NCBI GenBank assembly: GCA_947373495.1 | Contig: CANBXZ010000005.1 | Span: 1-56,032 of the forward strand | DNA: 56,032 nt | From: Acetobacteraceae bacterium | GTDB taxonomy: Bacteria; Pseudomonadota; Alphaproteobacteria; Acetobacterales; Acetobacteraceae | Direction of reading: 5' to 3' | Shown: piece after piece, positions 1-56,032 of the stretch | How positions within the stretch are numbered: the stretch's first letter is position 1 | Layout: the number at the start of each line of letters is the position of its first letter | Translations under genes and position numbers: made by a program | Notes under the pieces: model-generated | What the model was told of the DNA's origin: nothing | The model's database searches: none | The model's input: only the letters and a program-made list of their open reading frames with translations

Positions 1-2
1 AG

Positions 3-758
3 GACGGCGTGAACAACCGCTTCCTGACCGATGGCAGCTTCCAGGTGCTGACCCCGCGCTTCCACCCGAATGCGCGGCAGATCGCGTTCATGAGCTACCA
101 GCGCAACGAACCCAAGGTCTACCTGTTCAACCTGGACAGTGGCCGGCAGGAGGCGCTGGGCAGCTTTTCCGGCATGACCCTGTCGCCCCGCTTCAGCCCG
201 GACGGCCGCAGCGTCATCCTGTCCTCCACCCGCGGCGGCGATGCCAATGTGTTCATCGTGGACCTGGCCAGCCGGCGCGAACGCCAGTTGACCAGCGGCG
301 GCGGGCTGGATGTTTCGCCCTGCTTCAGCCCGGACGGCCAGCAGGTGGTGTTCAACTCGGACCGCGGCGGCGACCAGCAGCTTTATGTGATGAGCGCGGA
401 TGGCGGCAATATCCGCCGGATCAGCTTCGGCAATGGGCGCTACGCCACGCCGGTATGGTCGCCGCGCGGCGACCTGATTGCCTTCACCCGCTTCGGGCGG
501 GGCAATTTCAGCATCGGCGTGATGCGGCCGGACGGCTCCGGCGAACGCATCCTGACCGAGGGCTGGCAGATGGAAGGCCCCACCTTCGCCCCGAACGGCC
601 GGGTGATGATGTACTTCCGCGAAACCCCCAGCCGCGACGCCCGCGGCAATGGCTACAGCTCTCGCCTGTCGTCCATCGACATCGCCGGCTTCAATGAGAA
701 GCAGGTGCTGACCCCGACGGATGCATCCGACCCGGCCTGGTCGCCGCTGCTGTCCTGA
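3..758 (+). CDS. tolB: Tol-Pal system protein TolB, C-terminal part (5' end outside window)
   Basis: Periplasmic beta-propeller protein of the Tol-Pal envelope system; it binds Pal and helps outer-membrane constriction during division. About 251 C-terminal residues are present; the reading frame is open to the left edge, so the N-terminal domain and signal peptide lie outside. Visible are WD40-like propeller repeats of the type [25 protein letters not shown] and [10 protein letters not shown], each about 43 residues apart. The family is normally about 430-450 residues. The GTG near position 9 is internal, not a start. Followed by pal and cpoB in the conserved tol order. Identification is firm. 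Confidence 0.93.
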
Positions 759-805
759 CGCGAGGGTGGAATGCCGGGCCAGCATGGGTGTGGCCGTAGT
801 TTTGC

Positions 806-838
806 TTGACCCTCCCCGGAGGCGGCGTTAACCGCCGC
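806..838 (+). promoter_or_regulatory. Candidate promoter and small hairpin ahead of pal
   Basis: TTGACC at 806-811 and TTAACC at 828-833 are 16 bp apart and could be -35 and -10 boxes for pal. The -10 is a weak match. The same place holds a short inverted repeat, GCGGCG (822-827) and CGCCGC (833-838). Weak evidence; pal may simply be cotranscribed with tolB. Confidence 0.3.
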
Positions 839-889
839 GTCCGGGTTCCGCGGCTTGGGGCCGCAGTTGCCTCGGAAGGATCGTAGATT

Positions 890-1369
890 ATGAACGTGAA
901 GATTCTCGGCCTGTTTGCGGCCGTGGCCCTGCTCGGCGCCTGCGCCGATACCGACCAGAACGCGGCGGCCACCGGTGGCGGCGCTGGCGTGGCCCCGGGT
1001 GCCGGCCCGCGCCCGGGCAGCCAGGAAGACCTGGTGGCCAATGTCGGCGACCGCGTTCTGTTCGGCTACGACAGCGCCACGCTGAGCGGCGAGGCCCGTG
1101 GCATTTCCGGCCGTCAGGCGGCCTGGCTGAAGCAGTACCCGCAGGTGCAGGTGCAGCTTGAAGGCCATGCCGACGAACGCGGCACCCGCGAATACAACCT
1201 GGCCCTGGGCCAGCGCCGCGCCAATGCGGCGCGCGATGCGCTGGTGGCCGGCGGCATCGCCGGTTCGCGCGTCAGCACCATCAGCTACGGCAAGGACCGC
1301 CCGGCCGCGCTGGGTTCGGACGAAGCCGCCTGGGCGCAGAACCGCCGCGCCGTGACGGTCGTGCGCTGA
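890..1369 (+). CDS. pal: Peptidoglycan-associated lipoprotein Pal
   Basis: Outer-membrane lipoprotein that tethers the outer membrane to peptidoglycan and partners TolB. 159 residues. The first 18 residues are a lipoprotein signal with lipobox LLGAC, so Cys18 should be lipidated. A low-complexity Gly/Ala/Pro linker runs to about residue 45, then an OmpA-like domain with the peptidoglycan-binding block GHADERGTREYNLALGQRR at about residues 91-109. A GGAAGGA ribosome site sits upstream of the ATG. It lies between tolB and cpoB as in most proteobacteria. Confidence 0.96.
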   Translation: MNVKILGLFAAVALLGACADTDQNAAATGGGAGVAPGAGPRPGSQEDLVANVGDRVLFGYDSATLSGEARGISGRQAAWLKQYPQVQVQLEGHADERGTREYNLALGQRRANAARDALVAGGIAGSRVSTISYGKDRPAALGSDEAAWAQNRRAVTVVR

Positions 1370-1400
1370 GCACGCTGGATTTGGCGTTGCGACGAGTACC

Positions 1401-1427
1401 CTCAGCGCCGGCTGAACCGGCGCTGAG
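1401..1427 (+). terminator. Perfect 11-bp hairpin between pal and cpoB
   Basis: CTCAGCGCCGG (1401-1411) and CCGGCGCTGAG (1417-1427) form a perfect stem with a 5-nt loop. No T-run follows, so it may act as an mRNA stabiliser or processing site for pal rather than as a terminator. Confidence 0.5.
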
Positions 1428-1503
1428 CGGAAGGTGAAGCGGGGAGGGCGGCCATGGCCGCCTTCTTCCGGTTAAGTTGCCCGTCCTGCCCGGAGGTTCC
1501 GCC

Positions 1504-2406
1504 ATGCATCGCCCTTCGCTGCTGTCGGCCCTGCCGGCCGGCCTTCTCGCCGCCGGCCTGCTGTTCGCCCCAGCCCAGGTTCAGGCCCAGGCGGAAAGCC
1601 GCGAGGGCATTTACCTGCAAAACCAGATCCTTGAACTCCGCCAGGAGTTGGAGCAGTTCCGCGCCGGCGGTGGCGGGCGCTCGGCGCCGCCGATGGCCGC
1701 GCCGCGTGGTGGCGCCCCGGTGGCGGGCCAGAACGAGCTGGTTGCGCAGATGCTGGACCGGTTGAACCAGCTGGAGGAGGAAACCCGCCGCCTGCGCGGC
1801 CGGGTGGACCAGGCCGAGTTCCGCGGCAACCAGTTGCAGCAGACCGTGGAAAAGCTGCAGGGCGACCTGGATTATCGCCTGGGCCAGTTGGAAGGCCGCC
1901 CGGCCGGCGCCGCCCCGCCCGCGGGCCGCCCGCCGGTGGCCCCGGCTGGGGGCAACCTGGCTCCGCCGGCCGGTGCCCTGCCGGTACCGCCCGGCCATTC
2001 CCCCGCCGCGGCCGCGCCGCGCCCGCCGGAACGCGCCATCGCCGAAGGCCAGGCCGCGCTGGGGCGGCGCGAATTCGCCACCGCCGAAGCCGCCGCGCGG
2101 GAAGTGCTGGCGGTGCGCAACAGCCCCCGCGCCGCCGACGCGCAACTGCTGCTGGCCGATGCGCTGCTGGGCAAGCGCGAATTCGGCGCCGCCGCGGTGG
2201 CGTTCGACGACGCCTTCAAGCGCAGCCGCACCGGCCCGCGCGCGCCGGAGGCGCTGCTGGGCCTGGCCAATGCCTTCATCGGCATGGGCAACAAGCGCGA
2301 AGCCTGCGAGACCCTGGACGACCTGCGCAGCAACCACGGCCAGCAACTGCGTGGCCCGCTGGTGGAACGCAATGCCGAGGCGCGGCGTCGCGCGGGTTGC
2401 CGCTAG
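1504..2406 (+). CDS. cpoB: Cell division coordinator CpoB (YbgF)
   Basis: Periplasmic partner of Tol-Pal that couples outer-membrane constriction to septal peptidoglycan synthesis. 300 residues from the ATG at 1504, the start that exposes a signal peptide ending near AQVQAQA. Order: signal peptide (1 to about 28), coiled coil rich in Gln/Glu/Arg with a Gly/Pro break (about 35-130), Pro/Ala linker (about 135-178), then a TPR domain starting near RAIAEGQAALGRREFATAE. Ends in TAG. The next gene starts four bases later. Confidence 0.92.
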   Translation: MHRPSLLSALPAGLLAAGLLFAPAQVQAQAESREGIYLQNQILELRQELEQFRAGGGGRSAPPMAAPRGGAPVAGQNELVAQMLDRLNQLEEETRRLRGRVDQAEFRGNQLQQTVEKLQGDLDYRLGQLEGRPAGAAPPAGRPPVAPAGGNLAPPAGALPVPPGHSPAAAAPRPPERAIAEGQAALGRREFATAEAAAREVLAVRNSPRAADAQLLLADALLGKREFGAAAVAFDDAFKRSRTGPRAPEALLGLANAFIGMGNKREACETLDDLRSNHGQQLRGPLVERNAEARRRAGCR

Positions 2407-2409
2407 GGC

Positions 2410-3747
2410 GTGACCGCCGCCGCTGTCCCCGCCGGGGCGGCCTTGATATCGGCCGCCGAATTCGCGGCGTTGATGGCGCCGCTCGGCCCGTTCGGGGCGG
2501 CGCCGCGGCTGGCGGCCGGGGTTTCCGGCGGCCCGCATAGCCTGGCCTTGGCGCTGCTGGCGCAGCATTGGGCGCGGGCCCGGGGCGGCGACCTGCTGGC
2601 CCTGGTGGCAGACCACGGCCTGCGCGCCGAAAGCGCCGCCGAGGCCGCGCATGTGGTGGCGCTGCTCGCCGGCCAGGGCATTGCCGCCCGCATCCTGTCG
2701 CTGCGCCTGCCCAGCGGCCCCGCCATGCAGGAACGTGCCCGCGCCGCCCGGCTGGCGGCGCTGCTGGCGGCATGCCGGGAGGATGGCCGGCCCTGGCTGC
2801 TGCTGGGGCAGCATCGGCTGGACCAGGCCGAAACCCTGCTGTTCCGGGCCCTGCGCGGCAGCGGGCCGGATGGCCTGGCCGCCATGGCGCCGCTGCGAGC
2901 CACGCCGGAAGCCCTGCTGCTGCGCCCGCTGCTGAACGAACCACCGGGCCGGCTGGAAGCGGTGCTGGCCGCGGCGGGTCTCGACCCGGTGCGCGACCCT
3001 TCCAACCTCAACCCCCGCTTCGCCCGCATCCGGCTGCGCCAGGCGCTGGACGACCCGGCGGGCACCGGGCCGGGCGTGGCGGCGCTGGCCGAGGCCGCGG
3101 CCGCCTTCGCCCGGCGCCGCGCCCGGCGGGAAGCGGCGCTGGCGGCGCGGCTGGCCGGCTGCGCCACGCTGTACCCGGAAGGCTATGCCGAGATCGACCC
3201 GGCGGCGCTGGGCGAGGATGCGCTGGCCGAGTTGGCGCTGGCGCGGCTGGTGCGGGTGGTTGCGGGCGCCAGCCACGCGCCGGCGCGGGCGGAGGTGGCG
3301 GCGCTGCGCCGGCGCGGGCAGGGCACCCTGGCCGGGGCCTGGCTGCGCGGTGGCCGGCACTGGCGCCTGCTGCGGGAAGCCGCGGCCATGGCCGGCCCGG
3401 TGCCCGCCACCACGGGCGCTTGCTGGGATGGCCGGTTCCGGCTGGGTGGCCCCGGGGCGGCGGGGCATGTCCTCGGGCCGCTCGGCCAGGCGGCGCCGGC
3501 GGTGCGCGCCGCGGCGCGGCATCTGGCCCGCGTGGTTGTGCCCACCTTGCCGGCGATCTTTCGTGACGGATCGCTGGTCGCCGTGCCCGGCCTGCTCTAT
3601 CCTACCGTTGAAGCCTGTGCCCCCTTCGGGCTGGTCTTTGCCCCGGCGGGCGGTCCCGCCACCGGGCAGGAGCCGGTATTTGAGGAGGTACTTGCAGCCA
3701 ATAGTGGTAGCGGCCATTCAAGTAGCGGGTCCGCAACCCTATCTTGA
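2410..3747 (+). CDS. tilS: tRNA(Ile)-lysidine synthase TilS
   Basis: ATP-dependent enzyme that makes lysidine at C34 of tRNA-Ile(CAU), changing its reading from AUG to AUA. 445 residues from a GTG start, 3 bp after the cpoB stop. The N-type ATP pyrophosphatase (PP-loop) motif at about residues 38-43 reads SGGPHS; the family pattern is SGGxDS, so the usual Asp is His. The next family blocks are intact: ADHGLRAES near 66, GQHRLDQAETLLFRALRGSG, and RPLLNEP. Position before ftsH is typical. I am confident of the family; the motif change is reported as a finding. Confidence 0.88.
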   Translation: MTAAAVPAGAALISAAEFAALMAPLGPFGAAPRLAAGVSGGPHSLALALLAQHWARARGGDLLALVADHGLRAESAAEAAHVVALLAGQGIAARILSLRLPSGPAMQERARAARLAALLAACREDGRPWLLLGQHRLDQAETLLFRALRGSGPDGLAAMAPLRATPEALLLRPLLNEPPGRLEAVLAAAGLDPVRDPSNLNPRFARIRLRQALDDPAGTGPGVAALAEAAAAFARRRARREAALAARLAGCATLYPEGYAEIDPAALGEDALAELALARLVRVVAGASHAPARAEVAALRRRGQGTLAGAWLRGGRHWRLLREAAAMAGPVPATTGACWDGRFRLGGPGAAGHVLGPLGQAAPAVRAAARHLARVVVPTLPAIFRDGSLVAVPGLLYPTVEACAPFGLVFAPAGGPATGQEPVFEEVLAANSGSGHSSSGSATLS

Positions 3748-3824
3748 CCAGGATCGGGGTTAAGGGTGTGGCACCGCAAGGCGCCTGACCCGTTCAGGCC
3801 TCGGCGAAGACGGGAAAAGCATCG

Positions 3825-5747
<1,923 letters not shown>

Positions 5748-5754
5748 CCAGCGA

Positions 5755-5780
5755 GGGCGGGGGCATCACCCCCGCCCTTT
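5755..5780 (+). terminator. Rho-independent-type terminator after ftsH
   Basis: GGGCGGGGG (5755-5763), loop CATCA, CCCCCGCCC (5769-5777), then TTT. A perfect 9-bp GC stem right after the ftsH stop. It separates ftsH from folP, though the T-run is short. Confidence 0.75.
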
Positions 5781-5801
5781 CCAATTCTGCGGTGCGACTC
5801 C

Positions 5802-6851
5802 ATGACCGAACGCTGGCTTGAACCGTTGGGGCTGGTCTCTGGCCCGGCGGCGTTCCACGCGGTGCGCGCGGGCTTCGGCCTGCCGCTGCTGGGTGGTCCC
5901 GCCGCCTTCCTGATGGCCCGCCGGATCGAGGCCGGGCAGGACCTGGGCGTGGCCCGCGTGGCCGACCTGGCCGGGGAATGGGACTCGGCGCTGGACCGCC
6001 TGACCCGCCGCCCACCGGATTTCGCCGGGTTGGCGGCGCCGGAAGGCCGCCCGCTGGTTATGGGCATCGTCAACGTCACCCCCGACAGTTTCTCCGGCGA
6101 CGGCCTGGCGGCGGACCTGGATGCCGCCATCGCCCGCGGCCATGCGCTGCTGGAAGCCGGCGCCGACCTGCTGGACGTGGGCGGCGAATCCACCCGGCCC
6201 GGTTCGGCCGCGGTGCCGGTGGAGGAGGAGATGCGCCGCCTGTTGCCGGTGGTGCGGGACCTGGCCAAGGCCGCCACCGTCTCGGTGGACACGCGCAACG
6301 CCGCCACCATGGCCGCCTGCCTCGAAGCCGGCGCCGAGATCGTCAACGACATCACCGCCCTGCGGCATGACCGGGACGCGCTGCGCGTGGTGCAGCAGGC
6401 CAAGGCGCCGGTGGTGCTGATGCACATGCTGGGCATGGACCCCCGCACCATGCAGCAGAATCCGCAATATGCGGATGTGGCGCTGGACGTGGCGCGCTTT
6501 CTGCGGGACCGGGTGGACACGCTGGAGCAACTGGGCATTCCGCGCGGCCGCATTGCGGTGGACCCGGGCATCGGCTTCGGCAAGACCATGGCGCACAACC
6601 TGGCCCTGCTGGAACGGTTGCCGCTGCTGGCGGGCCTGGGCTGCCGCATTCTGGTCGGGGCTTCGCGCAAGGCGTTCATCGGCCGCGTCGCCGGGGAATC
6701 CGCGGCTTCCCGCCGCGCCGCCGGCAGCGTGGCCGCCGCCCTGGCCGCCACCGCGCGGGGCGCCGGCATCCTGCGCGTGCATGATGTGGCGGAAACCGTG
6801 CAGGCGCTTAAGGTGTGGGCCGCCTGCGAAGCCGGAATCATACCGGAATGA
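5802..6851 (+). CDS. folP: Dihydropteroate synthase FolP
   Basis: Condenses 6-hydroxymethyl-dihydropterin pyrophosphate with p-aminobenzoate in folate synthesis; cytoplasmic; the sulfonamide target. 349 residues. The TIM-barrel core starts at about residue 87 with GIVNVTPDSFSGDG, followed by DVGGESTRPGS, the pterin-binding block DPGIGFGKTMAHNLALL and GASRKAFIGRV. The N-terminal extension of about 80 residues is longer than the enterobacterial enzyme (about 280 residues), as often seen in Alphaproteobacteria. glmM follows after 58 bp, as in many bacteria. Confidence 0.95.
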   Translation: MTERWLEPLGLVSGPAAFHAVRAGFGLPLLGGPAAFLMARRIEAGQDLGVARVADLAGEWDSALDRLTRRPPDFAGLAAPEGRPLVMGIVNVTPDSFSGDGLAADLDAAIARGHALLEAGADLLDVGGESTRPGSAAVPVEEEMRRLLPVVRDLAKAATVSVDTRNAATMAACLEAGAEIVNDITALRHDRDALRVVQQAKAPVVLMHMLGMDPRTMQQNPQYADVALDVARFLRDRVDTLEQLGIPRGRIAVDPGIGFGKTMAHNLALLERLPLLAGLGCRILVGASRKAFIGRVAGESAASRRAAGSVAAALAATARGAGILRVHDVAETVQALKVWAACEAGIIPE

Positions 6852-6909
6852 TGGCTTTTGGCATGGCGCTTGATTAGTCATGGCAAACCCGTGCGCTTAG
6901 GCTGCTCAG

Positions 6910-8289
6910 ATGACCCAGACCGTTGCTCCCTCCTCGACCCCGGCCCGCCGCCTGTTCGGCACCGATGGCATTCGCGGCAAGGCCAATACGGCGCCGCTGG
7001 ATGCCGCCACCGCGCTGCGGCTGGGCCAGGCCGCCGGCACCTTCTTCAACCGCGGCAGCCATCGGCACCGGGTGGTGATAGGCAAGGATACCCGGCTTTC
7101 CGGCTATCTGATGGAAGCGGCGCTGACCGCCGGCTTCATCGGCGCCGGCATGGACGTGGTGCTGCTGGGCCCGCTGCCCACCCCTGCCGTGGCGCTGCTG
7201 ACCCGCAGCATGCGCGCCGACCTGGGGGTGATGATCAGCGCCAGCCACAACCCCTACGAGGATAACGGCATCAAGTTGTTCGGGCCCGATGGCCTGAAGC
7301 TGAGCGACACCCAGGAAGCCGAGATCGAGGCGCTGATGGCCGGCGACCTGTCCTCGGCGCTGGTGGCCTCCGCCAAGCTCGGCCGCGCCAGCCGGATGGA
7401 CGACAGCGCCGGCCGCTACATCGAGGCGGTGAAGGCGGCGCTGCCGCGGGGGCTGACGCTGGAAGGGCTGCGCATCGTGGTCGATTGCGCCAATGGCGCG
7501 GCCTACAAGGTGGCGCCGACGGTGCTGTGGGAATTGGGTGCCGAGGTGGTCTCCATCGGCGTGTCGCCGGATGGCTTCAACATCAACAAGGCGGTCGGCT
7601 CCACCGCGCCGGGGCGCCTGGCGGAAGTGGTGCGGGAACGCCGCGCCGACCTGGGCATTGCGCTGGATGGCGACGCCGACCGACTGGTGCTGGTGGATGA
7701 GGAAGGCACCGTGATCGACGGCGACCAGATTCTGGCGCTGATCGCCAATAGCTGGCACGGCCGCGGCACGCTGCGCGGCGGCGCGGTGGTGGCCACCGTG
7801 ATGTCCAACATGGGGCTGGAACGCTACCTGAAGCACCGCGGGCTGGAATTGCAGCGCACCCCGGTGGGCGACCGCTATGTGGGTGAACGCATGCGCGAAC
7901 GCGGCTGCAACCTGGGCGGCGAGCAGTCCGGCCACGTCATCATGAGCGATTTCGGCACCACCGGAGACGGCTTGATCGCCGCCCTGCAGGTGTTGGCCGT
8001 GCTGGTGGAACGCAAGGAACCCGCCAGCCAGGTGATGCGCTGCTTCACCCCGCTGCCGCAGCGCCTGGTGAACATCCGCTTCGCCGGCCCCAGCCCGTTG
8101 AAGGACCCGGCGGTGCAGGCCGCGATCCAGGAGCAGGAGGCAGCGCTGGGCGACCGTGGCCGCGTGCTGATCCGCGCCAGCGGCACCGAACCGCTGATCC
8201 GGGTGATGGTGGAAGCCGAGGACCGGGCGCTGATGGACCAGACGGTGGACCTGCTGGCGGACCTGATCCGCAGCAAGACCCGGGCATGA
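6910..8289 (+). CDS. glmM: Phosphoglucosamine mutase GlmM
   Basis: Interconverts glucosamine-6-phosphate and glucosamine-1-phosphate for UDP-GlcNAc, peptidoglycan and LPS. 459 residues, close to the family norm of about 445. Motifs in order: [10 protein letters not shown] (about 17-26), the phosphoserine loop [15 protein letters not shown] with the active serine near residue 112, the metal site DGDADRL, the substrate loop GEQSGHVI, and the phosphate-binding [12 protein letters not shown]. Start ATG at 6910. The next gene, thiD, follows 10 bp later, so the two are probably cotranscribed. Confidence 0.97.
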
Positions 8290-8299
8290 GGATGCCGGC

Positions 8300-9121
8300 A
8301 TGAAAGGTCGCGTGCTGATTGTCGCCGGCAGTGACTCCGGCGGCGGCGCGGGCATTCAGGCCGACATCAAGGCGGTGACGGCGCTGGGTGGCTTTGCCGC
8401 CACCGCCATTACCGCGCTGACGGCGCAGAACACCCTGGGCGTGCAGGGCGTGCTGCCGATTCCACTGGATTTCATCCGCCAGCAGATGCGCGTGGTGCTG
8501 GAGGATATCGGCGCCGACGCCATCAAGACCGGCATGCTGCACGACGCGGCGACGATCGAGGCGGTGTGCGCCGAACTGCCCGCCGGCATCGCCCTGGTGG
8601 CGGACCCGGTGATGGTGGCCAAGGGCGGCCATGCGCTGTTGCAGGACCAGGCGGTGGCGACGTTGAAGCGGGTGCTGCTGCCGCGCGCCGCGGTGCTGAC
8701 GCCGAACCTGCCGGAAGCCGAGGCGCTGGTCGGCCTGCGCATCCGCTCCGCCGCCGACATGCCCGCCGCCGCCCGTGCCCTGCTGGCGCTGGGCCCCCGG
8801 GCGGTGCTGCTGAAGGGCGGCCATCTGGAAGGCCCCAGGGTGCTGGACCTGTTGGCAACGGCCGAGGGGCTGTGGGGCTTCGAGGGCGAGCGGGTGGCGA
8901 CCCGTCACACCCACGGCACCGGTTGCACCCTGGCCAGCGCCCTGGCGGCCGGGCTGGCCCAGGGCCTGGAATTGCGCGCGGCGGTGGCGCGTGCCCGGGC
9001 CTATGTGTTGGCGGCCATCAAGGCGGCGCCGGGCTTCGGCGCCGGGCATGGCCCGCTGGACCACGGCGTTACCTGCGACCCGGCGCGGCTGCCCGCGCCC
9101 GACATGGGCTTTTCGGCATGA
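8300..9121 (+). CDS. thiD: Hydroxymethylpyrimidine/phosphomethylpyrimidine kinase ThiD
   Basis: Phosphorylates HMP and HMP-phosphate in thiamine synthesis and salvage. 273 residues, the usual size. Ribokinase-fold landmarks: VAGSDSGGGAGIQADIK near the N-terminus, AQNT, DPVMVAKGGHALL, LTPNLPEAEALVG, and the anion-hole/catalytic block HTHGTGCTLASALAAGLAQG. It starts 10 bp after glmM and overlaps the next gene by ATGA at 9118-9121, so translation is probably coupled. Confidence 0.95.
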   Translation: MKGRVLIVAGSDSGGGAGIQADIKAVTALGGFAATAITALTAQNTLGVQGVLPIPLDFIRQQMRVVLEDIGADAIKTGMLHDAATIEAVCAELPAGIALVADPVMVAKGGHALLQDQAVATLKRVLLPRAAVLTPNLPEAEALVGLRIRSAADMPAAARALLALGPRAVLLKGGHLEGPRVLDLLATAEGLWGFEGERVATRHTHGTGCTLASALAAGLAQGLELRAAVARARAYVLAAIKAAPGFGAGHGPLDHGVTCDPARLPAPDMGFSA

Positions 9122-10005
9122 GGCGGTTTGAGTTCCAGACGCTGGATGTGTTCACCACCCGGCGCTTCGGTGGCAACCAACTGGCGGTATTCCCGGATGC
9201 GCGCGGCATCGGCGACGCCGAGATGCAGGCGCTGGCCAGCGAGTTCAACTACAGCGAAACCACCTTCGTGCTGCCGCCGGCGGACCCGGCGAATACCGCC
9301 CGGGTGCGGATCTTCAACCGCACCGCCGAAATGCCCTTCGCCGGCCATCCCAATGTCGGCACCGGCTTCGCCCTGGCCGGGCGGGCGGTGGGCAACCTGC
9401 TGCGGTTCGAGCAATTGGCCGGGCTGGTCGAGGTGGAATTGGCGCGCGACGCCGCCGGTGCGGTCACCGGCGCCACCATCGCCGCGCCGCAGCCCCTCAG
9501 CGTCGGGCCCGAGTTCACCGCGGCCGAAGCCGCCGCCTGCGCCGGGTTGCAGCCGGCCGATGTGGTGCTGGGCCACCACGCGCCAACCATTGCGGCCGAT
9601 GGCGGCAATCCCCGCCTGCTGGTGGAGGTAACCCCGGCGGCGCTGGCCCGCGCCACGCCGGAGCTCGCCGGCTTCCGCCAGGCGGTGGCGGCCTACCCGG
9701 TGCTGGCCGGCAAGCTGTCGCTGTACCTGTATGTGCGGGATGGCGGCCAGGTGCGGGCGCGGATGTTCTCGCCCTTGGCCGGCACGCCGGAGGACCCCGC
9801 CACCGGCAGCGCCGCCACGCCCCTGGCCGGGTTTCTGCTGCGGCTGGACGGCGGCGAGGCCGCGGCGTTCGAGATTGCCCAGGGTGTCGAGATGGGCCGG
9901 CCCAGCCTGTTGCTGGCCAGTGCGCGGCGCACGGCGGATGGCATTCGCGCCAAGGTCGGCGGCGGCTGCGTGCCGGTGCTGCGGGGCGAAGCGCGGCTGG
10001 ATTAA
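9118..10005 (+). CDS. PhzF family isomerase/epimerase
   Basis: Member of the PhzF/diaminopimelate-epimerase fold, about 295 residues from ATG 9118, which overlaps the thiD stop. The N-terminal block FQTLDVFTTRRFGGNQLAVF and NYSETTFV are typical; Glu47 in the latter corresponds to the catalytic Glu of PhzF. A phosphate/carboxylate-binding block EDPATGSAATPLAGFLL lies near 225-241. Most PhzF homologues outside phenazine clusters have no known substrate, and nothing here suggests phenazine synthesis. Confidence 0.85.
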   Translation: MRRFEFQTLDVFTTRRFGGNQLAVFPDARGIGDAEMQALASEFNYSETTFVLPPADPANTARVRIFNRTAEMPFAGHPNVGTGFALAGRAVGNLLRFEQLAGLVEVELARDAAGAVTGATIAAPQPLSVGPEFTAAEAAACAGLQPADVVLGHHAPTIAADGGNPRLLVEVTPAALARATPELAGFRQAVAAYPVLAGKLSLYLYVRDGGQVRARMFSPLAGTPEDPATGSAATPLAGFLLRLDGGEAAAFEIAQGVEMGRPSLLLASARRTADGIRAKVGGGCVPVLRGEARLD

Positions 10006-10044
10006 CCGCGCCTTCATCGCGGGCGTGCTGTGGTGCCCGCAACC

Positions 10045-10842
10045 ATGAGCCTCAACCCCTCCCTGGCGTCCGGCCTGTTCGGCTACAGCGCCCTGCCCAC
10101 CGGCAGCGACCCCGCGGCGGCCATCGCCATGCTCAAGCGCGCCACCGCGCCGGGGGCGGCGGAAAAGGGCGTGGTGCAGGAACGCAAGGACCCGGTGGTG
10201 ATCTCCGCCCTGGCGCAGTTCGACAAGGCGCTGGGCAAGGCGAAGGACCTTAAATCCGCCCTGGCGGACCCGCGGGTGATGGCGGTGCTGCTGCCGGCGG
10301 TGGGCCTGGCGGACCAGTTGGACCGCCCCGGCCTGGCGCAGCGCGCGCTGCTGGCAGACCCCAGCGCCAGGGACGGCCTGCTGAACAAGATCGACCAACG
10401 CTGGAAGGCGGCGGCCAAGACGCTGGGCCTGTTCGGCAAGGACCTTGCCGCGCTGCGCGACCCGGCGCTGCTGAAGACGCTGAAGGACAACTTCGTCGGC
10501 TTCCAGTACCAAAAAAGCCTGGACGCCACCCAGCCGGGCATGTCCGACGCGCTGTATTTCATCAACCAGGCGGCCGGTAAGTCCGACAATGTCTACAACG
10601 TGCTGGGCGACGCCATTCTGCGCCGGGTGGTGACCGGGGCGCTGGGGCTGCCGCGGGAACTGGCGATACAGACGGTGGAGGGCCAGGCCAAGGCGGTGAC
10701 CACCCGCCTGCCGATGAGCCGGCTGAACGACCCGCAGCAGGTGTACAAGCTGGCGCAGCGCTATCTGATGACCACCGCCAGCAGCGCCACCACGGCCACG
10801 CCACCCGACATGACCACGCTGGCGATGTCACTGCGGGTCTAG
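10045..10842 (+). CDS. DUF1217 domain protein, probably flagellum-associated
   Basis: About 265 residues from ATG 10045 (MSLNPSLASGLFGY); an in-frame GTG at 10030 would add five residues. The repeated D-x-R-V/A-x-x-V-L/L-K-T-L helical pattern and FNKxGS-like spacing (ALADPRVMAVLLPAVGL, LRDPALLKTLKDNFVG, AILRRVVTGALGLP) match DUF1217, a domain found in alphaproteobacterial proteins near flagellar genes. There is no signal peptide and no flagellar neighbour here. Function is otherwise unknown. Its TAG stop abuts a palindromic repeat. Confidence 0.7.
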   Translation: MSLNPSLASGLFGYSALPTGSDPAAAIAMLKRATAPGAAEKGVVQERKDPVVISALAQFDKALGKAKDLKSALADPRVMAVLLPAVGLADQLDRPGLAQRALLADPSARDGLLNKIDQRWKAAAKTLGLFGKDLAALRDPALLKTLKDNFVGFQYQKSLDATQPGMSDALYFINQAAGKSDNVYNVLGDAILRRVVTGALGLPRELAIQTVEGQAKAVTTRLPMSRLNDPQQVYKLAQRYLMTTASSATTATPPDMTTLAMSLRV

Positions 10843-10843
10843 A

Positions 10844-10887
10844 GCGTGATCGCCTGAGGTGTCCTCACCGAAAGGCGTGAATCACGC
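10844..10887. repeat. REP-like palindrome, copy A
   Basis: Starts GCGTGATCGCCTGAGG, ends AGGCGTGAATCACGC; the outer arms GCGTGAT and ATCACGC pair and the inner CGCCT and AGGCG pair, leaving a small bulge. It begins one base after the DUF1217 stop codon. Near copies are at 10905, 37295 and 37351. Confidence 0.8.
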
Positions 10888-10904
10888 GACAGGCCAAGCC
10901 GGCT

Positions 10905-10947
10905 GGTGATCGCCTGAGGTGTGCTCACCGCAAGGCGTGAATCACGC
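10905..10947. repeat. REP-like palindrome, copy B
   Basis: Second tandem copy, 61 bp after copy A, with a GGTGAT left arm instead of GCGTGAT and the same ATCACGC right arm, followed by the same GGCAGGCCAA-type tail. It ends about 55 bp before the methyltransferase start. Confidence 0.8.
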
Positions 10948-11003
10948 GGCAGGCCAATAAGCTGCCGCCTGATGCGGTCGCGGTGTTTGCTGCGGCATTC
11001 CGC

Positions 11004-11768
11004 ATGGCTTATCTGGCGGCAAACCTGCACCGGATGCGTCGCATGCCGAATATCGAGTGGAACCTGGCCGCCTGGTCCAGCGGCCGAGATTGGAGCGGCG
11101 AAGGCGAAGCCTGGAGCGCACCCTGGGGCAGCAGCGAGGCGCAGTGGTTCGGCATGCTCTACCCGCGGCTGCACCGCTGGCTGCCGGCCCGCAGCGTCAT
11201 GGAGATTGCGCCGGGCTATGGCCGCTGGACGCGCTTCCTGGTGCCCAACTGCGCCGCCTTCGTGGGCGTGGACCTCTCGGCCACCGCCATCCAGGCCTGC
11301 CAGCAAAGCTTTGCCGCGGCCGAGCACGCCCGGTTCCACCGCAATGATGGGCTGACCCTGCCGCCGGGTGGCCCGTTCGACCTGGTGTTCTCCTTCGATT
11401 CGCTGGTGCATGCCGAACTGGAGGTCTTCGAGGCCTATGTGCCGCAGATCCTGGCCAACCTGGCACCCGGCGGGGTTGCCTTCCTGCATCATTCCAACCT
11501 GGCGGCCCTGGACCCGGCGATGGACAATCCGCATCACCGTGCCCGGTCCGTCTCGGCGGTGAAACTGCGGCAGTTGGTTGAAGCCAGCGGCGGCGCGGTC
11601 CTGGTGCAGGAGGTCATCTCCTGGGGGGCGATCGTGCAGCATGACTGCATGACGCTGTTTGGCCGGCAGGACAGCTTTCCGCAATCGCAGCCTGTCTTGC
11701 TGGACAACCCGGAAACCTGGCGCGAGGCCCGGATGATCCAGCAGTTCCAGGCGCCCTGGAACCGGTAA
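11004..11768 (+). CDS. SAM-dependent class I methyltransferase
   Basis: About 254 residues from ATG 11004; an in-frame GTG at 10983 and ATG 11043 are alternatives. Motif I is MEIAPGYGRWTRFLV, acidic motif GVDLS follows, motif II-like region is FDLVFSFDSLVHAE, then LANLAPGGVAFLHHSN. The N-terminal part (IEWNLAAWSSGRDWSGEGEAWS) resembles methyltransferases linked to glycan or nucleotide-sugar clusters, but the substrate is unknown. It stands alone between two repeats and serC, on the same strand as both neighbours. Confidence 0.8.
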   Translation: MAYLAANLHRMRRMPNIEWNLAAWSSGRDWSGEGEAWSAPWGSSEAQWFGMLYPRLHRWLPARSVMEIAPGYGRWTRFLVPNCAAFVGVDLSATAIQACQQSFAAAEHARFHRNDGLTLPPGGPFDLVFSFDSLVHAELEVFEAYVPQILANLAPGGVAFLHHSNLAALDPAMDNPHHRARSVSAVKLRQLVEASGGAVLVQEVISWGAIVQHDCMTLFGRQDSFPQSQPVLLDNPETWREARMIQQFQAPWNR

Positions 11769-11828
11769 CTGCCGGCTCCTTCCAGGCCGCGGCCACAGGC
11801 GCCGCCTGCCCGCACCCCGGCCGCTTGT

Positions 11829-11862
11829 CCCGGCCCCGCCGGCCTGGTTGCCGGCGGCCGGG
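11829..11862 (+). terminator. Strong GC hairpin in the leader upstream of serC
   Basis: CCGCCGGC (11836-11843), loop CTGGTT, GCCGGCGG (11850-11857) is a perfect 8-bp stem, extended by CCCGG (11829-11833) and CCGGG (11858-11862). No T-run follows. It could end the methyltransferase transcript or act as a leader element for serC. Confidence 0.5.
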
Positions 11863-11936
11863 TCCGGGGCTATAGCGGCCCTGGGCCACGCCCCCCCACC
11901 GGGGCGCATTTGCTTCTGTAAGGGAGCCACACAGCA

Positions 11937-13103
11937 ATGAACGCCATCACCAAGCCGGCAATTCGCCCGGCGAACCCCCGTTTTTCCTCCGGCCCCTGCG
12001 CCAAGCGCCCGGGCTGGACCCTGGACGTGCTGGCCGGCGCCTTCACCGGTCGCAGCCACCGTGCCGCCGCGCCGAAGGCCCGCCTGGCCGAGGTGATCGA
12101 GCGCAGCAAGGCCGTGCTGGGCATGCCTGCCGGCTGGCGCCTGGGCATCGTGCCCGCCAGCGACACCGGCGCGGTTGAGATGGCGCTGTGGAGCCTGCTG
12201 GGCGAACGCGGCGTGGACGTGCTGGCCTGGGAGAGCTTCTCGGCCGACTGGGCCACCGACATCACCAAGCAGCTGAAGCTGGCCGATGTGCGCACGCTGA
12301 AGGCCGAGTACGGCCGCCTGCCGGACCTCAACGCCGTGGATTGGAAGCGCGACGTGGTGTTCGTGTGGAACGGCACCACCAGCGGCGTGCGGGTGCCGAA
12401 TGGCGACTGGATTCCGGCCGACCGCGAGGGCCTGGCCATCTGCGACGCGACCAGCGCCGCCTTCGCCATGGACCTGGCCTGGGACAAGCTGGATGTGGTG
12501 ACCTGGTCCTGGCAGAAGGTGCTGGGTGGTGAGGCCGCGCACGGCATGCTGGCGCTGTCGCCGCGCGCCGTGGCCCGGCTGGAAAGCTATACCCCGGCCT
12601 GGCCGATGCCGAAGATCTTCCGCCTGACCAAGGGGGCGAAGCTCAACGAGGGCATCTTCAAGGGCGAGACCATCAACACCCCGTCCATGATCTGCGTGGA
12701 AGACGCGGTGGATGGCCTGGAATGGGCCGCGAGCGTCGGCAACCTGGCCGGGCTGGTGAAGCGCAGCGAAGCCAACCTGGCGGCCATCGCCGGCTTCGTC
12801 GGCAACGGGGAAGAGTTCGGCTTCCTGGCCGAGGACGCCGCCACCCGTTCCTGCACCAGCATCTGCCTGAAGGTGACGGCGCCGTGGTTCGTGGCGCTGG
12901 AGGCCGACAAGCAGGCCGCCGCCGCCAAGAAGCTGTCGGGCCTGCTCGACAAGGAAGGCGTGGCGCTGGACGCCGCCAATTACCGCGACGCCCCCCCGGG
13001 CCTGCGCATCTGGGGCGGTGCCACGGTGGAGACGAGTGACATTGAAGCCCTGCTGCCCTGGCTTTCCTGGGCGCTGGCGCAGGTGAAGGCGGAGTTCGCG
13101 TGA
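11937..13103 (+). CDS. serC: Phosphoserine aminotransferase SerC
   Basis: PLP enzyme turning 3-phosphohydroxypyruvate into phosphoserine with glutamate. 388 residues. It begins near [15 protein letters not shown] and has [27 protein letters not shown] and the PLP-lysine block [14 protein letters not shown] (Lys194). The sequence belongs to the alphaproteobacterial/archaeal-like type II SerC group. AAGGGAG precedes the ATG. The TGA stop overlaps the serA ATG by one base, so the two serine-pathway genes form an operon. Confidence 0.94.
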
Positions 13104-14689
13104 TGCCGAAGGTTCTGATCAGCGACAAGCTGTCGCCCGCCGCCATCGAGATCTTCAAGCGCCGCGGCCTGGAAGTGGACTTCAAGCCGGGCCTGACCCC
13201 GGCCGAGCTGCGCGCCATCATCGGCGAGTATGACGGCCTGGCCATTCGCAGCGCCACCAAGGTGACGCGCGAAGTGCTGGACGCGGCGACGAAGCTGAAG
13301 GTCGTGGGCCGCGCCGGCATCGGCGTGGACAATGTGGATGTCAGCAGCGCCAGCGCCCGTGGCGTGGTGGTGATGAACACCCCGCACGGCAACGCCATCA
13401 CCACGGCGGAACACGCCATCGCCATGATGTTCGCGCTGGCCCGGCAGATTCCGGAAGCCACCGCCAGCACCAAGGCCGGGAAGTGGGAAAAGAACCGCTT
13501 CATGGGCGTTGAACTGTACGGCAAGACGCTCGGGCTGATCGGCTGCGGCAACATCGGCAGCATCGTGGCCAACCGCGCCGTGGGGCTGCACATGAAGGTC
13601 GCCGCCTTCGACCCGTTCCTGTCTGAAAAGCGCGCCGTTGAACTGGGCGTGGAGAAGGTGGAACTGGAGGCGCTGCTGGCCCGCGCCGACTTCGTCACGC
13701 TGCATGCGCCGCTGACCGAGAGCACGCGCAACATCCTCAGCCGCGAGAACCTGGGCAAGCTGAAGAAGGGCGTGCGCGTCATCAACTGCGCCCGCGGCGG
13801 CTTGTTGGACGAAGCGGCGCTGTACGACCTGGTGAAGTCCGGCCACATCGCCGGCGCGGCGCTGGACGTGTTCGAGGTGGAGCCCGCCACCGACAGCCCG
13901 CTGTTCACGCTGGAAAACGTGGTCTGCACCCCGCATCTGGGCGCAGCCACGGCGGAAGCACAGGAAAACGTGGCGTTGCAGGTGGCCGACCAGATGGCCG
14001 ACTACCTGCTGACCGGCGCCGTCACCAACGCCATCAACATGCCGAGCGTGACCGCGGAGGAAGCCCCGCGCCTCAAGCCCTACATGGAACTGGCGCGGCT
14101 GCTGGGCGGGCTGGCCGGGCAGCTGACCGCTTCCACCGATGGCGCCATCAAGCAGATCCGGGTGGAATACGAGGGCGCCGCGGCCGACCTGAACCGCAAG
14201 CCGCTGACCGCGGCCGCGCTGGCCGGCGTGCTGGCGCCGCTGCTGGGCGCCGTCAACATGGTCAACGCGCCGGTGGTGGCCAAGGAACGCGGCATCGAGG
14301 TGGCGGAAACCATCCACGAGCGGTCGGGCGAATACCAGACCCTGCTGCGCCTGACCGTGGTGACCGACCGCTTCGAGCGCAGCGTGGCCGGCACCCTGGT
14401 GGCCAAGGACAAGCCGCGCCTGGTCGCCATCAAGGGCATTGCCGTCGAGGCCGACTTCGCGCCGTACATGCTGTACGTGACCAACCAGGACAAGCCGGGC
14501 TTCATCGGCAAGTTCGGCACCACGCTGGCCGAAGCGGGGCTGAACATCGCCAGCTTCCACCTGGGCCGCAGCGCCCCGGGCGCCGATGCCATCTGCCTGG
14601 TGGCGCTGGACGAACCGGTGGCCGAAAGCGTGCTTGCCGCGGTGCGTGGCCTGCCGCTGGTGGTGCAGGCCAGCCCGCTGGCATTCTGA
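13103..14689 (+). CDS. serA: D-3-phosphoglycerate dehydrogenase SerA
   Basis: First step of serine synthesis, NAD-dependent. 528 residues from ATG 13103 (a GTG three bases earlier is less likely). Long form: substrate domain, Rossmann domain with GLIGCGNIGSIVANRA, catalytic Arg in INCARGGLLDE, Glu in FEVEPATDSPLF, His in TPHLGAATAEAQ, then the intervening domain and a C-terminal ACT domain (KGIAVEADFAPYMLYVTN to GADAICLVALDEP). The ACT domain suggests allosteric control, commonly by serine. Cotranscribed with serC. Confidence 0.96.
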   Translation: MPKVLISDKLSPAAIEIFKRRGLEVDFKPGLTPAELRAIIGEYDGLAIRSATKVTREVLDAATKLKVVGRAGIGVDNVDVSSASARGVVVMNTPHGNAITTAEHAIAMMFALARQIPEATASTKAGKWEKNRFMGVELYGKTLGLIGCGNIGSIVANRAVGLHMKVAAFDPFLSEKRAVELGVEKVELEALLARADFVTLHAPLTESTRNILSRENLGKLKKGVRVINCARGGLLDEAALYDLVKSGHIAGAALDVFEVEPATDSPLFTLENVVCTPHLGAATAEAQENVALQVADQMADYLLTGAVTNAINMPSVTAEEAPRLKPYMELARLLGGLAGQLTASTDGAIKQIRVEYEGAAADLNRKPLTAAALAGVLAPLLGAVNMVNAPVVAKERGIEVAETIHERSGEYQTLLRLTVVTDRFERSVAGTLVAKDKPRLVAIKGIAVEADFAPYMLYVTNQDKPGFIGKFGTTLAEAGLNIASFHLGRSAPGADAICLVALDEPVAESVLAAVRGLPLVVQASPLAF

Positions 14690-14704
14690 ACCGGCGGCCA
14701 GGGA

Positions 14705-14734
14705 CTGATCGGCGCTGACTGCGGCGCCGATCAG
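14705..14734. terminator. Perfect 11-bp hairpin after serA
   Basis: CTGATCGGCGC (14705-14715), 8-nt loop, GCGCCGATCAG (14724-14734). It lies between convergent serA and the hyuB gene and could serve both. No clear T-run. Confidence 0.6.
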
Positions 14735-14764
14735 CCTCCAGCTTATTGATATGTCGTGTGCTTC

Positions 14765-14783
14765 CGCCTCAGGCGATCACGCT
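14765..14783 (-). repeat. Half copy of the REP-like palindrome
   Basis: On the minus strand this reads AGCGTGATCGCCTGAGGCG, an exact 19-base match to the left half of the copies at 37295 and 37351. The right arm is missing. It sits 12 bp from the 3' end of the minus-strand hyuB gene. Confidence 0.75.
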
Positions 14784-14794
14784 CCAAGGGGCGG

Positions 14795-16453
14795 TCACTC
14801 CGCCCCGTAGTGCTGCTTCGCCTGCTCGGCGCTGACCAGGCCGAGCTTCACATCCCGCGCCACCTTGGCCGGGTCCCGCTTGGCTGGCGCGCCATAGCCG
14901 CCGCCACCCGGCATTTCCACCACCAGCTTGTCGCCCGGCGGAATCTGCTGGAAGCCCTTGGCCTTCAGCACCGTGCCGCTGGCCAGGGAAAGCCGGCCAT
15001 TGGCGCCGGGCTCGCCGCCCTCGCGCCCGCGCGCGGCGAACTTCACCCGCTCGAAGGTCGCATGGATGCCGAAGCCGCCGCCATGGCGGTGCGAGACCTC
15101 CATCACCTGGCCCAGGCCGCCGCGATGTTCGCCAGGGCCGCCGGAATCCCCGCGGTATTCCTTCTTCCAGATCACCAGCGGCGTGATGCTCTCGGTGATC
15201 TCCACCGGCACGTTGCGCACGCCGGAAGGGAAGGGCGTCGCACTCAGCCCGTCCTTGGTTGGCCGCGCGCCGGCGCCGCCGCTGTGGAAGGTGGTGACCT
15301 GGAACGGCGGATTCTTGGCGCCCTCGCCCTCGGAAAGCCCGTGGCCGGCGGCCAGCTTCAGGTTCCACAGGTTGCTGGTGCCCTCGGCCGGCACGGTGCC
15401 GGGCATGCACTGGTGCAGCGCGCCATAGACCACGTCGGGCAGCATGTGGCCGATGGTGCTGCGGGCGTTCACCGCCGAAGGCCAGGGCGCGTTGACGATG
15501 CAGTTGTCCGGCGCCTTCACCACCACGGCGTCCAGCGTGCCGGCATTGTTGGGGATGGTCGGCGCCACCAGGCACTTCACGCCGAAGGCGGTGTACGCCT
15601 CGGTGTAGCAGATCGGGCAGTTGATGCCGAAGGAGACGTGCGGCGAGGTGCCGGTGTAGTCCACCTCCACATGGTCGCCGGCGATGGTGACCTTGGCCTT
15701 CAGGTCGATCGGCTTGTCGTAGCCGTCCACCCGCATCTCATTGTACCAACTGCCCTGCGGCAGCTTGGCGATGGCCGCGGCCATGCCGGCGCGGCTGCGG
15801 CCGATGATGTGCTCGCCCAGCTCGTCCAGCGTGGCGATGCCGTGTTCCTTCATCATCTCGGAAAGCCGGGTTTCGCCGATGGCGTTGCAGGCCACCAGCG
15901 CGTGGATGTCGCCTTCCACCTGCACCGGCTCGCGCACATTGGCGCGGACGATCTTCATCAGGCTTTCGTCGAACACGCCTTCGCGCACCAGCGGCAGCAG
16001 CGGCAGGAACAGGCCCTCATGGAACACCTGGCGGCTGTCGGGCGACTGGCCCCAGCCGCCAATGTCCACCACATGCGTCGTGCAGGAAAACAGCGCCACC
16101 AGCTTGCCATTGTGGAAGGCGGGGGAGGTGACGACGATATCGTAGAGGTGGCCGGTGCCCTTCCACGGGTCGTTGGTCACGAAGTGGTCGCCCGGCTTCA
16201 TCGTCGCCACCGGGAATTCGCGGATGAAGTGGATGACGCTGCGCGCCATGCTGTTCACATGCCCGGGCGTGCCGGTGACGGCCTGGGCCAGCATCTGGCC
16301 TTCCAGGTCGAAGACGCCGGCGGAAATGTCGCCGGCTTCGCGCGCCGCGGTGGAAAACGCGGTGCGCACCAGGGTCTTGGCCTGTTCCTCCACCACGGAA
16401 AGCAGGCGGTTCCACATGACCTGCATGCGGATCTCGGCCAGGGCGTTGCTCAT
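14795..16453 (-). CDS. Hydantoinase B / oxoprolinase family subunit (HyuB), copy 1
   Basis: Catalytic-type B subunit of the ATP-dependent hydantoinase/5-oxoprolinase/acetone carboxylase superfamily. 552 residues, full length. Family landmarks: FDLEGQMLAQAVTGTPGHVNSM, GDHFVTNDPWKGTGHLYDIVV, HVVDIGGWG, a long central region with DGYDKPIDLKAKV and GTSPHVSFGINCP, and near the C-terminus RGDSGGPGEHRGGLGQ and MPGGGGYGAP. It overlaps upstream hyuA by ATGA (16450-16453), so the two subunits are coupled. Substrate unknown; N-methylhydantoin, 5-oxoproline, lactams and ketones are possibilities in this superfamily. Confidence 0.9.
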   Translation of the reverse strand: MSNALAEIRMQVMWNRLLSVVEEQAKTLVRTAFSTAAREAGDISAGVFDLEGQMLAQAVTGTPGHVNSMARSVIHFIREFPVATMKPGDHFVTNDPWKGTGHLYDIVVTSPAFHNGKLVALFSCTTHVVDIGGWGQSPDSRQVFHEGLFLPLLPLVREGVFDESLMKIVRANVREPVQVEGDIHALVACNAIGETRLSEMMKEHGIATLDELGEHIIGRSRAGMAAAIAKLPQGSWYNEMRVDGYDKPIDLKAKVTIAGDHVEVDYTGTSPHVSFGINCPICYTEAYTAFGVKCLVAPTIPNNAGTLDAVVVKAPDNCIVNAPWPSAVNARSTIGHMLPDVVYGALHQCMPGTVPAEGTSNLWNLKLAAGHGLSEGEGAKNPPFQVTTFHSGGAGARPTKDGLSATPFPSGVRNVPVEITESITPLVIWKKEYRGDSGGPGEHRGGLGQVMEVSHRHGGGFGIHATFERVKFAARGREGGEPGANGRLSLASGTVLKAKGFQQIPPGDKLVVEMPGGGGYGAPAKRDPAKVARDVKLGLVSAEQAKQHYGAE

Positions 16454-18507
16454 GCGGCGTCCTCCAGGATGATCTGGCCCAGGGCGTTGATCCAGGCGTT
16501 GAAGCCCGCCGGCACCACGGTGGTGGTTTCGTCCTCCACCACCAGGGCGGGGCCGGGGAAGTGCATGCCCGGCTTCAGCGACGGGCGTTCGTAGATGGCG
16601 GCTTCGTCGGCCAGGCCGGTGGCCGGGTCGAACAGGCTGCGATGCCCGACCGGCGCCGCGGCCGGCATGGCCATGGGCGCGGCGCTGGGCCGCGGCAACG
16701 GCCGGTCGGTGGCCAGGGACAGGGTCCAGGTCAGCGCCTCCACCTCCAGCCGCGGAATGGTGCGGCCGAACAGCGCGGCATAGGCGGCGTCGAACAGGGT
16801 CTTCAGCGCGGTGCAGTCTTCCGGCACGAAGGGGCGCAGCGGCAGCGGCACCGCAATCTCGTGCCCCTGGCCGCGATAGCGCATGAAGGCGGTGCGGTGT
16901 TCCACCAGTGCCTCGGTCGGGGCACCCATGCGCACCACGGCCTCGGCCTCGGCCCGCATGGCGGTGAACAGGGTGTTCAGCAGCGCCGTGTCCAGCGCCT
17001 CCACCCGCATGTGGCGGGTGCGCACCACCTCATAGGCAATGGGCGCGCGCAGGAAGCCGTGGGCGCTGCCGACGCCGGCGCCCACCGGCACCACCACCCG
17101 CTTCATGCCCAGCTTGCGGGCCAGGCGGGCGGCATGCAGCGGTGCGGCGCCGCCAAAGGCGATCAAGGTGCGGTCGGCGGTGTCCTTGCCGTTTTCCACC
17201 GCATGCACGCGGGCGGCGCTGGCCATGGTCTCGTCGACGATCTCGGCCACACCCGCCGCCGCGATCCGGGCATCGGCGTTGATGCTCTCCAGCGCCTTGG
17301 CCGCCTTTTCCGGGTACAGCGGAATGCTGCCACCGGCGAAGCGCGACGGGTCCAGCCGGCCCAGCGCGGTATCGGCGTCGGTCACCGTGGGTTCGGTGCC
17401 GCCACGGCCGTAGCAGGCCGGGCCGGGCACGCTGCCCGACGAATCCGGGCCGACCTGAATGCGGCCCAGCGCGTCCAGCCGGGCGATGCTGCCACCGCCG
17501 GCGCCGATCTCCACCAGTTCGATCACCGGGATGCGCACCGGCAGGCCGCTGCCCTGGATGAAGCGATAGGCGCGCGCCACCTCGAACTGGCGGCTGCGCT
17601 GCAATGTCAGGTTGTCCAGCAGCGTCAGCTTGGCGGTGGTGCCGCCCATGTCGAAGGCCACGGCGCGTTGCAGGTCGTTTTCCGCCGCCACGCCCAGCGC
17701 CAGGATGGCGCCGCCGGCCGGGCCGCTTTCCACCAGCCGCACCGGGTAGCGCTGCGCGGTTTCCACCGTGGTGATGCCGCCCGAGGACATCATCAGCAGC
17801 AGCGGCGCCTGCACCCCGGCCACCTTCAGGCCGTCGGCCAGCTCGCCCAGGTACTTGCCCATCAGCGGCAGCACATAGGCATTGGCGATGGTGGTGCTGG
17901 TGCGTTCGTATTCGCGGATCTCCGGCGCCACATCGCAGGAGAGCGAAACCGAGACGCCCGGCAGTTCCTCGGCCAGGATGGCCCCGGCGCGGCGTTCATG
18001 CGCTTCGTTGGTGAAGCTGTGCAGGAAGCACACCGCCACCGCCTCGATCCGCTCGGCGCGCAGGGTTGCGGCAATGGCGCGCAGCGCGGCCTCGTCCAGC
18101 GGCAGCAGCACCTCGCCATCGGCCGCCACGCGTTCCGGCACGCCCAGGCGCCAGTTGCGCGGCACCAGCGGGTCCGGTCGTTCCATATGGATGTCGTATT
18201 GCTCGAACCGGTGCTCCCACGCCATCTCCACGCTGTCGCGGAAGCCGGCGGTGGTGATGAGCGCGGTCCTGGCGCCCTTGCGCTCGATCAGCGCATTGGT
18301 GGCCAGGGTGGTGCCGTGCACCACCAGGCCCACTTCCCCGGGCGGGCAGTTGGCCAGCGCCAGGATTTGCCGGGTGCCTTCCAGCACGGCGCGCGCCGGG
18401 GCGTCCGGCGTGGTCAGCAGCTTGGTGGAATAGGTGCGGTCGGGCAGTTCCAGCACCAGGTCGGTGAAGGTGCCGCCGATGTCGACCGCCAGTCTGGCCT
18501 TGCTCAC
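16450..18507 (-). CDS. Hydantoinase A / oxoprolinase family subunit (HyuA), copy 1
   Basis: ATP-using A subunit of the hydantoinase/oxoprolinase superfamily, with an ASKHA (actin-like) fold. 685 residues from a GTG start. Phosphate-1-type motif VDIGGTFTDL at the N-terminus, then VHGTTLATNALIERKG, SLSCDVAPEIREYERTSTT, SSGGITT, ESGPAGGAILA, FDMGGTTAKL and GAGGGSIARLD. Its start overlaps the stop of the Bug binding-protein gene by four bases (18504-18507), so the operon is Bug-hyuA-hyuB. It should act with hyuB as an ATP-dependent amidohydrolase or carboxylase; the substrate cannot be told. Confidence 0.9.
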   Translation of the reverse strand: MSKARLAVDIGGTFTDLVLELPDRTYSTKLLTTPDAPARAVLEGTRQILALANCPPGEVGLVVHGTTLATNALIERKGARTALITTAGFRDSVEMAWEHRFEQYDIHMERPDPLVPRNWRLGVPERVAADGEVLLPLDEAALRAIAATLRAERIEAVAVCFLHSFTNEAHERRAGAILAEELPGVSVSLSCDVAPEIREYERTSTTIANAYVLPLMGKYLGELADGLKVAGVQAPLLLMMSSGGITTVETAQRYPVRLVESGPAGGAILALGVAAENDLQRAVAFDMGGTTAKLTLLDNLTLQRSRQFEVARAYRFIQGSGLPVRIPVIELVEIGAGGGSIARLDALGRIQVGPDSSGSVPGPACYGRGGTEPTVTDADTALGRLDPSRFAGGSIPLYPEKAAKALESINADARIAAAGVAEIVDETMASAARVHAVENGKDTADRTLIAFGGAAPLHAARLARKLGMKRVVVPVGAGVGSAHGFLRAPIAYEVVRTRHMRVEALDTALLNTLFTAMRAEAEAVVRMGAPTEALVEHRTAFMRYRGQGHEIAVPLPLRPFVPEDCTALKTLFDAAYAALFGRTIPRLEVEALTWTLSLATDRPLPRPSAAPMAMPAAAPVGHRSLFDPATGLADEAAIYERPSLKPGMHFPGPALVVEDETTTVVPAGFNAWINALGQIILEDAA

Positions 18508-19463
18508 TCGCTGTCCATCCGGATGTTGCCGGCGCGCACGACGCGCGCCCAGGTTGCGGAATCGCGCCGCAGATAGGCGATGTAGTCCGCCTGCGGCAGG
18601 GTCGCCGGGTGCAGCCCGGCCTCATCGAAGCGCCGCATCGTCGCGGGCTCCGTCATCACCTTCAGCACCGCCTCGGTCAGCCGGGCCAGCACCGGCGCCG
18701 GCGTGGCCGGGGGCGCCGCCAGGCCGTACCAGTTCTCCGCCTCATAGCCCGGCACGGCTTCGGCCATGGCGGGCGTTTCCGGCAGCAGCGCCCAGCGTTC
18801 GGGCGAGGTGACGGCCAACGCCCGGGCCTGGCCGGCGCGAATGAGGCCCATGGTCGCCGGGTCGCCGAAATAGGCGTCCACCACCTTGGCGGCCAGGTCG
18901 CTCAACGCCGGGCCGGTGCCGCGATAGGGAATGTGCAGCATCGGCAGGCCGGACATCTGCTTGAACAGCTCGCCGGCCAGGTGCTGGCTGGTGCCGATGC
19001 CGCCCGAGGCCCAGCGCAACTCATGGCCGCGGGCCCAGGCCAGGAACTCCGGCAGCGTATGGGCCGGGAAATCGGTGCGCACGGCGACGATGAAGGGCAT
19101 CCGCACCAGCCGGGTGATATGCGCCAGCGCGAAGGGGTCGTAGGGCAGCCGGCGCAGATGCGGCCCGGCGGTGATGGTGCCGGCGCCATCGAGCGACAGC
19201 GTGTAGCCATCGGCCGGGCTGTTCGCCATCGCCTCCACGCCGATGACGCCGCCGGCGCCGCCCTTGTTCTCCACCACCACGTTCTGGCCCAGCTCGCGCG
19301 CCAGCGGTTCGGCCAGCAGCCGGGCGGTCAGGTCCACGCCGCCGCCGGGCGGGAAGGGCACGATGAGGCGGACCGGCCGGTTGGGCCAGGGGGCGGCCTG
19401 GGCGTGCGCCAGGGCGGGGAGCAGCAGCGGGGCGGCCAGCAGGGAGCGACGGGAAATGCGCAT
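18504..19463 (-). CDS. Bug-type (TctC family) periplasmic solute-binding protein, copy 1
   Basis: 319 residues. Arg-Arg-containing signal peptide MRISRRSLLAAPLLLPALAHA, then the family start WPNRPVRLIVPFPPGGGVDLTAR and NKGGAGGVIG, both hallmarks of tripartite tricarboxylate transporter binding proteins. No TctA or TctB genes are nearby, so it is an orphan binding protein that may borrow a remote permease or act in sensing. It is the first gene of the minus-strand operon with hyuA and hyuB and is divergent from the TRAP operon. Confidence 0.92.
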   Translation of the reverse strand: MRISRRSLLAAPLLLPALAHAQAAPWPNRPVRLIVPFPPGGGVDLTARLLAEPLARELGQNVVVENKGGAGGVIGVEAMANSPADGYTLSLDGAGTITAGPHLRRLPYDPFALAHITRLVRMPFIVAVRTDFPAHTLPEFLAWARGHELRWASGGIGTSQHLAGELFKQMSGLPMLHIPYRGTGPALSDLAAKVVDAYFGDPATMGLIRAGQARALAVTSPERWALLPETPAMAEAVPGYEAENWYGLAAPPATPAPVLARLTEAVLKVMTEPATMRRFDEAGLHPATLPQADYIAYLRRDSATWARVVRAGNIRMDSE

Positions 19464-19609
19464 GGGCCAACGCTAGCACCTGCCACGGGCAGGAAAAGCC
19501 CCATGCTGCCTGTGCCAGCGGCAAACCGCGCACCAACGACGCATTTGGCCCCTGGCGCTGGCGCCCGGCTGTGCAATCCTTGCCCTCAACGGGAGATGAG
19601 GAGGCTAGC
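19464..19609. promoter_or_regulatory. 146-bp divergent intergenic region between two hydantoinase operons
   Basis: This spacer must hold the promoters of both operons. On the plus side a strong ribosome site GAGGAGG (19598-19604) precedes the ATG at 19610. I see no convincing -35/-10 pair and no obvious operator palindrome, and no regulator gene is adjacent. Confidence 0.5.
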
Positions 19610-20671
19610 ATGTTTCGCCGTCTGTTGCTGGGCGCCGTCGCCGCGCTCGGTTGTTCCACCTTTGCCGCGGCGCAGACGCTGCCGGCCGGCCCCAAGGTCA
19701 GCATTGTCGCGGTTACCCAGCCGGCGCCGACCCAGGCGCAGTTCCTGCTGGTTGACGTGCCATTCCTGCGCAACGCCCCGGCCCGCAGCGGCGGCCGCGT
19801 GGAGGTGAACCTTTCCACCCACGCCGAACGCAACCTGAGCGGCACCGAGCTGGTGCGGCTGGTGCGCAGCGGCCAGGCCGATATCGGCGCCTCCACCCTC
19901 ACCACCCTGGCCGGCGACGTGCCGATTCTGGATGGCGTGGACCTGACCGGCCTGGCGCCCGGCATCGCCACCGCGCGGCGCATCGCCGATGTGATGCTGC
20001 CGGTGGTCAACCGCGACCTGGAACGCTTCGGCGCCCGGCTCGTCATCATCTATCCCTTCCCGGCGCAGGTGCTGTGGTGCCGGCAGCCCTTCACCAGCCT
20101 GGCGGACATGCGCGGCCGCAAGGTGCGCACCTTCGGCCCCAGCCTGGTGGACCTGATGACCTCGCTGGGGGCGCAGCCGGTCAGCATCGGCTTCCCGGAA
20201 GTTTACAGCGCGCTGGAACGCGGCGTGGTGGACTGCGCCGTCACCGGCACCGGCTCGGGGGCCTCGGTGCGCTGGCCGGAAGTGGCGACGCATATCTCCA
20301 ACCTGCCGCTGAGCTGGGCGCTGGCCGGGTACATGGTCAACATCGCCTGGTGGAACCGGCTGGACCCCGCGGTGCGCAGCTTCATGGAAGCGACGTTCCG
20401 CGAGATGAACGACAAGCTGTGGGAACTGGGTGACGCCGCGACGCGGGATGGCATCGACTGCGCCATCGGCAACGCCGCCGGCTGCCGGATCCACCCGCTG
20501 GCCACCCGGCCGATGACCGAGGTGCGTGGCACCCCGGCGGATGCGGAAGAACTGAAGCGCATTCTGCGCGAACGCGTGCTGCCCGGCTTTGTGCAGCGTT
20601 GCGGTGCGCGCTGTGGCGACCTGTTCAACGAACACATCGCCCCGCTGGCCGGCGTGCGGGCAGGCGGGTGA
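19610..20671 (+). CDS. TRAP transporter solute-binding protein (DctP family)
   Basis: 353 residues from ATG 19610, chosen because GAGGAGG lies 5 bp upstream and a signal peptide follows (MFRRLLLGAVAALGCSTFAAAQ). Periplasmic carboxylate-binding protein of a TRAP transporter. Recognisable blocks: ADIGASTLTTLAGDVPILDG, FPAQVLWCRQPFTSLADMRGRKVRTFG, and GFPEVYSALERGVVDCAVTGTGS, the usual DctP ligand-arginine and hinge regions. Two Cys pairs near the C-terminus may form disulfides. First gene of a six-gene operon. Confidence 0.88.
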   Translation: MFRRLLLGAVAALGCSTFAAAQTLPAGPKVSIVAVTQPAPTQAQFLLVDVPFLRNAPARSGGRVEVNLSTHAERNLSGTELVRLVRSGQADIGASTLTTLAGDVPILDGVDLTGLAPGIATARRIADVMLPVVNRDLERFGARLVIIYPFPAQVLWCRQPFTSLADMRGRKVRTFGPSLVDLMTSLGAQPVSIGFPEVYSALERGVVDCAVTGTGSGASVRWPEVATHISNLPLSWALAGYMVNIAWWNRLDPAVRSFMEATFREMNDKLWELGDAATRDGIDCAIGNAAGCRIHPLATRPMTEVRGTPADAEELKRILRERVLPGFVQRCGARCGDLFNEHIAPLAGVRAGG

Positions 20672-21282
20672 TCGGCCTGTTGAACCAGGCGCGGCGGCTG
20701 CGTCACGGCGTCGCCGCGCTGGCTACCTTCATGGGCTGGGCGGCGGGCTGGAATTACGTCACCTGCGCCCTGTTCATCACCTTCGACATCGTCGGCCGCG
20801 CCGCCTTCGGGGTTTCCTCCACCGCCACGGTGGAGGTGACCGGCTACATGCTGGCCATCGGCATCGCCTGGGGGCTGGCGCATACGCTGGCCAAGCGGGC
20901 GCATATCCGGGTGGATGTGCTGGTTAACCGCCTGCCGGTGGGCCTGCGCGCCTGGCTGCATGCGCTGGCGCTGGCGCTGCTGGGCGTGTTCGCCGGCTTC
21001 TGCCTCTGGGCCGCGTGGAGCCTGGTGGACGAGAGCCTGCTGTTCGACGCGCATGACAATACCAGCCTGCGCATTCCGCTGGTGCTGCCCCAGGGGCTGT
21101 GGCTGGTGGGCATTGCCGCCTTCTGCCTGATGGTGGCGGTGCTGCTGCTGGAATCCCTGCTGTCGCTGCTGGCCGGGCAGGGGCCGGAACTGGACCGTCT
21201 GCTGGGCAGCCGCACGCTGGAAGACGAAACCGCCGAGGCATTGGAGGCCGTTGAAATGGCACGCAAGGGCGGGCACGCATGA
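20668..21282 (+). CDS. TRAP transporter small permease (DctQ family)
   Basis: 204 residues from GTG 20668, which overlaps the dctP stop as GTGA; this start suits translational coupling. Four hydrophobic helices are visible, with the DctQ block TATVEVTGYMLAIGIAWGLAHTLAKRAHIRVD. Inner-membrane subunit that pairs with the large permease to import carboxylates with sodium. Overlaps dctM by ATGA at 21279-21282. Confidence 0.88.
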   Translation: MIGLLNQARRLRHGVAALATFMGWAAGWNYVTCALFITFDIVGRAAFGVSSTATVEVTGYMLAIGIAWGLAHTLAKRAHIRVDVLVNRLPVGLRAWLHALALALLGVFAGFCLWAAWSLVDESLLFDAHDNTSLRIPLVLPQGLWLVGIAAFCLMVAVLLLESLLSLLAGQGPELDRLLGSRTLEDETAEALEAVEMARKGGHA

Positions 21283-22646
21283 TCGCCATCGTCTTCCTGC
21301 TGCTGCTGCTGGGCACCGCGATCTTCGCGGCCGCCACCGGTGGCCAGGCCATTCCGGTGGTGGAGATCCTTGGGCTGACCGGGGTGTTCCTGCTGTTCTT
21401 CGGCGCCGGGGTCTATGTGGCCGCGGTGCTGGGCTTGCTGGGCATTCTGGTTGGCCTGGCCTTCAGCGACCGGCCGTGGTGGGCCTTCGCCGGGCAAACG
21501 CTGTGGTCGCCTTCCAGCAACTTCGTGCTGGTGGCGGTGCCGCTGTTCCTGCTGATGGGCGAGATCCTGTTGCGCGCCGGCCTCAGCGACCGGCTGTACA
21601 AGGCGCTGAACGTCTGGCTGAACCGGCTGCCGGGTGGGCTGCTGCACACCAACATCGTCTCCTGCGCGGTGTTTTCCGCCATCAGCGGGTCCTCGGTGGC
21701 CACGGCCGCCACCATGGGCAGCGTGGCGCTGCCCTACTTCAATGGCACCAAGTACAGCCAGCGCATGGTGCTGGGCTCGCTGGCCGCCGGTGGCGCGCTG
21801 GGCAACCTGATCCCGCCCGGCATCACCTTCATCATCTATGGCCTCATCACCGAAACCTCGGTGGGGGCGCTGTACATCGCGGCGATCTTCCCCAGCCTGC
21901 TGGTCACCGGGCTGTTCATCGGCGTCATCATGATCCATGGGCTGACCCACCCGATGGAAAAGCCGCCGGCGCTGCCGCTGCGGGACAAGGTGCGCGCGCT
22001 GGTCGGGCTGGTGCCGACCTTCCTGCTGATGCTGCTGGTGCTGGGCAGCATCTACGCCGGCTTCGCCACGCCAACCGAGGCGGCGGCGCTGGGCGTGGTG
22101 GGCAGCGCGGTATTCGCCGCCATCGAGGGCAAGCTGAGCTTCCGCCTGCTGCATGCCAGCGCCGAGGCCACCGCGCGCAACACCGCGCTGCTCGGCCTCA
22201 TCATCTTCGGCGCCTACCTGCTGAACTACCTGCTGACGACGATCAACGTGCCGCAGGCGCTGGCGGGCTTCATCTCCGGCATGCCGTTGCCGGGCTGGGC
22301 CATCATGCTCTGCATCCTCGGGCTCTACATTGCGTTGGGCACCTTCATGGAAGGCTTTTCCATGATCATCACCACGGTGCCGGTGGTATTCCCCATCGTC
22401 ACCGCGCTGGGCTACGACCCCATCTGGTTCGGCGTGGTGGTGACCATGCTGGTGGAGATCGCGCAGATCAGCCCGCCCGACGGCACCGTGATGTACGTGC
22501 TGCAAGGCATGCGGCCCAAGCCCGGTGGGCCGATTACCGATGTGTTCGCCGGCGTGATGCCGTTTCTCGGCGCCTACATGCTGGCCGTGCTGCTGCTGAT
22601 GCTGTTCCCCGGCATTGCCACCTGGCTGCCAAAGATCATGGGTTGA
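21279..22646 (+). CDS. TRAP transporter large permease (DctM family)
   Basis: 455 residues with about 11-12 hydrophobic helices. DctM landmarks: FVLVAVPLFLLMGEILLRAG, VSCAVFSAISGSSVATAATMGSVALP, GSLAAGGALGNLIPPGITFIIYG, TPTEAAALGV and EIAQISPPDGTVMYVL. Translocation subunit of the sodium-coupled carboxylate importer. The hydantoinase A gene follows 4 bp later, which ties transport to hydantoinase chemistry. Confidence 0.93.
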   Translation: MIAIVFLLLLLGTAIFAAATGGQAIPVVEILGLTGVFLLFFGAGVYVAAVLGLLGILVGLAFSDRPWWAFAGQTLWSPSSNFVLVAVPLFLLMGEILLRAGLSDRLYKALNVWLNRLPGGLLHTNIVSCAVFSAISGSSVATAATMGSVALPYFNGTKYSQRMVLGSLAAGGALGNLIPPGITFIIYGLITETSVGALYIAAIFPSLLVTGLFIGVIMIHGLTHPMEKPPALPLRDKVRALVGLVPTFLLMLLVLGSIYAGFATPTEAAALGVVGSAVFAAIEGKLSFRLLHASAEATARNTALLGLIIFGAYLLNYLLTTINVPQALAGFISGMPLPGWAIMLCILGLYIALGTFMEGFSMIITTVPVVFPIVTALGYDPIWFGVVVTMLVEIAQISPPDGTVMYVLQGMRPKPGGPITDVFAGVMPFLGAYMLAVLLLMLFPGIATWLPKIMG

Positions 22647-22650
22647 TACG

Positions 22651-24702
22651 ATGTCCCGCCCCGTTCGCATCGCCGTCGATATCGGCGGCACCTTCACCGA
22701 CCTGCAGATCCTGGATGCGCGCACCGGCGCGGTGGTGGCGTGGAAAACGCCGACCACGCCGGAGGACCCGAGCATTGGCCTGCTGACCGGGGTGAAGGAA
22801 GCCGCCCTGCGCTTCGGCTTCACCCTGGCCGATGTGGGCCTGCTGCTGCACGGCACCACCATTGCCACCAACGCCGTGCTGGAACGCAAGCTGGCCCGCG
22901 GCGTGCTGCTGACCACGGCGGGCTTCGAGGATGTGCTGGAGATCACCCGGCACTTCCGCCGCGACGTGTACGGCCTGGCGCCCGACCCCTTCCCGGTGCT
23001 GGTGCCGCGCGACCGCCGCCTGGGCGTGGCCGAACGCATGCGCGCCGATGGCAGCGTGGAAACCGCGCTGGACGAAGCCGCGCTGGCCGGCCTGCTGGCC
23101 CGGCTGGACGCCACCCAGGCCGAGGCGGTGGCGATTGCCCTGCTGCATGCCTATGCCAACCCGGCGCATGAAGTGGCGCTGAAGGCGTGGCTGGCGCGCG
23201 AACGCCCGGGCCTGCCGGTTTCGATCTCGTCCGAGATCAGCCCCGAAATCCGCGAATACGAACGCAGCAGCACCACGGTGCTGAACGCGCTGCTGGTGCC
23301 GGTGGTGAAGGCCTATCTGGAAAAGCTGGAGGCGCGGCTGGGGGAGGGCGGCTTCGCGCCGCTGGTGTTCCTGGTGCAGTCCAATGGCGGCGTGTGCAGC
23401 CTGCGCACCGCGGCCGAGCAACCGGCGCGGCTGCTGCTCTCCGGCCCCTCCGGCGGCGCGCTGGCGGCCGGGCGCATCGCCGAATTGCTGGGCAAGCCGA
23501 ACCTGGTGGCGGTGGACATGGGCGGCACCAGCTACGACGTTTCCGTGGTGCAGGAAAACCGCGTCGGCGTGGTGACGCAGGGCGAGATCGACCGCCTGCC
23601 GGTGCGCCTGCCGATGGTGGAGATGCGCACCATCGGTGCCGGCGGTGGCAGCATCGGCAGCGTCGATGCCGGCGGTCGCCTCACCGTGGGCCCGCGCAGC
23701 GCCGGCGCCCGTCCCGGCCCGGTGGCCTATGCCCGCGGCGGCACCGAACCCACCGTGACCGACGCCAACCTGGCGCTGGGCCGGCTGGACCCGGACTACT
23801 TCCTGGGCGGCGCGATGAAGCTGGACATGCCCGGCACCCGCGCCGCCATCGCCGCCAAGGTCGGCGCGCCGCTGGGCCTGAGCACCGAGGCCGCGGCGCT
23901 CGGCATCATCACCGTGGTCAACGCCAACCTGGGCGCGGCGGTGCGGCTTTCCCTGTTCGAGAAGGGGCTGGACCCGCGCGACTTCGCGCTGCTGTCCTTC
24001 GGTGGGGCCGGCGGGCTGCACGCCACCGACGTGGCGACCGAAATGGGCATCAACGAAGTGGTCTTCCCGCGCGAGCCGGGGACGCTTTCGGCCTATGGCA
24101 TCCTGTTCAGCGACCTGGTGCAGGACCTGGCGCGGTCCCGCCTGCTGCGCGCCGATGCCGCCGCGCTGCCCGCCATCGGCGCGGTGGTGGCGGAGTTGCG
24201 CGCCGAGGCCGATGCCCGGCTGGCGGCCGATGGCGTCGCCGCCGATGCGCGCGAGATTTTGGTCGCCGCCGACATGCGCTATCACGGCCAGGCGTTCGAG
24301 TTGCTCATCCCCTGGGGCGATGTCGGGACGCCGGACGCGGCCATGCTGGCGGCGCTGAAGCAGCGTTTCCACGCCATGCACAAGCAGCGCTTCAGCTACG
24401 ACAGCCCGGCCGAGGCGGTGGAGATCGTCACGCTGCGCGTTACCGCCATCGGCCGGTTGCCGAAGCCGGAAGCCGCCGAAGCCGTGCCCGCCGCCCGCCC
24501 GGCGCTGAAGGGCAGCCGCCGGGTGTGGGAGGAACACGCCTGGCGCGACATTCCGGTATGGGACCGCGAGGCGCTGCCGCCGGAGGACATCATCACCGGC
24601 CCGGCGCTGGTGGAGGAGCCCTTCGCCACCCACTACATCAGCCGCGGCTGGACCGCGACGCTCGGCGCCGCCGGCGCCCTGATTGCCCGGAGGACCGCGT
24701 AA
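22651..24702 (+). CDS. Hydantoinase A / oxoprolinase family subunit (HyuA), copy 2
   Basis: 683 residues from ATG 22651, right after dctM. Same domain plan as the minus-strand copy: AVDIGGTFTDLQ, LHGTTIATNAVLERKLARG, SISSEISPEIREYERSSTT, QSNGGVCSL, LSGPSGGALAAGR, VDMGGTSYDVSV, GAGGGSIGSVDAGG and LSFGGAGGLHATDVA. It differs from copy 1 in many positions, so this is a separate lineage and not a recent duplication. Its stop overlaps the hyuB start by one base. Confidence 0.92.
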   Translation: MSRPVRIAVDIGGTFTDLQILDARTGAVVAWKTPTTPEDPSIGLLTGVKEAALRFGFTLADVGLLLHGTTIATNAVLERKLARGVLLTTAGFEDVLEITRHFRRDVYGLAPDPFPVLVPRDRRLGVAERMRADGSVETALDEAALAGLLARLDATQAEAVAIALLHAYANPAHEVALKAWLARERPGLPVSISSEISPEIREYERSSTTVLNALLVPVVKAYLEKLEARLGEGGFAPLVFLVQSNGGVCSLRTAAEQPARLLLSGPSGGALAAGRIAELLGKPNLVAVDMGGTSYDVSVVQENRVGVVTQGEIDRLPVRLPMVEMRTIGAGGGSIGSVDAGGRLTVGPRSAGARPGPVAYARGGTEPTVTDANLALGRLDPDYFLGGAMKLDMPGTRAAIAAKVGAPLGLSTEAAALGIITVVNANLGAAVRLSLFEKGLDPRDFALLSFGGAGGLHATDVATEMGINEVVFPREPGTLSAYGILFSDLVQDLARSRLLRADAAALPAIGAVVAELRAEADARLAADGVAADAREILVAADMRYHGQAFELLIPWGDVGTPDAAMLAALKQRFHAMHKQRFSYDSPAEAVEIVTLRVTAIGRLPKPEAAEAVPAARPALKGSRRVWEEHAWRDIPVWDREALPPEDIITGPALVEEPFATHYISRGWTATLGAAGALIARRTA

Positions 24703-26378
24703 TGGCACTCGGCCCGATTGAGATCGAAGTCATCCGCAACGCGCTGACCGCCGCGGCGGCCGAGATGGACGTGACGGTGTGGCGCACCAGCCGCAGCACC
24801 ATCGTGCGTGAGCTGCTGGACTATTCCACCGCGGTGTTCGACGCGGCCGGCAACAACGTGGCGCAGTCCGCGCGCATCCCCGGCCACCTGAACAGCATGT
24901 CGCACTTCCTGCGCGAGATCCTGGACAAGTACATCGACCCCGACACTTGGGGGCCGGATGACGTCGTCATCAGCAACGACCCCTATTGCGGTGGCCAGCA
25001 CCTGCCGGACATCACCGCCTTCAAGCCGGTGTTCGTGGATGGCCGGCGCATCGCCTTCGTCGGCACGCTGTGCCACCACATCGACGTCGGTGGCCTGGCG
25101 GCAGGCAGCTACGCCGCCAAGGCGATCGAGATCTTCCAGGAAGGCCTGCGCATCCCGCCGGTCAAGCTGATCGAGAACGGCAAGCGCAACGAGGGTATCT
25201 GGGCGATGATCCGCCAGAATATCCGCAAGCCGGACCTGCTGCTGGGCGACCTGACCAGCCAGATCGCCAGCCTGGATGTCGGCGCCGCGGCGCTGCACCG
25301 CCTGGCCGCGCGCTACGGCGCCGATGGCATGATGGAAGCCAGTGCCCGCATCCTGGACATGAGCGAGGCGGCGATGCGCGCCGCCATCGGCGCCATGCCG
25401 GACGGTACCTATGAGTTCACCGATTTCCTCGACGATGATGGCATCGACATCGGCAAGCCCATTCGCCTGCATGTCAGCCTGAAGGTGCATGGCGAGGAGA
25501 TCACGGTCGATCTCTCCGGCTGTTCGGCGCAGGTGACCGGGCCGACCAATGCCACGCTGGCCAGTTCCAACAGCGCGGTGATGTTCGCCATCATGTGCGC
25601 CTCCATGTCCGGCAATTCCGGCGACGAGGCCTTCCTGGCCAATGCCGGCTGCTACCGGCCGATCCACACCGTGGCGCCGGTGGGCTCGGTGGTGAATGCG
25701 CAGTTCCCGGCGCCGGTGGTGCACCGGGTGGCGGTGACGCACCGCTTGCTGAACGCCATGTTCGGCGCGCTGCACCAGGTGGTGCCGGAGCGGATTCCGG
25801 CGGCCTATTACGGCAACAGCTACGTCACCACCTTCCAGACCGTGGCGGCCAACAACAGCCGCGAAGTGCTGGTGGAGATCGAGATCGGCGGCAGCGGCGC
25901 GCACCCGGCGAAGGACGGCGTGAATGCCTATGCCAGCGGCATGCACAACAACAGCAACATCCCGATCGAGATGATCGAGAGCCAGATGCCCCTCACCATC
26001 ACCCGCTACGAGTTGCTGCGCGACAGCGGCGGCGCCGGCATGCGGCGCGGCGGCCTGGGCCTGGCGCGGGAATGGCGCGTCGACAGCGCCAGTTGCCTGT
26101 TCACCGCCAACATGGACCGCTTCGTCCACGCGCCCTATGGCCTGGCCGGTGGCGGCCCGGCCTCGCTTGGCAAGCTCATCCATGTCCAGGGCGGGGTGGA
26201 GCACGACCTGCCGCCGAAATCCGACAACGTGGTGCTGAAGCAGGGCGACCGGGTGCGGCTGGAAACCAGCGGTGGCGGCGGCTTCGGCCCGCCGACGCGG
26301 CGCGACCGCGCGCTGTTGGCGCAGGATGTGGCGCTGGGCTACATCAGCGCGGAGGACGCCAAGGCCCACTACGCATGA
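24702..26378 (+). CDS. Hydantoinase B / oxoprolinase family subunit (HyuB), copy 2
   Basis: 558 residues from ATG 24702 (one-base overlap TAATG with hyuA). B-subunit blocks: IEIEVIRNALTAAAAEMDV, AVFDAAGNNVAQSARIPGHL, DDVVISNDPYCGGQHLPDIT, CHHIDVGGLAAGSYA, GCSAQVTGPTNA, GSGAHPAKDGVNAY, RDSGGAGMRRGGLGL and ETSGGGGFGPP. Should form a complex with the HyuA upstream. The reading frame is open for 1.5 kb further upstream, but that is shadow of hyuA. Overlaps the next gene by ATGA. Confidence 0.92.
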   Translation: MALGPIEIEVIRNALTAAAAEMDVTVWRTSRSTIVRELLDYSTAVFDAAGNNVAQSARIPGHLNSMSHFLREILDKYIDPDTWGPDDVVISNDPYCGGQHLPDITAFKPVFVDGRRIAFVGTLCHHIDVGGLAAGSYAAKAIEIFQEGLRIPPVKLIENGKRNEGIWAMIRQNIRKPDLLLGDLTSQIASLDVGAAALHRLAARYGADGMMEASARILDMSEAAMRAAIGAMPDGTYEFTDFLDDDGIDIGKPIRLHVSLKVHGEEITVDLSGCSAQVTGPTNATLASSNSAVMFAIMCASMSGNSGDEAFLANAGCYRPIHTVAPVGSVVNAQFPAPVVHRVAVTHRLLNAMFGALHQVVPERIPAAYYGNSYVTTFQTVAANNSREVLVEIEIGGSGAHPAKDGVNAYASGMHNNSNIPIEMIESQMPLTITRYELLRDSGGAGMRRGGLGLAREWRVDSASCLFTANMDRFVHAPYGLAGGGPASLGKLIHVQGGVEHDLPPKSDNVVLKQGDRVRLETSGGGGFGPPTRRDRALLAQDVALGYISAEDAKAHYA

Positions 26379-26857
26379 GCTTCGATCCCGCCGAACACCG
26401 CATGGTGCCGCAGCAGCGCTGGTACGAGGATTTCAGCCTCGGCGAACGCTTTGTGCTGCCCAGCCGCACCATGACCAGCGGGATCTTCGCCGCCTTCCAG
26501 GTGGCCAGTGGCGACAACCACCCGGTGCATTACGACCGGGAATTCTGCCGTCGCCATGGCCATGCGGACATGTTGGCGCATGGCTTCCAGGTGGTGATCC
26601 AGACCTGTGCCGGGGCGGGGTTGTTCCCGCACATGGTGGAGGAGTCGCTGAAGGGCTTCATCGAACAGTCCAGCCGCTTCCTGGCGCCGGTGCTGCTGGG
26701 GGACACGGTGTATCCCTGCCTGGAAGTGGATGAGCTTTCGCCCAACCGTACCACCGGCGTGCTGGGGCTGCGCAGCACGGTACACAACCAGCACGGCGTG
26801 CTGGTGCTGGAAGGCCGGCACCGCTACCTGCTGAAGCAGCGCCATCCGAGCACCTGA
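26375..26857 (+). CDS. MaoC-like hotdog-fold dehydratase
   Basis: 160 residues. R-hydratase-type motif ASGDNHPVHYDREFCRRHGHADMLAHG, with the Asp and His expected in MaoC hydratases, near residues 50-75. Members add water to enoyl-CoA or dehydrate 3-hydroxyacyl thioesters. Coupled to hyuB by ATGA (26375-26378). As last gene of the dctPQM-hyuAB operon it suggests that the ring-opened or carboxylated product is handled as an acyl-CoA, but that is inference. Confidence 0.85.
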   Translation: MSFDPAEHRMVPQQRWYEDFSLGERFVLPSRTMTSGIFAAFQVASGDNHPVHYDREFCRRHGHADMLAHGFQVVIQTCAGAGLFPHMVEESLKGFIEQSSRFLAPVLLGDTVYPCLEVDELSPNRTTGVLGLRSTVHNQHGVLVLEGRHRYLLKQRHPST

Positions 26858-26870
26858 GCGGCGCCCAGGC

Positions 26871-26921
26871 ACCGGATCGGGATCTTCGCCGCAGGAGGCG
26901 CTGCGCCCGATCCGGTCTTTT
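26871..26921 (+). terminator. Terminator hairpin after the TRAP-hydantoinase operon
   Basis: ACCGGATCGGG (26871-26881) pairs perfectly with CCCGATCCGGT (26906-26916), followed by CTTTT. The loop holds a smaller CGCC/GGCG pair. Ends the plus-strand operon; lies between convergent genes. Confidence 0.75.
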
Positions 26922-26940
26922 GGTTCATCGGGTGGCTCCA

Positions 26941-26957
26941 CCTCAGGCGACCACGCG
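26941..26957 (-). repeat. Degenerate half copy of the REP-like palindrome
   Basis: On the minus strand it reads CGCGTGGTCGCCTGAGG, matching the left half of the family with one change (GAT to GGT). It abuts the stop codon of the minus-strand Bug gene. Confidence 0.6.
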
Positions 26958-27935
26958 CTACCGCAGCAACGCCTCCCAGCGCGTCACCTCGGCGGCCACA
27001 TAGGCTTCCGCTTCGGGCAGCGTCAGGTCCAGCACCCGGTCCGCGCCCAGTTCCGCCATGCGCAGGCGCAGCCTTTCGCTGCGCAGCGCGCGGGCGAAGG
27101 CGGCGTGGATTTCCTGGCGCAGCGCCAGCGGCGTGGCGCTGGAAAGCCAGGCCGCCTGCCACACCGTCATTTCCGCCGGCACGCCCATTTCGCGCCAGGT
27201 CGGCACCTCCGGCGCGTGCGGGCTGCGTTGGGCGCCGGTGACGGCGAAGGCGCGGGCCTGGCCGGCGCGGGCGGTGGCCAGCGCTACGGTGGCCACGTCG
27301 AACACGATGTTGATGCGCCCGGCGATCAGGTCCAGCTGCGCCGGGGCGCCGCCGCGATAGGGCACCGCCACCAGCTCCAGCCCGGTGGTCTTCAGGAACA
27401 GCAGGCCGGCCAGTTGCAGCGTGCCGGCGCCGGAGGAGGTGGCGTAGTCGAACCGCCCCGGCTCGGCCCGGGCCAGGGCCAGCAACTCGCGCAGGTCCCG
27501 CGCCGGGACGTTGTTGGCCACCAGCATCACCATGGGCGATTCGGCCACCACGCTCACCGGGGTCAGCGCCGTGGCCACATCCACGCTGGCATGGGGCGCC
27601 ATCACCCGCAGCCCGGCCTGGCCGGTGTTGCTGAACAGCGCGGTGTGGCCATCCGGCGCCGCGCGTACCACCGCCTCGGCGCCGAGCATGCCCTGGGCGC
27701 CGGGGCGATTCTCCACGATCACCGGGAAGGGCAGTTGCGCGGTCAGCGCCTCCGCCACCACCCTGGCCACCGTGTCGTTCGAACCACCGGCCGCGGCCGA
27801 GACCACGAAGCGCACCGGGCGTTCCGGCCAGGCCCGGGCCGGCGTGGCTGCCAGTAATGGGGACAGCAGCAGCGCCAGCACTGGGGCCAGCACTGGGGCC
27901 AGCAACGGTGCCAGCACCCATGCCGGCCGGGCCAT
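26958..27935 (-). CDS. Bug-type (TctC family) solute-binding protein, copy 2
   Basis: 325 residues; second orphan binding protein of the tricarboxylate-transporter type. A long hydrophobic signal region (about 1-35, ending TPARA) contains a repeated LAPV/LAPVL unit coded by a 12-nt tandem repeat. The mature part starts WPERPVRFVVSAAAGGSNDTVARVVAE and has NRPGAQGMLGAEAV, the family blocks. No TctA/TctB permease is adjacent. It is downstream of the small alpha/beta-barrel gene with a 3-bp gap, so the two form one minus-strand operon. Confidence 0.9.
   Translation of the reverse strand: MARPAWVLAPLLAPVLAPVLALLLSPLLAATPARAWPERPVRFVVSAAAGGSNDTVARVVAEALTAQLPFPVIVENRPGAQGMLGAEAVVRAAPDGHTALFSNTGQAGLRVMAPHASVDVATALTPVSVVAESPMVMLVANNVPARDLRELLALARAEPGRFDYATSSGAGTLQLAGLLFLKTTGLELVAVPYRGGAPAQLDLIAGRINIVFDVATVALATARAGQARAFAVTGAQRSPHAPEVPTWREMGVPAEMTVWQAAWLSSATPLALRQEIHAAFARALRSERLRLRMAELGADRVLDLTLPEAEAYVAAEVTRWEALLR
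27874..27921. repeat. 12-nt tandem repeat inside a signal-peptide coding region
   Basis: Two exact units of GCCAGCACTGGG (27874-27897) followed by two diverged units. On the minus strand it codes for the Leu-Ala-Pro-Val repeats of the Bug protein signal peptide. Confidence 0.8.
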
Positions 27936-27938
27936 GGC

Positions 27939-28397
27939 TCAGGCTTCCAGCTTGCGGATGAAGCGGCGGCTGCTGCGGAACAGCGGCCGCACCCGGTCGG
28001 TCCAGGCCGTGGTGCGGGCGGCGATCCAATGCGGGGTTTCGGGAATGTTCGGGGCTTCGAAGCGGTAGCAGGCCAGCAGGTTGAACGGGCCGCCATCCAG
28101 CCGGCGGTAGCGGGCGCCGCCGCGGGTGCCGGGCACGGCGCACAGCATCGGCAGGTGCTCGCCCTCATACCATTCGAAGATCGCCGGCAGGTCGGCCTCG
28201 GCGATTTCCAGCTCAACCGTATAGATGTAGGGCGCCGGCGAAATGTCGCCGATGACGCCGAGGCAGGCATAGGGAATGCCGCCGGCCGGGGTCTGGGCCG
28301 GGCCGGGTTCCATCCAGGTGATGAGGCCGGTCGGGTCGGCGATGTCACGGTAGCGCGTGCCGGCGCCTTCGCCGGGCAGGAACAGCATGTCGGCCAT
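27939..28397 (-). CDS. Small protein of probable dimeric alpha/beta-barrel type, function unknown
   Basis: 152 residues from the ATG at 28397, chosen because CGGAGGA lies 7 bp upstream and the protein sequence before it looks random. The stretch YIYTVELEIAEADLPAIFEWYEGEHLPML resembles the EthD/dimeric alpha-beta barrel pattern, but I cannot name a family firmly. It starts 67 bp from the divergent CMD-family gene and is followed by the Bug gene after 3 bp. Confidence 0.65.
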   Translation of the reverse strand: MADMLFLPGEGAGTRYRDIADPTGLITWMEPGPAQTPAGGIPYACLGVIGDISPAPYIYTVELEIAEADLPAIFEWYEGEHLPMLCAVPGTRGGARYRRLDGGPFNLLACYRFEAPNIPETPHWIAARTTAWTDRVRPLFRSSRRFIRKLEA

Positions 28398-28464
28398 ATG
28401 GGCATCCTCCGAGTTTCGCGCCATCATCACGGGAATGCCGTGAACGGCAAGAGGAGAGAACGCC

Positions 28465-28992
28465 ATGGCCCGCCTTCCGTACAGCAATCCGAACGACCCC
28501 GAGCGCGCCGAGGCGGCCAAGGTTGTCACCGAAAGCCGCAAGAAGATCGGCCACCTGCACCGCATGCTGATGCACAGCCCGCCGCTCAGCATCGGCTGGA
28601 TTCAGTTCTGGGATGCGGTGCGCTGGAAGACCCAGCTTTCCGGCGCGCTGCGCGAACTCGTCATCTGCCAGGTCGCCGCTATCAACGGGGCGCAATATGA
28701 ATGGGCGGCGCATGCGCCGATTGGCCTGAAGGAAGGGCTGCGGCAGGAGCAGCTGGATGCGCTGCCGAACTGGGCGGACAAGCCCGCGCTGTGGACCGCC
28801 GCCGAAGCCGCCGCGCTGGGCCTGTGCGACGAGATGACGAAGAAGGTGCATGTGGCCGATGGCACCTTCGCCAAGGCCAAGGCGGCGCTGCCGGAACGCC
28901 ATGTGGTGGAGCTGGTGGTCACCATCGCCAGCTACAACTGCGTCTCCCGCGTGCTGGAGGCGCTGGAGATCAACGGGGCCGATCCGCTGTGA
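28465..28992 (+). CDS. Carboxymuconolactone decarboxylase (CMD) family protein
   Basis: 175 residues, ribosome site AGAGGAGAG before the ATG. The all-helical CMD block is SGALRELVICQVAAINGAQYEWAAHAPIG; the AhpD-type CxxC is absent, and QYEWxxH matches the non-thiol group related to gamma-carboxymuconolactone decarboxylase. Its TGA overlaps the next gene's GTG, so it is cotranslated with a ThDP enzyme. Role probably in catabolism; substrate unknown. Confidence 0.85.
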   Translation: MARLPYSNPNDPERAEAAKVVTESRKKIGHLHRMLMHSPPLSIGWIQFWDAVRWKTQLSGALRELVICQVAAINGAQYEWAAHAPIGLKEGLRQEQLDALPNWADKPALWTAAEAAALGLCDEMTKKVHVADGTFAKAKAALPERHVVELVVTIASYNCVSRVLEALEINGADPL

Positions 28993-30713
28993 CGCTGGCC
29001 GACGGTCGCAGCGCCGAAGGGCGCGGAGAGCTGGATCGGCCGGCCGTTCTCAACGGCGCTGAATGGCTGGTGCGCAGCCTGAAGGCCAGCGGTGTCGGGC
29101 ATTTCTTCTTCGTGGACGCCGTGCTGCGGCGTTCGCTGCTGGAGATGGAGCGCCTGGGCGTGCAGCCGGTGCTGGCGCATACCGAAAAGGCCGCCGTATA
29201 CATGGCGGATGCCTATGGCCGGGTTTCCGGCCGGCCCGGCGTGGTGGCGGCCCAGGCGGTGGGCACCGCCAACCTGGCGGCGGGGTTGCAGGACGCCTTT
29301 CTGGGCCGCTCCCCGGTGCTGGCGCTGACCGGCCACAAGGTGCAGGCCCAGCAGCATCGCAATGCCTACCAGGAACTGCATCATTGGCCGCTGTTCGCGC
29401 CGGTCACCAAGCATTCGGCGCTGTGCGACACCGCCGAGGACCTGGCCCGGCAGTTCCGCCAGGTGTGGAGTGCGGCGGTTTCAGTGCCGGCGCGGCCGGT
29501 GCACCTCGACCTCAACGGCCTGATGGGCGAGTTCGTCGAGACCAGCGAAACCGCGGTGCCGCCGGCTGCCCTGGGCGAATGGCGGATGCCGCTGCACCGG
29601 CCGGTGGCGGCCGCCGAGGAGGTGGCGCGCGCCGCGCGGGCGCTGCTTGCCGCCGGCCGGGTCTGCATCGTGGCCGGTGACGGCGCGGCGCTTTCCGGCT
29701 GCGGCGCGGAAGTGCTGGCCCTGGCGGAGCTGTTGCAGGCGCCCATCGCCACCAGCCTGGGCGCGCGCGGCTTCATTGCCACCACCCATCCGCTGGCGGT
29801 GGGGGTGGTGGGCAACTACTCGGCGCCACCGGCCAACCAGGTGGTGTGCGCGGCGGAGCTGGTGTTCTTCATCGGCTGCGACACCGGCGACCAGGTGACG
29901 CATACTTGGCGCGTGCCGGCCATCGGCACCCGTGTGGTGCAACTGGACGCCGACCCGCTGGAATTCGAACGCAGCTACGCCACCGAAGCCACCATGCTGG
30001 GCGACCCGAAGGCCACCCTGCAGGCGCTGCTGGCGGTGCTGGGCCGCCCGGTGCGCGATGGCACCTACCTGGCCGAAGCCCAGGCCAGCATGGCGGCGTG
30101 GCGGCGGGACATGGCGCCCCGACTGACCAGCGATGCCGTGGCGATCGACCCGGCGCGGCTCTGCGCCGAGATCACCGCGGCGCTGCCGGCGGACGGCATA
30201 TTGGTGGCGGATACCGGCTATTCCGGCATCTGGACCGGCACGCTGATCGACTTCAACGGCGCGGGGCAAACCTATCTGCGTGCCGCCGGCTCGCTGGGCT
30301 GGGCCTTCCCGGCCTCGCTGGGCGCCAAGTGCGCGGCGGGCGACCGCAAGGTGGTGTGCTGGACCGGGGATGGCGGCTTCTACTACCACCTGCCGGAGCT
30401 GGAGACGGCGCGGCGGCTGGGCATTGCGGTGACGGTGGTGGTCAACAACAACTCCGGCTTCGGCCAGGGCTGGCCGAACTACCTGAAGCAGGCCGGCAAT
30501 CGCCCGAAGGCGGCCGAGCAGGTGCTGCGCTTCGGCCCGACCAACTTCGCCGAGGTAGCGCGCAGCTTCGGCCTGAAGGGCATTCGGGTGGAGCACCCGA
30601 GCCAGATCGCCGGCGCGCTGCGCGAGGCGATGGCTGCCAATGAGACCGTGGTGGTGGATGTCGCGACCGAGATCGAGGCCCGCGCCCCGGAGCCTTGGAC
30701 CCCTGGCGCCTGA
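28989..30713 (+). CDS. Thiamine diphosphate-dependent enzyme, acetolactate synthase-like
   Basis: 574 residues from GTG 28989 (GTGA overlap with the CMD gene). Three-domain ThDP enzyme: N-terminal Pyr domain with the activating Glu in AHTEKAAVYMADAYGR, central domain with IATSLGARGFIATTHPLAVG, C-terminal PP domain with metal/ThDP motif GDGGFYYHLPELETARRLG and VVNNNSGFGQ. It resembles acetolactate synthase, oxalyl-CoA decarboxylase and benzoylformate decarboxylase; no regulatory subunit gene is present, so a catabolic decarboxylase or lyase is more likely than amino-acid synthesis. Confidence 0.87.
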   Translation: MTLADGRSAEGRGELDRPAVLNGAEWLVRSLKASGVGHFFFVDAVLRRSLLEMERLGVQPVLAHTEKAAVYMADAYGRVSGRPGVVAAQAVGTANLAAGLQDAFLGRSPVLALTGHKVQAQQHRNAYQELHHWPLFAPVTKHSALCDTAEDLARQFRQVWSAAVSVPARPVHLDLNGLMGEFVETSETAVPPAALGEWRMPLHRPVAAAEEVARAARALLAAGRVCIVAGDGAALSGCGAEVLALAELLQAPIATSLGARGFIATTHPLAVGVVGNYSAPPANQVVCAAELVFFIGCDTGDQVTHTWRVPAIGTRVVQLDADPLEFERSYATEATMLGDPKATLQALLAVLGRPVRDGTYLAEAQASMAAWRRDMAPRLTSDAVAIDPARLCAEITAALPADGILVADTGYSGIWTGTLIDFNGAGQTYLRAAGSLGWAFPASLGAKCAAGDRKVVCWTGDGGFYYHLPELETARRLGIAVTVVVNNNSGFGQGWPNYLKQAGNRPKAAEQVLRFGPTNFAEVARSFGLKGIRVEHPSQIAGALREAMAANETVVVDVATEIEARAPEPWTPGA

Positions 30714-30750
30714 TCGCTGAAGGGCCGCAGGGCCCGGAGGCGTGAATCAG
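30708..30750. repeat. Divergent relative of the REP-like palindrome
   Basis: CGCCTGATCGCTGAAGG at the left and GAGGCGTGAATCAGTCGC at the right keep the layout of the repeat family with compensatory changes (arms CTGAT and ATCAG). It overlaps the stop codon of the ThDP gene. Confidence 0.5.
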
Positions 30751-30781
30751 TCGCCCCGAACGAAGTGAGGAAACAACGCAG

Positions 30782-31741
30782 ATGGCACGCGTAGCAGTGA
30801 TCGGCGCCGGCACCATGGGCCATGCCCTGGCGCTGGTCTTCGCCCTGGGTGGGCATCAGGTGCGGCTGACCGACAGCAGCGAGAAGACCCTGGCCCGCGC
30901 CCAGGGGCTGATGGAAAAGGCCCTGGCCACGCTGGTGGCGAATGGCGAGGCGCCAGCCGAATGGACCAGCGCCCACCTGGCGCAGGCGGTGACGCGCCAT
31001 GCCGACCTGGGCGAATGCGTCGATGGCGCCGAGGTGATCGTGGAAGCGATCATCGAAGTGCCGGAAGCCAAGCGCACGCTGTATGCGCAGCTGGAGCAAC
31101 TGGCGCCGAAGGATGCGGTGATCGCCAGCAACACCAGCCAGCTGGACGTGTTCCCGCTGATCCCGGAAAGCCTGCAATCCCGCAGCCTGATCGCGCATTG
31201 GTACACCCCGCCCTACCTGGTGGACCTGGTGGACGTGATCCCCGGGCCCAGCTGCGAGCCGGCGCTGGTGGACAAGGTGCACACCATGCTGGCCGAGATG
31301 GGCAAGCAGCCGCTGCGGCTGCGCAAGTTCGTGCCGGGCTATGTCGCCAACCGCATCCAGGGCGCCATCGGTGCCGAGGTGCAGTACTTGCTGGAGGAAG
31401 GTGTCGCCTCGGCCGAGGAGATCGACGCCGCCATCATCCATGGCCTGGCGCTGCGGCTGCCGATTTTGGCGGTGTTCGCCAAGGCGGACTTCACCGGCCT
31501 GGCGCTGAGCCAGTCCATCCTGGCCAATGGCAGCTACACGCCGCCGCCGCCGCGGCGCAAATCCGCGGCGCTGGACAAGCTGGTGGCGGCAGGCCGCACC
31601 GGCGTGCTGGCCGGCGCCGGCTACTACGACTGGGACGCGGATGCGGAAAAGCTGTTCGAGGAGCGTGACCGCAAGCTGATCGCGCTGAAGCAGGCGCTGC
31701 GCCAGATCGGCACCATGGCAGGGCTGGAGCGCGGCAAATGA
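30782..31741 (+). CDS. 3-hydroxyacyl-CoA dehydrogenase family protein
   Basis: 319 residues. N-terminal NAD domain with VAVIGAGTMGHALALVFALGG, then ADLGECVDGAEVIVEAIIE, VIASNTSQLDVFPL, and the catalytic His in SRSLIAHWYTPPYLVDLVDVI, where most family members have HFFNP or HWFNP. C-terminal helical domain follows (PGYVANRIQGAIGAEV). Oxidises a 3-hydroxy acid or acyl-CoA; the altered HWYTPP suggests an unusual substrate. ATGA overlap with the next SDR gene. Confidence 0.87.
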   Translation: MARVAVIGAGTMGHALALVFALGGHQVRLTDSSEKTLARAQGLMEKALATLVANGEAPAEWTSAHLAQAVTRHADLGECVDGAEVIVEAIIEVPEAKRTLYAQLEQLAPKDAVIASNTSQLDVFPLIPESLQSRSLIAHWYTPPYLVDLVDVIPGPSCEPALVDKVHTMLAEMGKQPLRLRKFVPGYVANRIQGAIGAEVQYLLEEGVASAEEIDAAIIHGLALRLPILAVFAKADFTGLALSQSILANGSYTPPPPRRKSAALDKLVAAGRTGVLAGAGYYDWDADAEKLFEERDRKLIALKQALRQIGTMAGLERGK

Positions 31742-32502
31742 TCACCTACGACCTGAAGGGCAAGACCGCGCTGGTCACCGGCGGGGCTTCCGGCATCGGC
31801 CTGGCCTGCGTGACGCTGCTGGCGAAATCCGGCTGCAAGGTGGCGATCAACCACCTGGCCGACGACCCGCGCGGGCCGGAGCAGGTGGAGCGCCTGACCA
31901 ACATGGGCTTCGATGTCATCGGCGCGCCGGGCAATGTCGGCAAGGCGGGCGACTGCGAGGCGATGGTGGCGCAGGCCATCACCGATCTCGGCCGGCTGGA
32001 CTTCCTGGTGAACAATGCCGGCACGCCGGGCACCAGCACCAGCATCGCGCCGCGCGAATGGGACCGCATGACCGAGGAGCTGTGGGATGCGGTGGTGGAG
32101 GTGAACCTGAAGGGCGTGTTCCGCTGCACCAAGGCGGCCGCGGCGGCGCTGAAGGCCGCGCATGGCGCCGTTGTCAGCACCGCCAGCATCAGCGGCTTCG
32201 ACGCCGCCGGCTCCTCCATGGCCTATGGCAGCACCAAGGCCGGCGTCATCAGCCTGACCAAGAACTTCGCCCGCGCGCTGGGCCCGGAAGCCCGCGCCAA
32301 CGCCATCGCGCCCGGTGCGGTGGACAGCACCTGGGCGATCCAGTGGAGCAATGAGCAGCGCGCCGGCTCCATCGACAAGGCGCTGCTGAAGCGCCGCTGC
32401 ACGCCGGAGGACCTGGCCGAGGTGGTGGTGTTCCTGCTGGCCGGCGCCGCCATGGTCACCGGCCAGACCGTGGTGGTGGATGGCGGGCTGACGCTGGCGT
32501 AG
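31738..32502 (+). CDS. Short-chain dehydrogenase/reductase (SDR)
   Basis: 254 residues, classical SDR. Cofactor motif VTGGASGIGLA, NNAG at the beta-4 strand, Ser in STASISGFDAAGSS, YxxxK as AYGSTKAG, and the C-terminal GQTVVVDGG. NAD(P)-dependent alcohol/ketone oxidoreductase; similar to 3-oxoacyl-ACP reductases but probably catabolic here. Translationally coupled to the upstream dehydrogenase by ATGA. Ends in TAG. Confidence 0.9.
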   Translation: MITYDLKGKTALVTGGASGIGLACVTLLAKSGCKVAINHLADDPRGPEQVERLTNMGFDVIGAPGNVGKAGDCEAMVAQAITDLGRLDFLVNNAGTPGTSTSIAPREWDRMTEELWDAVVEVNLKGVFRCTKAAAAALKAAHGAVVSTASISGFDAAGSSMAYGSTKAGVISLTKNFARALGPEARANAIAPGAVDSTWAIQWSNEQRAGSIDKALLKRRCTPEDLAEVVVFLLAGAAMVTGQTVVVDGGLTLA

Positions 32503-32520
32503 CGCCGCCGCGTGGTGGCG

Positions 32521-32910
32521 CTAGTCCAGCGCCGCCACGCATTCGATCTCCAGCAGGAAATCCGGCATCGGCAGCGCCACCACCACGCTGGTGGTGCGCG
32601 CCGGCAGGTGCTCGGCCGGGAAGGCGGCGGCGTAGAGCCGGTTCATCTCCCGCACGTCGCTGGCGCGGGTCAGCAGCACATTGGTCTTCACCACCCGGCT
32701 GAGGTCGGTGCCGGCCTGGGCCAGCACGGCGGCCAGGTTGGTCATCACCTGGGCGAATTGCCCGGCGAAATCCCCGGTGGCGATGCCGCCCTGCGGGTCC
32801 AGCGGTGCCACGCCGGAAACATGCAGCGTGGTGCCATGCCGCACCGCCAGCGACAGCGGTGGGTATTTGCGGCCATCCCGCGGGGGGCCGAAGCGTTCGA
32901 TGTCCGCCAT
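32521..32910 (-). CDS. RidA/YjgF/YER057c family protein, copy 1
   Basis: 129 residues from the ATG at 32910, preceded by GGAAGAA. Contains GTTLHVSGVAPLDPQG, VLAQAGTDLSRVVKTNVLLT, and the C-terminal ARTTSVVVALPMPDFLLEIECVAALD. The Arg in the ARTT block is the carboxylate-binding Arg used in enamine/imine deamination. Divergent from the M20 amidase gene 78 bp away and convergent with the SDR gene. May remove reactive imines made by amino-acid or amide catabolism. Confidence 0.87.
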   Translation of the reverse strand: MADIERFGPPRDGRKYPPLSLAVRHGTTLHVSGVAPLDPQGGIATGDFAGQFAQVMTNLAAVLAQAGTDLSRVVKTNVLLTRASDVREMNRLYAAAFPAEHLPARTTSVVVALPMPDFLLEIECVAALD

Positions 32911-32987
32911 GCTGAATTCTTCCTCGGGGTCTTGCGTGAAGCCGCTGCTGCGCCGCACCATCGGGGCCGAGCCAGTGGAAAGCGACC

Positions 32988-34190
32988 ATGCCGCAGATTG
33001 ATGCCGACCGTTTCCTGCAAGACCTGAACGATCTGCGCAAGATCGGCGAATACAAGACCGGCGTGCACCGCCCGACCTATTCCCCGCAGGACATGGAAAG
33101 CCGCCGCTGGCTGATGGACCGCCTGGCGGAATGCGGGCTGGAACCCAGCATCGACGGCATCGGCAATGTCTATGGCCGCCACAAGGGCAATGGCCCGCAT
33201 CTGCTGGTGGGCAGCCACATCGAAACCCAGAACCAGGCCGGCTGGCTGGATGGCGCGCTGGGCGTGGTGGCCGGCGTGGCGCTGGCCCGCGCCGGGCTGC
33301 CGGTGGATGTCTGTGCCTTCGCCGATGAGGAAGGCCATTTCGAAGGCGGCTTCCTCGGCAGCCGCAGCATCATCGGCGAGCTTTCGGAAGCCGAGATCGA
33401 CCGCAGCCGCAGCCGCAACGACGGCCAGCCGCTGCGCGACGCCCTGGCCGCCGCCGGGCTGGCCGGCAAGCCGCGGATGCAGCTGGAGCCCGGCCGCCAC
33501 AAGGGCTTCTTCGAGATGCATATCGAACAGGGTACCCAGTTGGAGAGCGCCGGCCTGCGCCTTGGCGTGGTGACCGGCATCGTCGCCATCTGGCAGTGGC
33601 AACTGCGCTTCCAGGGCCAGCAGGACCACGCCGGCGGCACCACCATGGCCGAACGCCGCGACGCCGGGCTTTCGGCGGTGCGGCTGCTGGCCGCGATCGA
33701 CCAGGAATTCCCCCGCGTCTGCGGCCCGCGCAGCGTCTGGACCACCGGGCATATTGCGCTGAAGCCGGGCGCGCCCAGCATCATCCCCGGCGAGGCCGAG
33801 GTGCTGTTCCAGTTCCGCGACGTGGAGGTGCCGGTGCTGGAACGCCTGGAAGCCACGCTGCGCAGCCTGGTGAACGAGAGCAACCGGCGGGAGAAATGCC
33901 CGGCGACGCTGAGCCAGATGAGCCGCGCCACCCCCGCCATCTGCGACCCGGCGATGATGGCGGCGATGGAAGCGGCGGCGAGCCAGCACGCCGCCGGCCT
34001 GTGGCAGCGCATGCCCAGCGGGGCCGGGCACGACGCGCAGTACATCGCCAAGCGCATGCCGGCGAGCATGCTGTTCGTGCCCAGCATCGGCGGTATCAGC
34101 CACCACTGGGCCGAGGACACCAAGGAGGCCGACCTGGCGCTGGGCTGCCAGGTGCTGGCCGATGCGGCGGAGAAGTACCTGGCCGGTTAG
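32988..34190 (+). CDS. M20 family hydantoinase/carbamoylase-type amidase
   Basis: 400 residues. Zinc-dependent hydrolase of the N-carbamoyl-L-amino-acid hydrolase / allantoate amidohydrolase / ureidopropionase group. Metal-site blocks: GSHIETQNQAGWLDGALGV (near 72-90; the common form is GSHLDTxxxGGxFDG, so HxD is HxE here), FADEEGHFEGGFLGS, FFEMHIEQG, and PSGAGHDAQ. The dimer-domain Arg/Asn region is present. Sits with hydantoinase and RidA genes, fitting a hydantoin/ureide route: HyuAB opens the ring and this enzyme removes carbamoyl. Ends in TAG. Confidence 0.87.
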   Translation: MPQIDADRFLQDLNDLRKIGEYKTGVHRPTYSPQDMESRRWLMDRLAECGLEPSIDGIGNVYGRHKGNGPHLLVGSHIETQNQAGWLDGALGVVAGVALARAGLPVDVCAFADEEGHFEGGFLGSRSIIGELSEAEIDRSRSRNDGQPLRDALAAAGLAGKPRMQLEPGRHKGFFEMHIEQGTQLESAGLRLGVVTGIVAIWQWQLRFQGQQDHAGGTTMAERRDAGLSAVRLLAAIDQEFPRVCGPRSVWTTGHIALKPGAPSIIPGEAEVLFQFRDVEVPVLERLEATLRSLVNESNRREKCPATLSQMSRATPAICDPAMMAAMEAAASQHAAGLWQRMPSGAGHDAQYIAKRMPASMLFVPSIGGISHHWAEDTKEADLALGCQVLADAAEKYLAG

Positions 34191-34248
34191 AGCAAAGGCC
34201 GGCAGGGCTGCGTCACCGGGCGGCAGAACGTGCCCGCTGACGGGCTCT
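34188..34248. terminator. Bidirectional hairpin spanning two convergent stop codons
   Basis: CGTCA (34211-34215) pairs with TGACG (34238-34242) with an inner CGGGC/GCCCG. The outer TAGAGC (34188-34193) and GCTCTA (34243-34248) also pair, and each contains the TAG stop of one of the convergent genes. Likely a shared terminator, though without a T-run. Confidence 0.55.
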
Positions 34249-35026
34249 AGCCGAGGAACTGCAAATCCGCGTCCACCGCCAGCGCCTGGCCGCTGATGGT
34301 GGCGCCGAATGGGCTGCACAGGTACAGCGCCATGTTGGTGATGTCGTGCGGCGTGACGTAGCTGTGCATCGAGGAAGCCTTCAGCAACTCCGCCTCCTGC
34401 TCGGCGAAGGAAACTCCCTTGGCCTGGGCCTTGGCCTCGATGACGCGGCGAATGCGGTCCCCGGCCACCAGCCCGGGCAGGATGGCGTTCACCCGGATGT
34501 TGTCGGGCCCCAGTTCAATGGCCAGCGACTTGGTGAAGCCCACCACGCCCCACTTGGCCGCGGCATAGGGGCTGCGCAGCGGAAAGCCGAAGCGCCCGGC
34601 CGCCGAGCTGAGGTTGATGATGCTGCCGCCACCGGCCGCGCGCAGCGCCGGCACCGCCATGCGGGCGCAGTGGAACATGCTTTCCACGTCGATCTTCAGG
34701 GTGCGGGTCAACTGGTCCGGCGCCACATCCTCCACCCGCGCGGTGGGGCCGGCGATGCCGGCATTGTTCACCAGCACGTCGAGGCCGCCCAGATGCGCCA
34801 GCGCGGCGGTCATGAAGCCCTCGCATTCCGCGGTGCTTTCCATGTCGGCGAACATGGCCGGGTGCGGGCAGCTGGCCAGGGCTTCCCGGTCCACGTCGCA
34901 GACGAAGACGCGGGCGCCGCAAGCGGCGAAGCTGTCGGCCATCACCCGGCCGATGCCACCGGCGCCGGCGGTAATGGCCACGCGCAGGCCGTCCAGCCGC
35001 ACGGTAAGGGGCGAGTTGTTGCCCAT
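34247..35026 (-). CDS. Short-chain dehydrogenase/reductase (SDR)
   Basis: 259 residues from the ATG at 35026 (MGNNSPLTVRL), with GGAA upstream; the longer frame to 35323 has repeat-derived sequence and is unlikely. Cofactor motif ITAGAGGIGRVMA (TAG in place of TGG), NNAG, Ser in NLSSAAGRFG, YxxxK as SPYAAAKWG, and a LPGLVAGDRIRR loop. Usual SDR C-terminus is GxxxxVDGG; here it is SGQALAVDADLQFLG. Substrate unknown. Confidence 0.88.
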   Translation of the reverse strand: MGNNSPLTVRLDGLRVAITAGAGGIGRVMADSFAACGARVFVCDVDREALASCPHPAMFADMESTAECEGFMTAALAHLGGLDVLVNNAGIAGPTARVEDVAPDQLTRTLKIDVESMFHCARMAVPALRAAGGGSIINLSSAAGRFGFPLRSPYAAAKWGVVGFTKSLAIELGPDNIRVNAILPGLVAGDRIRRVIEAKAQAKGVSFAEQEAELLKASSMHSYVTPHDITNMALYLCSPFGATISGQALAVDADLQFLG

Positions 35027-35078
35027 GGGGTGGTTCCTTCCCTGTCGTGCCGCCAGCTTACGGCAGGATGCCGGGCGC

Positions 35079-35120
35079 GAACATCGGGGCGGGAACATCG
35101 GGGCGCGAACATCGGGGGGC
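35079..35120. repeat. 14-nt tandem repeat, three copies
   Basis: GAACATCGGGGCG-type units begin at 35079, 35093 and 35107. They lie in the 172-bp divergent spacer between the SDR gene and the SPFH operon, 79 bp before the SPFH start. Confidence 0.85.
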
Positions 35121-35198
35121 GCGCCGGCAACAAGGCCGTGCCGCAATGCCGGCCGGCGTGGTACAAGCGGCGTAACGACACCCAGGCGGGGCACCGGC

Positions 35199-36167
35199 AT
35201 GTTCAGCAATACCGAAGTCGTTCTGGTCGTATTGGTGGGGTTGGCGGTGCTCACCGCCTTCAAGGGCATCCGCACCGTGCCCCAGGGCCAGGTCTGGACC
35301 GTGGAGCGCTTCGGCGCCTTCACCCGGCTGTTGCAGCCCGGCCTGAACTTCCTGGTGCCCTACATGGACCAGATCGGCCGCAAGCTGAACGTGCAGGAAG
35401 TGGTGCTGGATATTCCGGAACAATCCGTCATCACCAAGGACAATGCCAGCGTCGCGGTGGACGGCATTGTCTATTACCGGGTGATGGACCCCGCCAAGGC
35501 GGCCTATGCGGTGCAGAACCTGCAACAGGCGCTGACCAGCCTGGCCATGACCAACATCCGCGCCGTGATCGGCGAGATGGACCTGGACAGCACGCTGTCC
35601 GGCCGCGAACAGATCAACTCCTCCCTGCTGCGCATCCTGGATGGCGCGACCGAGCCCTGGGGTGTGAAGGTCAGCCGGGTGGAACTGCGCAAGGTGGAAC
35701 CGCCGGAGACCCTGGTGCGGGCGATGAACCTGCAGATGACCGCCGAGCGCGAGCGCCGCGCCAGCGTGATGCGGGCGGAAGGCGAAAAGCAGGCCCTGGT
35801 GCTGCAGGCGGAAGGCCGCCAGCAATCCGCGATGCGCGACGCCGAGGCGCGCGAGCGCCTGGCCGAAGCCGAGGCCAAGGCCACCCGCCTGGTGGCGGAT
35901 GCCGCCTCCGGCGCCGGCGAGGCGGCGCTGCGCTACTTCATCAGCGACCGCTATGTGCGCGCGTTCGAGGCCCTGGCCGGCAACCCCAACAGCAAGCTGG
36001 TGGTGGTGCCGATGGAAGCCGCCGGCCTGGTGGGCGGCATTACCGCGGCGCTGCAGATGCTGAAGCCCTCCGGCCCCGCCGGCACCGCGCCGCCGGCACC
36101 TCACCAGCCGATGCCGCCCCCCGCGCCCGGCCCTGGCACGGGGAGCAACCCATGGAACCCGGCCTGA
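35199..36167 (+). CDS. SPFH/Band 7 (stomatin/prohibitin-like) membrane protein
   Basis: 322 residues from ATG 35199. One N-terminal membrane helix (about 5-21), then the SPFH domain with TVPQGQVWTVERFGAFTRLLQPGLNFLVP, ITKDNASVAVDGIVYYRV and LRKVEPPETLVRAMN, a coiled-coil (flotillin-like) region rich in Ala/Glu/Arg (about 180-245), and a Pro-rich tail. It resembles QmcA/slipin proteins that organise membrane microdomains. It overlaps the NfeD gene by 16 bases, the classic SPFH-NfeD pair. Confidence 0.93.
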   Translation: MFSNTEVVLVVLVGLAVLTAFKGIRTVPQGQVWTVERFGAFTRLLQPGLNFLVPYMDQIGRKLNVQEVVLDIPEQSVITKDNASVAVDGIVYYRVMDPAKAAYAVQNLQQALTSLAMTNIRAVIGEMDLDSTLSGREQINSSLLRILDGATEPWGVKVSRVELRKVEPPETLVRAMNLQMTAERERRASVMRAEGEKQALVLQAEGRQQSAMRDAEARERLAEAEAKATRLVADAASGAGEAALRYFISDRYVRAFEALAGNPNSKLVVVPMEAAGLVGGITAALQMLKPSGPAGTAPPAPHQPMPPPAPGPGTGSNPWNPA

Positions 36168-36580
36168 TCTGGGTTCTGGGCGGCCTGCTGCTGCTGGGGG
36201 CGGAACTGGCGCTGCCCGGCATTTTCCTGCTTTGGGTCGGCCTGGCGGCTATCGGCACCGGGCTGTTCGTGCTGCTGGCGGCGCCGCCGTTCTGGCAAAC
36301 CGCGGTGGCCTTCGTGCTGCTGTTGGCGGCCGGCATCGCCCTGGCCATGCGGCTGAAGCGTGCGCCGCGTGCCCTGCCGGTGCTGAACACCCCGGATGCC
36401 GGCCTGGTCGGCCGCCATGGCGTGCTGCTGCCGGCCGAAGGGCCTCAGGCGCGGGTGCGCGTGGGCGACAGCGAATGGGCGGCTCGGCTGACCCGCCACG
36501 CCGTGGCCAGCCCCGGCGACGCGGTGCGGGTGGAGGCGGTGGATGGCACCACGCTGGTGGTGCGCCCGCTGGGGGCTTGA
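36152..36580 (+). CDS. NfeD-like membrane protein (short form)
   Basis: 142 residues. Two or three membrane helices in the first 70 residues (LIWVLGGLLLLGAELALPG, LLWVGLAAIGTGLFVLLA, FVLLLAAGIALAM) followed by a C-terminal OB-fold domain starting near DAGLVGRHGVLLPAEG and ending VEAVDGTTLVVRPL. Lacks the ClpP-like protease domain of long NfeD. Partner of the SPFH protein encoded just before it. Confidence 0.9.
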   Translation: MEPGLIWVLGGLLLLGAELALPGIFLLWVGLAAIGTGLFVLLAAPPFWQTAVAFVLLLAAGIALAMRLKRAPRALPVLNTPDAGLVGRHGVLLPAEGPQARVRVGDSEWAARLTRHAVASPGDAVRVEAVDGTTLVVRPLGA

Positions 36581-36602
36581 ACCCTGGCGCCTGGGGCGCA
36601 AC

Positions 36603-36959
36603 ATGCCGAATATGGAAAACGATCCATTTGGTGGGCCTCGCCGCCCGCCCGTGCTGGACATGACCCTGGACGGCCAGTTCCGCGCCCCGCCGCAGCCTGG
36701 CCCGCAGCCGCCGCGGGGCTGGCTGGACCGTGCCCTGGGCAAGGTCGGCGGGCTGGCGTTGCTGCTCGCGCTGGGTGCCGGCGGGCTGCTGTTGGCTTCC
36801 CTGGCCATCGTGGCCATTGGCGTGCTGCTGCCGGTGGTGCTGGTGGCCGGGCTGGTGGGCGCTGGCGCGCTGTGGTGGAAACTGCGCCGGGCCGGCTTTC
36901 GCATGCAGGGCGGTGGCCCCGGCGGCCGGCGCATGCGCTTCGTGGTGGTGCGGCGCTGA
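36603..36959 (+). CDS. Hypothetical small membrane protein
   Basis: 118 residues from ATG 36603, 22 bp after the NfeD gene. A Pro-rich N-terminus, then a long hydrophobic stretch (about 47-90) that could hold two membrane helices, and a basic C-terminus (GGPGGRRMRFVVVRR). I recognise no family. Its position suggests cotranscription with the SPFH-NfeD pair. Its TGA overlaps a possible CTG start of the next gene. Confidence 0.65.
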   Translation: MPNMENDPFGGPRRPPVLDMTLDGQFRAPPQPGPQPPRGWLDRALGKVGGLALLLALGAGGLLLASLAIVAIGVLLPVVLVAGLVGAGALWWKLRRAGFRMQGGGPGGRRMRFVVVRR

Positions 36960-37294
36960 GCCGCCCGCGCTTCGAGGTTGATCCGAAGCGCCTGTACGAA
37001 GTTGGCGCCGATGGCATCCCCCGCACCGACAGCGGGGCGCCTCCGGGCTTTCTTTCCTATCGGCATCGGCTGGTGTTGGGCCTGGGTGCCCTGGCGGCGC
37101 TGCTGCTCGGGGCCTTGGCGGCGTTGAGCATCCTGGCGCTGGCGCTGGGCTGGCGGCTGCTGGCGGCCGGCTTCGCGCTGGCCTTGCTGCTGGCCAGCCC
37201 GCTGCTGCTGCTGGGGCCGGCACAGGATTGGTGGCGGCATCGGCGTGGCCGGCGGCGCCGGCATCTGCGGCGGCCCGAGGGCTTCGGCCAGTAA
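36956..37294 (+). CDS. Hypothetical membrane protein, start uncertain
   Basis: The frame is open from GTG 36872, but protein-like sequence begins at SRPRFEVDPKRLYEVGADG. A CTG at 36956-36958 would give a 112-residue protein with a CTGA overlap with the gene before. Two hydrophobic segments (LVLGLGALAALLLGALAALSI and the following LLAAGFALALLLASPLLLL), then a very basic tail rich in Arg/His. No family recognised. Convergent with ogt, with palindromic repeats in between. Confidence 0.55.
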   Translation: MSRPRFEVDPKRLYEVGADGIPRTDSGAPPGFLSYRHRLVLGLGALAALLLGALAALSILALALGWRLLAAGFALALLLASPLLLLGPAQDWWRHRRGRRRRHLRRPEGFGQ

Positions 37295-37337
37295 GCGTGA
37301 TCGCCTGAGGCGCATCGCCGAAGGGCGTGAATCACGC
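37295..37337. repeat. REP-like palindrome, copy C
   Basis: GCGTGATCGCCTGAGG at left and GGGCGTGAATCACGC at right, directly after the stop of the preceding gene. It is followed by GGCCGACCCAT and then copy D. Confidence 0.85.
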
Positions 37338-37350
37338 GGCCGACCCATTA

Positions 37351-37393
37351 GCGTGATCGCCTGAGGCGCATCGCCGAAAGGCGTGAATCACGC
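37351..37393. repeat. REP-like palindrome, copy D
   Basis: Nearly identical to copy C, repeated with a 56-bp period. The tail GGCCGACCCATAA and a further GCGTGAT left arm (37407-37413) follow, running into the ogt stop codon, so the array has two and a part units. Confidence 0.85.
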
Positions 37394-37413
37394 GGCCGAC
37401 CCATAAGCGTGAT

Positions 37414-37926
37414 CTACGCCAAAGCACCTTCATGCCGCAGCAGCCACTGCTTGCGCGGCAGCCCGCCGCCATAGCCGGTCAGGCTGCCATTAGCGCCCAC
37501 CAGCCGGTGGCAGGGCACCACGATGCTGAGCGGATTGGCGCCATTCGCCGCCCCCACTGCCCGCACCGCCGCCGGCCGCCCAAGCCGTGCCGCCAGCGCG
37601 CCATAGCTGGTGGTGGTGCCGGCCGGAATGCTGCCGAGTGCCGCCCAGACCGCGCGTTGAAAACAGGTGCCGGCGGTGGCCCAGGCAATTCCGCCCAGTG
37701 CCGTCAGCGTGCCGGCGAAGTAATCCTCCAGCGCGTGTCGCAGCGCCGCCGGGGCCGCGCCGGGTTGCGCTGCCAGGGTGCCATAGTGCAGCCGCAGCAG
37801 CCGCTGCATTCGTGCCGCATGGTCGGCGAAGTCCAGCGCGCGCAGCGTGCCCTGTTCATCGGAGACCAGCAGGGCCTCGCCGATCGGCGTGGCCATCCGG
37901 TCCAGCAGCAGCCGGTCGGGCGGCAT
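37414..37926 (-). CDS. ogt: Methylated-DNA--[protein]-cysteine S-methyltransferase
   Basis: 170 residues; a second ATG 30 bases later (MATPIGEALL) is possible. Suicide repair enzyme that takes the methyl group from O6-methylguanine. Active-site block IVVPCHRLVGANGSLTGYGGG with Cys139, helix-turn-helix region GTTTSYGALAARLGRPAAVRAVG, and FQRAVWAALGSIPAG. Asn hinge is present in GANGANPLS. No AdaA-type regulatory domain, so it is Ogt-like. It lies 15 bp after the LLM oxidoreductase gene on the same strand. Confidence 0.93.
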   Translation of the reverse strand: MPPDRLLLDRMATPIGEALLVSDEQGTLRALDFADHAARMQRLLRLHYGTLAAQPGAAPAALRHALEDYFAGTLTALGGIAWATAGTCFQRAVWAALGSIPAGTTTSYGALAARLGRPAAVRAVGAANGANPLSIVVPCHRLVGANGSLTGYGGGLPRKQWLLRHEGALA

Positions 37927-37941
37927 GGGCGGCGCCTGGCG

Positions 37942-39000
37942 TCAGGCCGCGGCGGCCTGGGTGGTGTTTGCCTCGCTGGCGGCCGCGCGCAGACCGAAGG
38001 CCTCGGCCAGCAACTGGTAACTGCGCAGCCGGGCGGCCGGGTCGTGGGTGGCGGTCAGCACCGCAACCTCGCTGGCGCCGTGCCGGGCGGCCAGGGCTTC
38101 CAGCTTGGCCTTCACCTGCTGCGGCGACCCCACCAGCGCCTTGGCCTGCATCCGCTCGATATGCGCCCGTTCATGGTCCGAATACGGGTAGGCCTCGGCT
38201 TCCGCCACGCTGGGCAGCGGCACGTACTGGCCCTTGTCGCGCATCAGGCGGGACAGCGCGCGGGACTGGAACAGCCGCCATGCCTCGGCCTCTGTCTCCG
38301 CGGTCAGCGCGAACACCGCCAGGCCGGCATGCGGCGCGGCCAGGCGGCCGGCGTGGTCCGGGTGGGGGCGGAAGCCTTCGCGATAGACCTGCACCGCCTG
38401 TTCGCTGCCCTGGTCCGAGATGAAGTGCGCGAAGCAGTAGGGCAGGCCGAAATAGGCCGCCACCTGGGCGCCGTAGTCGGAACTGCCCAGCACCCAGACC
38501 TGCGGCCGGGTGGCCACCTGCGGGCTGGCGCGCACGGCGCGGAACGGGTGGTTCTCCGCCATGCCATCGCCCAGCCAGCCCAGCAGGTCCCGCACCATGG
38601 CGGGGAATTGCTCGGCGGCTTCGTTGGCGCGGGGGTTCAGCGCGAAGGCGGTGCGGCCGTCGCTGCCCGGGGCGCGGCCCAGGCCCAGGTCGATGCGACC
38701 GGGGGCGATGGCTTCGGCCACGCGGAATTGCTCGGCCACCTTCAGCGCCGAGTAATGCGGCAGCATCACCCCCGCGGTGCCGATGCGAATGCGCTTCGTG
38801 GTGGCCGCGATGGCCGCCACCAGCATTTCCGGCGCGCTGCCGGCGTGGCTTTCGCTGTTGTGGTGCTCGGCCAGCCAGTAGCGGTGGAAGCCCCATTCAT
38901 CCGCCATGCGGGCGGCCGCCAGGGTATTCCGGATCGCCTCGGCCGGGCTGTGCCCGGTGACGATGGTGGATTGGTCCAGAATGGACAGGCTGAGCGACAT
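37942..39000 (-). CDS. LLM-class flavin-dependent oxidoreductase (luciferase-like)
   Basis: 352 residues. Luciferase-like TIM barrel: LDQSTIVTGHSPAEAIRNTLAAAR, WGFHRYWLAEHHNSESHAGSAPEML, RIRIGTAGVMLPHYSALKVAEQFRVAE, GRIDLGLGRAPGSDGRT, and VLGSSDYGAQVAAYFGLPYCFA. This pattern is the MsnO8/YhbW-like group that uses FMN(H2) and oxygen; physiological substrate usually unknown. Upstream of ogt in a two-gene unit. Confidence 0.9.
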   Translation of the reverse strand: MSLSLSILDQSTIVTGHSPAEAIRNTLAAARMADEWGFHRYWLAEHHNSESHAGSAPEMLVAAIAATTKRIRIGTAGVMLPHYSALKVAEQFRVAEAIAPGRIDLGLGRAPGSDGRTAFALNPRANEAAEQFPAMVRDLLGWLGDGMAENHPFRAVRASPQVATRPQVWVLGSSDYGAQVAAYFGLPYCFAHFISDQGSEQAVQVYREGFRPHPDHAGRLAAPHAGLAVFALTAETEAEAWRLFQSRALSRLMRDKGQYVPLPSVAEAEAYPYSDHERAHIERMQAKALVGSPQQVKAKLEALAARHGASEVAVLTATHDPAARLRSYQLLAEAFGLRAAASEANTTQAAAA

Positions 39001-39189
39001 GGCGAGACCTCCGGCCCGCTCAACTTAGCCCCGCGCCGGCATTACGCCAGGGGGCACCAAGGGGGGACACCCTTGGGGCAGGCATGGCCCTGTCGCGCCG
39101 CCGCATCATCCTGCTTGACCCGCGGCCAGGGCGCCGGGTGCAATGCCTTGCCGTTCCCGCTGCCGGGGCCGGCCGCAGGGGAGGGGCAC

Positions 39190-39639
39190 ATGCTGGAGTT
39201 CCAGATTCGCTGGGCCGAAGTGCTGCTGGTGGGGTTGTTCCGCAACCTGCTCGGGCTGGCCTGGTATTCGCCGCTGCTGTTCGGCCCCTGCTGGGCCCGC
39301 CACCTGGGCTGCACCCCGGCCACCATGCGCGCCCGGGCATTGCGGGTGCTGCCGCTGGAATTCCTGTGCAGTTGCATCATCGCCTTCGTGCTGGCGCAGG
39401 TGCTGAACCTGGCCGGCGCCATCGACTGGGTGATGGGCGTGGTGGTCGGCTTCCTGCTGTGGGCCGGATTCGTCGCCGCCACCACGCCCAACCAGGTGCT
39501 GTATGCCCGCCGCCCGGCCATGGTGTACCTGATCGACGCCGGTTTCTGCCTGGTCAGCCTGTTGGGCATGGGGGTGCTGATCGCCACCTGGCAATGGGAT
39601 GACGAAATCCAGCACGCCCTGGCCTGGCTGCAGCCCTGA
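39190..39639 (+). CDS. DUF1761 family membrane protein
   Basis: 149 residues from ATG 39190 with AGGGGAGGGG upstream. Four hydrophobic segments; the N-terminal FRNLLGLAWYSPLLFGPCWARHLG matches the DUF1761 pattern (G-x-x-WYSPLLFG-x-x-W). Function unknown. Convergent with the DUF445 gene 41 bp downstream. The 189-bp region before it holds no visible gene. Confidence 0.8.
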   Translation: MLEFQIRWAEVLLVGLFRNLLGLAWYSPLLFGPCWARHLGCTPATMRARALRVLPLEFLCSCIIAFVLAQVLNLAGAIDWVMGVVVGFLLWAGFVAATTPNQVLYARRPAMVYLIDAGFCLVSLLGMGVLIATWQWDDEIQHALAWLQP

Positions 39640-39680
39640 GCGGCAGCGGCCCAGCCGCCCCCTGGCCGCTACCCTGGCCA

Positions 39681-40979
39681 CTACCCCGGCTGGCCCAGCA
39701 GCGCCCCCAGCGCGAACAGCACGCCGCCAACCAGTGCCCCCACCAGGGTGCCGTTCATGCGGACATATTGCAGGTCCCGGCCGACGCGCAGCTCGATCTT
39801 GTCGGTCACCTCATCCGCGTCCCAGCCGCGCACCACGCCGGCGATGAACTCGGCCAGCTGGCCGCGGGCGCTGGGCAGCAGCGGCACCAGCATGGCCTCG
39901 GCGGCGCGGTTCAGCCGTTCGCGCGCGGCTTCGTCGCGGGCCAGCAAATCCCCGGCATTGGCGAAGGCGCCTTCCAGCAGCGCCACGGTGCGGCCGCGCG
40001 GGTTGGCAGCATCGGCTTCCAGCGCCGCCCGCAGCCGGGACCACACGTCGCCCAGCCAGGCCGCCACGGTGGGGTGCGCCACCGCCTGGGCCAGCGCCCG
40101 GCCCAGCGCGGCGGCGCGGTCGGGGTCGGTTTCCAGCCGCTCGATCTCGGTGCGCAGCCACGCCTCGAAGGCGGAGCGCAGGTCGCTGTCGTTCAGCTCC
40201 ATCTTGCCCAACTCGGCATTCACCGCGCCCAGCAGGCGCTTGGCCACGGTGGCGCCGGCCAGCCAGCCGACGATGGCGCCGCCCTCGGCCCGTACCCGGG
40301 CGGCGATGGCTTCCCGCAGCTGGTCTTCCTTGGCCGCCAGCACCTGCTTCAATTGGGCGATCGCCAGGTCGAACACCTCCTGGTGGCGGCCGCCTTCTAC
40401 CAGGGCGCGCAGGGCGCGGGCGGCCAGCCGGGCGCCGGCCGGGCCGCCGGCCAGGCGGGGCAGCAGCCGGGCCAGCAGGCGGCGGGCGCGGCCATCCTCC
40501 AGGCTGGCGAGAATGCGGGGCAGGGTGCCGGCCAGCGCCCGGGCGGCGGGGCGGGAGGCCACCGGGTCGGCCAGGAACGCCTTCAGGATGCTGGCGACAT
40601 CCAGCCGCGCCAGCACGCGCTTCACCTCGGCTTCGGTGAAGACATGGTTGGCGACGAAGCGGCCGAGCCCTTGGCCCAGCCGTTCCTTCTGCCGCGGGAT
40701 GATGGCGGTATGCGGAATGGGCAGGCCGAGCGGCCGGCGGAACAGCGCGGTTACCGCGAACCAGTCGGCCAGGCCGCCCACCACGCCGGCGGTGGCGGTG
40801 GCGTGCAGCAATTGCGTGGCGAAGCCGGGCGGCAGCCAGTAGCTGCCGGCGGCCAGCCCGGCCATGCCGGCCAGCATGCCGGTGGCGATGGCGCGATGCC
40901 GGGCCAGGCCGCGGCGCAGGGCCGCATCGGGGTCGGCCACGGGGACAGCGGGGGAGGGGGGCGTTGGGTCCAGCGGCAT
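39681..40979 (-). CDS. DUF445 family membrane protein
   Basis: 432 residues from the ATG at 40979; a TTG three codons upstream is less likely. N-terminal membrane segments (ATGMLAGMAGLAAGSYWLPP and the GVVGGLADWFAVTALFRRPLGLPIPHTAIIP block typical of DUF445), long helical middle rich in Ala/Arg/Leu, and a C-terminal helix (VGALVGGVLFALGALLG). Conserved in many proteobacteria and firmicutes; function unknown, sometimes linked to the envelope. Confidence 0.88.
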   Translation of the reverse strand: MPLDPTPPSPAVPVADPDAALRRGLARHRAIATGMLAGMAGLAAGSYWLPPGFATQLLHATATAGVVGGLADWFAVTALFRRPLGLPIPHTAIIPRQKERLGQGLGRFVANHVFTEAEVKRVLARLDVASILKAFLADPVASRPAARALAGTLPRILASLEDGRARRLLARLLPRLAGGPAGARLAARALRALVEGGRHQEVFDLAIAQLKQVLAAKEDQLREAIAARVRAEGGAIVGWLAGATVAKRLLGAVNAELGKMELNDSDLRSAFEAWLRTEIERLETDPDRAAALGRALAQAVAHPTVAAWLGDVWSRLRAALEADAANPRGRTVALLEGAFANAGDLLARDEAARERLNRAAEAMLVPLLPSARGQLAEFIAGVVRGWDADEVTDKIELRVGRDLQYVRMNGTLVGALVGGVLFALGALLGQPG

Positions 40980-41020
40980 GCCTGGCAAGGTAGGCAGCCG
41001 CTGGCCCGGCTACGAGGGCC

Positions 41021-41554
41021 TTACTTCGCCGCCTTGGCGCGTTCGATGGCTTCCAGGATCAACTTCTGCGCTTCCTCGACGCCGCCCCAGCCGATGATCT
41101 TCACCCACTTGCCTGGTTCCAGGTCCTTGTAGTGCTCGAAGAAGTGCTGGATCTGGTCGAGCGTGATCTGCGGCAGGTCGGTCACGGTCTTCACATGGGC
41201 GTAGCGCTGGGTCAGCTTCGGGCTGGGCACGGCGATGATCTTCTCATCCCCGCCGCCATCATCCTCCATCTTCAGCACGCCCACCGGGCGCACGTTGATG
41301 ACCGCGCCGGGCACGATCGGGCGGGTATTGGCCACCAGCACGTCGATCGGGTCGCCATCGTCGCTCAGCGTGTGCGGCACGAAGCCGTAATTCCCCGGGT
41401 AGCGCATGGGCGTGTACAGGAAGCGGTCGACGAACAGGGTGCCGGCTTCCTTGTCCATCTCGTACTTGATGGGCTCGCCGCCGATGGCGACCTCAATGAT
41501 GACATTGACGTCCTGCGGCGGGTTCTTGCCGATGGCGATGGCGTCGATACGCAT
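41021..41554 (-). CDS. ppa: Inorganic pyrophosphatase (soluble, class A type)
   Basis: 177 residues from the ATG at 41554, matching the usual start MRIDAI and the E. coli length of about 175. Hydrolyses pyrophosphate, driving polymer synthesis. Signature DGDPIDVLV with the metal-binding aspartates, KYEMDKEAG near the N-terminus, [20 protein letters not shown], and [14 protein letters not shown]. Single gene with a ribosome site CGGAG about 12 bp upstream. Confidence 0.96.
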
Positions 41555-41720
41555 GGGACTGACGTGCTCCGTGACGGGTGGCGCGTGTTGCACCGCAATA
41601 TGATGGCGGATGTTTGGCGGCAGCTGGCGCGGCTGGCAAGTTTCGGCCCCTGGCCCCGCCATTGGGCCCATAAACTAACCGAATGCGGCCCCCAACCGCC
41701 AGGGCGCGGAAGGGTGGGGG

Positions 41721-43367
41721 CTAGCCATAAACCAGCTCCGCGCTGCCCCGCGCCCAGCCCTTCGGCACCTCCTGCCCGGTGGCATGGAAGGCCACCGCCT
41801 CGGCCACGCGGATGCCATCGACCCCGGCGCTGAGGATGCCGCCGGCATAGCCCGCGCCTTCGCCCGCCGGGTACAGGCCGCGGGTGTTGAGGCTGACGAA
41901 ATCCTCCCCCCGCTTCACCCGCAGCGGCGAGGAGGTGCGGGTTTCCACCCCGGTCAGCACCGCATCCGCCATGGTGAAGCCCGGCACCTGCTGGTTGAAG
42001 GCCGGCAGCGCCTCCCGCATCGCCTCCACCGCCCAGGCGGGCAGGCAGGTGGCCATGTCGCTCGGGGTGACGCCGGGCTTGTAGCTCGGCACCACCTCGC
42101 CCAGCCGGGTGGAGGCGCGGGCGGCGAGGAAATCCTCCACCCGCTGTGCCGGGGCACGATAGCCACCGCCGCCGGCCTGGAAGGCCAGGCTTTCCCAGTG
42201 GCGCTGGAACTCCACCCCGGCCAGCACGCCGCCCGGGTAGTCCGCCGGGGTCACGCCCACCACGATGCCGGCATTGGCGTTGCGTTCGTTGCGGGAATAC
42301 TGGCTCATGCCGTTGGTCACCACGCGGCCCGGCTCGCTGGTGGCGGCCACCACGGTGCCGCCCGGGCACATGCAGAAGCTGTACACGCTGCGGCCGTTCT
42401 TCGCGTGATGCACCAGCTTGTAGTCGGCCGCGCCCAGCAGCTTGTTGCCGGCATTGGGGCCGAAGCGGGCCCGGTCGATCAAGCCCTGGGGATGTTCGAT
42501 GCGCACGCCGATGCTGAACGGCTTCTGTTCCATGAACACGCCGCGGCGATGCAGCATCTCGAAGGTGTCGCGCGCCGAATGGCCCACCGCCAGCACCACC
42601 TGGTCGGCCTCCAACTGCTCGCCGCCCTCCAGTTCCACGCCGCGCACGGCACCGGCTTCCACCAGCAGGTCCACCACCTTGGCGCCGAAGCGGTACTCGC
42701 CGCCCAGCCGCTCGATCTCGGCGCGGATGCTCTCCACCATGGTGACCAGCCGGAAGGTGCCGATATGCGGCTTGGAGACGTACATGATCTCCTCCGGCGC
42801 GCCGGCCTTGACGAACTCGGCCAGCAGCTTGCGGGAATAGTGGCGTGGGTCCTTGATGCCGGAATACAGCTTGCCGTCGCTGAAGGTGCCGGCGCCGCCC
42901 TCGCCGAACTGCACGTTGCTCTCGGGCGCCAGCACGCCGCGCCGCCACAGGCCCCAGGTGTCCTTGGTGCGCTGGCGCACCACGGTGCCGCGTTCCAGCA
43001 CCAGGGGGCGGAAGCCCATCTGCGCCAGGGTCAGCGCCGCCATGAAGCCGCAGGGACCGGTGCCGATGACGATGGGCCGCTTCGCCATCGGCGGCGCCTG
43101 GGCCACGAATTTGTAGCTGGTATCGGGCGCCGGCCCCAGGTTGCGGTCCTCGGCCCGGGTGGCCAGCACCCGGGCTTCGTCCGCCACCACCAGGTCCAGC
43201 GTATAGACCAGCACGATGGCGTGCGGCTTGCGCGCGTCATAGCCGCGGCGGAACACCGTGAGGCGCCGCAGCTCGTGGTCGGGCAGGCCCAGCCGGCGCA
43301 GCACGGCTTCGCGCAGTGCTTCGGGCGGGTGGTCCAGGGGCAGGCGTAGTTCCGTGAGGCGCAACAT
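41721..43367 (-). CDS. FAD-dependent oxidoreductase, COG2509-type
   Basis: 548 residues from the ATG at 43367 (a TTG six codons earlier is possible). N-terminal ferredoxin-like domain (about 1-80), then a dinucleotide-binding block PIVIGTGPCGFMAALTLAQMGFRPLVLERG, LAVGHSARDTFEMLHRRGVFMEQKPFSIGVRIEHPQ, and C-terminal FAD block LYPAGEGAGYAGGILSAGVDGIRVAEAV. This is the widespread uncharacterised flavoprotein family COG2509. Physiological role unknown. Divergent from the aldo/keto reductase, with only 35 bp between the starts. Confidence 0.9.
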   Translation of the reverse strand: MLRLTELRLPLDHPPEALREAVLRRLGLPDHELRRLTVFRRGYDARKPHAIVLVYTLDLVVADEARVLATRAEDRNLGPAPDTSYKFVAQAPPMAKRPIVIGTGPCGFMAALTLAQMGFRPLVLERGTVVRQRTKDTWGLWRRGVLAPESNVQFGEGGAGTFSDGKLYSGIKDPRHYSRKLLAEFVKAGAPEEIMYVSKPHIGTFRLVTMVESIRAEIERLGGEYRFGAKVVDLLVEAGAVRGVELEGGEQLEADQVVLAVGHSARDTFEMLHRRGVFMEQKPFSIGVRIEHPQGLIDRARFGPNAGNKLLGAADYKLVHHAKNGRSVYSFCMCPGGTVVAATSEPGRVVTNGMSQYSRNERNANAGIVVGVTPADYPGGVLAGVEFQRHWESLAFQAGGGGYRAPAQRVEDFLAARASTRLGEVVPSYKPGVTPSDMATCLPAWAVEAMREALPAFNQQVPGFTMADAVLTGVETRTSSPLRVKRGEDFVSLNTRGLYPAGEGAGYAGGILSAGVDGIRVAEAVAFHATGQEVPKGWARGSAELVYG

Positions 43368-43402
43368 GCGGTAGGGTTTACCCAAAGCAGGAGCGTCAGG
43401 CG

Positions 43403-44380
43403 ATGGAAGTACGGGAATTCGGCAAGACCGGGATGCGGTTTTCGCTGCTGGGCTACGGCGCCGGGGCGGTGGGCGGCCTGATGGTGCGCGGTACGGTGGC
43501 GGAGCGGGAGGCCAGCATCGGCCGGGCCCTGGCCGCCGGCATCACCTATTTCGACACCGCGCCGGCCTATGGCAACGGCTTGTCGGAGACGCATCTGGGC
43601 CAGGCGCTGCGGGCGCTGAAGGCCTCGCCCTTCGTCGGCACCAAGTTCCGCATTGCCCCGGAACATCGCGGCCGGCTGGGCGCGGCACTGGCCGAGGGGC
43701 TGGATGCCAGCCTGAAGCGCCTGGGCCGCGACTCGGTGGACCTGTTCCAGCTGCATGACCACCTGACCACCGCCGGCGGCGGCCAGGCGATCAGCCAGGC
43801 GGAGCTGGAGGGCGAGTTGATCCCGGCGCTGGTCAAGGCGCGGGAACAGGGCAAGGCCCGTTTCGCCGGCATCACCGCGCTGGGGGAGACCGCCGTGCTG
43901 AAGCGGGTGGTGGCCTCCGGCGTCTTCCACGCGGCGCAGATGCCCTACAACCTGTTGAACCCCACCACGCTCACCGCCATGCCGCCGGGGCTGCCCGGGC
44001 ATGATTTCGGCGGGCTGATGGCCGATGCGGCGCGGCAGGGCGTCGGCGTCATCGGCATCCGCATCATCGCCGGCGGTGCGCTGTCGGGCGAGGCGGAGCG
44101 CCACCCCACCGCCATGCCCAGCGTTGCACCCATCGCCTCGGCCGGCAGCTATGCGGCGGATGTGGCCACGGCCCGCAAGCTGCTGCCGCTGGTGCAGGAG
44201 GGTGCCGCCGCCAGCCTGGCCGAACTGGCCATTCGCTTCGCCATGACCCCGGCCGAGATGGGCACCGCGCTGATCGGCACCGCCAGCCAGGAACAACTGG
44301 AACAGGCGCTCGCCGCCGCCGCGAAGGGCCCGCTTGCGGCCGAAACCGTCGCCCGGGCCCGGGCCCTGCTGGCGGCATGA
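43403..44380 (+). CDS. Aldo/keto reductase
   Basis: 325 residues. NADP-dependent TIM-barrel reductase: GKTGMRFSLLGYGAGAVGG, FDTAPAYGNGLSETHLGQAL containing the catalytic Asp and Tyr, VGTKFRIAPEH with Lys, DLFQLHDHLT with His, and RFAMTPAEMGTALIGTASQEQLEQAL for cofactor binding. It resembles L-fucose/galactose dehydrogenase-like AKRs. Overlaps the EamA exporter gene by ATGA, so they are coupled. Confidence 0.9.
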   Translation: MEVREFGKTGMRFSLLGYGAGAVGGLMVRGTVAEREASIGRALAAGITYFDTAPAYGNGLSETHLGQALRALKASPFVGTKFRIAPEHRGRLGAALAEGLDASLKRLGRDSVDLFQLHDHLTTAGGGQAISQAELEGELIPALVKAREQGKARFAGITALGETAVLKRVVASGVFHAAQMPYNLLNPTTLTAMPPGLPGHDFGGLMADAARQGVGVIGIRIIAGGALSGEAERHPTAMPSVAPIASAGSYAADVATARKLLPLVQEGAAASLAELAIRFAMTPAEMGTALIGTASQEQLEQALAAAAKGPLAAETVARARALLAA

Positions 44381-45267
44381 GGCTGAACGCCGGCTACGGC
44401 TACCTGCTGGTCACCGCGCTGGCCTGGGGTCTGAACTGGCCGGTGATGAAGCTGCTGATGCGGGAATGGCCGCCCTTCAGCTTCCGCATCCTGGCCGGGG
44501 CCGGCGCCATTCTGCTGCTGCTGGGCATTGCCCGCTGGCAGGGGGATGCGCTGCTGCCGCGGCGCGACCAGTGGGGCCGGTTGGCGGTGGCGGGCTTCCT
44601 CAACGTCTCCGCCTGGTCGGTGGTGGCGCCGCTGTCGCTGTTCTGGCTGGACGCGTCCGAAGCCGCGATCATTGCCTATACCATGCCGGTCTGGGCGACG
44701 ATTTTGGCCTGGCCCTTCCTGGGGGAACGACCCACCTGGCCGCGCATTGCCGGGCTGGTGCTGGGGCTGTGCGGGGTGACGCTGCTGATGGGCGGGCAGT
44801 TGCTCAGCGTGCCGGCAGCGGAGGTTTGGGCCAAGCTGCCGGGCGCCGGCTTCATCATGCTGACGGCGCTGATGTTCGCCAGCGGCACGGTGTTCACCAA
44901 GCGCTTCCCGGTGGCGATGCCGGCGCTGCCGCTGGTGGCGTGGCAACTGGTGTTCGGGCTGTCGCCGGTGGTGGTCATCGGCCTGGGGTTCGAGACGGTG
45001 AACTGGGCCGGCATCACCGCGCTGGGCTGGGGCTGCCTGGTCTATGTCGGCGGCGTGGCCCAGGTGCTGGCCTACCTGGCCTGGTTCCGCGCGCTGAAGC
45101 GGCTGCCGGCCAGCACCGCCGCCATCGGCAGCCTGCTGGTGCCGGTGATCGGCGTGGTCAGTTCCGGGCTGTGGCTGGGCGAACCGCTGGGGGCGCGGCA
45201 CTTCGCCTCCCTGGCGCTGACGCTGGGCGGGGTGATGCTGGCGGCGCAGGGCAGCCGGCAGGGGTAG
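44377..45267 (+). CDS. EamA/DMT family transporter
   Basis: 296 residues with ten hydrophobic helices in two EamA repeats, including GLNWPVMKLLMREWPPFSFR, FFWLDASEAAIIAYTMPVWATILAWPFLGE-like helix region, and ASTAAIGSLLVPVIGVVSSGLWLGE in the second half. Drug/metabolite-type exporter of unknown substrate. Ends in TAG, directly before a 13-nt tandem repeat and the Zur-like operator. Confidence 0.9.
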   Translation: MRLNAGYGYLLVTALAWGLNWPVMKLLMREWPPFSFRILAGAGAILLLLGIARWQGDALLPRRDQWGRLAVAGFLNVSAWSVVAPLSLFWLDASEAAIIAYTMPVWATILAWPFLGERPTWPRIAGLVLGLCGVTLLMGGQLLSVPAAEVWAKLPGAGFIMLTALMFASGTVFTKRFPVAMPALPLVAWQLVFGLSPVVVIGLGFETVNWAGITALGWGCLVYVGGVAQVLAYLAWFRALKRLPASTAAIGSLLVPVIGVVSSGLWLGEPLGARHFASLALTLGGVMLAAQGSRQG

Positions 45268-45320
45268 CTTGCTGGGTTGGCTTGCTGGGGCGGCTTGCTG
45301 GGGCGGCTTGCAGGGTGGGG
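45268..45320. repeat. 13-nt tandem repeat before the zinc operon
   Basis: CTTGCTGGGGCGG-type units start at 45268, 45281 and 45294, with a partial fourth at 45307. The array fills the space between the EamA stop and the Zur-like operator. Confidence 0.85.
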
Positions 45321-45325
45321 GCGGC

Positions 45326-45342
45326 ACGTTATATCATAACGT
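45326..45342. promoter_or_regulatory. Zur-like operator palindrome upstream of znu genes
   Basis: ACGTTATATCATAACGT: perfect 7-bp arms around ATC. The GTTATANNATAAC-type core matches known proteobacterial Zur boxes, and an AT-rich block stands out strongly in this GC-rich DNA. It ends one base before the start of the 39-codon reading frame. The zinc repressor Zur should bind here when zinc is plentiful. No zur gene lies in the window. Confidence 0.85.
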
Positions 45343-45343
45343 C

Positions 45344-45463
45344 ATGCTGCTTCCGGCCAACCCGCTCGCGCTCAGTGCCGCTGCCTCCGCCCGCCTGGTG
45401 CTGGTGGGGGGGATTGCGGTCGTGTTGTGGGCGCTGGTCGCCTGGGCGCTGGCCATCGCATGA
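45344..45463 (+). CDS. 39-residue membrane microprotein, first gene of the znu operon
   Basis: ATG 45344 to TGA 45463. Sequence: a short polar N-terminus (MLLPANPLALSAAASAR) and one strong membrane helix (LVLVGGIAVVLWALVAWAL). Its stop overlaps the znuC start as ATGA, the tight coupling seen between real genes in this window. The ATG sits two bases after the Zur-like palindrome, so the transcript may be nearly leaderless. No family recognised; it could be only a translated leader. Confidence 0.55.
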   Translation: MLLPANPLALSAAASARLVLVGGIAVVLWALVAWALAIA

Positions 45464-46215
45464 AGGCCGCGGGCACCTTGCGGGTGGAGAACCTCACCGT
45501 CTGCCATGAACGCCGCCCGGCGGTGCATCATGTCTCCGGCCAGTTCGCGCCGGGTAGCCTTACCGCCATCGTCGGCCCCAATGGCGCCGGCAAGACCACG
45601 CTGCTGCGCGCCCTGGCCGGGCTGCACAAGCCACAGGAAGGCCGCATCCGCGCCACCGACCGCATCGCGCTGCTGCCCCAGGCCAGCGCGCTGGACCGTG
45701 GCTTCCCCATTGGCTGCCTGGACGCGGTGATGCTGGGGCTGTGGCGCGAAACCGGCGCCTTCCGGGGCGTTACCCTGGCTGGCCGGGCCCAGGCCGAAGC
45801 CGCGCTGGAAGCGGTGGGGCTGAAGGGGTTTCAGCGCCGCCCGGTGGGCAGCCTTTCCGCCGGCCAGTTCCAGCGCGTGCTGTTCGCCCGGCTGCTGGTG
45901 CAGGACGCGCCGGTGATTCTGCTGGACGAACCCTTCAACGCGCTGGACAGCCGCACCGCCGGCGAAATGCTGGCGCTGGTCAAGACCTGGCATGGCGAGG
46001 GCCGCACCGTGGTGGCGGTGCTGCACGACCTGGAATTGGTGCAGCGGGACTTCCCGGAAACCCTGCTGCTGGCGCGCGACCCCATCGCCTGGGGCCCGAC
46101 CGCCGAGGTACTGACCGCGGCCAATCGCCTGCGCGCCCGCCAGATGGCCGAGGGCTGGGCCGAGGCAGCCGCCGACTGCGACCAGGACGTTCCTGAGCAA
46201 GGCCGGGCTGCCTGA
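45460..46215 (+). CDS. znuC: Zinc ABC transporter ATP-binding protein ZnuC-like
   Basis: 251 residues from ATG 45460. Walker A GPNGAGKTTLL, Q-loop LLPQAS, signature LSAGQFQRVLFARLL (LSAGQ rather than LSGGQ), Walker B VILLDEPFNALD, and switch His in AVLHDLE. ATPase of a zinc (or manganese) importer; the Zur-like site upstream favours zinc. Overlaps the microprotein before it and the permease after it. No substrate-binding znuA in this operon. Confidence 0.9.
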   Translation: MKAAGTLRVENLTVCHERRPAVHHVSGQFAPGSLTAIVGPNGAGKTTLLRALAGLHKPQEGRIRATDRIALLPQASALDRGFPIGCLDAVMLGLWRETGAFRGVTLAGRAQAEAALEAVGLKGFQRRPVGSLSAGQFQRVLFARLLVQDAPVILLDEPFNALDSRTAGEMLALVKTWHGEGRTVVAVLHDLELVQRDFPETLLLARDPIAWGPTAEVLTAANRLRARQMAEGWAEAAADCDQDVPEQGRAA

Positions 46216-47066
46216 TCCTCGACCCCTTCATCGAATACGGCTTCATGCGCCGCGCCCTGGTGGGCTGCCTGGCGGTGAGCGTTTCCGCCCCGCCGCTGGG
46301 CCTGTTCCTGATGCTGCGGCGCATGAGCCTGACCGCGGATGTGCTGGGCCATGGCATCCTGCCCGGCGTGGCGGCGGCCTTCCTGCTGGCCGGGCTTTCA
46401 GTGCCGGCCATGGCCGCCGGTGGGTTGCTGGCCGGGCTGGCGGTGGCGCTGGGCGCCGGGGCGCTTTCCCGCGCCACCGGCGGGCGGGAGGATGCGGCGC
46501 TGGCGGCGCTGTACCTGGTGGCGCTGGCGTTGGGCGTGGCCATGGTGGCAGCCGGTGGCGGCACGATGGAACTGACCCAGTTGCTGTTCGGCAGCGCGCT
46601 GGGGGTGGATGACGCGGCGCTGCTGCTGATGGCCGGCACCGCCACGCTCAGCCTGGGGGTGCTGGCCTTCGCCTGGCGGCCGCTGGTGCTGGAATGCTTC
46701 GACCCCAGCTTCGCCCAGGCGGTGGGCGCGCGCGGTGGGCTGTGGCACATGGCCTTCCTGGCCCTGGTGGTGCTGAACCTGATGGCGGCGTTCCAGGCGC
46801 TGGGCACGCTGATGGGCGTGGGGCTGATGATGCTGCCCGCCGTCGCCGCGCGGCATTGGTCGCGGGAGGTGGGCGGCATGGCCTATGCCGCGGTGGCGCT
46901 GGCGGTGCTGGCCAGCTTCGGCGGCCTGCTGCTGTCCTTCCATGCGGATGTGCCCTCCGGCCCGGCGGTGGTGCTGGCGGCCGGGGCGGGCTGGGTGGTT
47001 TCCGTGCTGGTCGGGCCGGTGGATGGCGTGGCGGCGCGGCTGCGGCGCCGGCATCTGGCGGGATAG
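46212..47066 (+). CDS. znuB: Zinc ABC transporter permease ZnuB-like
   Basis: ABC-3 family permease with about seven or eight hydrophobic helices: LGLFLMLRRMSLTADVLGHGILPGVAAAF is the typical N-terminal block, GTLMGVGLMMLPAVAARHWSR the C-terminal one. ATG 46245 gives 273 residues, but the conserved-looking peptide LDPFIEYGF lies just upstream; a stop at 46194 limits the frame, and the only start-like codon is CTG 46212, overlapping the znuC stop as CTGA. I place the start there with caution. Ends in TAG. Confidence 0.85.
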   Translation: MILDPFIEYGFMRRALVGCLAVSVSAPPLGLFLMLRRMSLTADVLGHGILPGVAAAFLLAGLSVPAMAAGGLLAGLAVALGAGALSRATGGREDAALAALYLVALALGVAMVAAGGGTMELTQLLFGSALGVDDAALLLMAGTATLSLGVLAFAWRPLVLECFDPSFAQAVGARGGLWHMAFLALVVLNLMAAFQALGTLMGVGLMMLPAVAARHWSREVGGMAYAAVALAVLASFGGLLLSFHADVPSGPAVVLAAGAGWVVSVLVGPVDGVAARLRRRHLAG

Positions 47067-47120
47067 GGCGGCCGCGCCGCAAGGCGGGCGGCACCCGCCG
47101 GCAGGACGCTGCCTGGCCGT

Positions 47121-47180
47121 CCTGGTTCGGCCCCTGGTTCGGCCCCTGGTTCGGCCCCTGGTTCGGCCACCGGTTCGGCC
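47121..47180. repeat. 12-nt tandem repeat, five copies
   Basis: CCTGGTTCGGCC repeated four times exactly (47121-47168) and once with two changes (47169-47180), in the 180-bp gap between znuB and the YiiX-like gene. No other feature is seen in this gap. Confidence 0.9.
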
Positions 47181-47246
47181 CTTGGCCCCACCCCTTGCGC
47201 ACGCCATCGCGAGCCGGGCTAGACTGCGGCCAGGACGGAAACTCGC

Positions 47247-48026
47247 ATGGCAACGCTGGACCGGCTGCTGGACACCTTGGGCAATCGCCTGGCGCGACAC
47301 ATCGCGGCGCCGGCCCCCTTGCCGCGCGAACTGGAATTGCTGCGCCCTTATGAACAGGTGCTGCGGCCGGGCGATGTGCTGCTGGTGGATGGCGGGCACA
47401 ACAAGGTCTCCGCCGCCATCAAGTACCTCACCCAGTCCACCTGGTCCCATGCCGCGCTGTATGTTGGCCAGGAAGGCGGGGTGCCGAGCGTGGTGGAGGC
47501 CGAGATCGGCCTGGGCGTGGTGGTTTCGCCGTTGCAGAAATACGCCGGCTACCACCTGCGCATCTGCCGCCCGGTGGGGCTGGGCGCGGAACGGCTGGCC
47601 GAGGTGGTGGGCTTCGTCCGCAGCCGGGTGGGGGCGAAGTACGACCTGCGCAACGTGCTGGACCTGGCGCGCTGGCTGCTGCCCTACCCGCCGGTGCCGC
47701 GCAGCATGCGCCGGCGGATGATCGCGCTGGGCTCGGGCGAGCCGACCCGGGCGATTTGCTCGAGCCTGATCGCGGAGGCCTTCAACCTGGTCGGCTACCC
47801 GATACTGCCCGAGGCCGACAAGCTGGGCGACCCGGAGGGCGAGGCGGCCGAGGAAGTGGCGCATATCCGCCACCATTCGCTGTACGCGCCGCGCGACTTC
47901 GACGCCTCGCCCTATTTCGCCGTGGTCAAGCCGACGCTGGAGTTGGGCTTCAGCTTCCGCGACGGCTGCTGGCCGGGCGCCCGAAAGCCCGCGGCCTGCA
48001 CAAACCGGCTGGCGACCATCGCCTGA
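47247..48026 (+). CDS. YiiX/YebB-like permuted NlpC/P60 hydrolase
   Basis: 259 residues. Circularly permuted papain-like order: the His in STWSHAALYVG (about residue 70) comes before the Cys in AICSSLIAEAFNLVGYPILP (about residue 172). GDVLLVDGG and a Glu in SVVEAEIGLGVV are also typical. These enzymes are thought to cleave amide or ester bonds in lipids, proteins or cell-wall peptides. There is no signal peptide, so it is probably cytoplasmic. Confidence 0.82.
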   Translation: MATLDRLLDTLGNRLARHIAAPAPLPRELELLRPYEQVLRPGDVLLVDGGHNKVSAAIKYLTQSTWSHAALYVGQEGGVPSVVEAEIGLGVVVSPLQKYAGYHLRICRPVGLGAERLAEVVGFVRSRVGAKYDLRNVLDLARWLLPYPPVPRSMRRRMIALGSGEPTRAICSSLIAEAFNLVGYPILPEADKLGDPEGEAAEEVAHIRHHSLYAPRDFDASPYFAVVKPTLELGFSFRDGCWPGARKPAACTNRLATIA

Positions 48027-48110
48027 TCGGGTATCGAGGGGGGGAGCGGTGCGGGCCGCTCCAATCGGCCGAATCCGCCATGGCGGGCGGCCGCACGCAA
48101 GGACCGGGGC

Positions 48111-48461
48111 ATGACGATCAAACGATTGGCGGATGAACCGCGCCTGTCCGGCGCCGTGGTGCATGGCGGCCTGGTGTGGCTGGCCGGCCAGGTGGCGGAT
48201 GACAGCAGCCTGGACACCACCGGCCAGACCGCCGACGTGCTGGCGCAGATCGACGCGCTGCTGGCCCAGGCCGGCACCGACAAGACCCGGCTGCTGAGCG
48301 TGACCGTGGTGCTGGCCGACATCAACGATGCGCCGGCGATGAACCGCGCCTGGGACGCCTGGCTGGACCCGGCGCACAAGCCGGCGCGCATGACCATTCA
48401 GGCCGCGCTGGTGGATGCCGCCTGGCGGGTGGAGATCACCGGCGTCGCAGCCCTGCCATGA
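48111..48461 (+). CDS. RidA/YjgF-like family protein, copy 2
   Basis: 116 residues, short RidA form of the YabJ/UK114-like branch: VVHGGLVWLAGQVADD, DALLAQAGTDKTRLLSVTVVLADI, and the C-terminal PARMTIQAALVDAAWRVEITGVAAL, with Arg in ARMT at the usual substrate position. Likely imine/enamine deaminase or unknown. Overlaps the ion-channel gene by ATGA, an unusual partner. Confidence 0.85.
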   Translation: MTIKRLADEPRLSGAVVHGGLVWLAGQVADDSSLDTTGQTADVLAQIDALLAQAGTDKTRLLSVTVVLADINDAPAMNRAWDAWLDPAHKPARMTIQAALVDAAWRVEITGVAALP

Positions 48462-49468
48462 GGCGCCGCCTGCACGTCGGCAACAAGCCGCAGCACGTGC
48501 TGTCGGGCGCGGCGCTGACCCTGGTGCTGACCCTGCTGGTGGCCGGCGCCGTGGCCGACCAGGGCTGGGGCTTCTCGGTGGTGGCGCTGGCGGTGGCCGG
48601 GTTGGCGGTGGGCGGGCTGCACCTGATCTTCCCGCAGGGGCCGTTGTTCGGCCTGGGCGTGGCCAATGGGCTGGCGGTGTACATCTGCCTTTATGCCGTG
48701 CTGGGCCGCGCGGCGTTTCCGCTGGCGGAAGCCTGGGCCCGGCCGGTGGGCTTCCTGCTGCCGGTGGCCAGCTTCGTCGGCGCCTGCTGGTGGCGCCGCC
48801 GCACCCTGCTGAAGGTGGCCGAGGGCCTGGTGGCGCCGGACCTGGAGCATCTGCCCCGCTTCGCCCGCTGGCTGATGTTCACCGCGGTGGTCGGGGTGGT
48901 TTCGCTGGCCACGCCGATCAACCGGCTGCCGCCGCTGGAGCAGTCCGCCGCGCTGCTGGTGGCCATGGCGGTGATTGCCGGCATCAGTGCCGCCGCGGTG
49001 CGCGACGTGGTGCGGCTGATGATCGACATCGCCGCCATCCTGCAGACCGTAACCCGGCGGCTGGCGCACCTGGCGGTGCCGATCGCCACCTACATCAGCA
49101 TCTTTGCCCTGCTGGGGGTGATGTTCGGCTGCTTCTACCGCATCGCCGATGGGCTTTCGCGCATTCCGCTGTTCATCCAACTGGGTGAACCGTCGCGGCT
49201 GGACTTTTCGGACGCGCTGCATTTCAGCGTGGTGACGCTGGCCACGGTGGGCTATGGCGACATCCAGCCGATCGACGACGGCATCCGGCTGCTGGCGGCC
49301 ATCCAGATGCTGCTGGGCCAGTTGCTGCTGCTGTTCGGCTTCGCCGAGATCATGGGATCCTCCCCGCCGGTGCTGCACGAAGCCGTGGGTTCCCGGAAAG
49401 ATCAGCCCAAGCCAGCGCCGGTTCACGGCAAGGATGCCGCGCCGCGCCGCGAGGTTGCCGGCGAGTAG
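48458..49468 (+). CDS. Two-pore-type ion channel (potassium channel) domain protein
   Basis: 336 residues. About seven hydrophobic segments; the last two frame a pore loop with the selectivity filter VTLATVGYGDIQP (TVGYGD, diagnostic of K+ channels) and the following helix LLAAIQMLLGQLLLLFGFAEI. No obvious TrkA or cyclic-nucleotide domain. Ends in TAG. Function in this organism unknown. Confidence 0.85.
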   Translation: MRRRLHVGNKPQHVLSGAALTLVLTLLVAGAVADQGWGFSVVALAVAGLAVGGLHLIFPQGPLFGLGVANGLAVYICLYAVLGRAAFPLAEAWARPVGFLLPVASFVGACWWRRRTLLKVAEGLVAPDLEHLPRFARWLMFTAVVGVVSLATPINRLPPLEQSAALLVAMAVIAGISAAAVRDVVRLMIDIAAILQTVTRRLAHLAVPIATYISIFALLGVMFGCFYRIADGLSRIPLFIQLGEPSRLDFSDALHFSVVTLATVGYGDIQPIDDGIRLLAAIQMLLGQLLLLFGFAEIMGSSPPVLHEAVGSRKDQPKPAPVHGKDAAPRREVAGE

Positions 49469-49594
49469 GCACCAAACCGCCTTAATCCGGGCGCGATATC
49501 GGGCCGCTGGAAGGTATTGGCACATGCATATGCGGGTTACTGGCGGGCTGGGCTGGGCTGGCACCGCCGTGGTGCGGCGCCGGGGAGCGATGAC

Positions 49595-50470
49595 ATGAAG
49601 GGCATTCTGCTGGCCGGTGGTTCCGGCACCCGGCTGCACCCGATGACCCTGGCGGCCAGCAAGCAGCTGCTGCCGGTGTATGACAAGCCGATGGTCTACT
49701 ACCCGCTGGGCACGCTGATGCTGGCGGGCATCCGCGAGGTGCTGCTGATCTCCACCCCGGCGGACCTGCCGCAGTTCCGCCGCCTGCTGGGTGACGGTTC
49801 GCGCTTCGGCATCCGGCTGGACTACGCCGAGCAGCCGAGCCCGGACGGCATCGCCCAGGCGTTCCAGATCGGTGCCGGCTGGATCGGCGGGGAAGCCTGC
49901 GCCTTGGCGCTGGGCGACAACATCATCCACGGCGACAGCCTGGGGCCACAGCTGCAACGCGCGGCGCAGCGGGCCGAGGCCGGCGATGCCACGGTCTTCG
50001 CCTACCAGGTGCGCGACCCGGAACGCTACGGCGTGGCCGAGTTCGACAGCACCGGCCGGGCGCTTTCGCTGGAGGAGAAGCCGGCCAGCCCGCGCAGCAA
50101 TTGGGCGGTGATCGGCCTGTACTTCTACGATGCCAGCGTTACCGCCCGCGTCCGCGACCTGGCACCCTCGCCGCGCGGGGAGCTGGAGATCACCGACCTG
50201 AACAAGCTCTACCTGGCGGACCGGGCGTTGCAGGTGGAACGGCTGGGCCGCGGCTATGCCTGGCTGGACGCCGGCACCCCGGCCAGCCTGTTGCAGGCCG
50301 CCACCTTCGTGCAGACCGTGCAGGAACGGCAGGGCCTGCAGATCGGCGCGCCGGAAGAAATCGCCTATCGCATGGGTTTTATCGGTGCGGCGCAGCTTCG
50401 TGATGCTGCCGCGGCGCTGGGCAAGACCGATTATGGTGCCTACCTGAAGCAGATTGCGGACGAAGCATGA
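49595..50470 (+). CDS. rmlA: Glucose-1-phosphate thymidylyltransferase RmlA
   Basis: 291 residues from ATG 49595. Makes dTDP-glucose. Family motifs: [68 protein letters not shown], and [20 protein letters not shown]. Overlaps the epimerase gene by ATGA. First gene of a short dTDP-sugar cluster; rmlB, rmlC and rmlD homologues are not adjacent. Confidence 0.94.
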
Positions 50471-51468
50471 GCAACCCCTACGATCGCCCCTCCTGGCGCG
50501 GCAAGCGCGTGCTGGTTACCGGCGGTGCCGGTTTCCTTGGCAGTTCGCTGTGCCATACCCTGGCCGCCCTCGGCGCCCGGGTCACCGCCATCGACGCCAT
50601 GATGCCCGATGGCGGCGCCAGCCTGGCCAACCTGGAAGGCGCCAACTGCCTGCTGGTCCGCGGTGACCTGCGGGATGTGGAACTGCATTCGCTGTGCCAG
50701 GGCGTGGACGTGCTGTTCAACATGGCGGCGCAGACCAGCCATATGGGCGGCCAGAAGGACCCGGTGGCGGATATCGCCATCAACGCCGTGGCCCAGGTGC
50801 GGCTCATCCAGGTGATGCGGGAAGTGGCGCCGATGGCCACCGTGGTGCATGCCAGCACCCGGCAGTTCTACGGCCGGCCGATCCAGCTGCCGGTGAACGA
50901 GTTGCATCCGGTGAACCCGCCGGACGCCAACGGCGTCTCCAAATGGGCCGGGGAGCAGTATTGGCTGCTGGAAAGCCGGGTGCTGGGCCGGCCGGTGGTC
51001 TCGTTGCGGCTGACCAACTGCTACGGCCCGCGGCTGCGCATCCGGGATGCGCGGCAGACCTTCCTCGGCATCTGGATCCGTCGCGTGCTGGAAAGCGAGG
51101 CCTTCGAGGTCTGGGGCGGCGCCCAGCTGCGCGACCTGACCTATGTGGACGACGTGACCGAGGCCTTCCTGCGCGCCGCCGAATGCGCCAGCCAGCCCAA
51201 TGTGAACGGCCAGGTCTTCAACCTGGGCGGCGCCCCGCCGGCCAGCCTGACCGAGCTGGCGGAGCGGCTGATCGCGGCCAATGGCGGCCAGGGCAGCTTC
51301 GCCACCAAGGAATTCCCGGCCGACCGTGCGCCGATCGACATCGGCAGCTATCATGCCGACGACCATGCCTTCCGTGCCGCCACCGGCTGGGTTCCCGCCG
51401 TGGGGCTGGACGAGGGTTTGCGCCGCTCGCTCGACTGGTATCGTGAACGCCTGGCCGACTACCTGTAA
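50467..51468 (+). CDS. NAD-dependent nucleotide-sugar epimerase/dehydratase (extended SDR), catalytic Tyr replaced
   Basis: 333 residues. NAD motif [13 protein letters not shown], then [25 protein letters not shown], the Ser/Thr of the active site in HASTRQFYG, and the block [20 protein letters not shown]. In most extended SDRs that block is YxxxK; here the Tyr position is Asn (NGVSK). C-terminal sugar-binding region [14 protein letters not shown] is normal. Likely acts on the product of RmlA. Could be an epimerase, 4,6-dehydratase-like or a reductase. Confidence 0.85.
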
Positions 51469-51480
51469 GGAATCCAGCCC

Positions 51481-52605
51481 ATGCAGATCATTCCTCAGGC
51501 CGACCCCGGCGCCGGCTACCGCGCGCAGAAGGCCGAAATCGACGCTGCGGTGGCCCGTGCCCTGGACAGCGGCTGGTACATCCTGGGCAAGGAAGGCGAA
51601 GCCTTCGAGCGTGAATACGCCCAGTGGCTCGGCACCGCCCGCGCCGTGGGCTGCGCCAATGGCACCGACGCGCTGGCGCTGATCCTGCGCGGCCTGGGCA
51701 TTGGGGAGGGCTGCACCGTGGCCACCGTCTCCCACACCGCCGTCGCCACCGTGGCGGCGATCGAGATGTGTGGCGCGGTGCCGCTGCTGCTGGACATCGA
51801 CCCCGACACCTACACCATGGACCCCGACGAGCTGGTGGCCGTGCTGGAAGACCCGCCGCCGGGCCTGCCGCCGATCAAGGCCGCCATCGTGGTGCACCTG
51901 TATGGCCAGGCCGCCGACCTGGCGCCGATGCTGGCGGCGTGCCAGGCCAATGGCGTGGCGCTGATCGAGGATTGCGCCCAGGCGCATGGCGCCAAGCTGG
52001 GCGGCCACAAGCTGGGCACGCTCGGCACCGCCGCCGCCTTCAGCCTGTACCCCACCAAGAACCTGGGTGCCCTGGGCGATGGCGGCGTGCTGGCCACCGA
52101 TGATTTCGAACTGGCCGAGCGCATCGCCGCCATCCGCCAGTATGGCTGGAAGGAGCGCTACATCTCCTCCATGGTCGGGGTGAACAGCCGGCTGGACGAG
52201 ATCCAGGCCGCCATCCTGCGCGCCCGGCTGCCGCACCTGGACGCCGGCAATGCCCGCCGGCGCGCCATTGCAGACGCCTATGACGTGGCGCTGGAAGGCG
52301 GCCCGTTCAGCCCGCCGGAACGCCGCCCCGGCGCCGAGCACGTGTTCCACCAGTACGTGCTGCGCAGCGCCAACCGCACGGAAGTGCAGGCCAGGCTGCG
52401 GGCCATGGGCGTGGGCACCGGCATCCACTACCCGGTGCCGGTGCACCTGCAATCGGCCTACCAGGGTCGGGTGCCGCTGGGCCCGGCCGGCTGCGCCGAG
52501 ACCGAACGCGCCTGCCGCGAGGTGTTCAGCCTGCCGATGTACCCGGAACTGACGCCGGAGCAGATCGGCCAGGTCTGCGAGGCGCTGCGGGCGCTTGCGG
52601 GCTGA
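51481..52605 (+). CDS. DegT/DnrJ/EryC1/StrS family aminotransferase
   Basis: 374 residues, 12 bp after the epimerase. PLP-dependent sugar aminotransferase: ALDSGWYILGKEGEAFEREYAQWLG, CANGTDALALILRGLG, HLYGQAADLAPM, IEDCAQAHGAKLGG, PLP Lys193 in SLYPTKNLGALGDGG, and GWKERYISSMVGVNSRLDEIQAAILRARLPHL. Transfers an amino group to a keto-sugar nucleotide, probably the product of the preceding gene. Suggests synthesis of an amino sugar for LPS or exopolysaccharide. Confidence 0.93.
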   Translation: MQIIPQADPGAGYRAQKAEIDAAVARALDSGWYILGKEGEAFEREYAQWLGTARAVGCANGTDALALILRGLGIGEGCTVATVSHTAVATVAAIEMCGAVPLLLDIDPDTYTMDPDELVAVLEDPPPGLPPIKAAIVVHLYGQAADLAPMLAACQANGVALIEDCAQAHGAKLGGHKLGTLGTAAAFSLYPTKNLGALGDGGVLATDDFELAERIAAIRQYGWKERYISSMVGVNSRLDEIQAAILRARLPHLDAGNARRRAIADAYDVALEGGPFSPPERRPGAEHVFHQYVLRSANRTEVQARLRAMGVGTGIHYPVPVHLQSAYQGRVPLGPAGCAETERACREVFSLPMYPELTPEQIGQVCEALRALAG

Positions 52606-52619
52606 GCCCAGCGCGCTAC

Positions 52620-52643
52620 ATCAGGTGGCATGGACCACCTGAT
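52620..52643 (+). promoter_or_regulatory. Hairpin enclosing the carbonic anhydrase start codon
   Basis: ATCAGGTGG (52620-52628) and CCACCTGAT (52635-52643) form a perfect 9-bp stem with a 6-nt loop CATGGA that holds the ATG start (52630-52632). The ribosome site AGGTGG is inside the stem and would be covered. It may be a translational control element, or chance. Confidence 0.5.
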
Positions 52644-53259
52644 CAACGGCTACCATCGCTTCCGCGCTTCCGCCTGGCCGGAACGCCGCAAGCAGTTCGA
52701 GGCGCTGGCCGCGCGAGGCCAGCGCCCACGGGTCATGGTGATCGGCTGTTCCGACAGCCGGGTGGACCCGGGCATGGTGTTCGACGCCGGGCCGGGCGAG
52801 ATCTTCACCCTGCGCAACGTCGCCAACCTGGTGCCGCCCTACCAGCCGGATGGCAGCCTGCACGGCACCAGCGCCGCGGTGGAATTCGCCGTGCGCGGGC
52901 TGGAGGTGGAGGCCATCATCGTGCTGGGCCACGCCATGTGCGGCGGCATCCAGGCGCTGATGGGCGGGGTGCCGGCGCCGATGGGCGAGTTCCTCGGCCC
53001 CTGGATCCGCATTGCCGCCAGTGCCCGCAACCGGGTGCTGCGCTGCGACCCGGCCGATGCCCAACTGGCCTGCGAATATGAGGCGGTGCGGCTGTCGCTC
53101 GACAACCTGATGAGCTTCCCCTTCGTTGCCGAACGGGTGCTGGACGGCCGGTTGCAACTGCTCGGCGGCCATTTCGACATTCGCAGCGGCGTGCTGGCCA
53201 TGCTGGACCGCAGCGGCGAGTTCAAAGCCACCCCGGCCGAGGCCGCCCCCCCGGGTTGA
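52630..53259 (+). CDS. Beta-class carbonic anhydrase
   Basis: 209 residues. Zinc enzyme interconverting CO2 and bicarbonate. Zinc-site blocks: VIGCSDSRVDPGM (Cys and Asp-Arg dyad, near residues 40-44), GEIFTLRNVANLVPPYQ, and VLGHAMCGGIQALM (His and Cys near residues 99-102). Clade B-type layout with a long C-terminal helix. Stands downstream of the sugar genes with its own candidate hairpin at the start codon. Confidence 0.93.
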   Translation: MDHLINGYHRFRASAWPERRKQFEALAARGQRPRVMVIGCSDSRVDPGMVFDAGPGEIFTLRNVANLVPPYQPDGSLHGTSAAVEFAVRGLEVEAIIVLGHAMCGGIQALMGGVPAPMGEFLGPWIRIAASARNRVLRCDPADAQLACEYEAVRLSLDNLMSFPFVAERVLDGRLQLLGGHFDIRSGVLAMLDRSGEFKATPAEAAPPG

Positions 53260-53307
53260 CGCCTCGCCCCCCGCCGCCATGCTGCGGCGGAATTTCGGGG
53301 GTGTCGC

Positions 53308-54411
53308 ATGTCCAGCCAGTTGTTCTCGCCGTATCGCCTGCGGGGGCTTGAACTGCCCAATCGGGTGGTGGTCTCCCCGATGGCGCAGTATTCCGCCACC
53401 GCCGCGGGCCATGCCACCGCCTGGCACCACATGCACTACGGCAACCTGGCGGTCTCCGGCGCCGGGCTGCTGATCTTCGAGGCGATCGCGGTGGAGGCGG
53501 CCGGCCGGGTCAGCGCCCGCTGCCTGGGGCTATGGACCGACGCGCAGGCCGAATCGCTGCGCCCGGTGCTGGAGTTCTGCCGGCAGCACGGCGGGGCGAA
53601 GCTGGGCGTGCAACTGGCGCACAGCGGCCGCAAGGGCAGCGTGCAGCGCCCGTGGGAAGGCCAGAACAGCATCGGGCCGGATGAGGAAGGCTGGCAGGTG
53701 GTATCCTCCTGCGCGGAAGCCTATCCCGGCCGGGCCACGCCGCACGCGCTGTCGCTGGCGGAAATGCAGGCGCTGAAGGCAGGCTATGTCGCCGCCGCCC
53801 GCCGCGCCGATGCCATCGGCTTCGACCTGATCGAGCTGCATGCCGCGCATGGCTACCTGCTGAACTGCTTCCTGACCCCCTTGGCCAATCGCCGCAACGA
53901 CGCCTATGGCGGCGACCTGGCCGGCCGCATGCGCTACCCGCTGGAGGTCTTTGCCGCCATTCGTGCCGCCTGGCCGGCGCACAAGCCGCTGGGGGTGCGG
54001 ATTTCCGCCACCGACTGGAAGGAAGGCGGCTGGACCGGGGCGGACAGCGTGGCCTTCGCCCAGGCGCTGAAGGCGGCGGGTTGCGACTATGTCGGCGCGT
54101 CCTCCGGCGGGGTGGCGGCAGACCAGCAGATCGTGCTCGGCCCGGGCTACCAGGTGCCCTATGCCGCCCAGGTGCAGCGCGAAGCCGGCATGCCGGCGAT
54201 GGCGGTGGGCATGATCAACGAGCCCGAGCATGCCGAGGCGATCGTGCGCAATGGCGAGGCCGAGATGGTGGCGCTGGGCCGCGGCATGACCTGGAACCCG
54301 CGCTGGGCCTGGCATGCGGCCGACGCGCTGGGCGCCAAGGCGGCCTTCCCGCCGCAATACGCCCGCAGCCATTCCAGCATGCGCTACGGCGACCCTGCCA
54401 AGCCGCGGTAG
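53308..54411 (+). CDS. NADH:flavin oxidoreductase, Old Yellow Enzyme family (YqjM-like)
   Basis: 367 residues. FMN-binding TIM barrel: LFSPYRLRGLELPNRVVVSPMAQYSA (the YqjM Cys is Ala here), QLAHSGRKGS, DLIELHAAHGYLLNCFLTPLANRRNDAYGGDLAGR with the catalytic His pair, GVRISATDW, and MVALGRGMTWNPRWAWHAA. Reduces activated C=C bonds of enones or nitro compounds with NAD(P)H. The upstream GGGGGTGTCGC gives a modest ribosome site. Ends in TAG. Confidence 0.93.
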   Translation: MSSQLFSPYRLRGLELPNRVVVSPMAQYSATAAGHATAWHHMHYGNLAVSGAGLLIFEAIAVEAAGRVSARCLGLWTDAQAESLRPVLEFCRQHGGAKLGVQLAHSGRKGSVQRPWEGQNSIGPDEEGWQVVSSCAEAYPGRATPHALSLAEMQALKAGYVAAARRADAIGFDLIELHAAHGYLLNCFLTPLANRRNDAYGGDLAGRMRYPLEVFAAIRAAWPAHKPLGVRISATDWKEGGWTGADSVAFAQALKAAGCDYVGASSGGVAADQQIVLGPGYQVPYAAQVQREAGMPAMAVGMINEPEHAEAIVRNGEAEMVALGRGMTWNPRWAWHAADALGAKAAFPPQYARSHSSMRYGDPAKPR

Positions 54412-54412
54412 C

Positions 54413-54460
54413 GCCTGGTCGCCTGGGGCGGAAGCGTCGCCAGGCGTGCAGCAGTCGCTC
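54413..54460. repeat. Divergent relative of the REP-like palindrome
   Basis: GCGCCTGGTCGCCTGGGGCG at the left and CCAGGCGTGCAGCAGTCGC at the right keep the layout of the repeat family with changes. It follows the OYE stop codon, between convergent genes. Confidence 0.45.
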
Positions 54461-54483
54461 GGTCAGGCCCGCCTGGCCGGCGC

Positions 54484-56031
54484 CTACCCGAAGGCGCCGA
54501 CTTCGTGGCTGATCGCCGCGCTGCATTCGCGCACCAGTGCGAACAGCCGGCGCATCGGCACGAAGATCTCGGCGTGTTCGCGAGCGTAGCTCAGCCCCTC
54601 ATGCGGCGGGGCGGGTTCGTGGAAGTCCAGCTCCGCCGCCGGGTCCGGCGCGGCGGGGAAAATCTCCGCCAGCAGGTCCAGCGCCGGCTCCACGTCCAGT
54701 TGCAGGATCCGTCGGACCAGGGATTCGCGCGTGGCGCCATGCCGCGGCGAGAAATCCGGCACCGCCACCGCCAGCAGCCAGATCCGGTGGATCAGCGCCA
54801 GCCGCACCGCATGCACCAGCACCAGGCGGTCCGGCATCTCCAGCAGGTCCGGCCAGGCGGTACGCAGCGCCAGGTGGTCGGCCTGCAGGCGGCGGAACAT
54901 GCGGCGCACCTCGGCATCCAGGCCCAGCCCGTCCACCACGCGGGCAACATCAACCAGTTCCTCGCGCCGGCCGGGGCGTTGGGTGAAGCCGGCGCGGTCC
55001 AGCCAGGGGCCGGGGTCCAGCGTGTCCACCACCGCGCGCAGCACGCCGATATCGCTGCACGCCGCCGCCCGCGCCGCCATGGCCAGCGCGCGGGAAAAGC
55101 GTGGCGAGCGGGCGCGCAGGTCGGCGAAGGCATCCGGGTTGGCGGCGGCGGCGGCGCCGAGGCCATGCAGGGTATTCGCCATCCAGCCCAATTGCTGGAG
55201 GATGGCGTTGTTCGGAATGGCGCGGAGCTGGGACGGGTGCTGGATGCGCACCGGCCCGGCCACGCCATCCGCCTGCCGCACGCTGGGGCGGGAGCCGGTG
55301 CGGTCCAGCAGCCCGGGCCCGAAGGCGCCGAGCAGGGCGGCATAGCCCGGGTCCTCCACCAGCGCCTGCATCTCGCGGGAGATGGTGGCGAAGAAGTCGG
55401 CGCTGTAGTCGGCCTCGGCATAGATCGGGTCGTTCGGCGGCACCGCCGGGGCGAAGGCATGCGCGGCGATGCAGGCCACCGTGGCCTGCGCCAATTGCGG
55501 CGTGCCGAACAGCATGTAGCCGTCGCTGCCCTGGAAGGCGGTTTCCTCCCGCAGCGGCAGCCCGGCATGGGCCAGCGCGGCGCGCGCCTGGGGCGGCGAG
55601 AGGTAGGCGAAGCGGTCCGCCAGGCTTTCCGGGTGACCACCGCGGCCGATGCTTTCGCCATGGGTGTCGAACAAGACCAGCTCGATGCCCGGCAGGTCGT
55701 GCCGGCGCAGCAACTCCACCAGCTTCAGCTTCAGCCGTTCCGCCAGGTAGCTGGCGGCAAGCTGGCCGACATAGCGGCCGCTGTCGGAATAGCCGAATTG
55801 CAGGCACAGCCGGCCGTGCAGGCGCAGGTAGTCGCGGAAATGCGGGCTGCGCAGGGCCTCCTCCAGCACCCGTTCGCCGCGTTCCAGCGCCTCCGCCGTC
55901 TCGAACAGCGGGGAGAGTTCGATGGCATGGTCCACCCCCAGGCGGCGGGCCAGCCACAGCGCCGCCAGCAGGGTGTAGCCGCCCTCGGTCTCGGCGATGA
56001 GGAAGCGCACCGGGGCGCTGCCGTCGATATG
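54484..56031 (-). CDS. Phosphoenolpyruvate carboxylase-like protein, 5' end outside window
   Basis: At least 515 residues; the frame stays open to the right edge (HIDGSAPVRFLIAETEGG), so the GTG at 56010 is not the true start. PEPC-type landmarks: LSPLFETAEALERGERVLEE, LQFGYSDSGRYVGQLAASYLAERLKLKLVEL, IELVLFDTHGESIGRGGHP, LLDRTGSRPSVRQ, and IPNNAILQQLGWMANTLHGLG. In normal PEPC these places read FHGRGGSIGRGG, LGSRPAKR and a WTQxR block. Two Arg positions used in catalysis look replaced, and the C-terminal RNTG is absent. Possibly a paralogue with a different role. Confidence 0.75.
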   Translation of the reverse strand, partial: HIDGSAPVRFLIAETEGGYTLLAALWLARRLGVDHAIELSPLFETAEALERGERVLEEALRSPHFRDYLRLHGRLCLQFGYSDSGRYVGQLAASYLAERLKLKLVELLRRHDLPGIELVLFDTHGESIGRGGHPESLADRFAYLSPPQARAALAHAGLPLREETAFQGSDGYMLFGTPQLAQATVACIAAHAFAPAVPPNDPIYAEADYSADFFATISREMQALVEDPGYAALLGAFGPGLLDRTGSRPSVRQADGVAGPVRIQHPSQLRAIPNNAILQQLGWMANTLHGLGAAAAANPDAFADLRARSPRFSRALAMAARAAACSDIGVLRAVVDTLDPGPWLDRAGFTQRPGRREELVDVARVVDGLGLDAEVRRMFRRLQADHLALRTAWPDLLEMPDRLVLVHAVRLALIHRIWLLAVAVPDFSPRHGATRESLVRRILQLDVEPALDLLAEIFPAAPDPAAELDFHEPAPPHEGLSYAREHAEIFVPMRRLFALVRECSAAISHEVGAFG

Positions 56032-56032
56032 C

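Follow-up and report, generated by a model that had tools for sequence, protein, structure and literature searches.

The region from position 14795 to about 34190 of the window, the stretch of 56,032 nucleotides analyzed here from a bacterium related to Roseomonas, is most likely a new, conserved and otherwise conventional catabolic cluster with familiar parts. There is about an even chance that it serves the catabolism of nitrogen-containing cyclic compounds by means of two ATP-dependent cyclic-amide (hydantoin-type) hydrolases, with putative substrates. Bacteria encode a great many HyuAB enzymes, almost none of which has an assigned function. This cluster links an ATP-dependent ring-opening enzyme to a TRAP transporter and to an amidase of the carbamoylase family across genera, which provides testable substrate candidates.

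Gene content, transport and control regions

In the first-pass annotation, two divergent operons were described, bug1-hyuA1-hyuB1 and dctP-dctQ-dctM-hyuA2-hyuB2-maoC, and this layout was borne out, as each of the nine genes lies at the coordinates given at that time and matches the expected Pfam family with a highly significant score in a Pfam profile search (Table 1). The spacer between the operons indeed measures exactly 146 bp, and the two HyuAB pairs are as clearly diverged as was claimed, with alignment identities of 39% between HyuA1 and HyuA2 and 33% between HyuB1 and HyuB2. Overlapping stop and start codons had been reported throughout and are found at six of the seven junctions (by 4, 4, 4, 4, 1 and 4 bp), but dctM and hyuA2 are separated by a 4-bp gap. 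The right edge at 26857 is correct for the end of maoC but not for the cluster, of which the conserved part extends, according to the neighbourhood comparison, to about 34190; the downstream half (26958-34190) and a third HyuAB pair in relatives had both been missed.

Table 1. Coordinates of the genes and non-coding features of the cluster, and of the third HyuAB pair in related loci
Feature	Position	Strand	Description
hyuB1	14795-16453	minus	metal-binding hydrolase subunit, pair 1; PF02538 487 bits
hyuA1	16450-18507	minus	ATP-binding subunit, pair 1; GTG start; PF01968/PF05378/PF19278; Lys class, DMGGTTAK
bug1	18504-19463	minus	TctC/Bug solute-binding protein; PF03401 209 bits
divergent spacer	19464-19609		146-bp promoter region between bug1 and dctP
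dctP	19610-20671	plus	TRAP solute-binding protein; PF03480 72 bits; carboxylate-binding Arg motif DMRGRKVR
dctQ	20668-21282	plus	TRAP small membrane subunit; GTG start; PF04290 77 bits
dctM	21279-22646	plus	TRAP large membrane subunit; PF06808 264 bits; TIGR00786 308 bits (cut-off 268)
hyuA2	22651-24702	plus	ATP-binding subunit, pair 2; PF01968 297 bits; Asp class, DMGGTSYD
hyuB2	24702-26378	plus	metal-binding hydrolase subunit, pair 2; PF02538 561 bits
maoC	26375-26857	plus	hydratase-like; PF01575 39 bits; GD-x-x-P-x-H motif in translation
hairpin after maoC	26871-26920	plus	-32.7 kcal/mol, z -3.5, followed by U-rich tail; likely terminator
bug2	26958-27935	minus	second Bug binding protein; PF03401 154 bits
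conserved protein	27939-28397	minus	about 152 aa; cluster companion; neighbour in L069-L071 and L075-L077
CMD	28465-28992	plus	carboxymuconolactone-decarboxylase-like protein; PF02627 54 bits
TPP enzyme	28989-30713	plus	TPP-dependent, acetolactate-synthase superfamily; PF02775/PF00205/PF02776; PRK06112 316 bits; 8x3x
3HCDH	30782-31741	plus	3-hydroxyacyl-CoA-dehydrogenase-family enzyme; PF02737 144 bits
SDR	31738-32502	plus	short-chain dehydrogenase; PF13561 172 bits
Rid	32521-32961	minus	Rid-family protein; PF01042 95 bits
M20	32988-34190	plus	hydantoinase/carbamoylase-family amidase; TIGR01879 273.5 bits (cut-off 204); 6c0d 348 bits
hyuB3-hyuA3	L074:7639-11558; L075:8454-12301; L077:14577-18466; L115:3098-6858		third HyuAB pair in relatives

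The start of the TPP gene was set from its overlap with the CMD-like gene, and the start at 28701 in the first list of open reading frames is too early. The conserved protein of about 152 amino acids gave no match in a Pfam search, and the Rid-family gene is not found at the corresponding place in the same-genus loci L069, L070 and L106. All 13 cluster genes compared between two genomes are under purifying selection (dN/dS 0.11-0.23). This selection and the synteny seen in other genomes show that the layout is not a product of chance.

Two uptake systems, one for each HyuAB pair, had been proposed for these operons. This holds for the pair 2 operon, in which the TRAP transporter is complete: DctP, DctQ and DctM are all encoded, and the arginine motif is present in DctP when aligned to solved TRAP binding proteins. 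In most such proteins, this arginine pairs with the carboxylate of the substrate (PMC5812351). It does not hold for the bug side, which consists of a lone binding protein; no TctA or TctB gene adjoins bug1 in the operon to make up a TTT transporter, and four TctA genes are located elsewhere in the genome. Bug binding proteins that stand alone in this way are already known (PMC5812351). A description of a TRAP-HyuAB operon was not found in the literature searched.

Among five genomes of the same genus, the spacer sequences share about 80% identity, with invariant blocks at 19472-19482 (11 bases), 19486-19510 (25 bases) and 19567-19580 (14 bases) that are suggestive of control sites. No sigma-70-like promoter sites were detected in a scan of these 146 bp, and neither of the two operons contains a regulator gene. 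Shared regulation of both operons, as was suggested previously, is conceivable but unproven. The plus-strand operon likely ends at the hairpin after maoC, which has an interrupted stem and is missing from the terminator consensus scan.

Conservation of the two operons in related genomes

The divergent layout is intact wherever a contig of the same genus spans the region, as in four other genomes (L069-L072); in a fifth, G001, hyuA1 is located at the contig end. The layout is also present in three to four further genera with protein identities of 70-80%, namely in G067 (L074), G040 (L075), G039 (L076) and Roseomonas sp. CECT 9278 (L115, with hyuA1 at the edge of the compared stretch), and in L076 it is kept with hyuB1 missing. 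In the latter locus (L076:2196-5309), hyuA1 is found beside a different Bug gene without an adjoining hyuB1 though the contig continues, which is either a lone HyuA or an assembly fault. Orthologues of HyuA1 with at least 70% identity are present in eleven genomes, and the HyuA2 orthologue group is clear, with identities of 53-93% and a next best match of 46%. The operons could have turned out never to occur together, but the neighbourhood search found them paired in the same genus and in the three to four further genera, and the divergent pairing is real synteny. It is not obligatory, because pair 1 (as bug1-hyuA1-hyuB1 or hyuA1-hyuB1) and the hyuA2-hyuB2 unit occupy different loci in G063, G076 and G011; the two operons are separable modules. 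A single open frame in G011 (L080:9010-12714) encodes both HyuA2 and HyuB2, in support of HyuA2B2 as a single AB enzyme. This fused frame resembles eukaryotic oxoprolinase and 7hk5.

The third pair, in the order hyuB3-hyuA3, lies between bug1 and dctP, directly before dctP, in L074, L075 and L115. In G028 (L077), the arrangement is hyuB3-hyuA3-dctPQM-hyuA2B2-maoC without pair 1, and no hyuA3 orthologue was found in the window genus.

Genes of the downstream half also accompany hyuA2B2 elsewhere. These are the TPP, dehydrogenase and SDR genes in G028 (L077), the CMD, TPP, dehydrogenase, SDR and M20 genes in G032 (L079/L103), the dehydrogenase, SDR and M20 genes in G010 (L083), the dehydrogenase and SDR genes in G040 (L104), and the SDR gene in an Acetobacteraceae bin (L123). 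Synteny of hyuA2B2 with an M20 gene of the TIGR01879 type was seen in only three of about 13 genera (the window genus, G032 and G010), and no M20 gene was found near hyuA2B2 in G067, G040 and G028. In distant relatives, the transport genes next to hyuA2B2 are of several kinds (for ABC transporters, other TRAPs or Bug proteins), and since they differ, the substrate of HyuA2B2 may vary. Queuosine synthesis genes, present upstream of hyuA2 in three genera (L079, L081 and L083) and, in a fourth genome (L098), close to a relative of HyuA1, were considered as functional neighbours and rejected, as they are housekeeping genes and probably incidental. A minus-strand Bug gene recurs after maoC in L074, L076, L077 and L115, at the same place as bug2; the window-genus and other-genus proteins at this place share only about 30% identity, which looks like an exchange of one binding protein for another.

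The HyuAB enzymes and the Lys/Asp site

Both pairs belong to the HyuAB superfamily, with HyuA and HyuB Pfam domains encoded by adjacent genes. In the alignment, the ATP motifs DxGGTxTD, DxGGT and GxxPGP are kept in HyuA1 and HyuA2, and the metal ligands matching D41, H99, D102 and H124 of CapB (D/H/D/H) are kept in HyuB1 and HyuB2. Mutation of the same ATP and metal sites in caprolactamase abolished or reduced the activity (PMC8453981). The equivalent of CapB Tyr136 is kept in HyuB2 and absent from HyuB1, and neither of the aligned HyuB proteins has the vicinal Cys410-Cys411 found in the substrate pocket of CapB. Elsewhere in the family, a HyuB subgroup with His as the third metal ligand (D-H-H-H, not D-H-D-H) was observed in L132, L134, L138, L148, L159, L183, L189 and L191. 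Among solved structures, the highest scores go to two ring-opening amidohydrolases, caprolactamase (6yra) and an N-methylhydantoinase (7hk5), with the ketone carboxylases far behind.

The closest paralogues of HyuA1B1, a sister group with 53-56% identity, are part of a family-wide M20-hyuA-hyuB operon with the M20 gene directly before hyuA. This operon is present in nine other genomes and in the own genome (C433, partial at the contig end), at loci L196-L201 and L203-L206. An Amidohydro_3 gene follows it in L197 and L200, where checked, and L202 contains a hyuAB pair without an M20 match. The earlier proposal of an amidohydrolase or carboxylase in each operon stands as regards two different ATP-dependent HyuAB enzymes and can be narrowed. 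An amidohydrolase is favoured over a carboxylase because genes for the gamma, alpha-prime and epsilon subunits, which mark the carboxylases (PMC5214803), are found in neither operon and because an M20 carbamoylase occurs with the closest paralogues and among the neighbours. A genome search with PF08882 gave no match, with a positive control that was equally silent.

The position of CapA Asp302, located beside the expected ATP gamma-phosphate and on the tunnel to CapB, is occupied by Lys in HyuA1 and HyuA3 and by Asp in HyuA2. Asp302 has been called conserved, with Lys281 at the same place in Apc-alpha-prime, the proposed bicarbonate-kinase subunit of acetophenone carboxylase (PMC8453981). Among 153 HyuA proteins (window and L069-L213), a sample that leans to Alphaproteobacteria and HyuA2-derived patterns and of which the proportions are not representative, 81 have Lys, always as TAK, and 72 have Asp, always as S-x-D, with no third state. 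The proteins come from many phyla, and most phyla with better sampling, as well as the archaea, contain both states. Four state changes suffice on a quick HyuA tree built without the Lys/Asp columns, and in a more careful tree of 47 sequences HyuA1 and HyuA2 fall in separate, well-supported clades. Such a strict two-state site offers a simple handle on why some HyuAB enzymes need bicarbonate.

Two further relations of this site were tried and rejected. A preference for one Lys-class and one Asp-class pair in the same locus gave no signal, as loci with several pairs are mixed and same-class alike (at least two pairs in L091-L094, L140, L154, L160, L162 and L207). As for covariation with HyuB Tyr136, this Tyr is found in 35 of the 64 pairs of the Asp class and in 6 of the 77 pairs of the Lys class, but the rows are related and the rule is not strict. 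It is also very improbable that both pairs act in sequence on the same molecule as two mechanistic classes, in which the Asp-class HyuA2B2 would open the ring after phosphorylation and the Lys-class HyuA1B1 would then act on the product in a step that depends on bicarbonate (carboxyphosphate). The kinase site of HyuA1B1 resembles Apc-alpha-prime at one residue; if this sequence of steps were true, the Lys/Asp split would be a family-wide functional divide.

Proposed function, alternatives and known systems

The gene content, conserved residues, conserved synteny and purifying selection are observed, and from them we infer substrates, an order of steps and co-regulation. DctPQM would import a carboxylate-bearing cyclic amide, imide or ureide. 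HyuA2 would use ATP to phosphorylate the ring carbonyl of this compound, and hydrolytic opening of the ring would be completed at the HyuB2 metal site. An N-carbamoyl or acyl group could then be taken off by the M20 amidase, and the carbon chain might be processed by the two dehydrogenases together with MaoC and the TPP enzyme. HyuA1B1, expressed divergently from the same spacer, would be a second, anciently diverged ATP-dependent cyclic-amide hydrolase for a related substrate, presumably served by its own Bug protein together with a membrane partner from another locus. A hydantoin-type ring opening with subsequent loss of a carbamoyl (or acyl) group is favoured because the HyuA1B1 paralogues are found in the M20-hyuA-hyuB operon and an M20 gene is present in the window cluster. 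Against this reading stand the few genera with an M20 gene linked to hyuA2B2, the separate operons in G063, G076 and G011 and the varied transporter neighbours in distant relatives; moreover, simple hydantoin degradation leaves the MaoC, TPP and 3HCDH enzymes unexplained.

One or both HyuAB pairs might instead be ATP-dependent carboxylases of ketones or acyl compounds, similar to acetone or acetophenone carboxylase, and the carboxylated product would pass to the TPP enzyme, MaoC and the hydroxyacyl dehydrogenase. Pointing in this direction are the shared superfamily, the nature of MaoC and 3HCDH as acyl-chain enzymes, and the Lys of HyuA1, which aligns with Lys281 of Apc-alpha-prime, the putative bicarbonate kinase. 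However, this is unlikely given the missing gamma gene, the association with the M20 carbamoylase and the scores against the acetone and acetophenone carboxylase equivalogs, which reach at most 290 bits (289.6 and 254.5 against 1500) where the cut-offs are 1250-1500 bits. We give as little credence to true caprolactamases or 5-oxoprolinases in a cluster that degrades simple lactams. CapA (6yra) is the best solved match of HyuA2 (38%), but the caprolactamase equivalog of NCBIfam, with a cut-off of 1000 bits per subunit, is missed by pair 1 (475.8 + 188.9) and pair 2 (549.9 + 278.1), and both HyuB proteins are without the vicinal Cys pair. Moreover, the arginine motif of the TRAP leads one to expect a substrate with a carboxylate, which is missing from simple lactams, although 5-oxoproline does have one.

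The most serious alternative, which we regard as possible but less probable, is that the operons are independent and functionally unrelated and that their pairing is kept by shared descent only, in a family so rich in HyuAB, Bug and TRAP genes that they are common neighbours. At least ten HyuB genes in the own genome, the multi-pair loci elsewhere, the separate operons in three genomes and the missing preference between Lys-class and Asp-class pairs all agree with this. Its weakness is the retention of the layout in every spanning same-genus genome and beyond the genus, together with the conserved spacer blocks. The catabolic cluster for cyclic nitrogen compounds is kept here as the preferred reading.

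Compared with known systems, the acetone and acetophenone carboxylases (5m45, 5l9w) have a homologous alpha/beta core with HyuA identities of 27-32%, but their gamma, alpha' and epsilon genes are absent here. HyuA identity to N-methylhydantoinase 7hk5 is 35-37%. Caprolactamase CapAB of Pseudomonas jessenii (6yra, PMC8453981) is also a two-subunit ATP-dependent cyclic-amide hydrolase that shares the ATP motifs and metal ligands, with A/B subunit identities of 38%/33% for pair 2 and 35%/28% for pair 1; it differs in its vicinal Cys pair, in its gene order BA instead of AB, and in Asp302, which is Lys in HyuA1. In the hyuABC route of Pseudomonas sp. NS671, as cited in PMC8453981, ATP-dependent ring opening by HyuAB is followed by an N-carbamoyl amino-acid hydrolase. 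The likeness to this route is the associated TIGR01879 M20 gene, syntenic in three genera, whereas here this gene adjoins neither pair and extra TPP, MaoC, 3HCDH and SDR genes are present. The M20-hyuA-hyuB operon of the same bacterial family is, like pair 1, of the Lys class and has the carbamoylase attached, but it differs from the pair 1 operon in having no bug1 and another genome location. As in known TRAP systems (PMC5812351), DctPQM is complete; a difference is that the TRAP genes here overlap each other and are directly followed by hyuAB.
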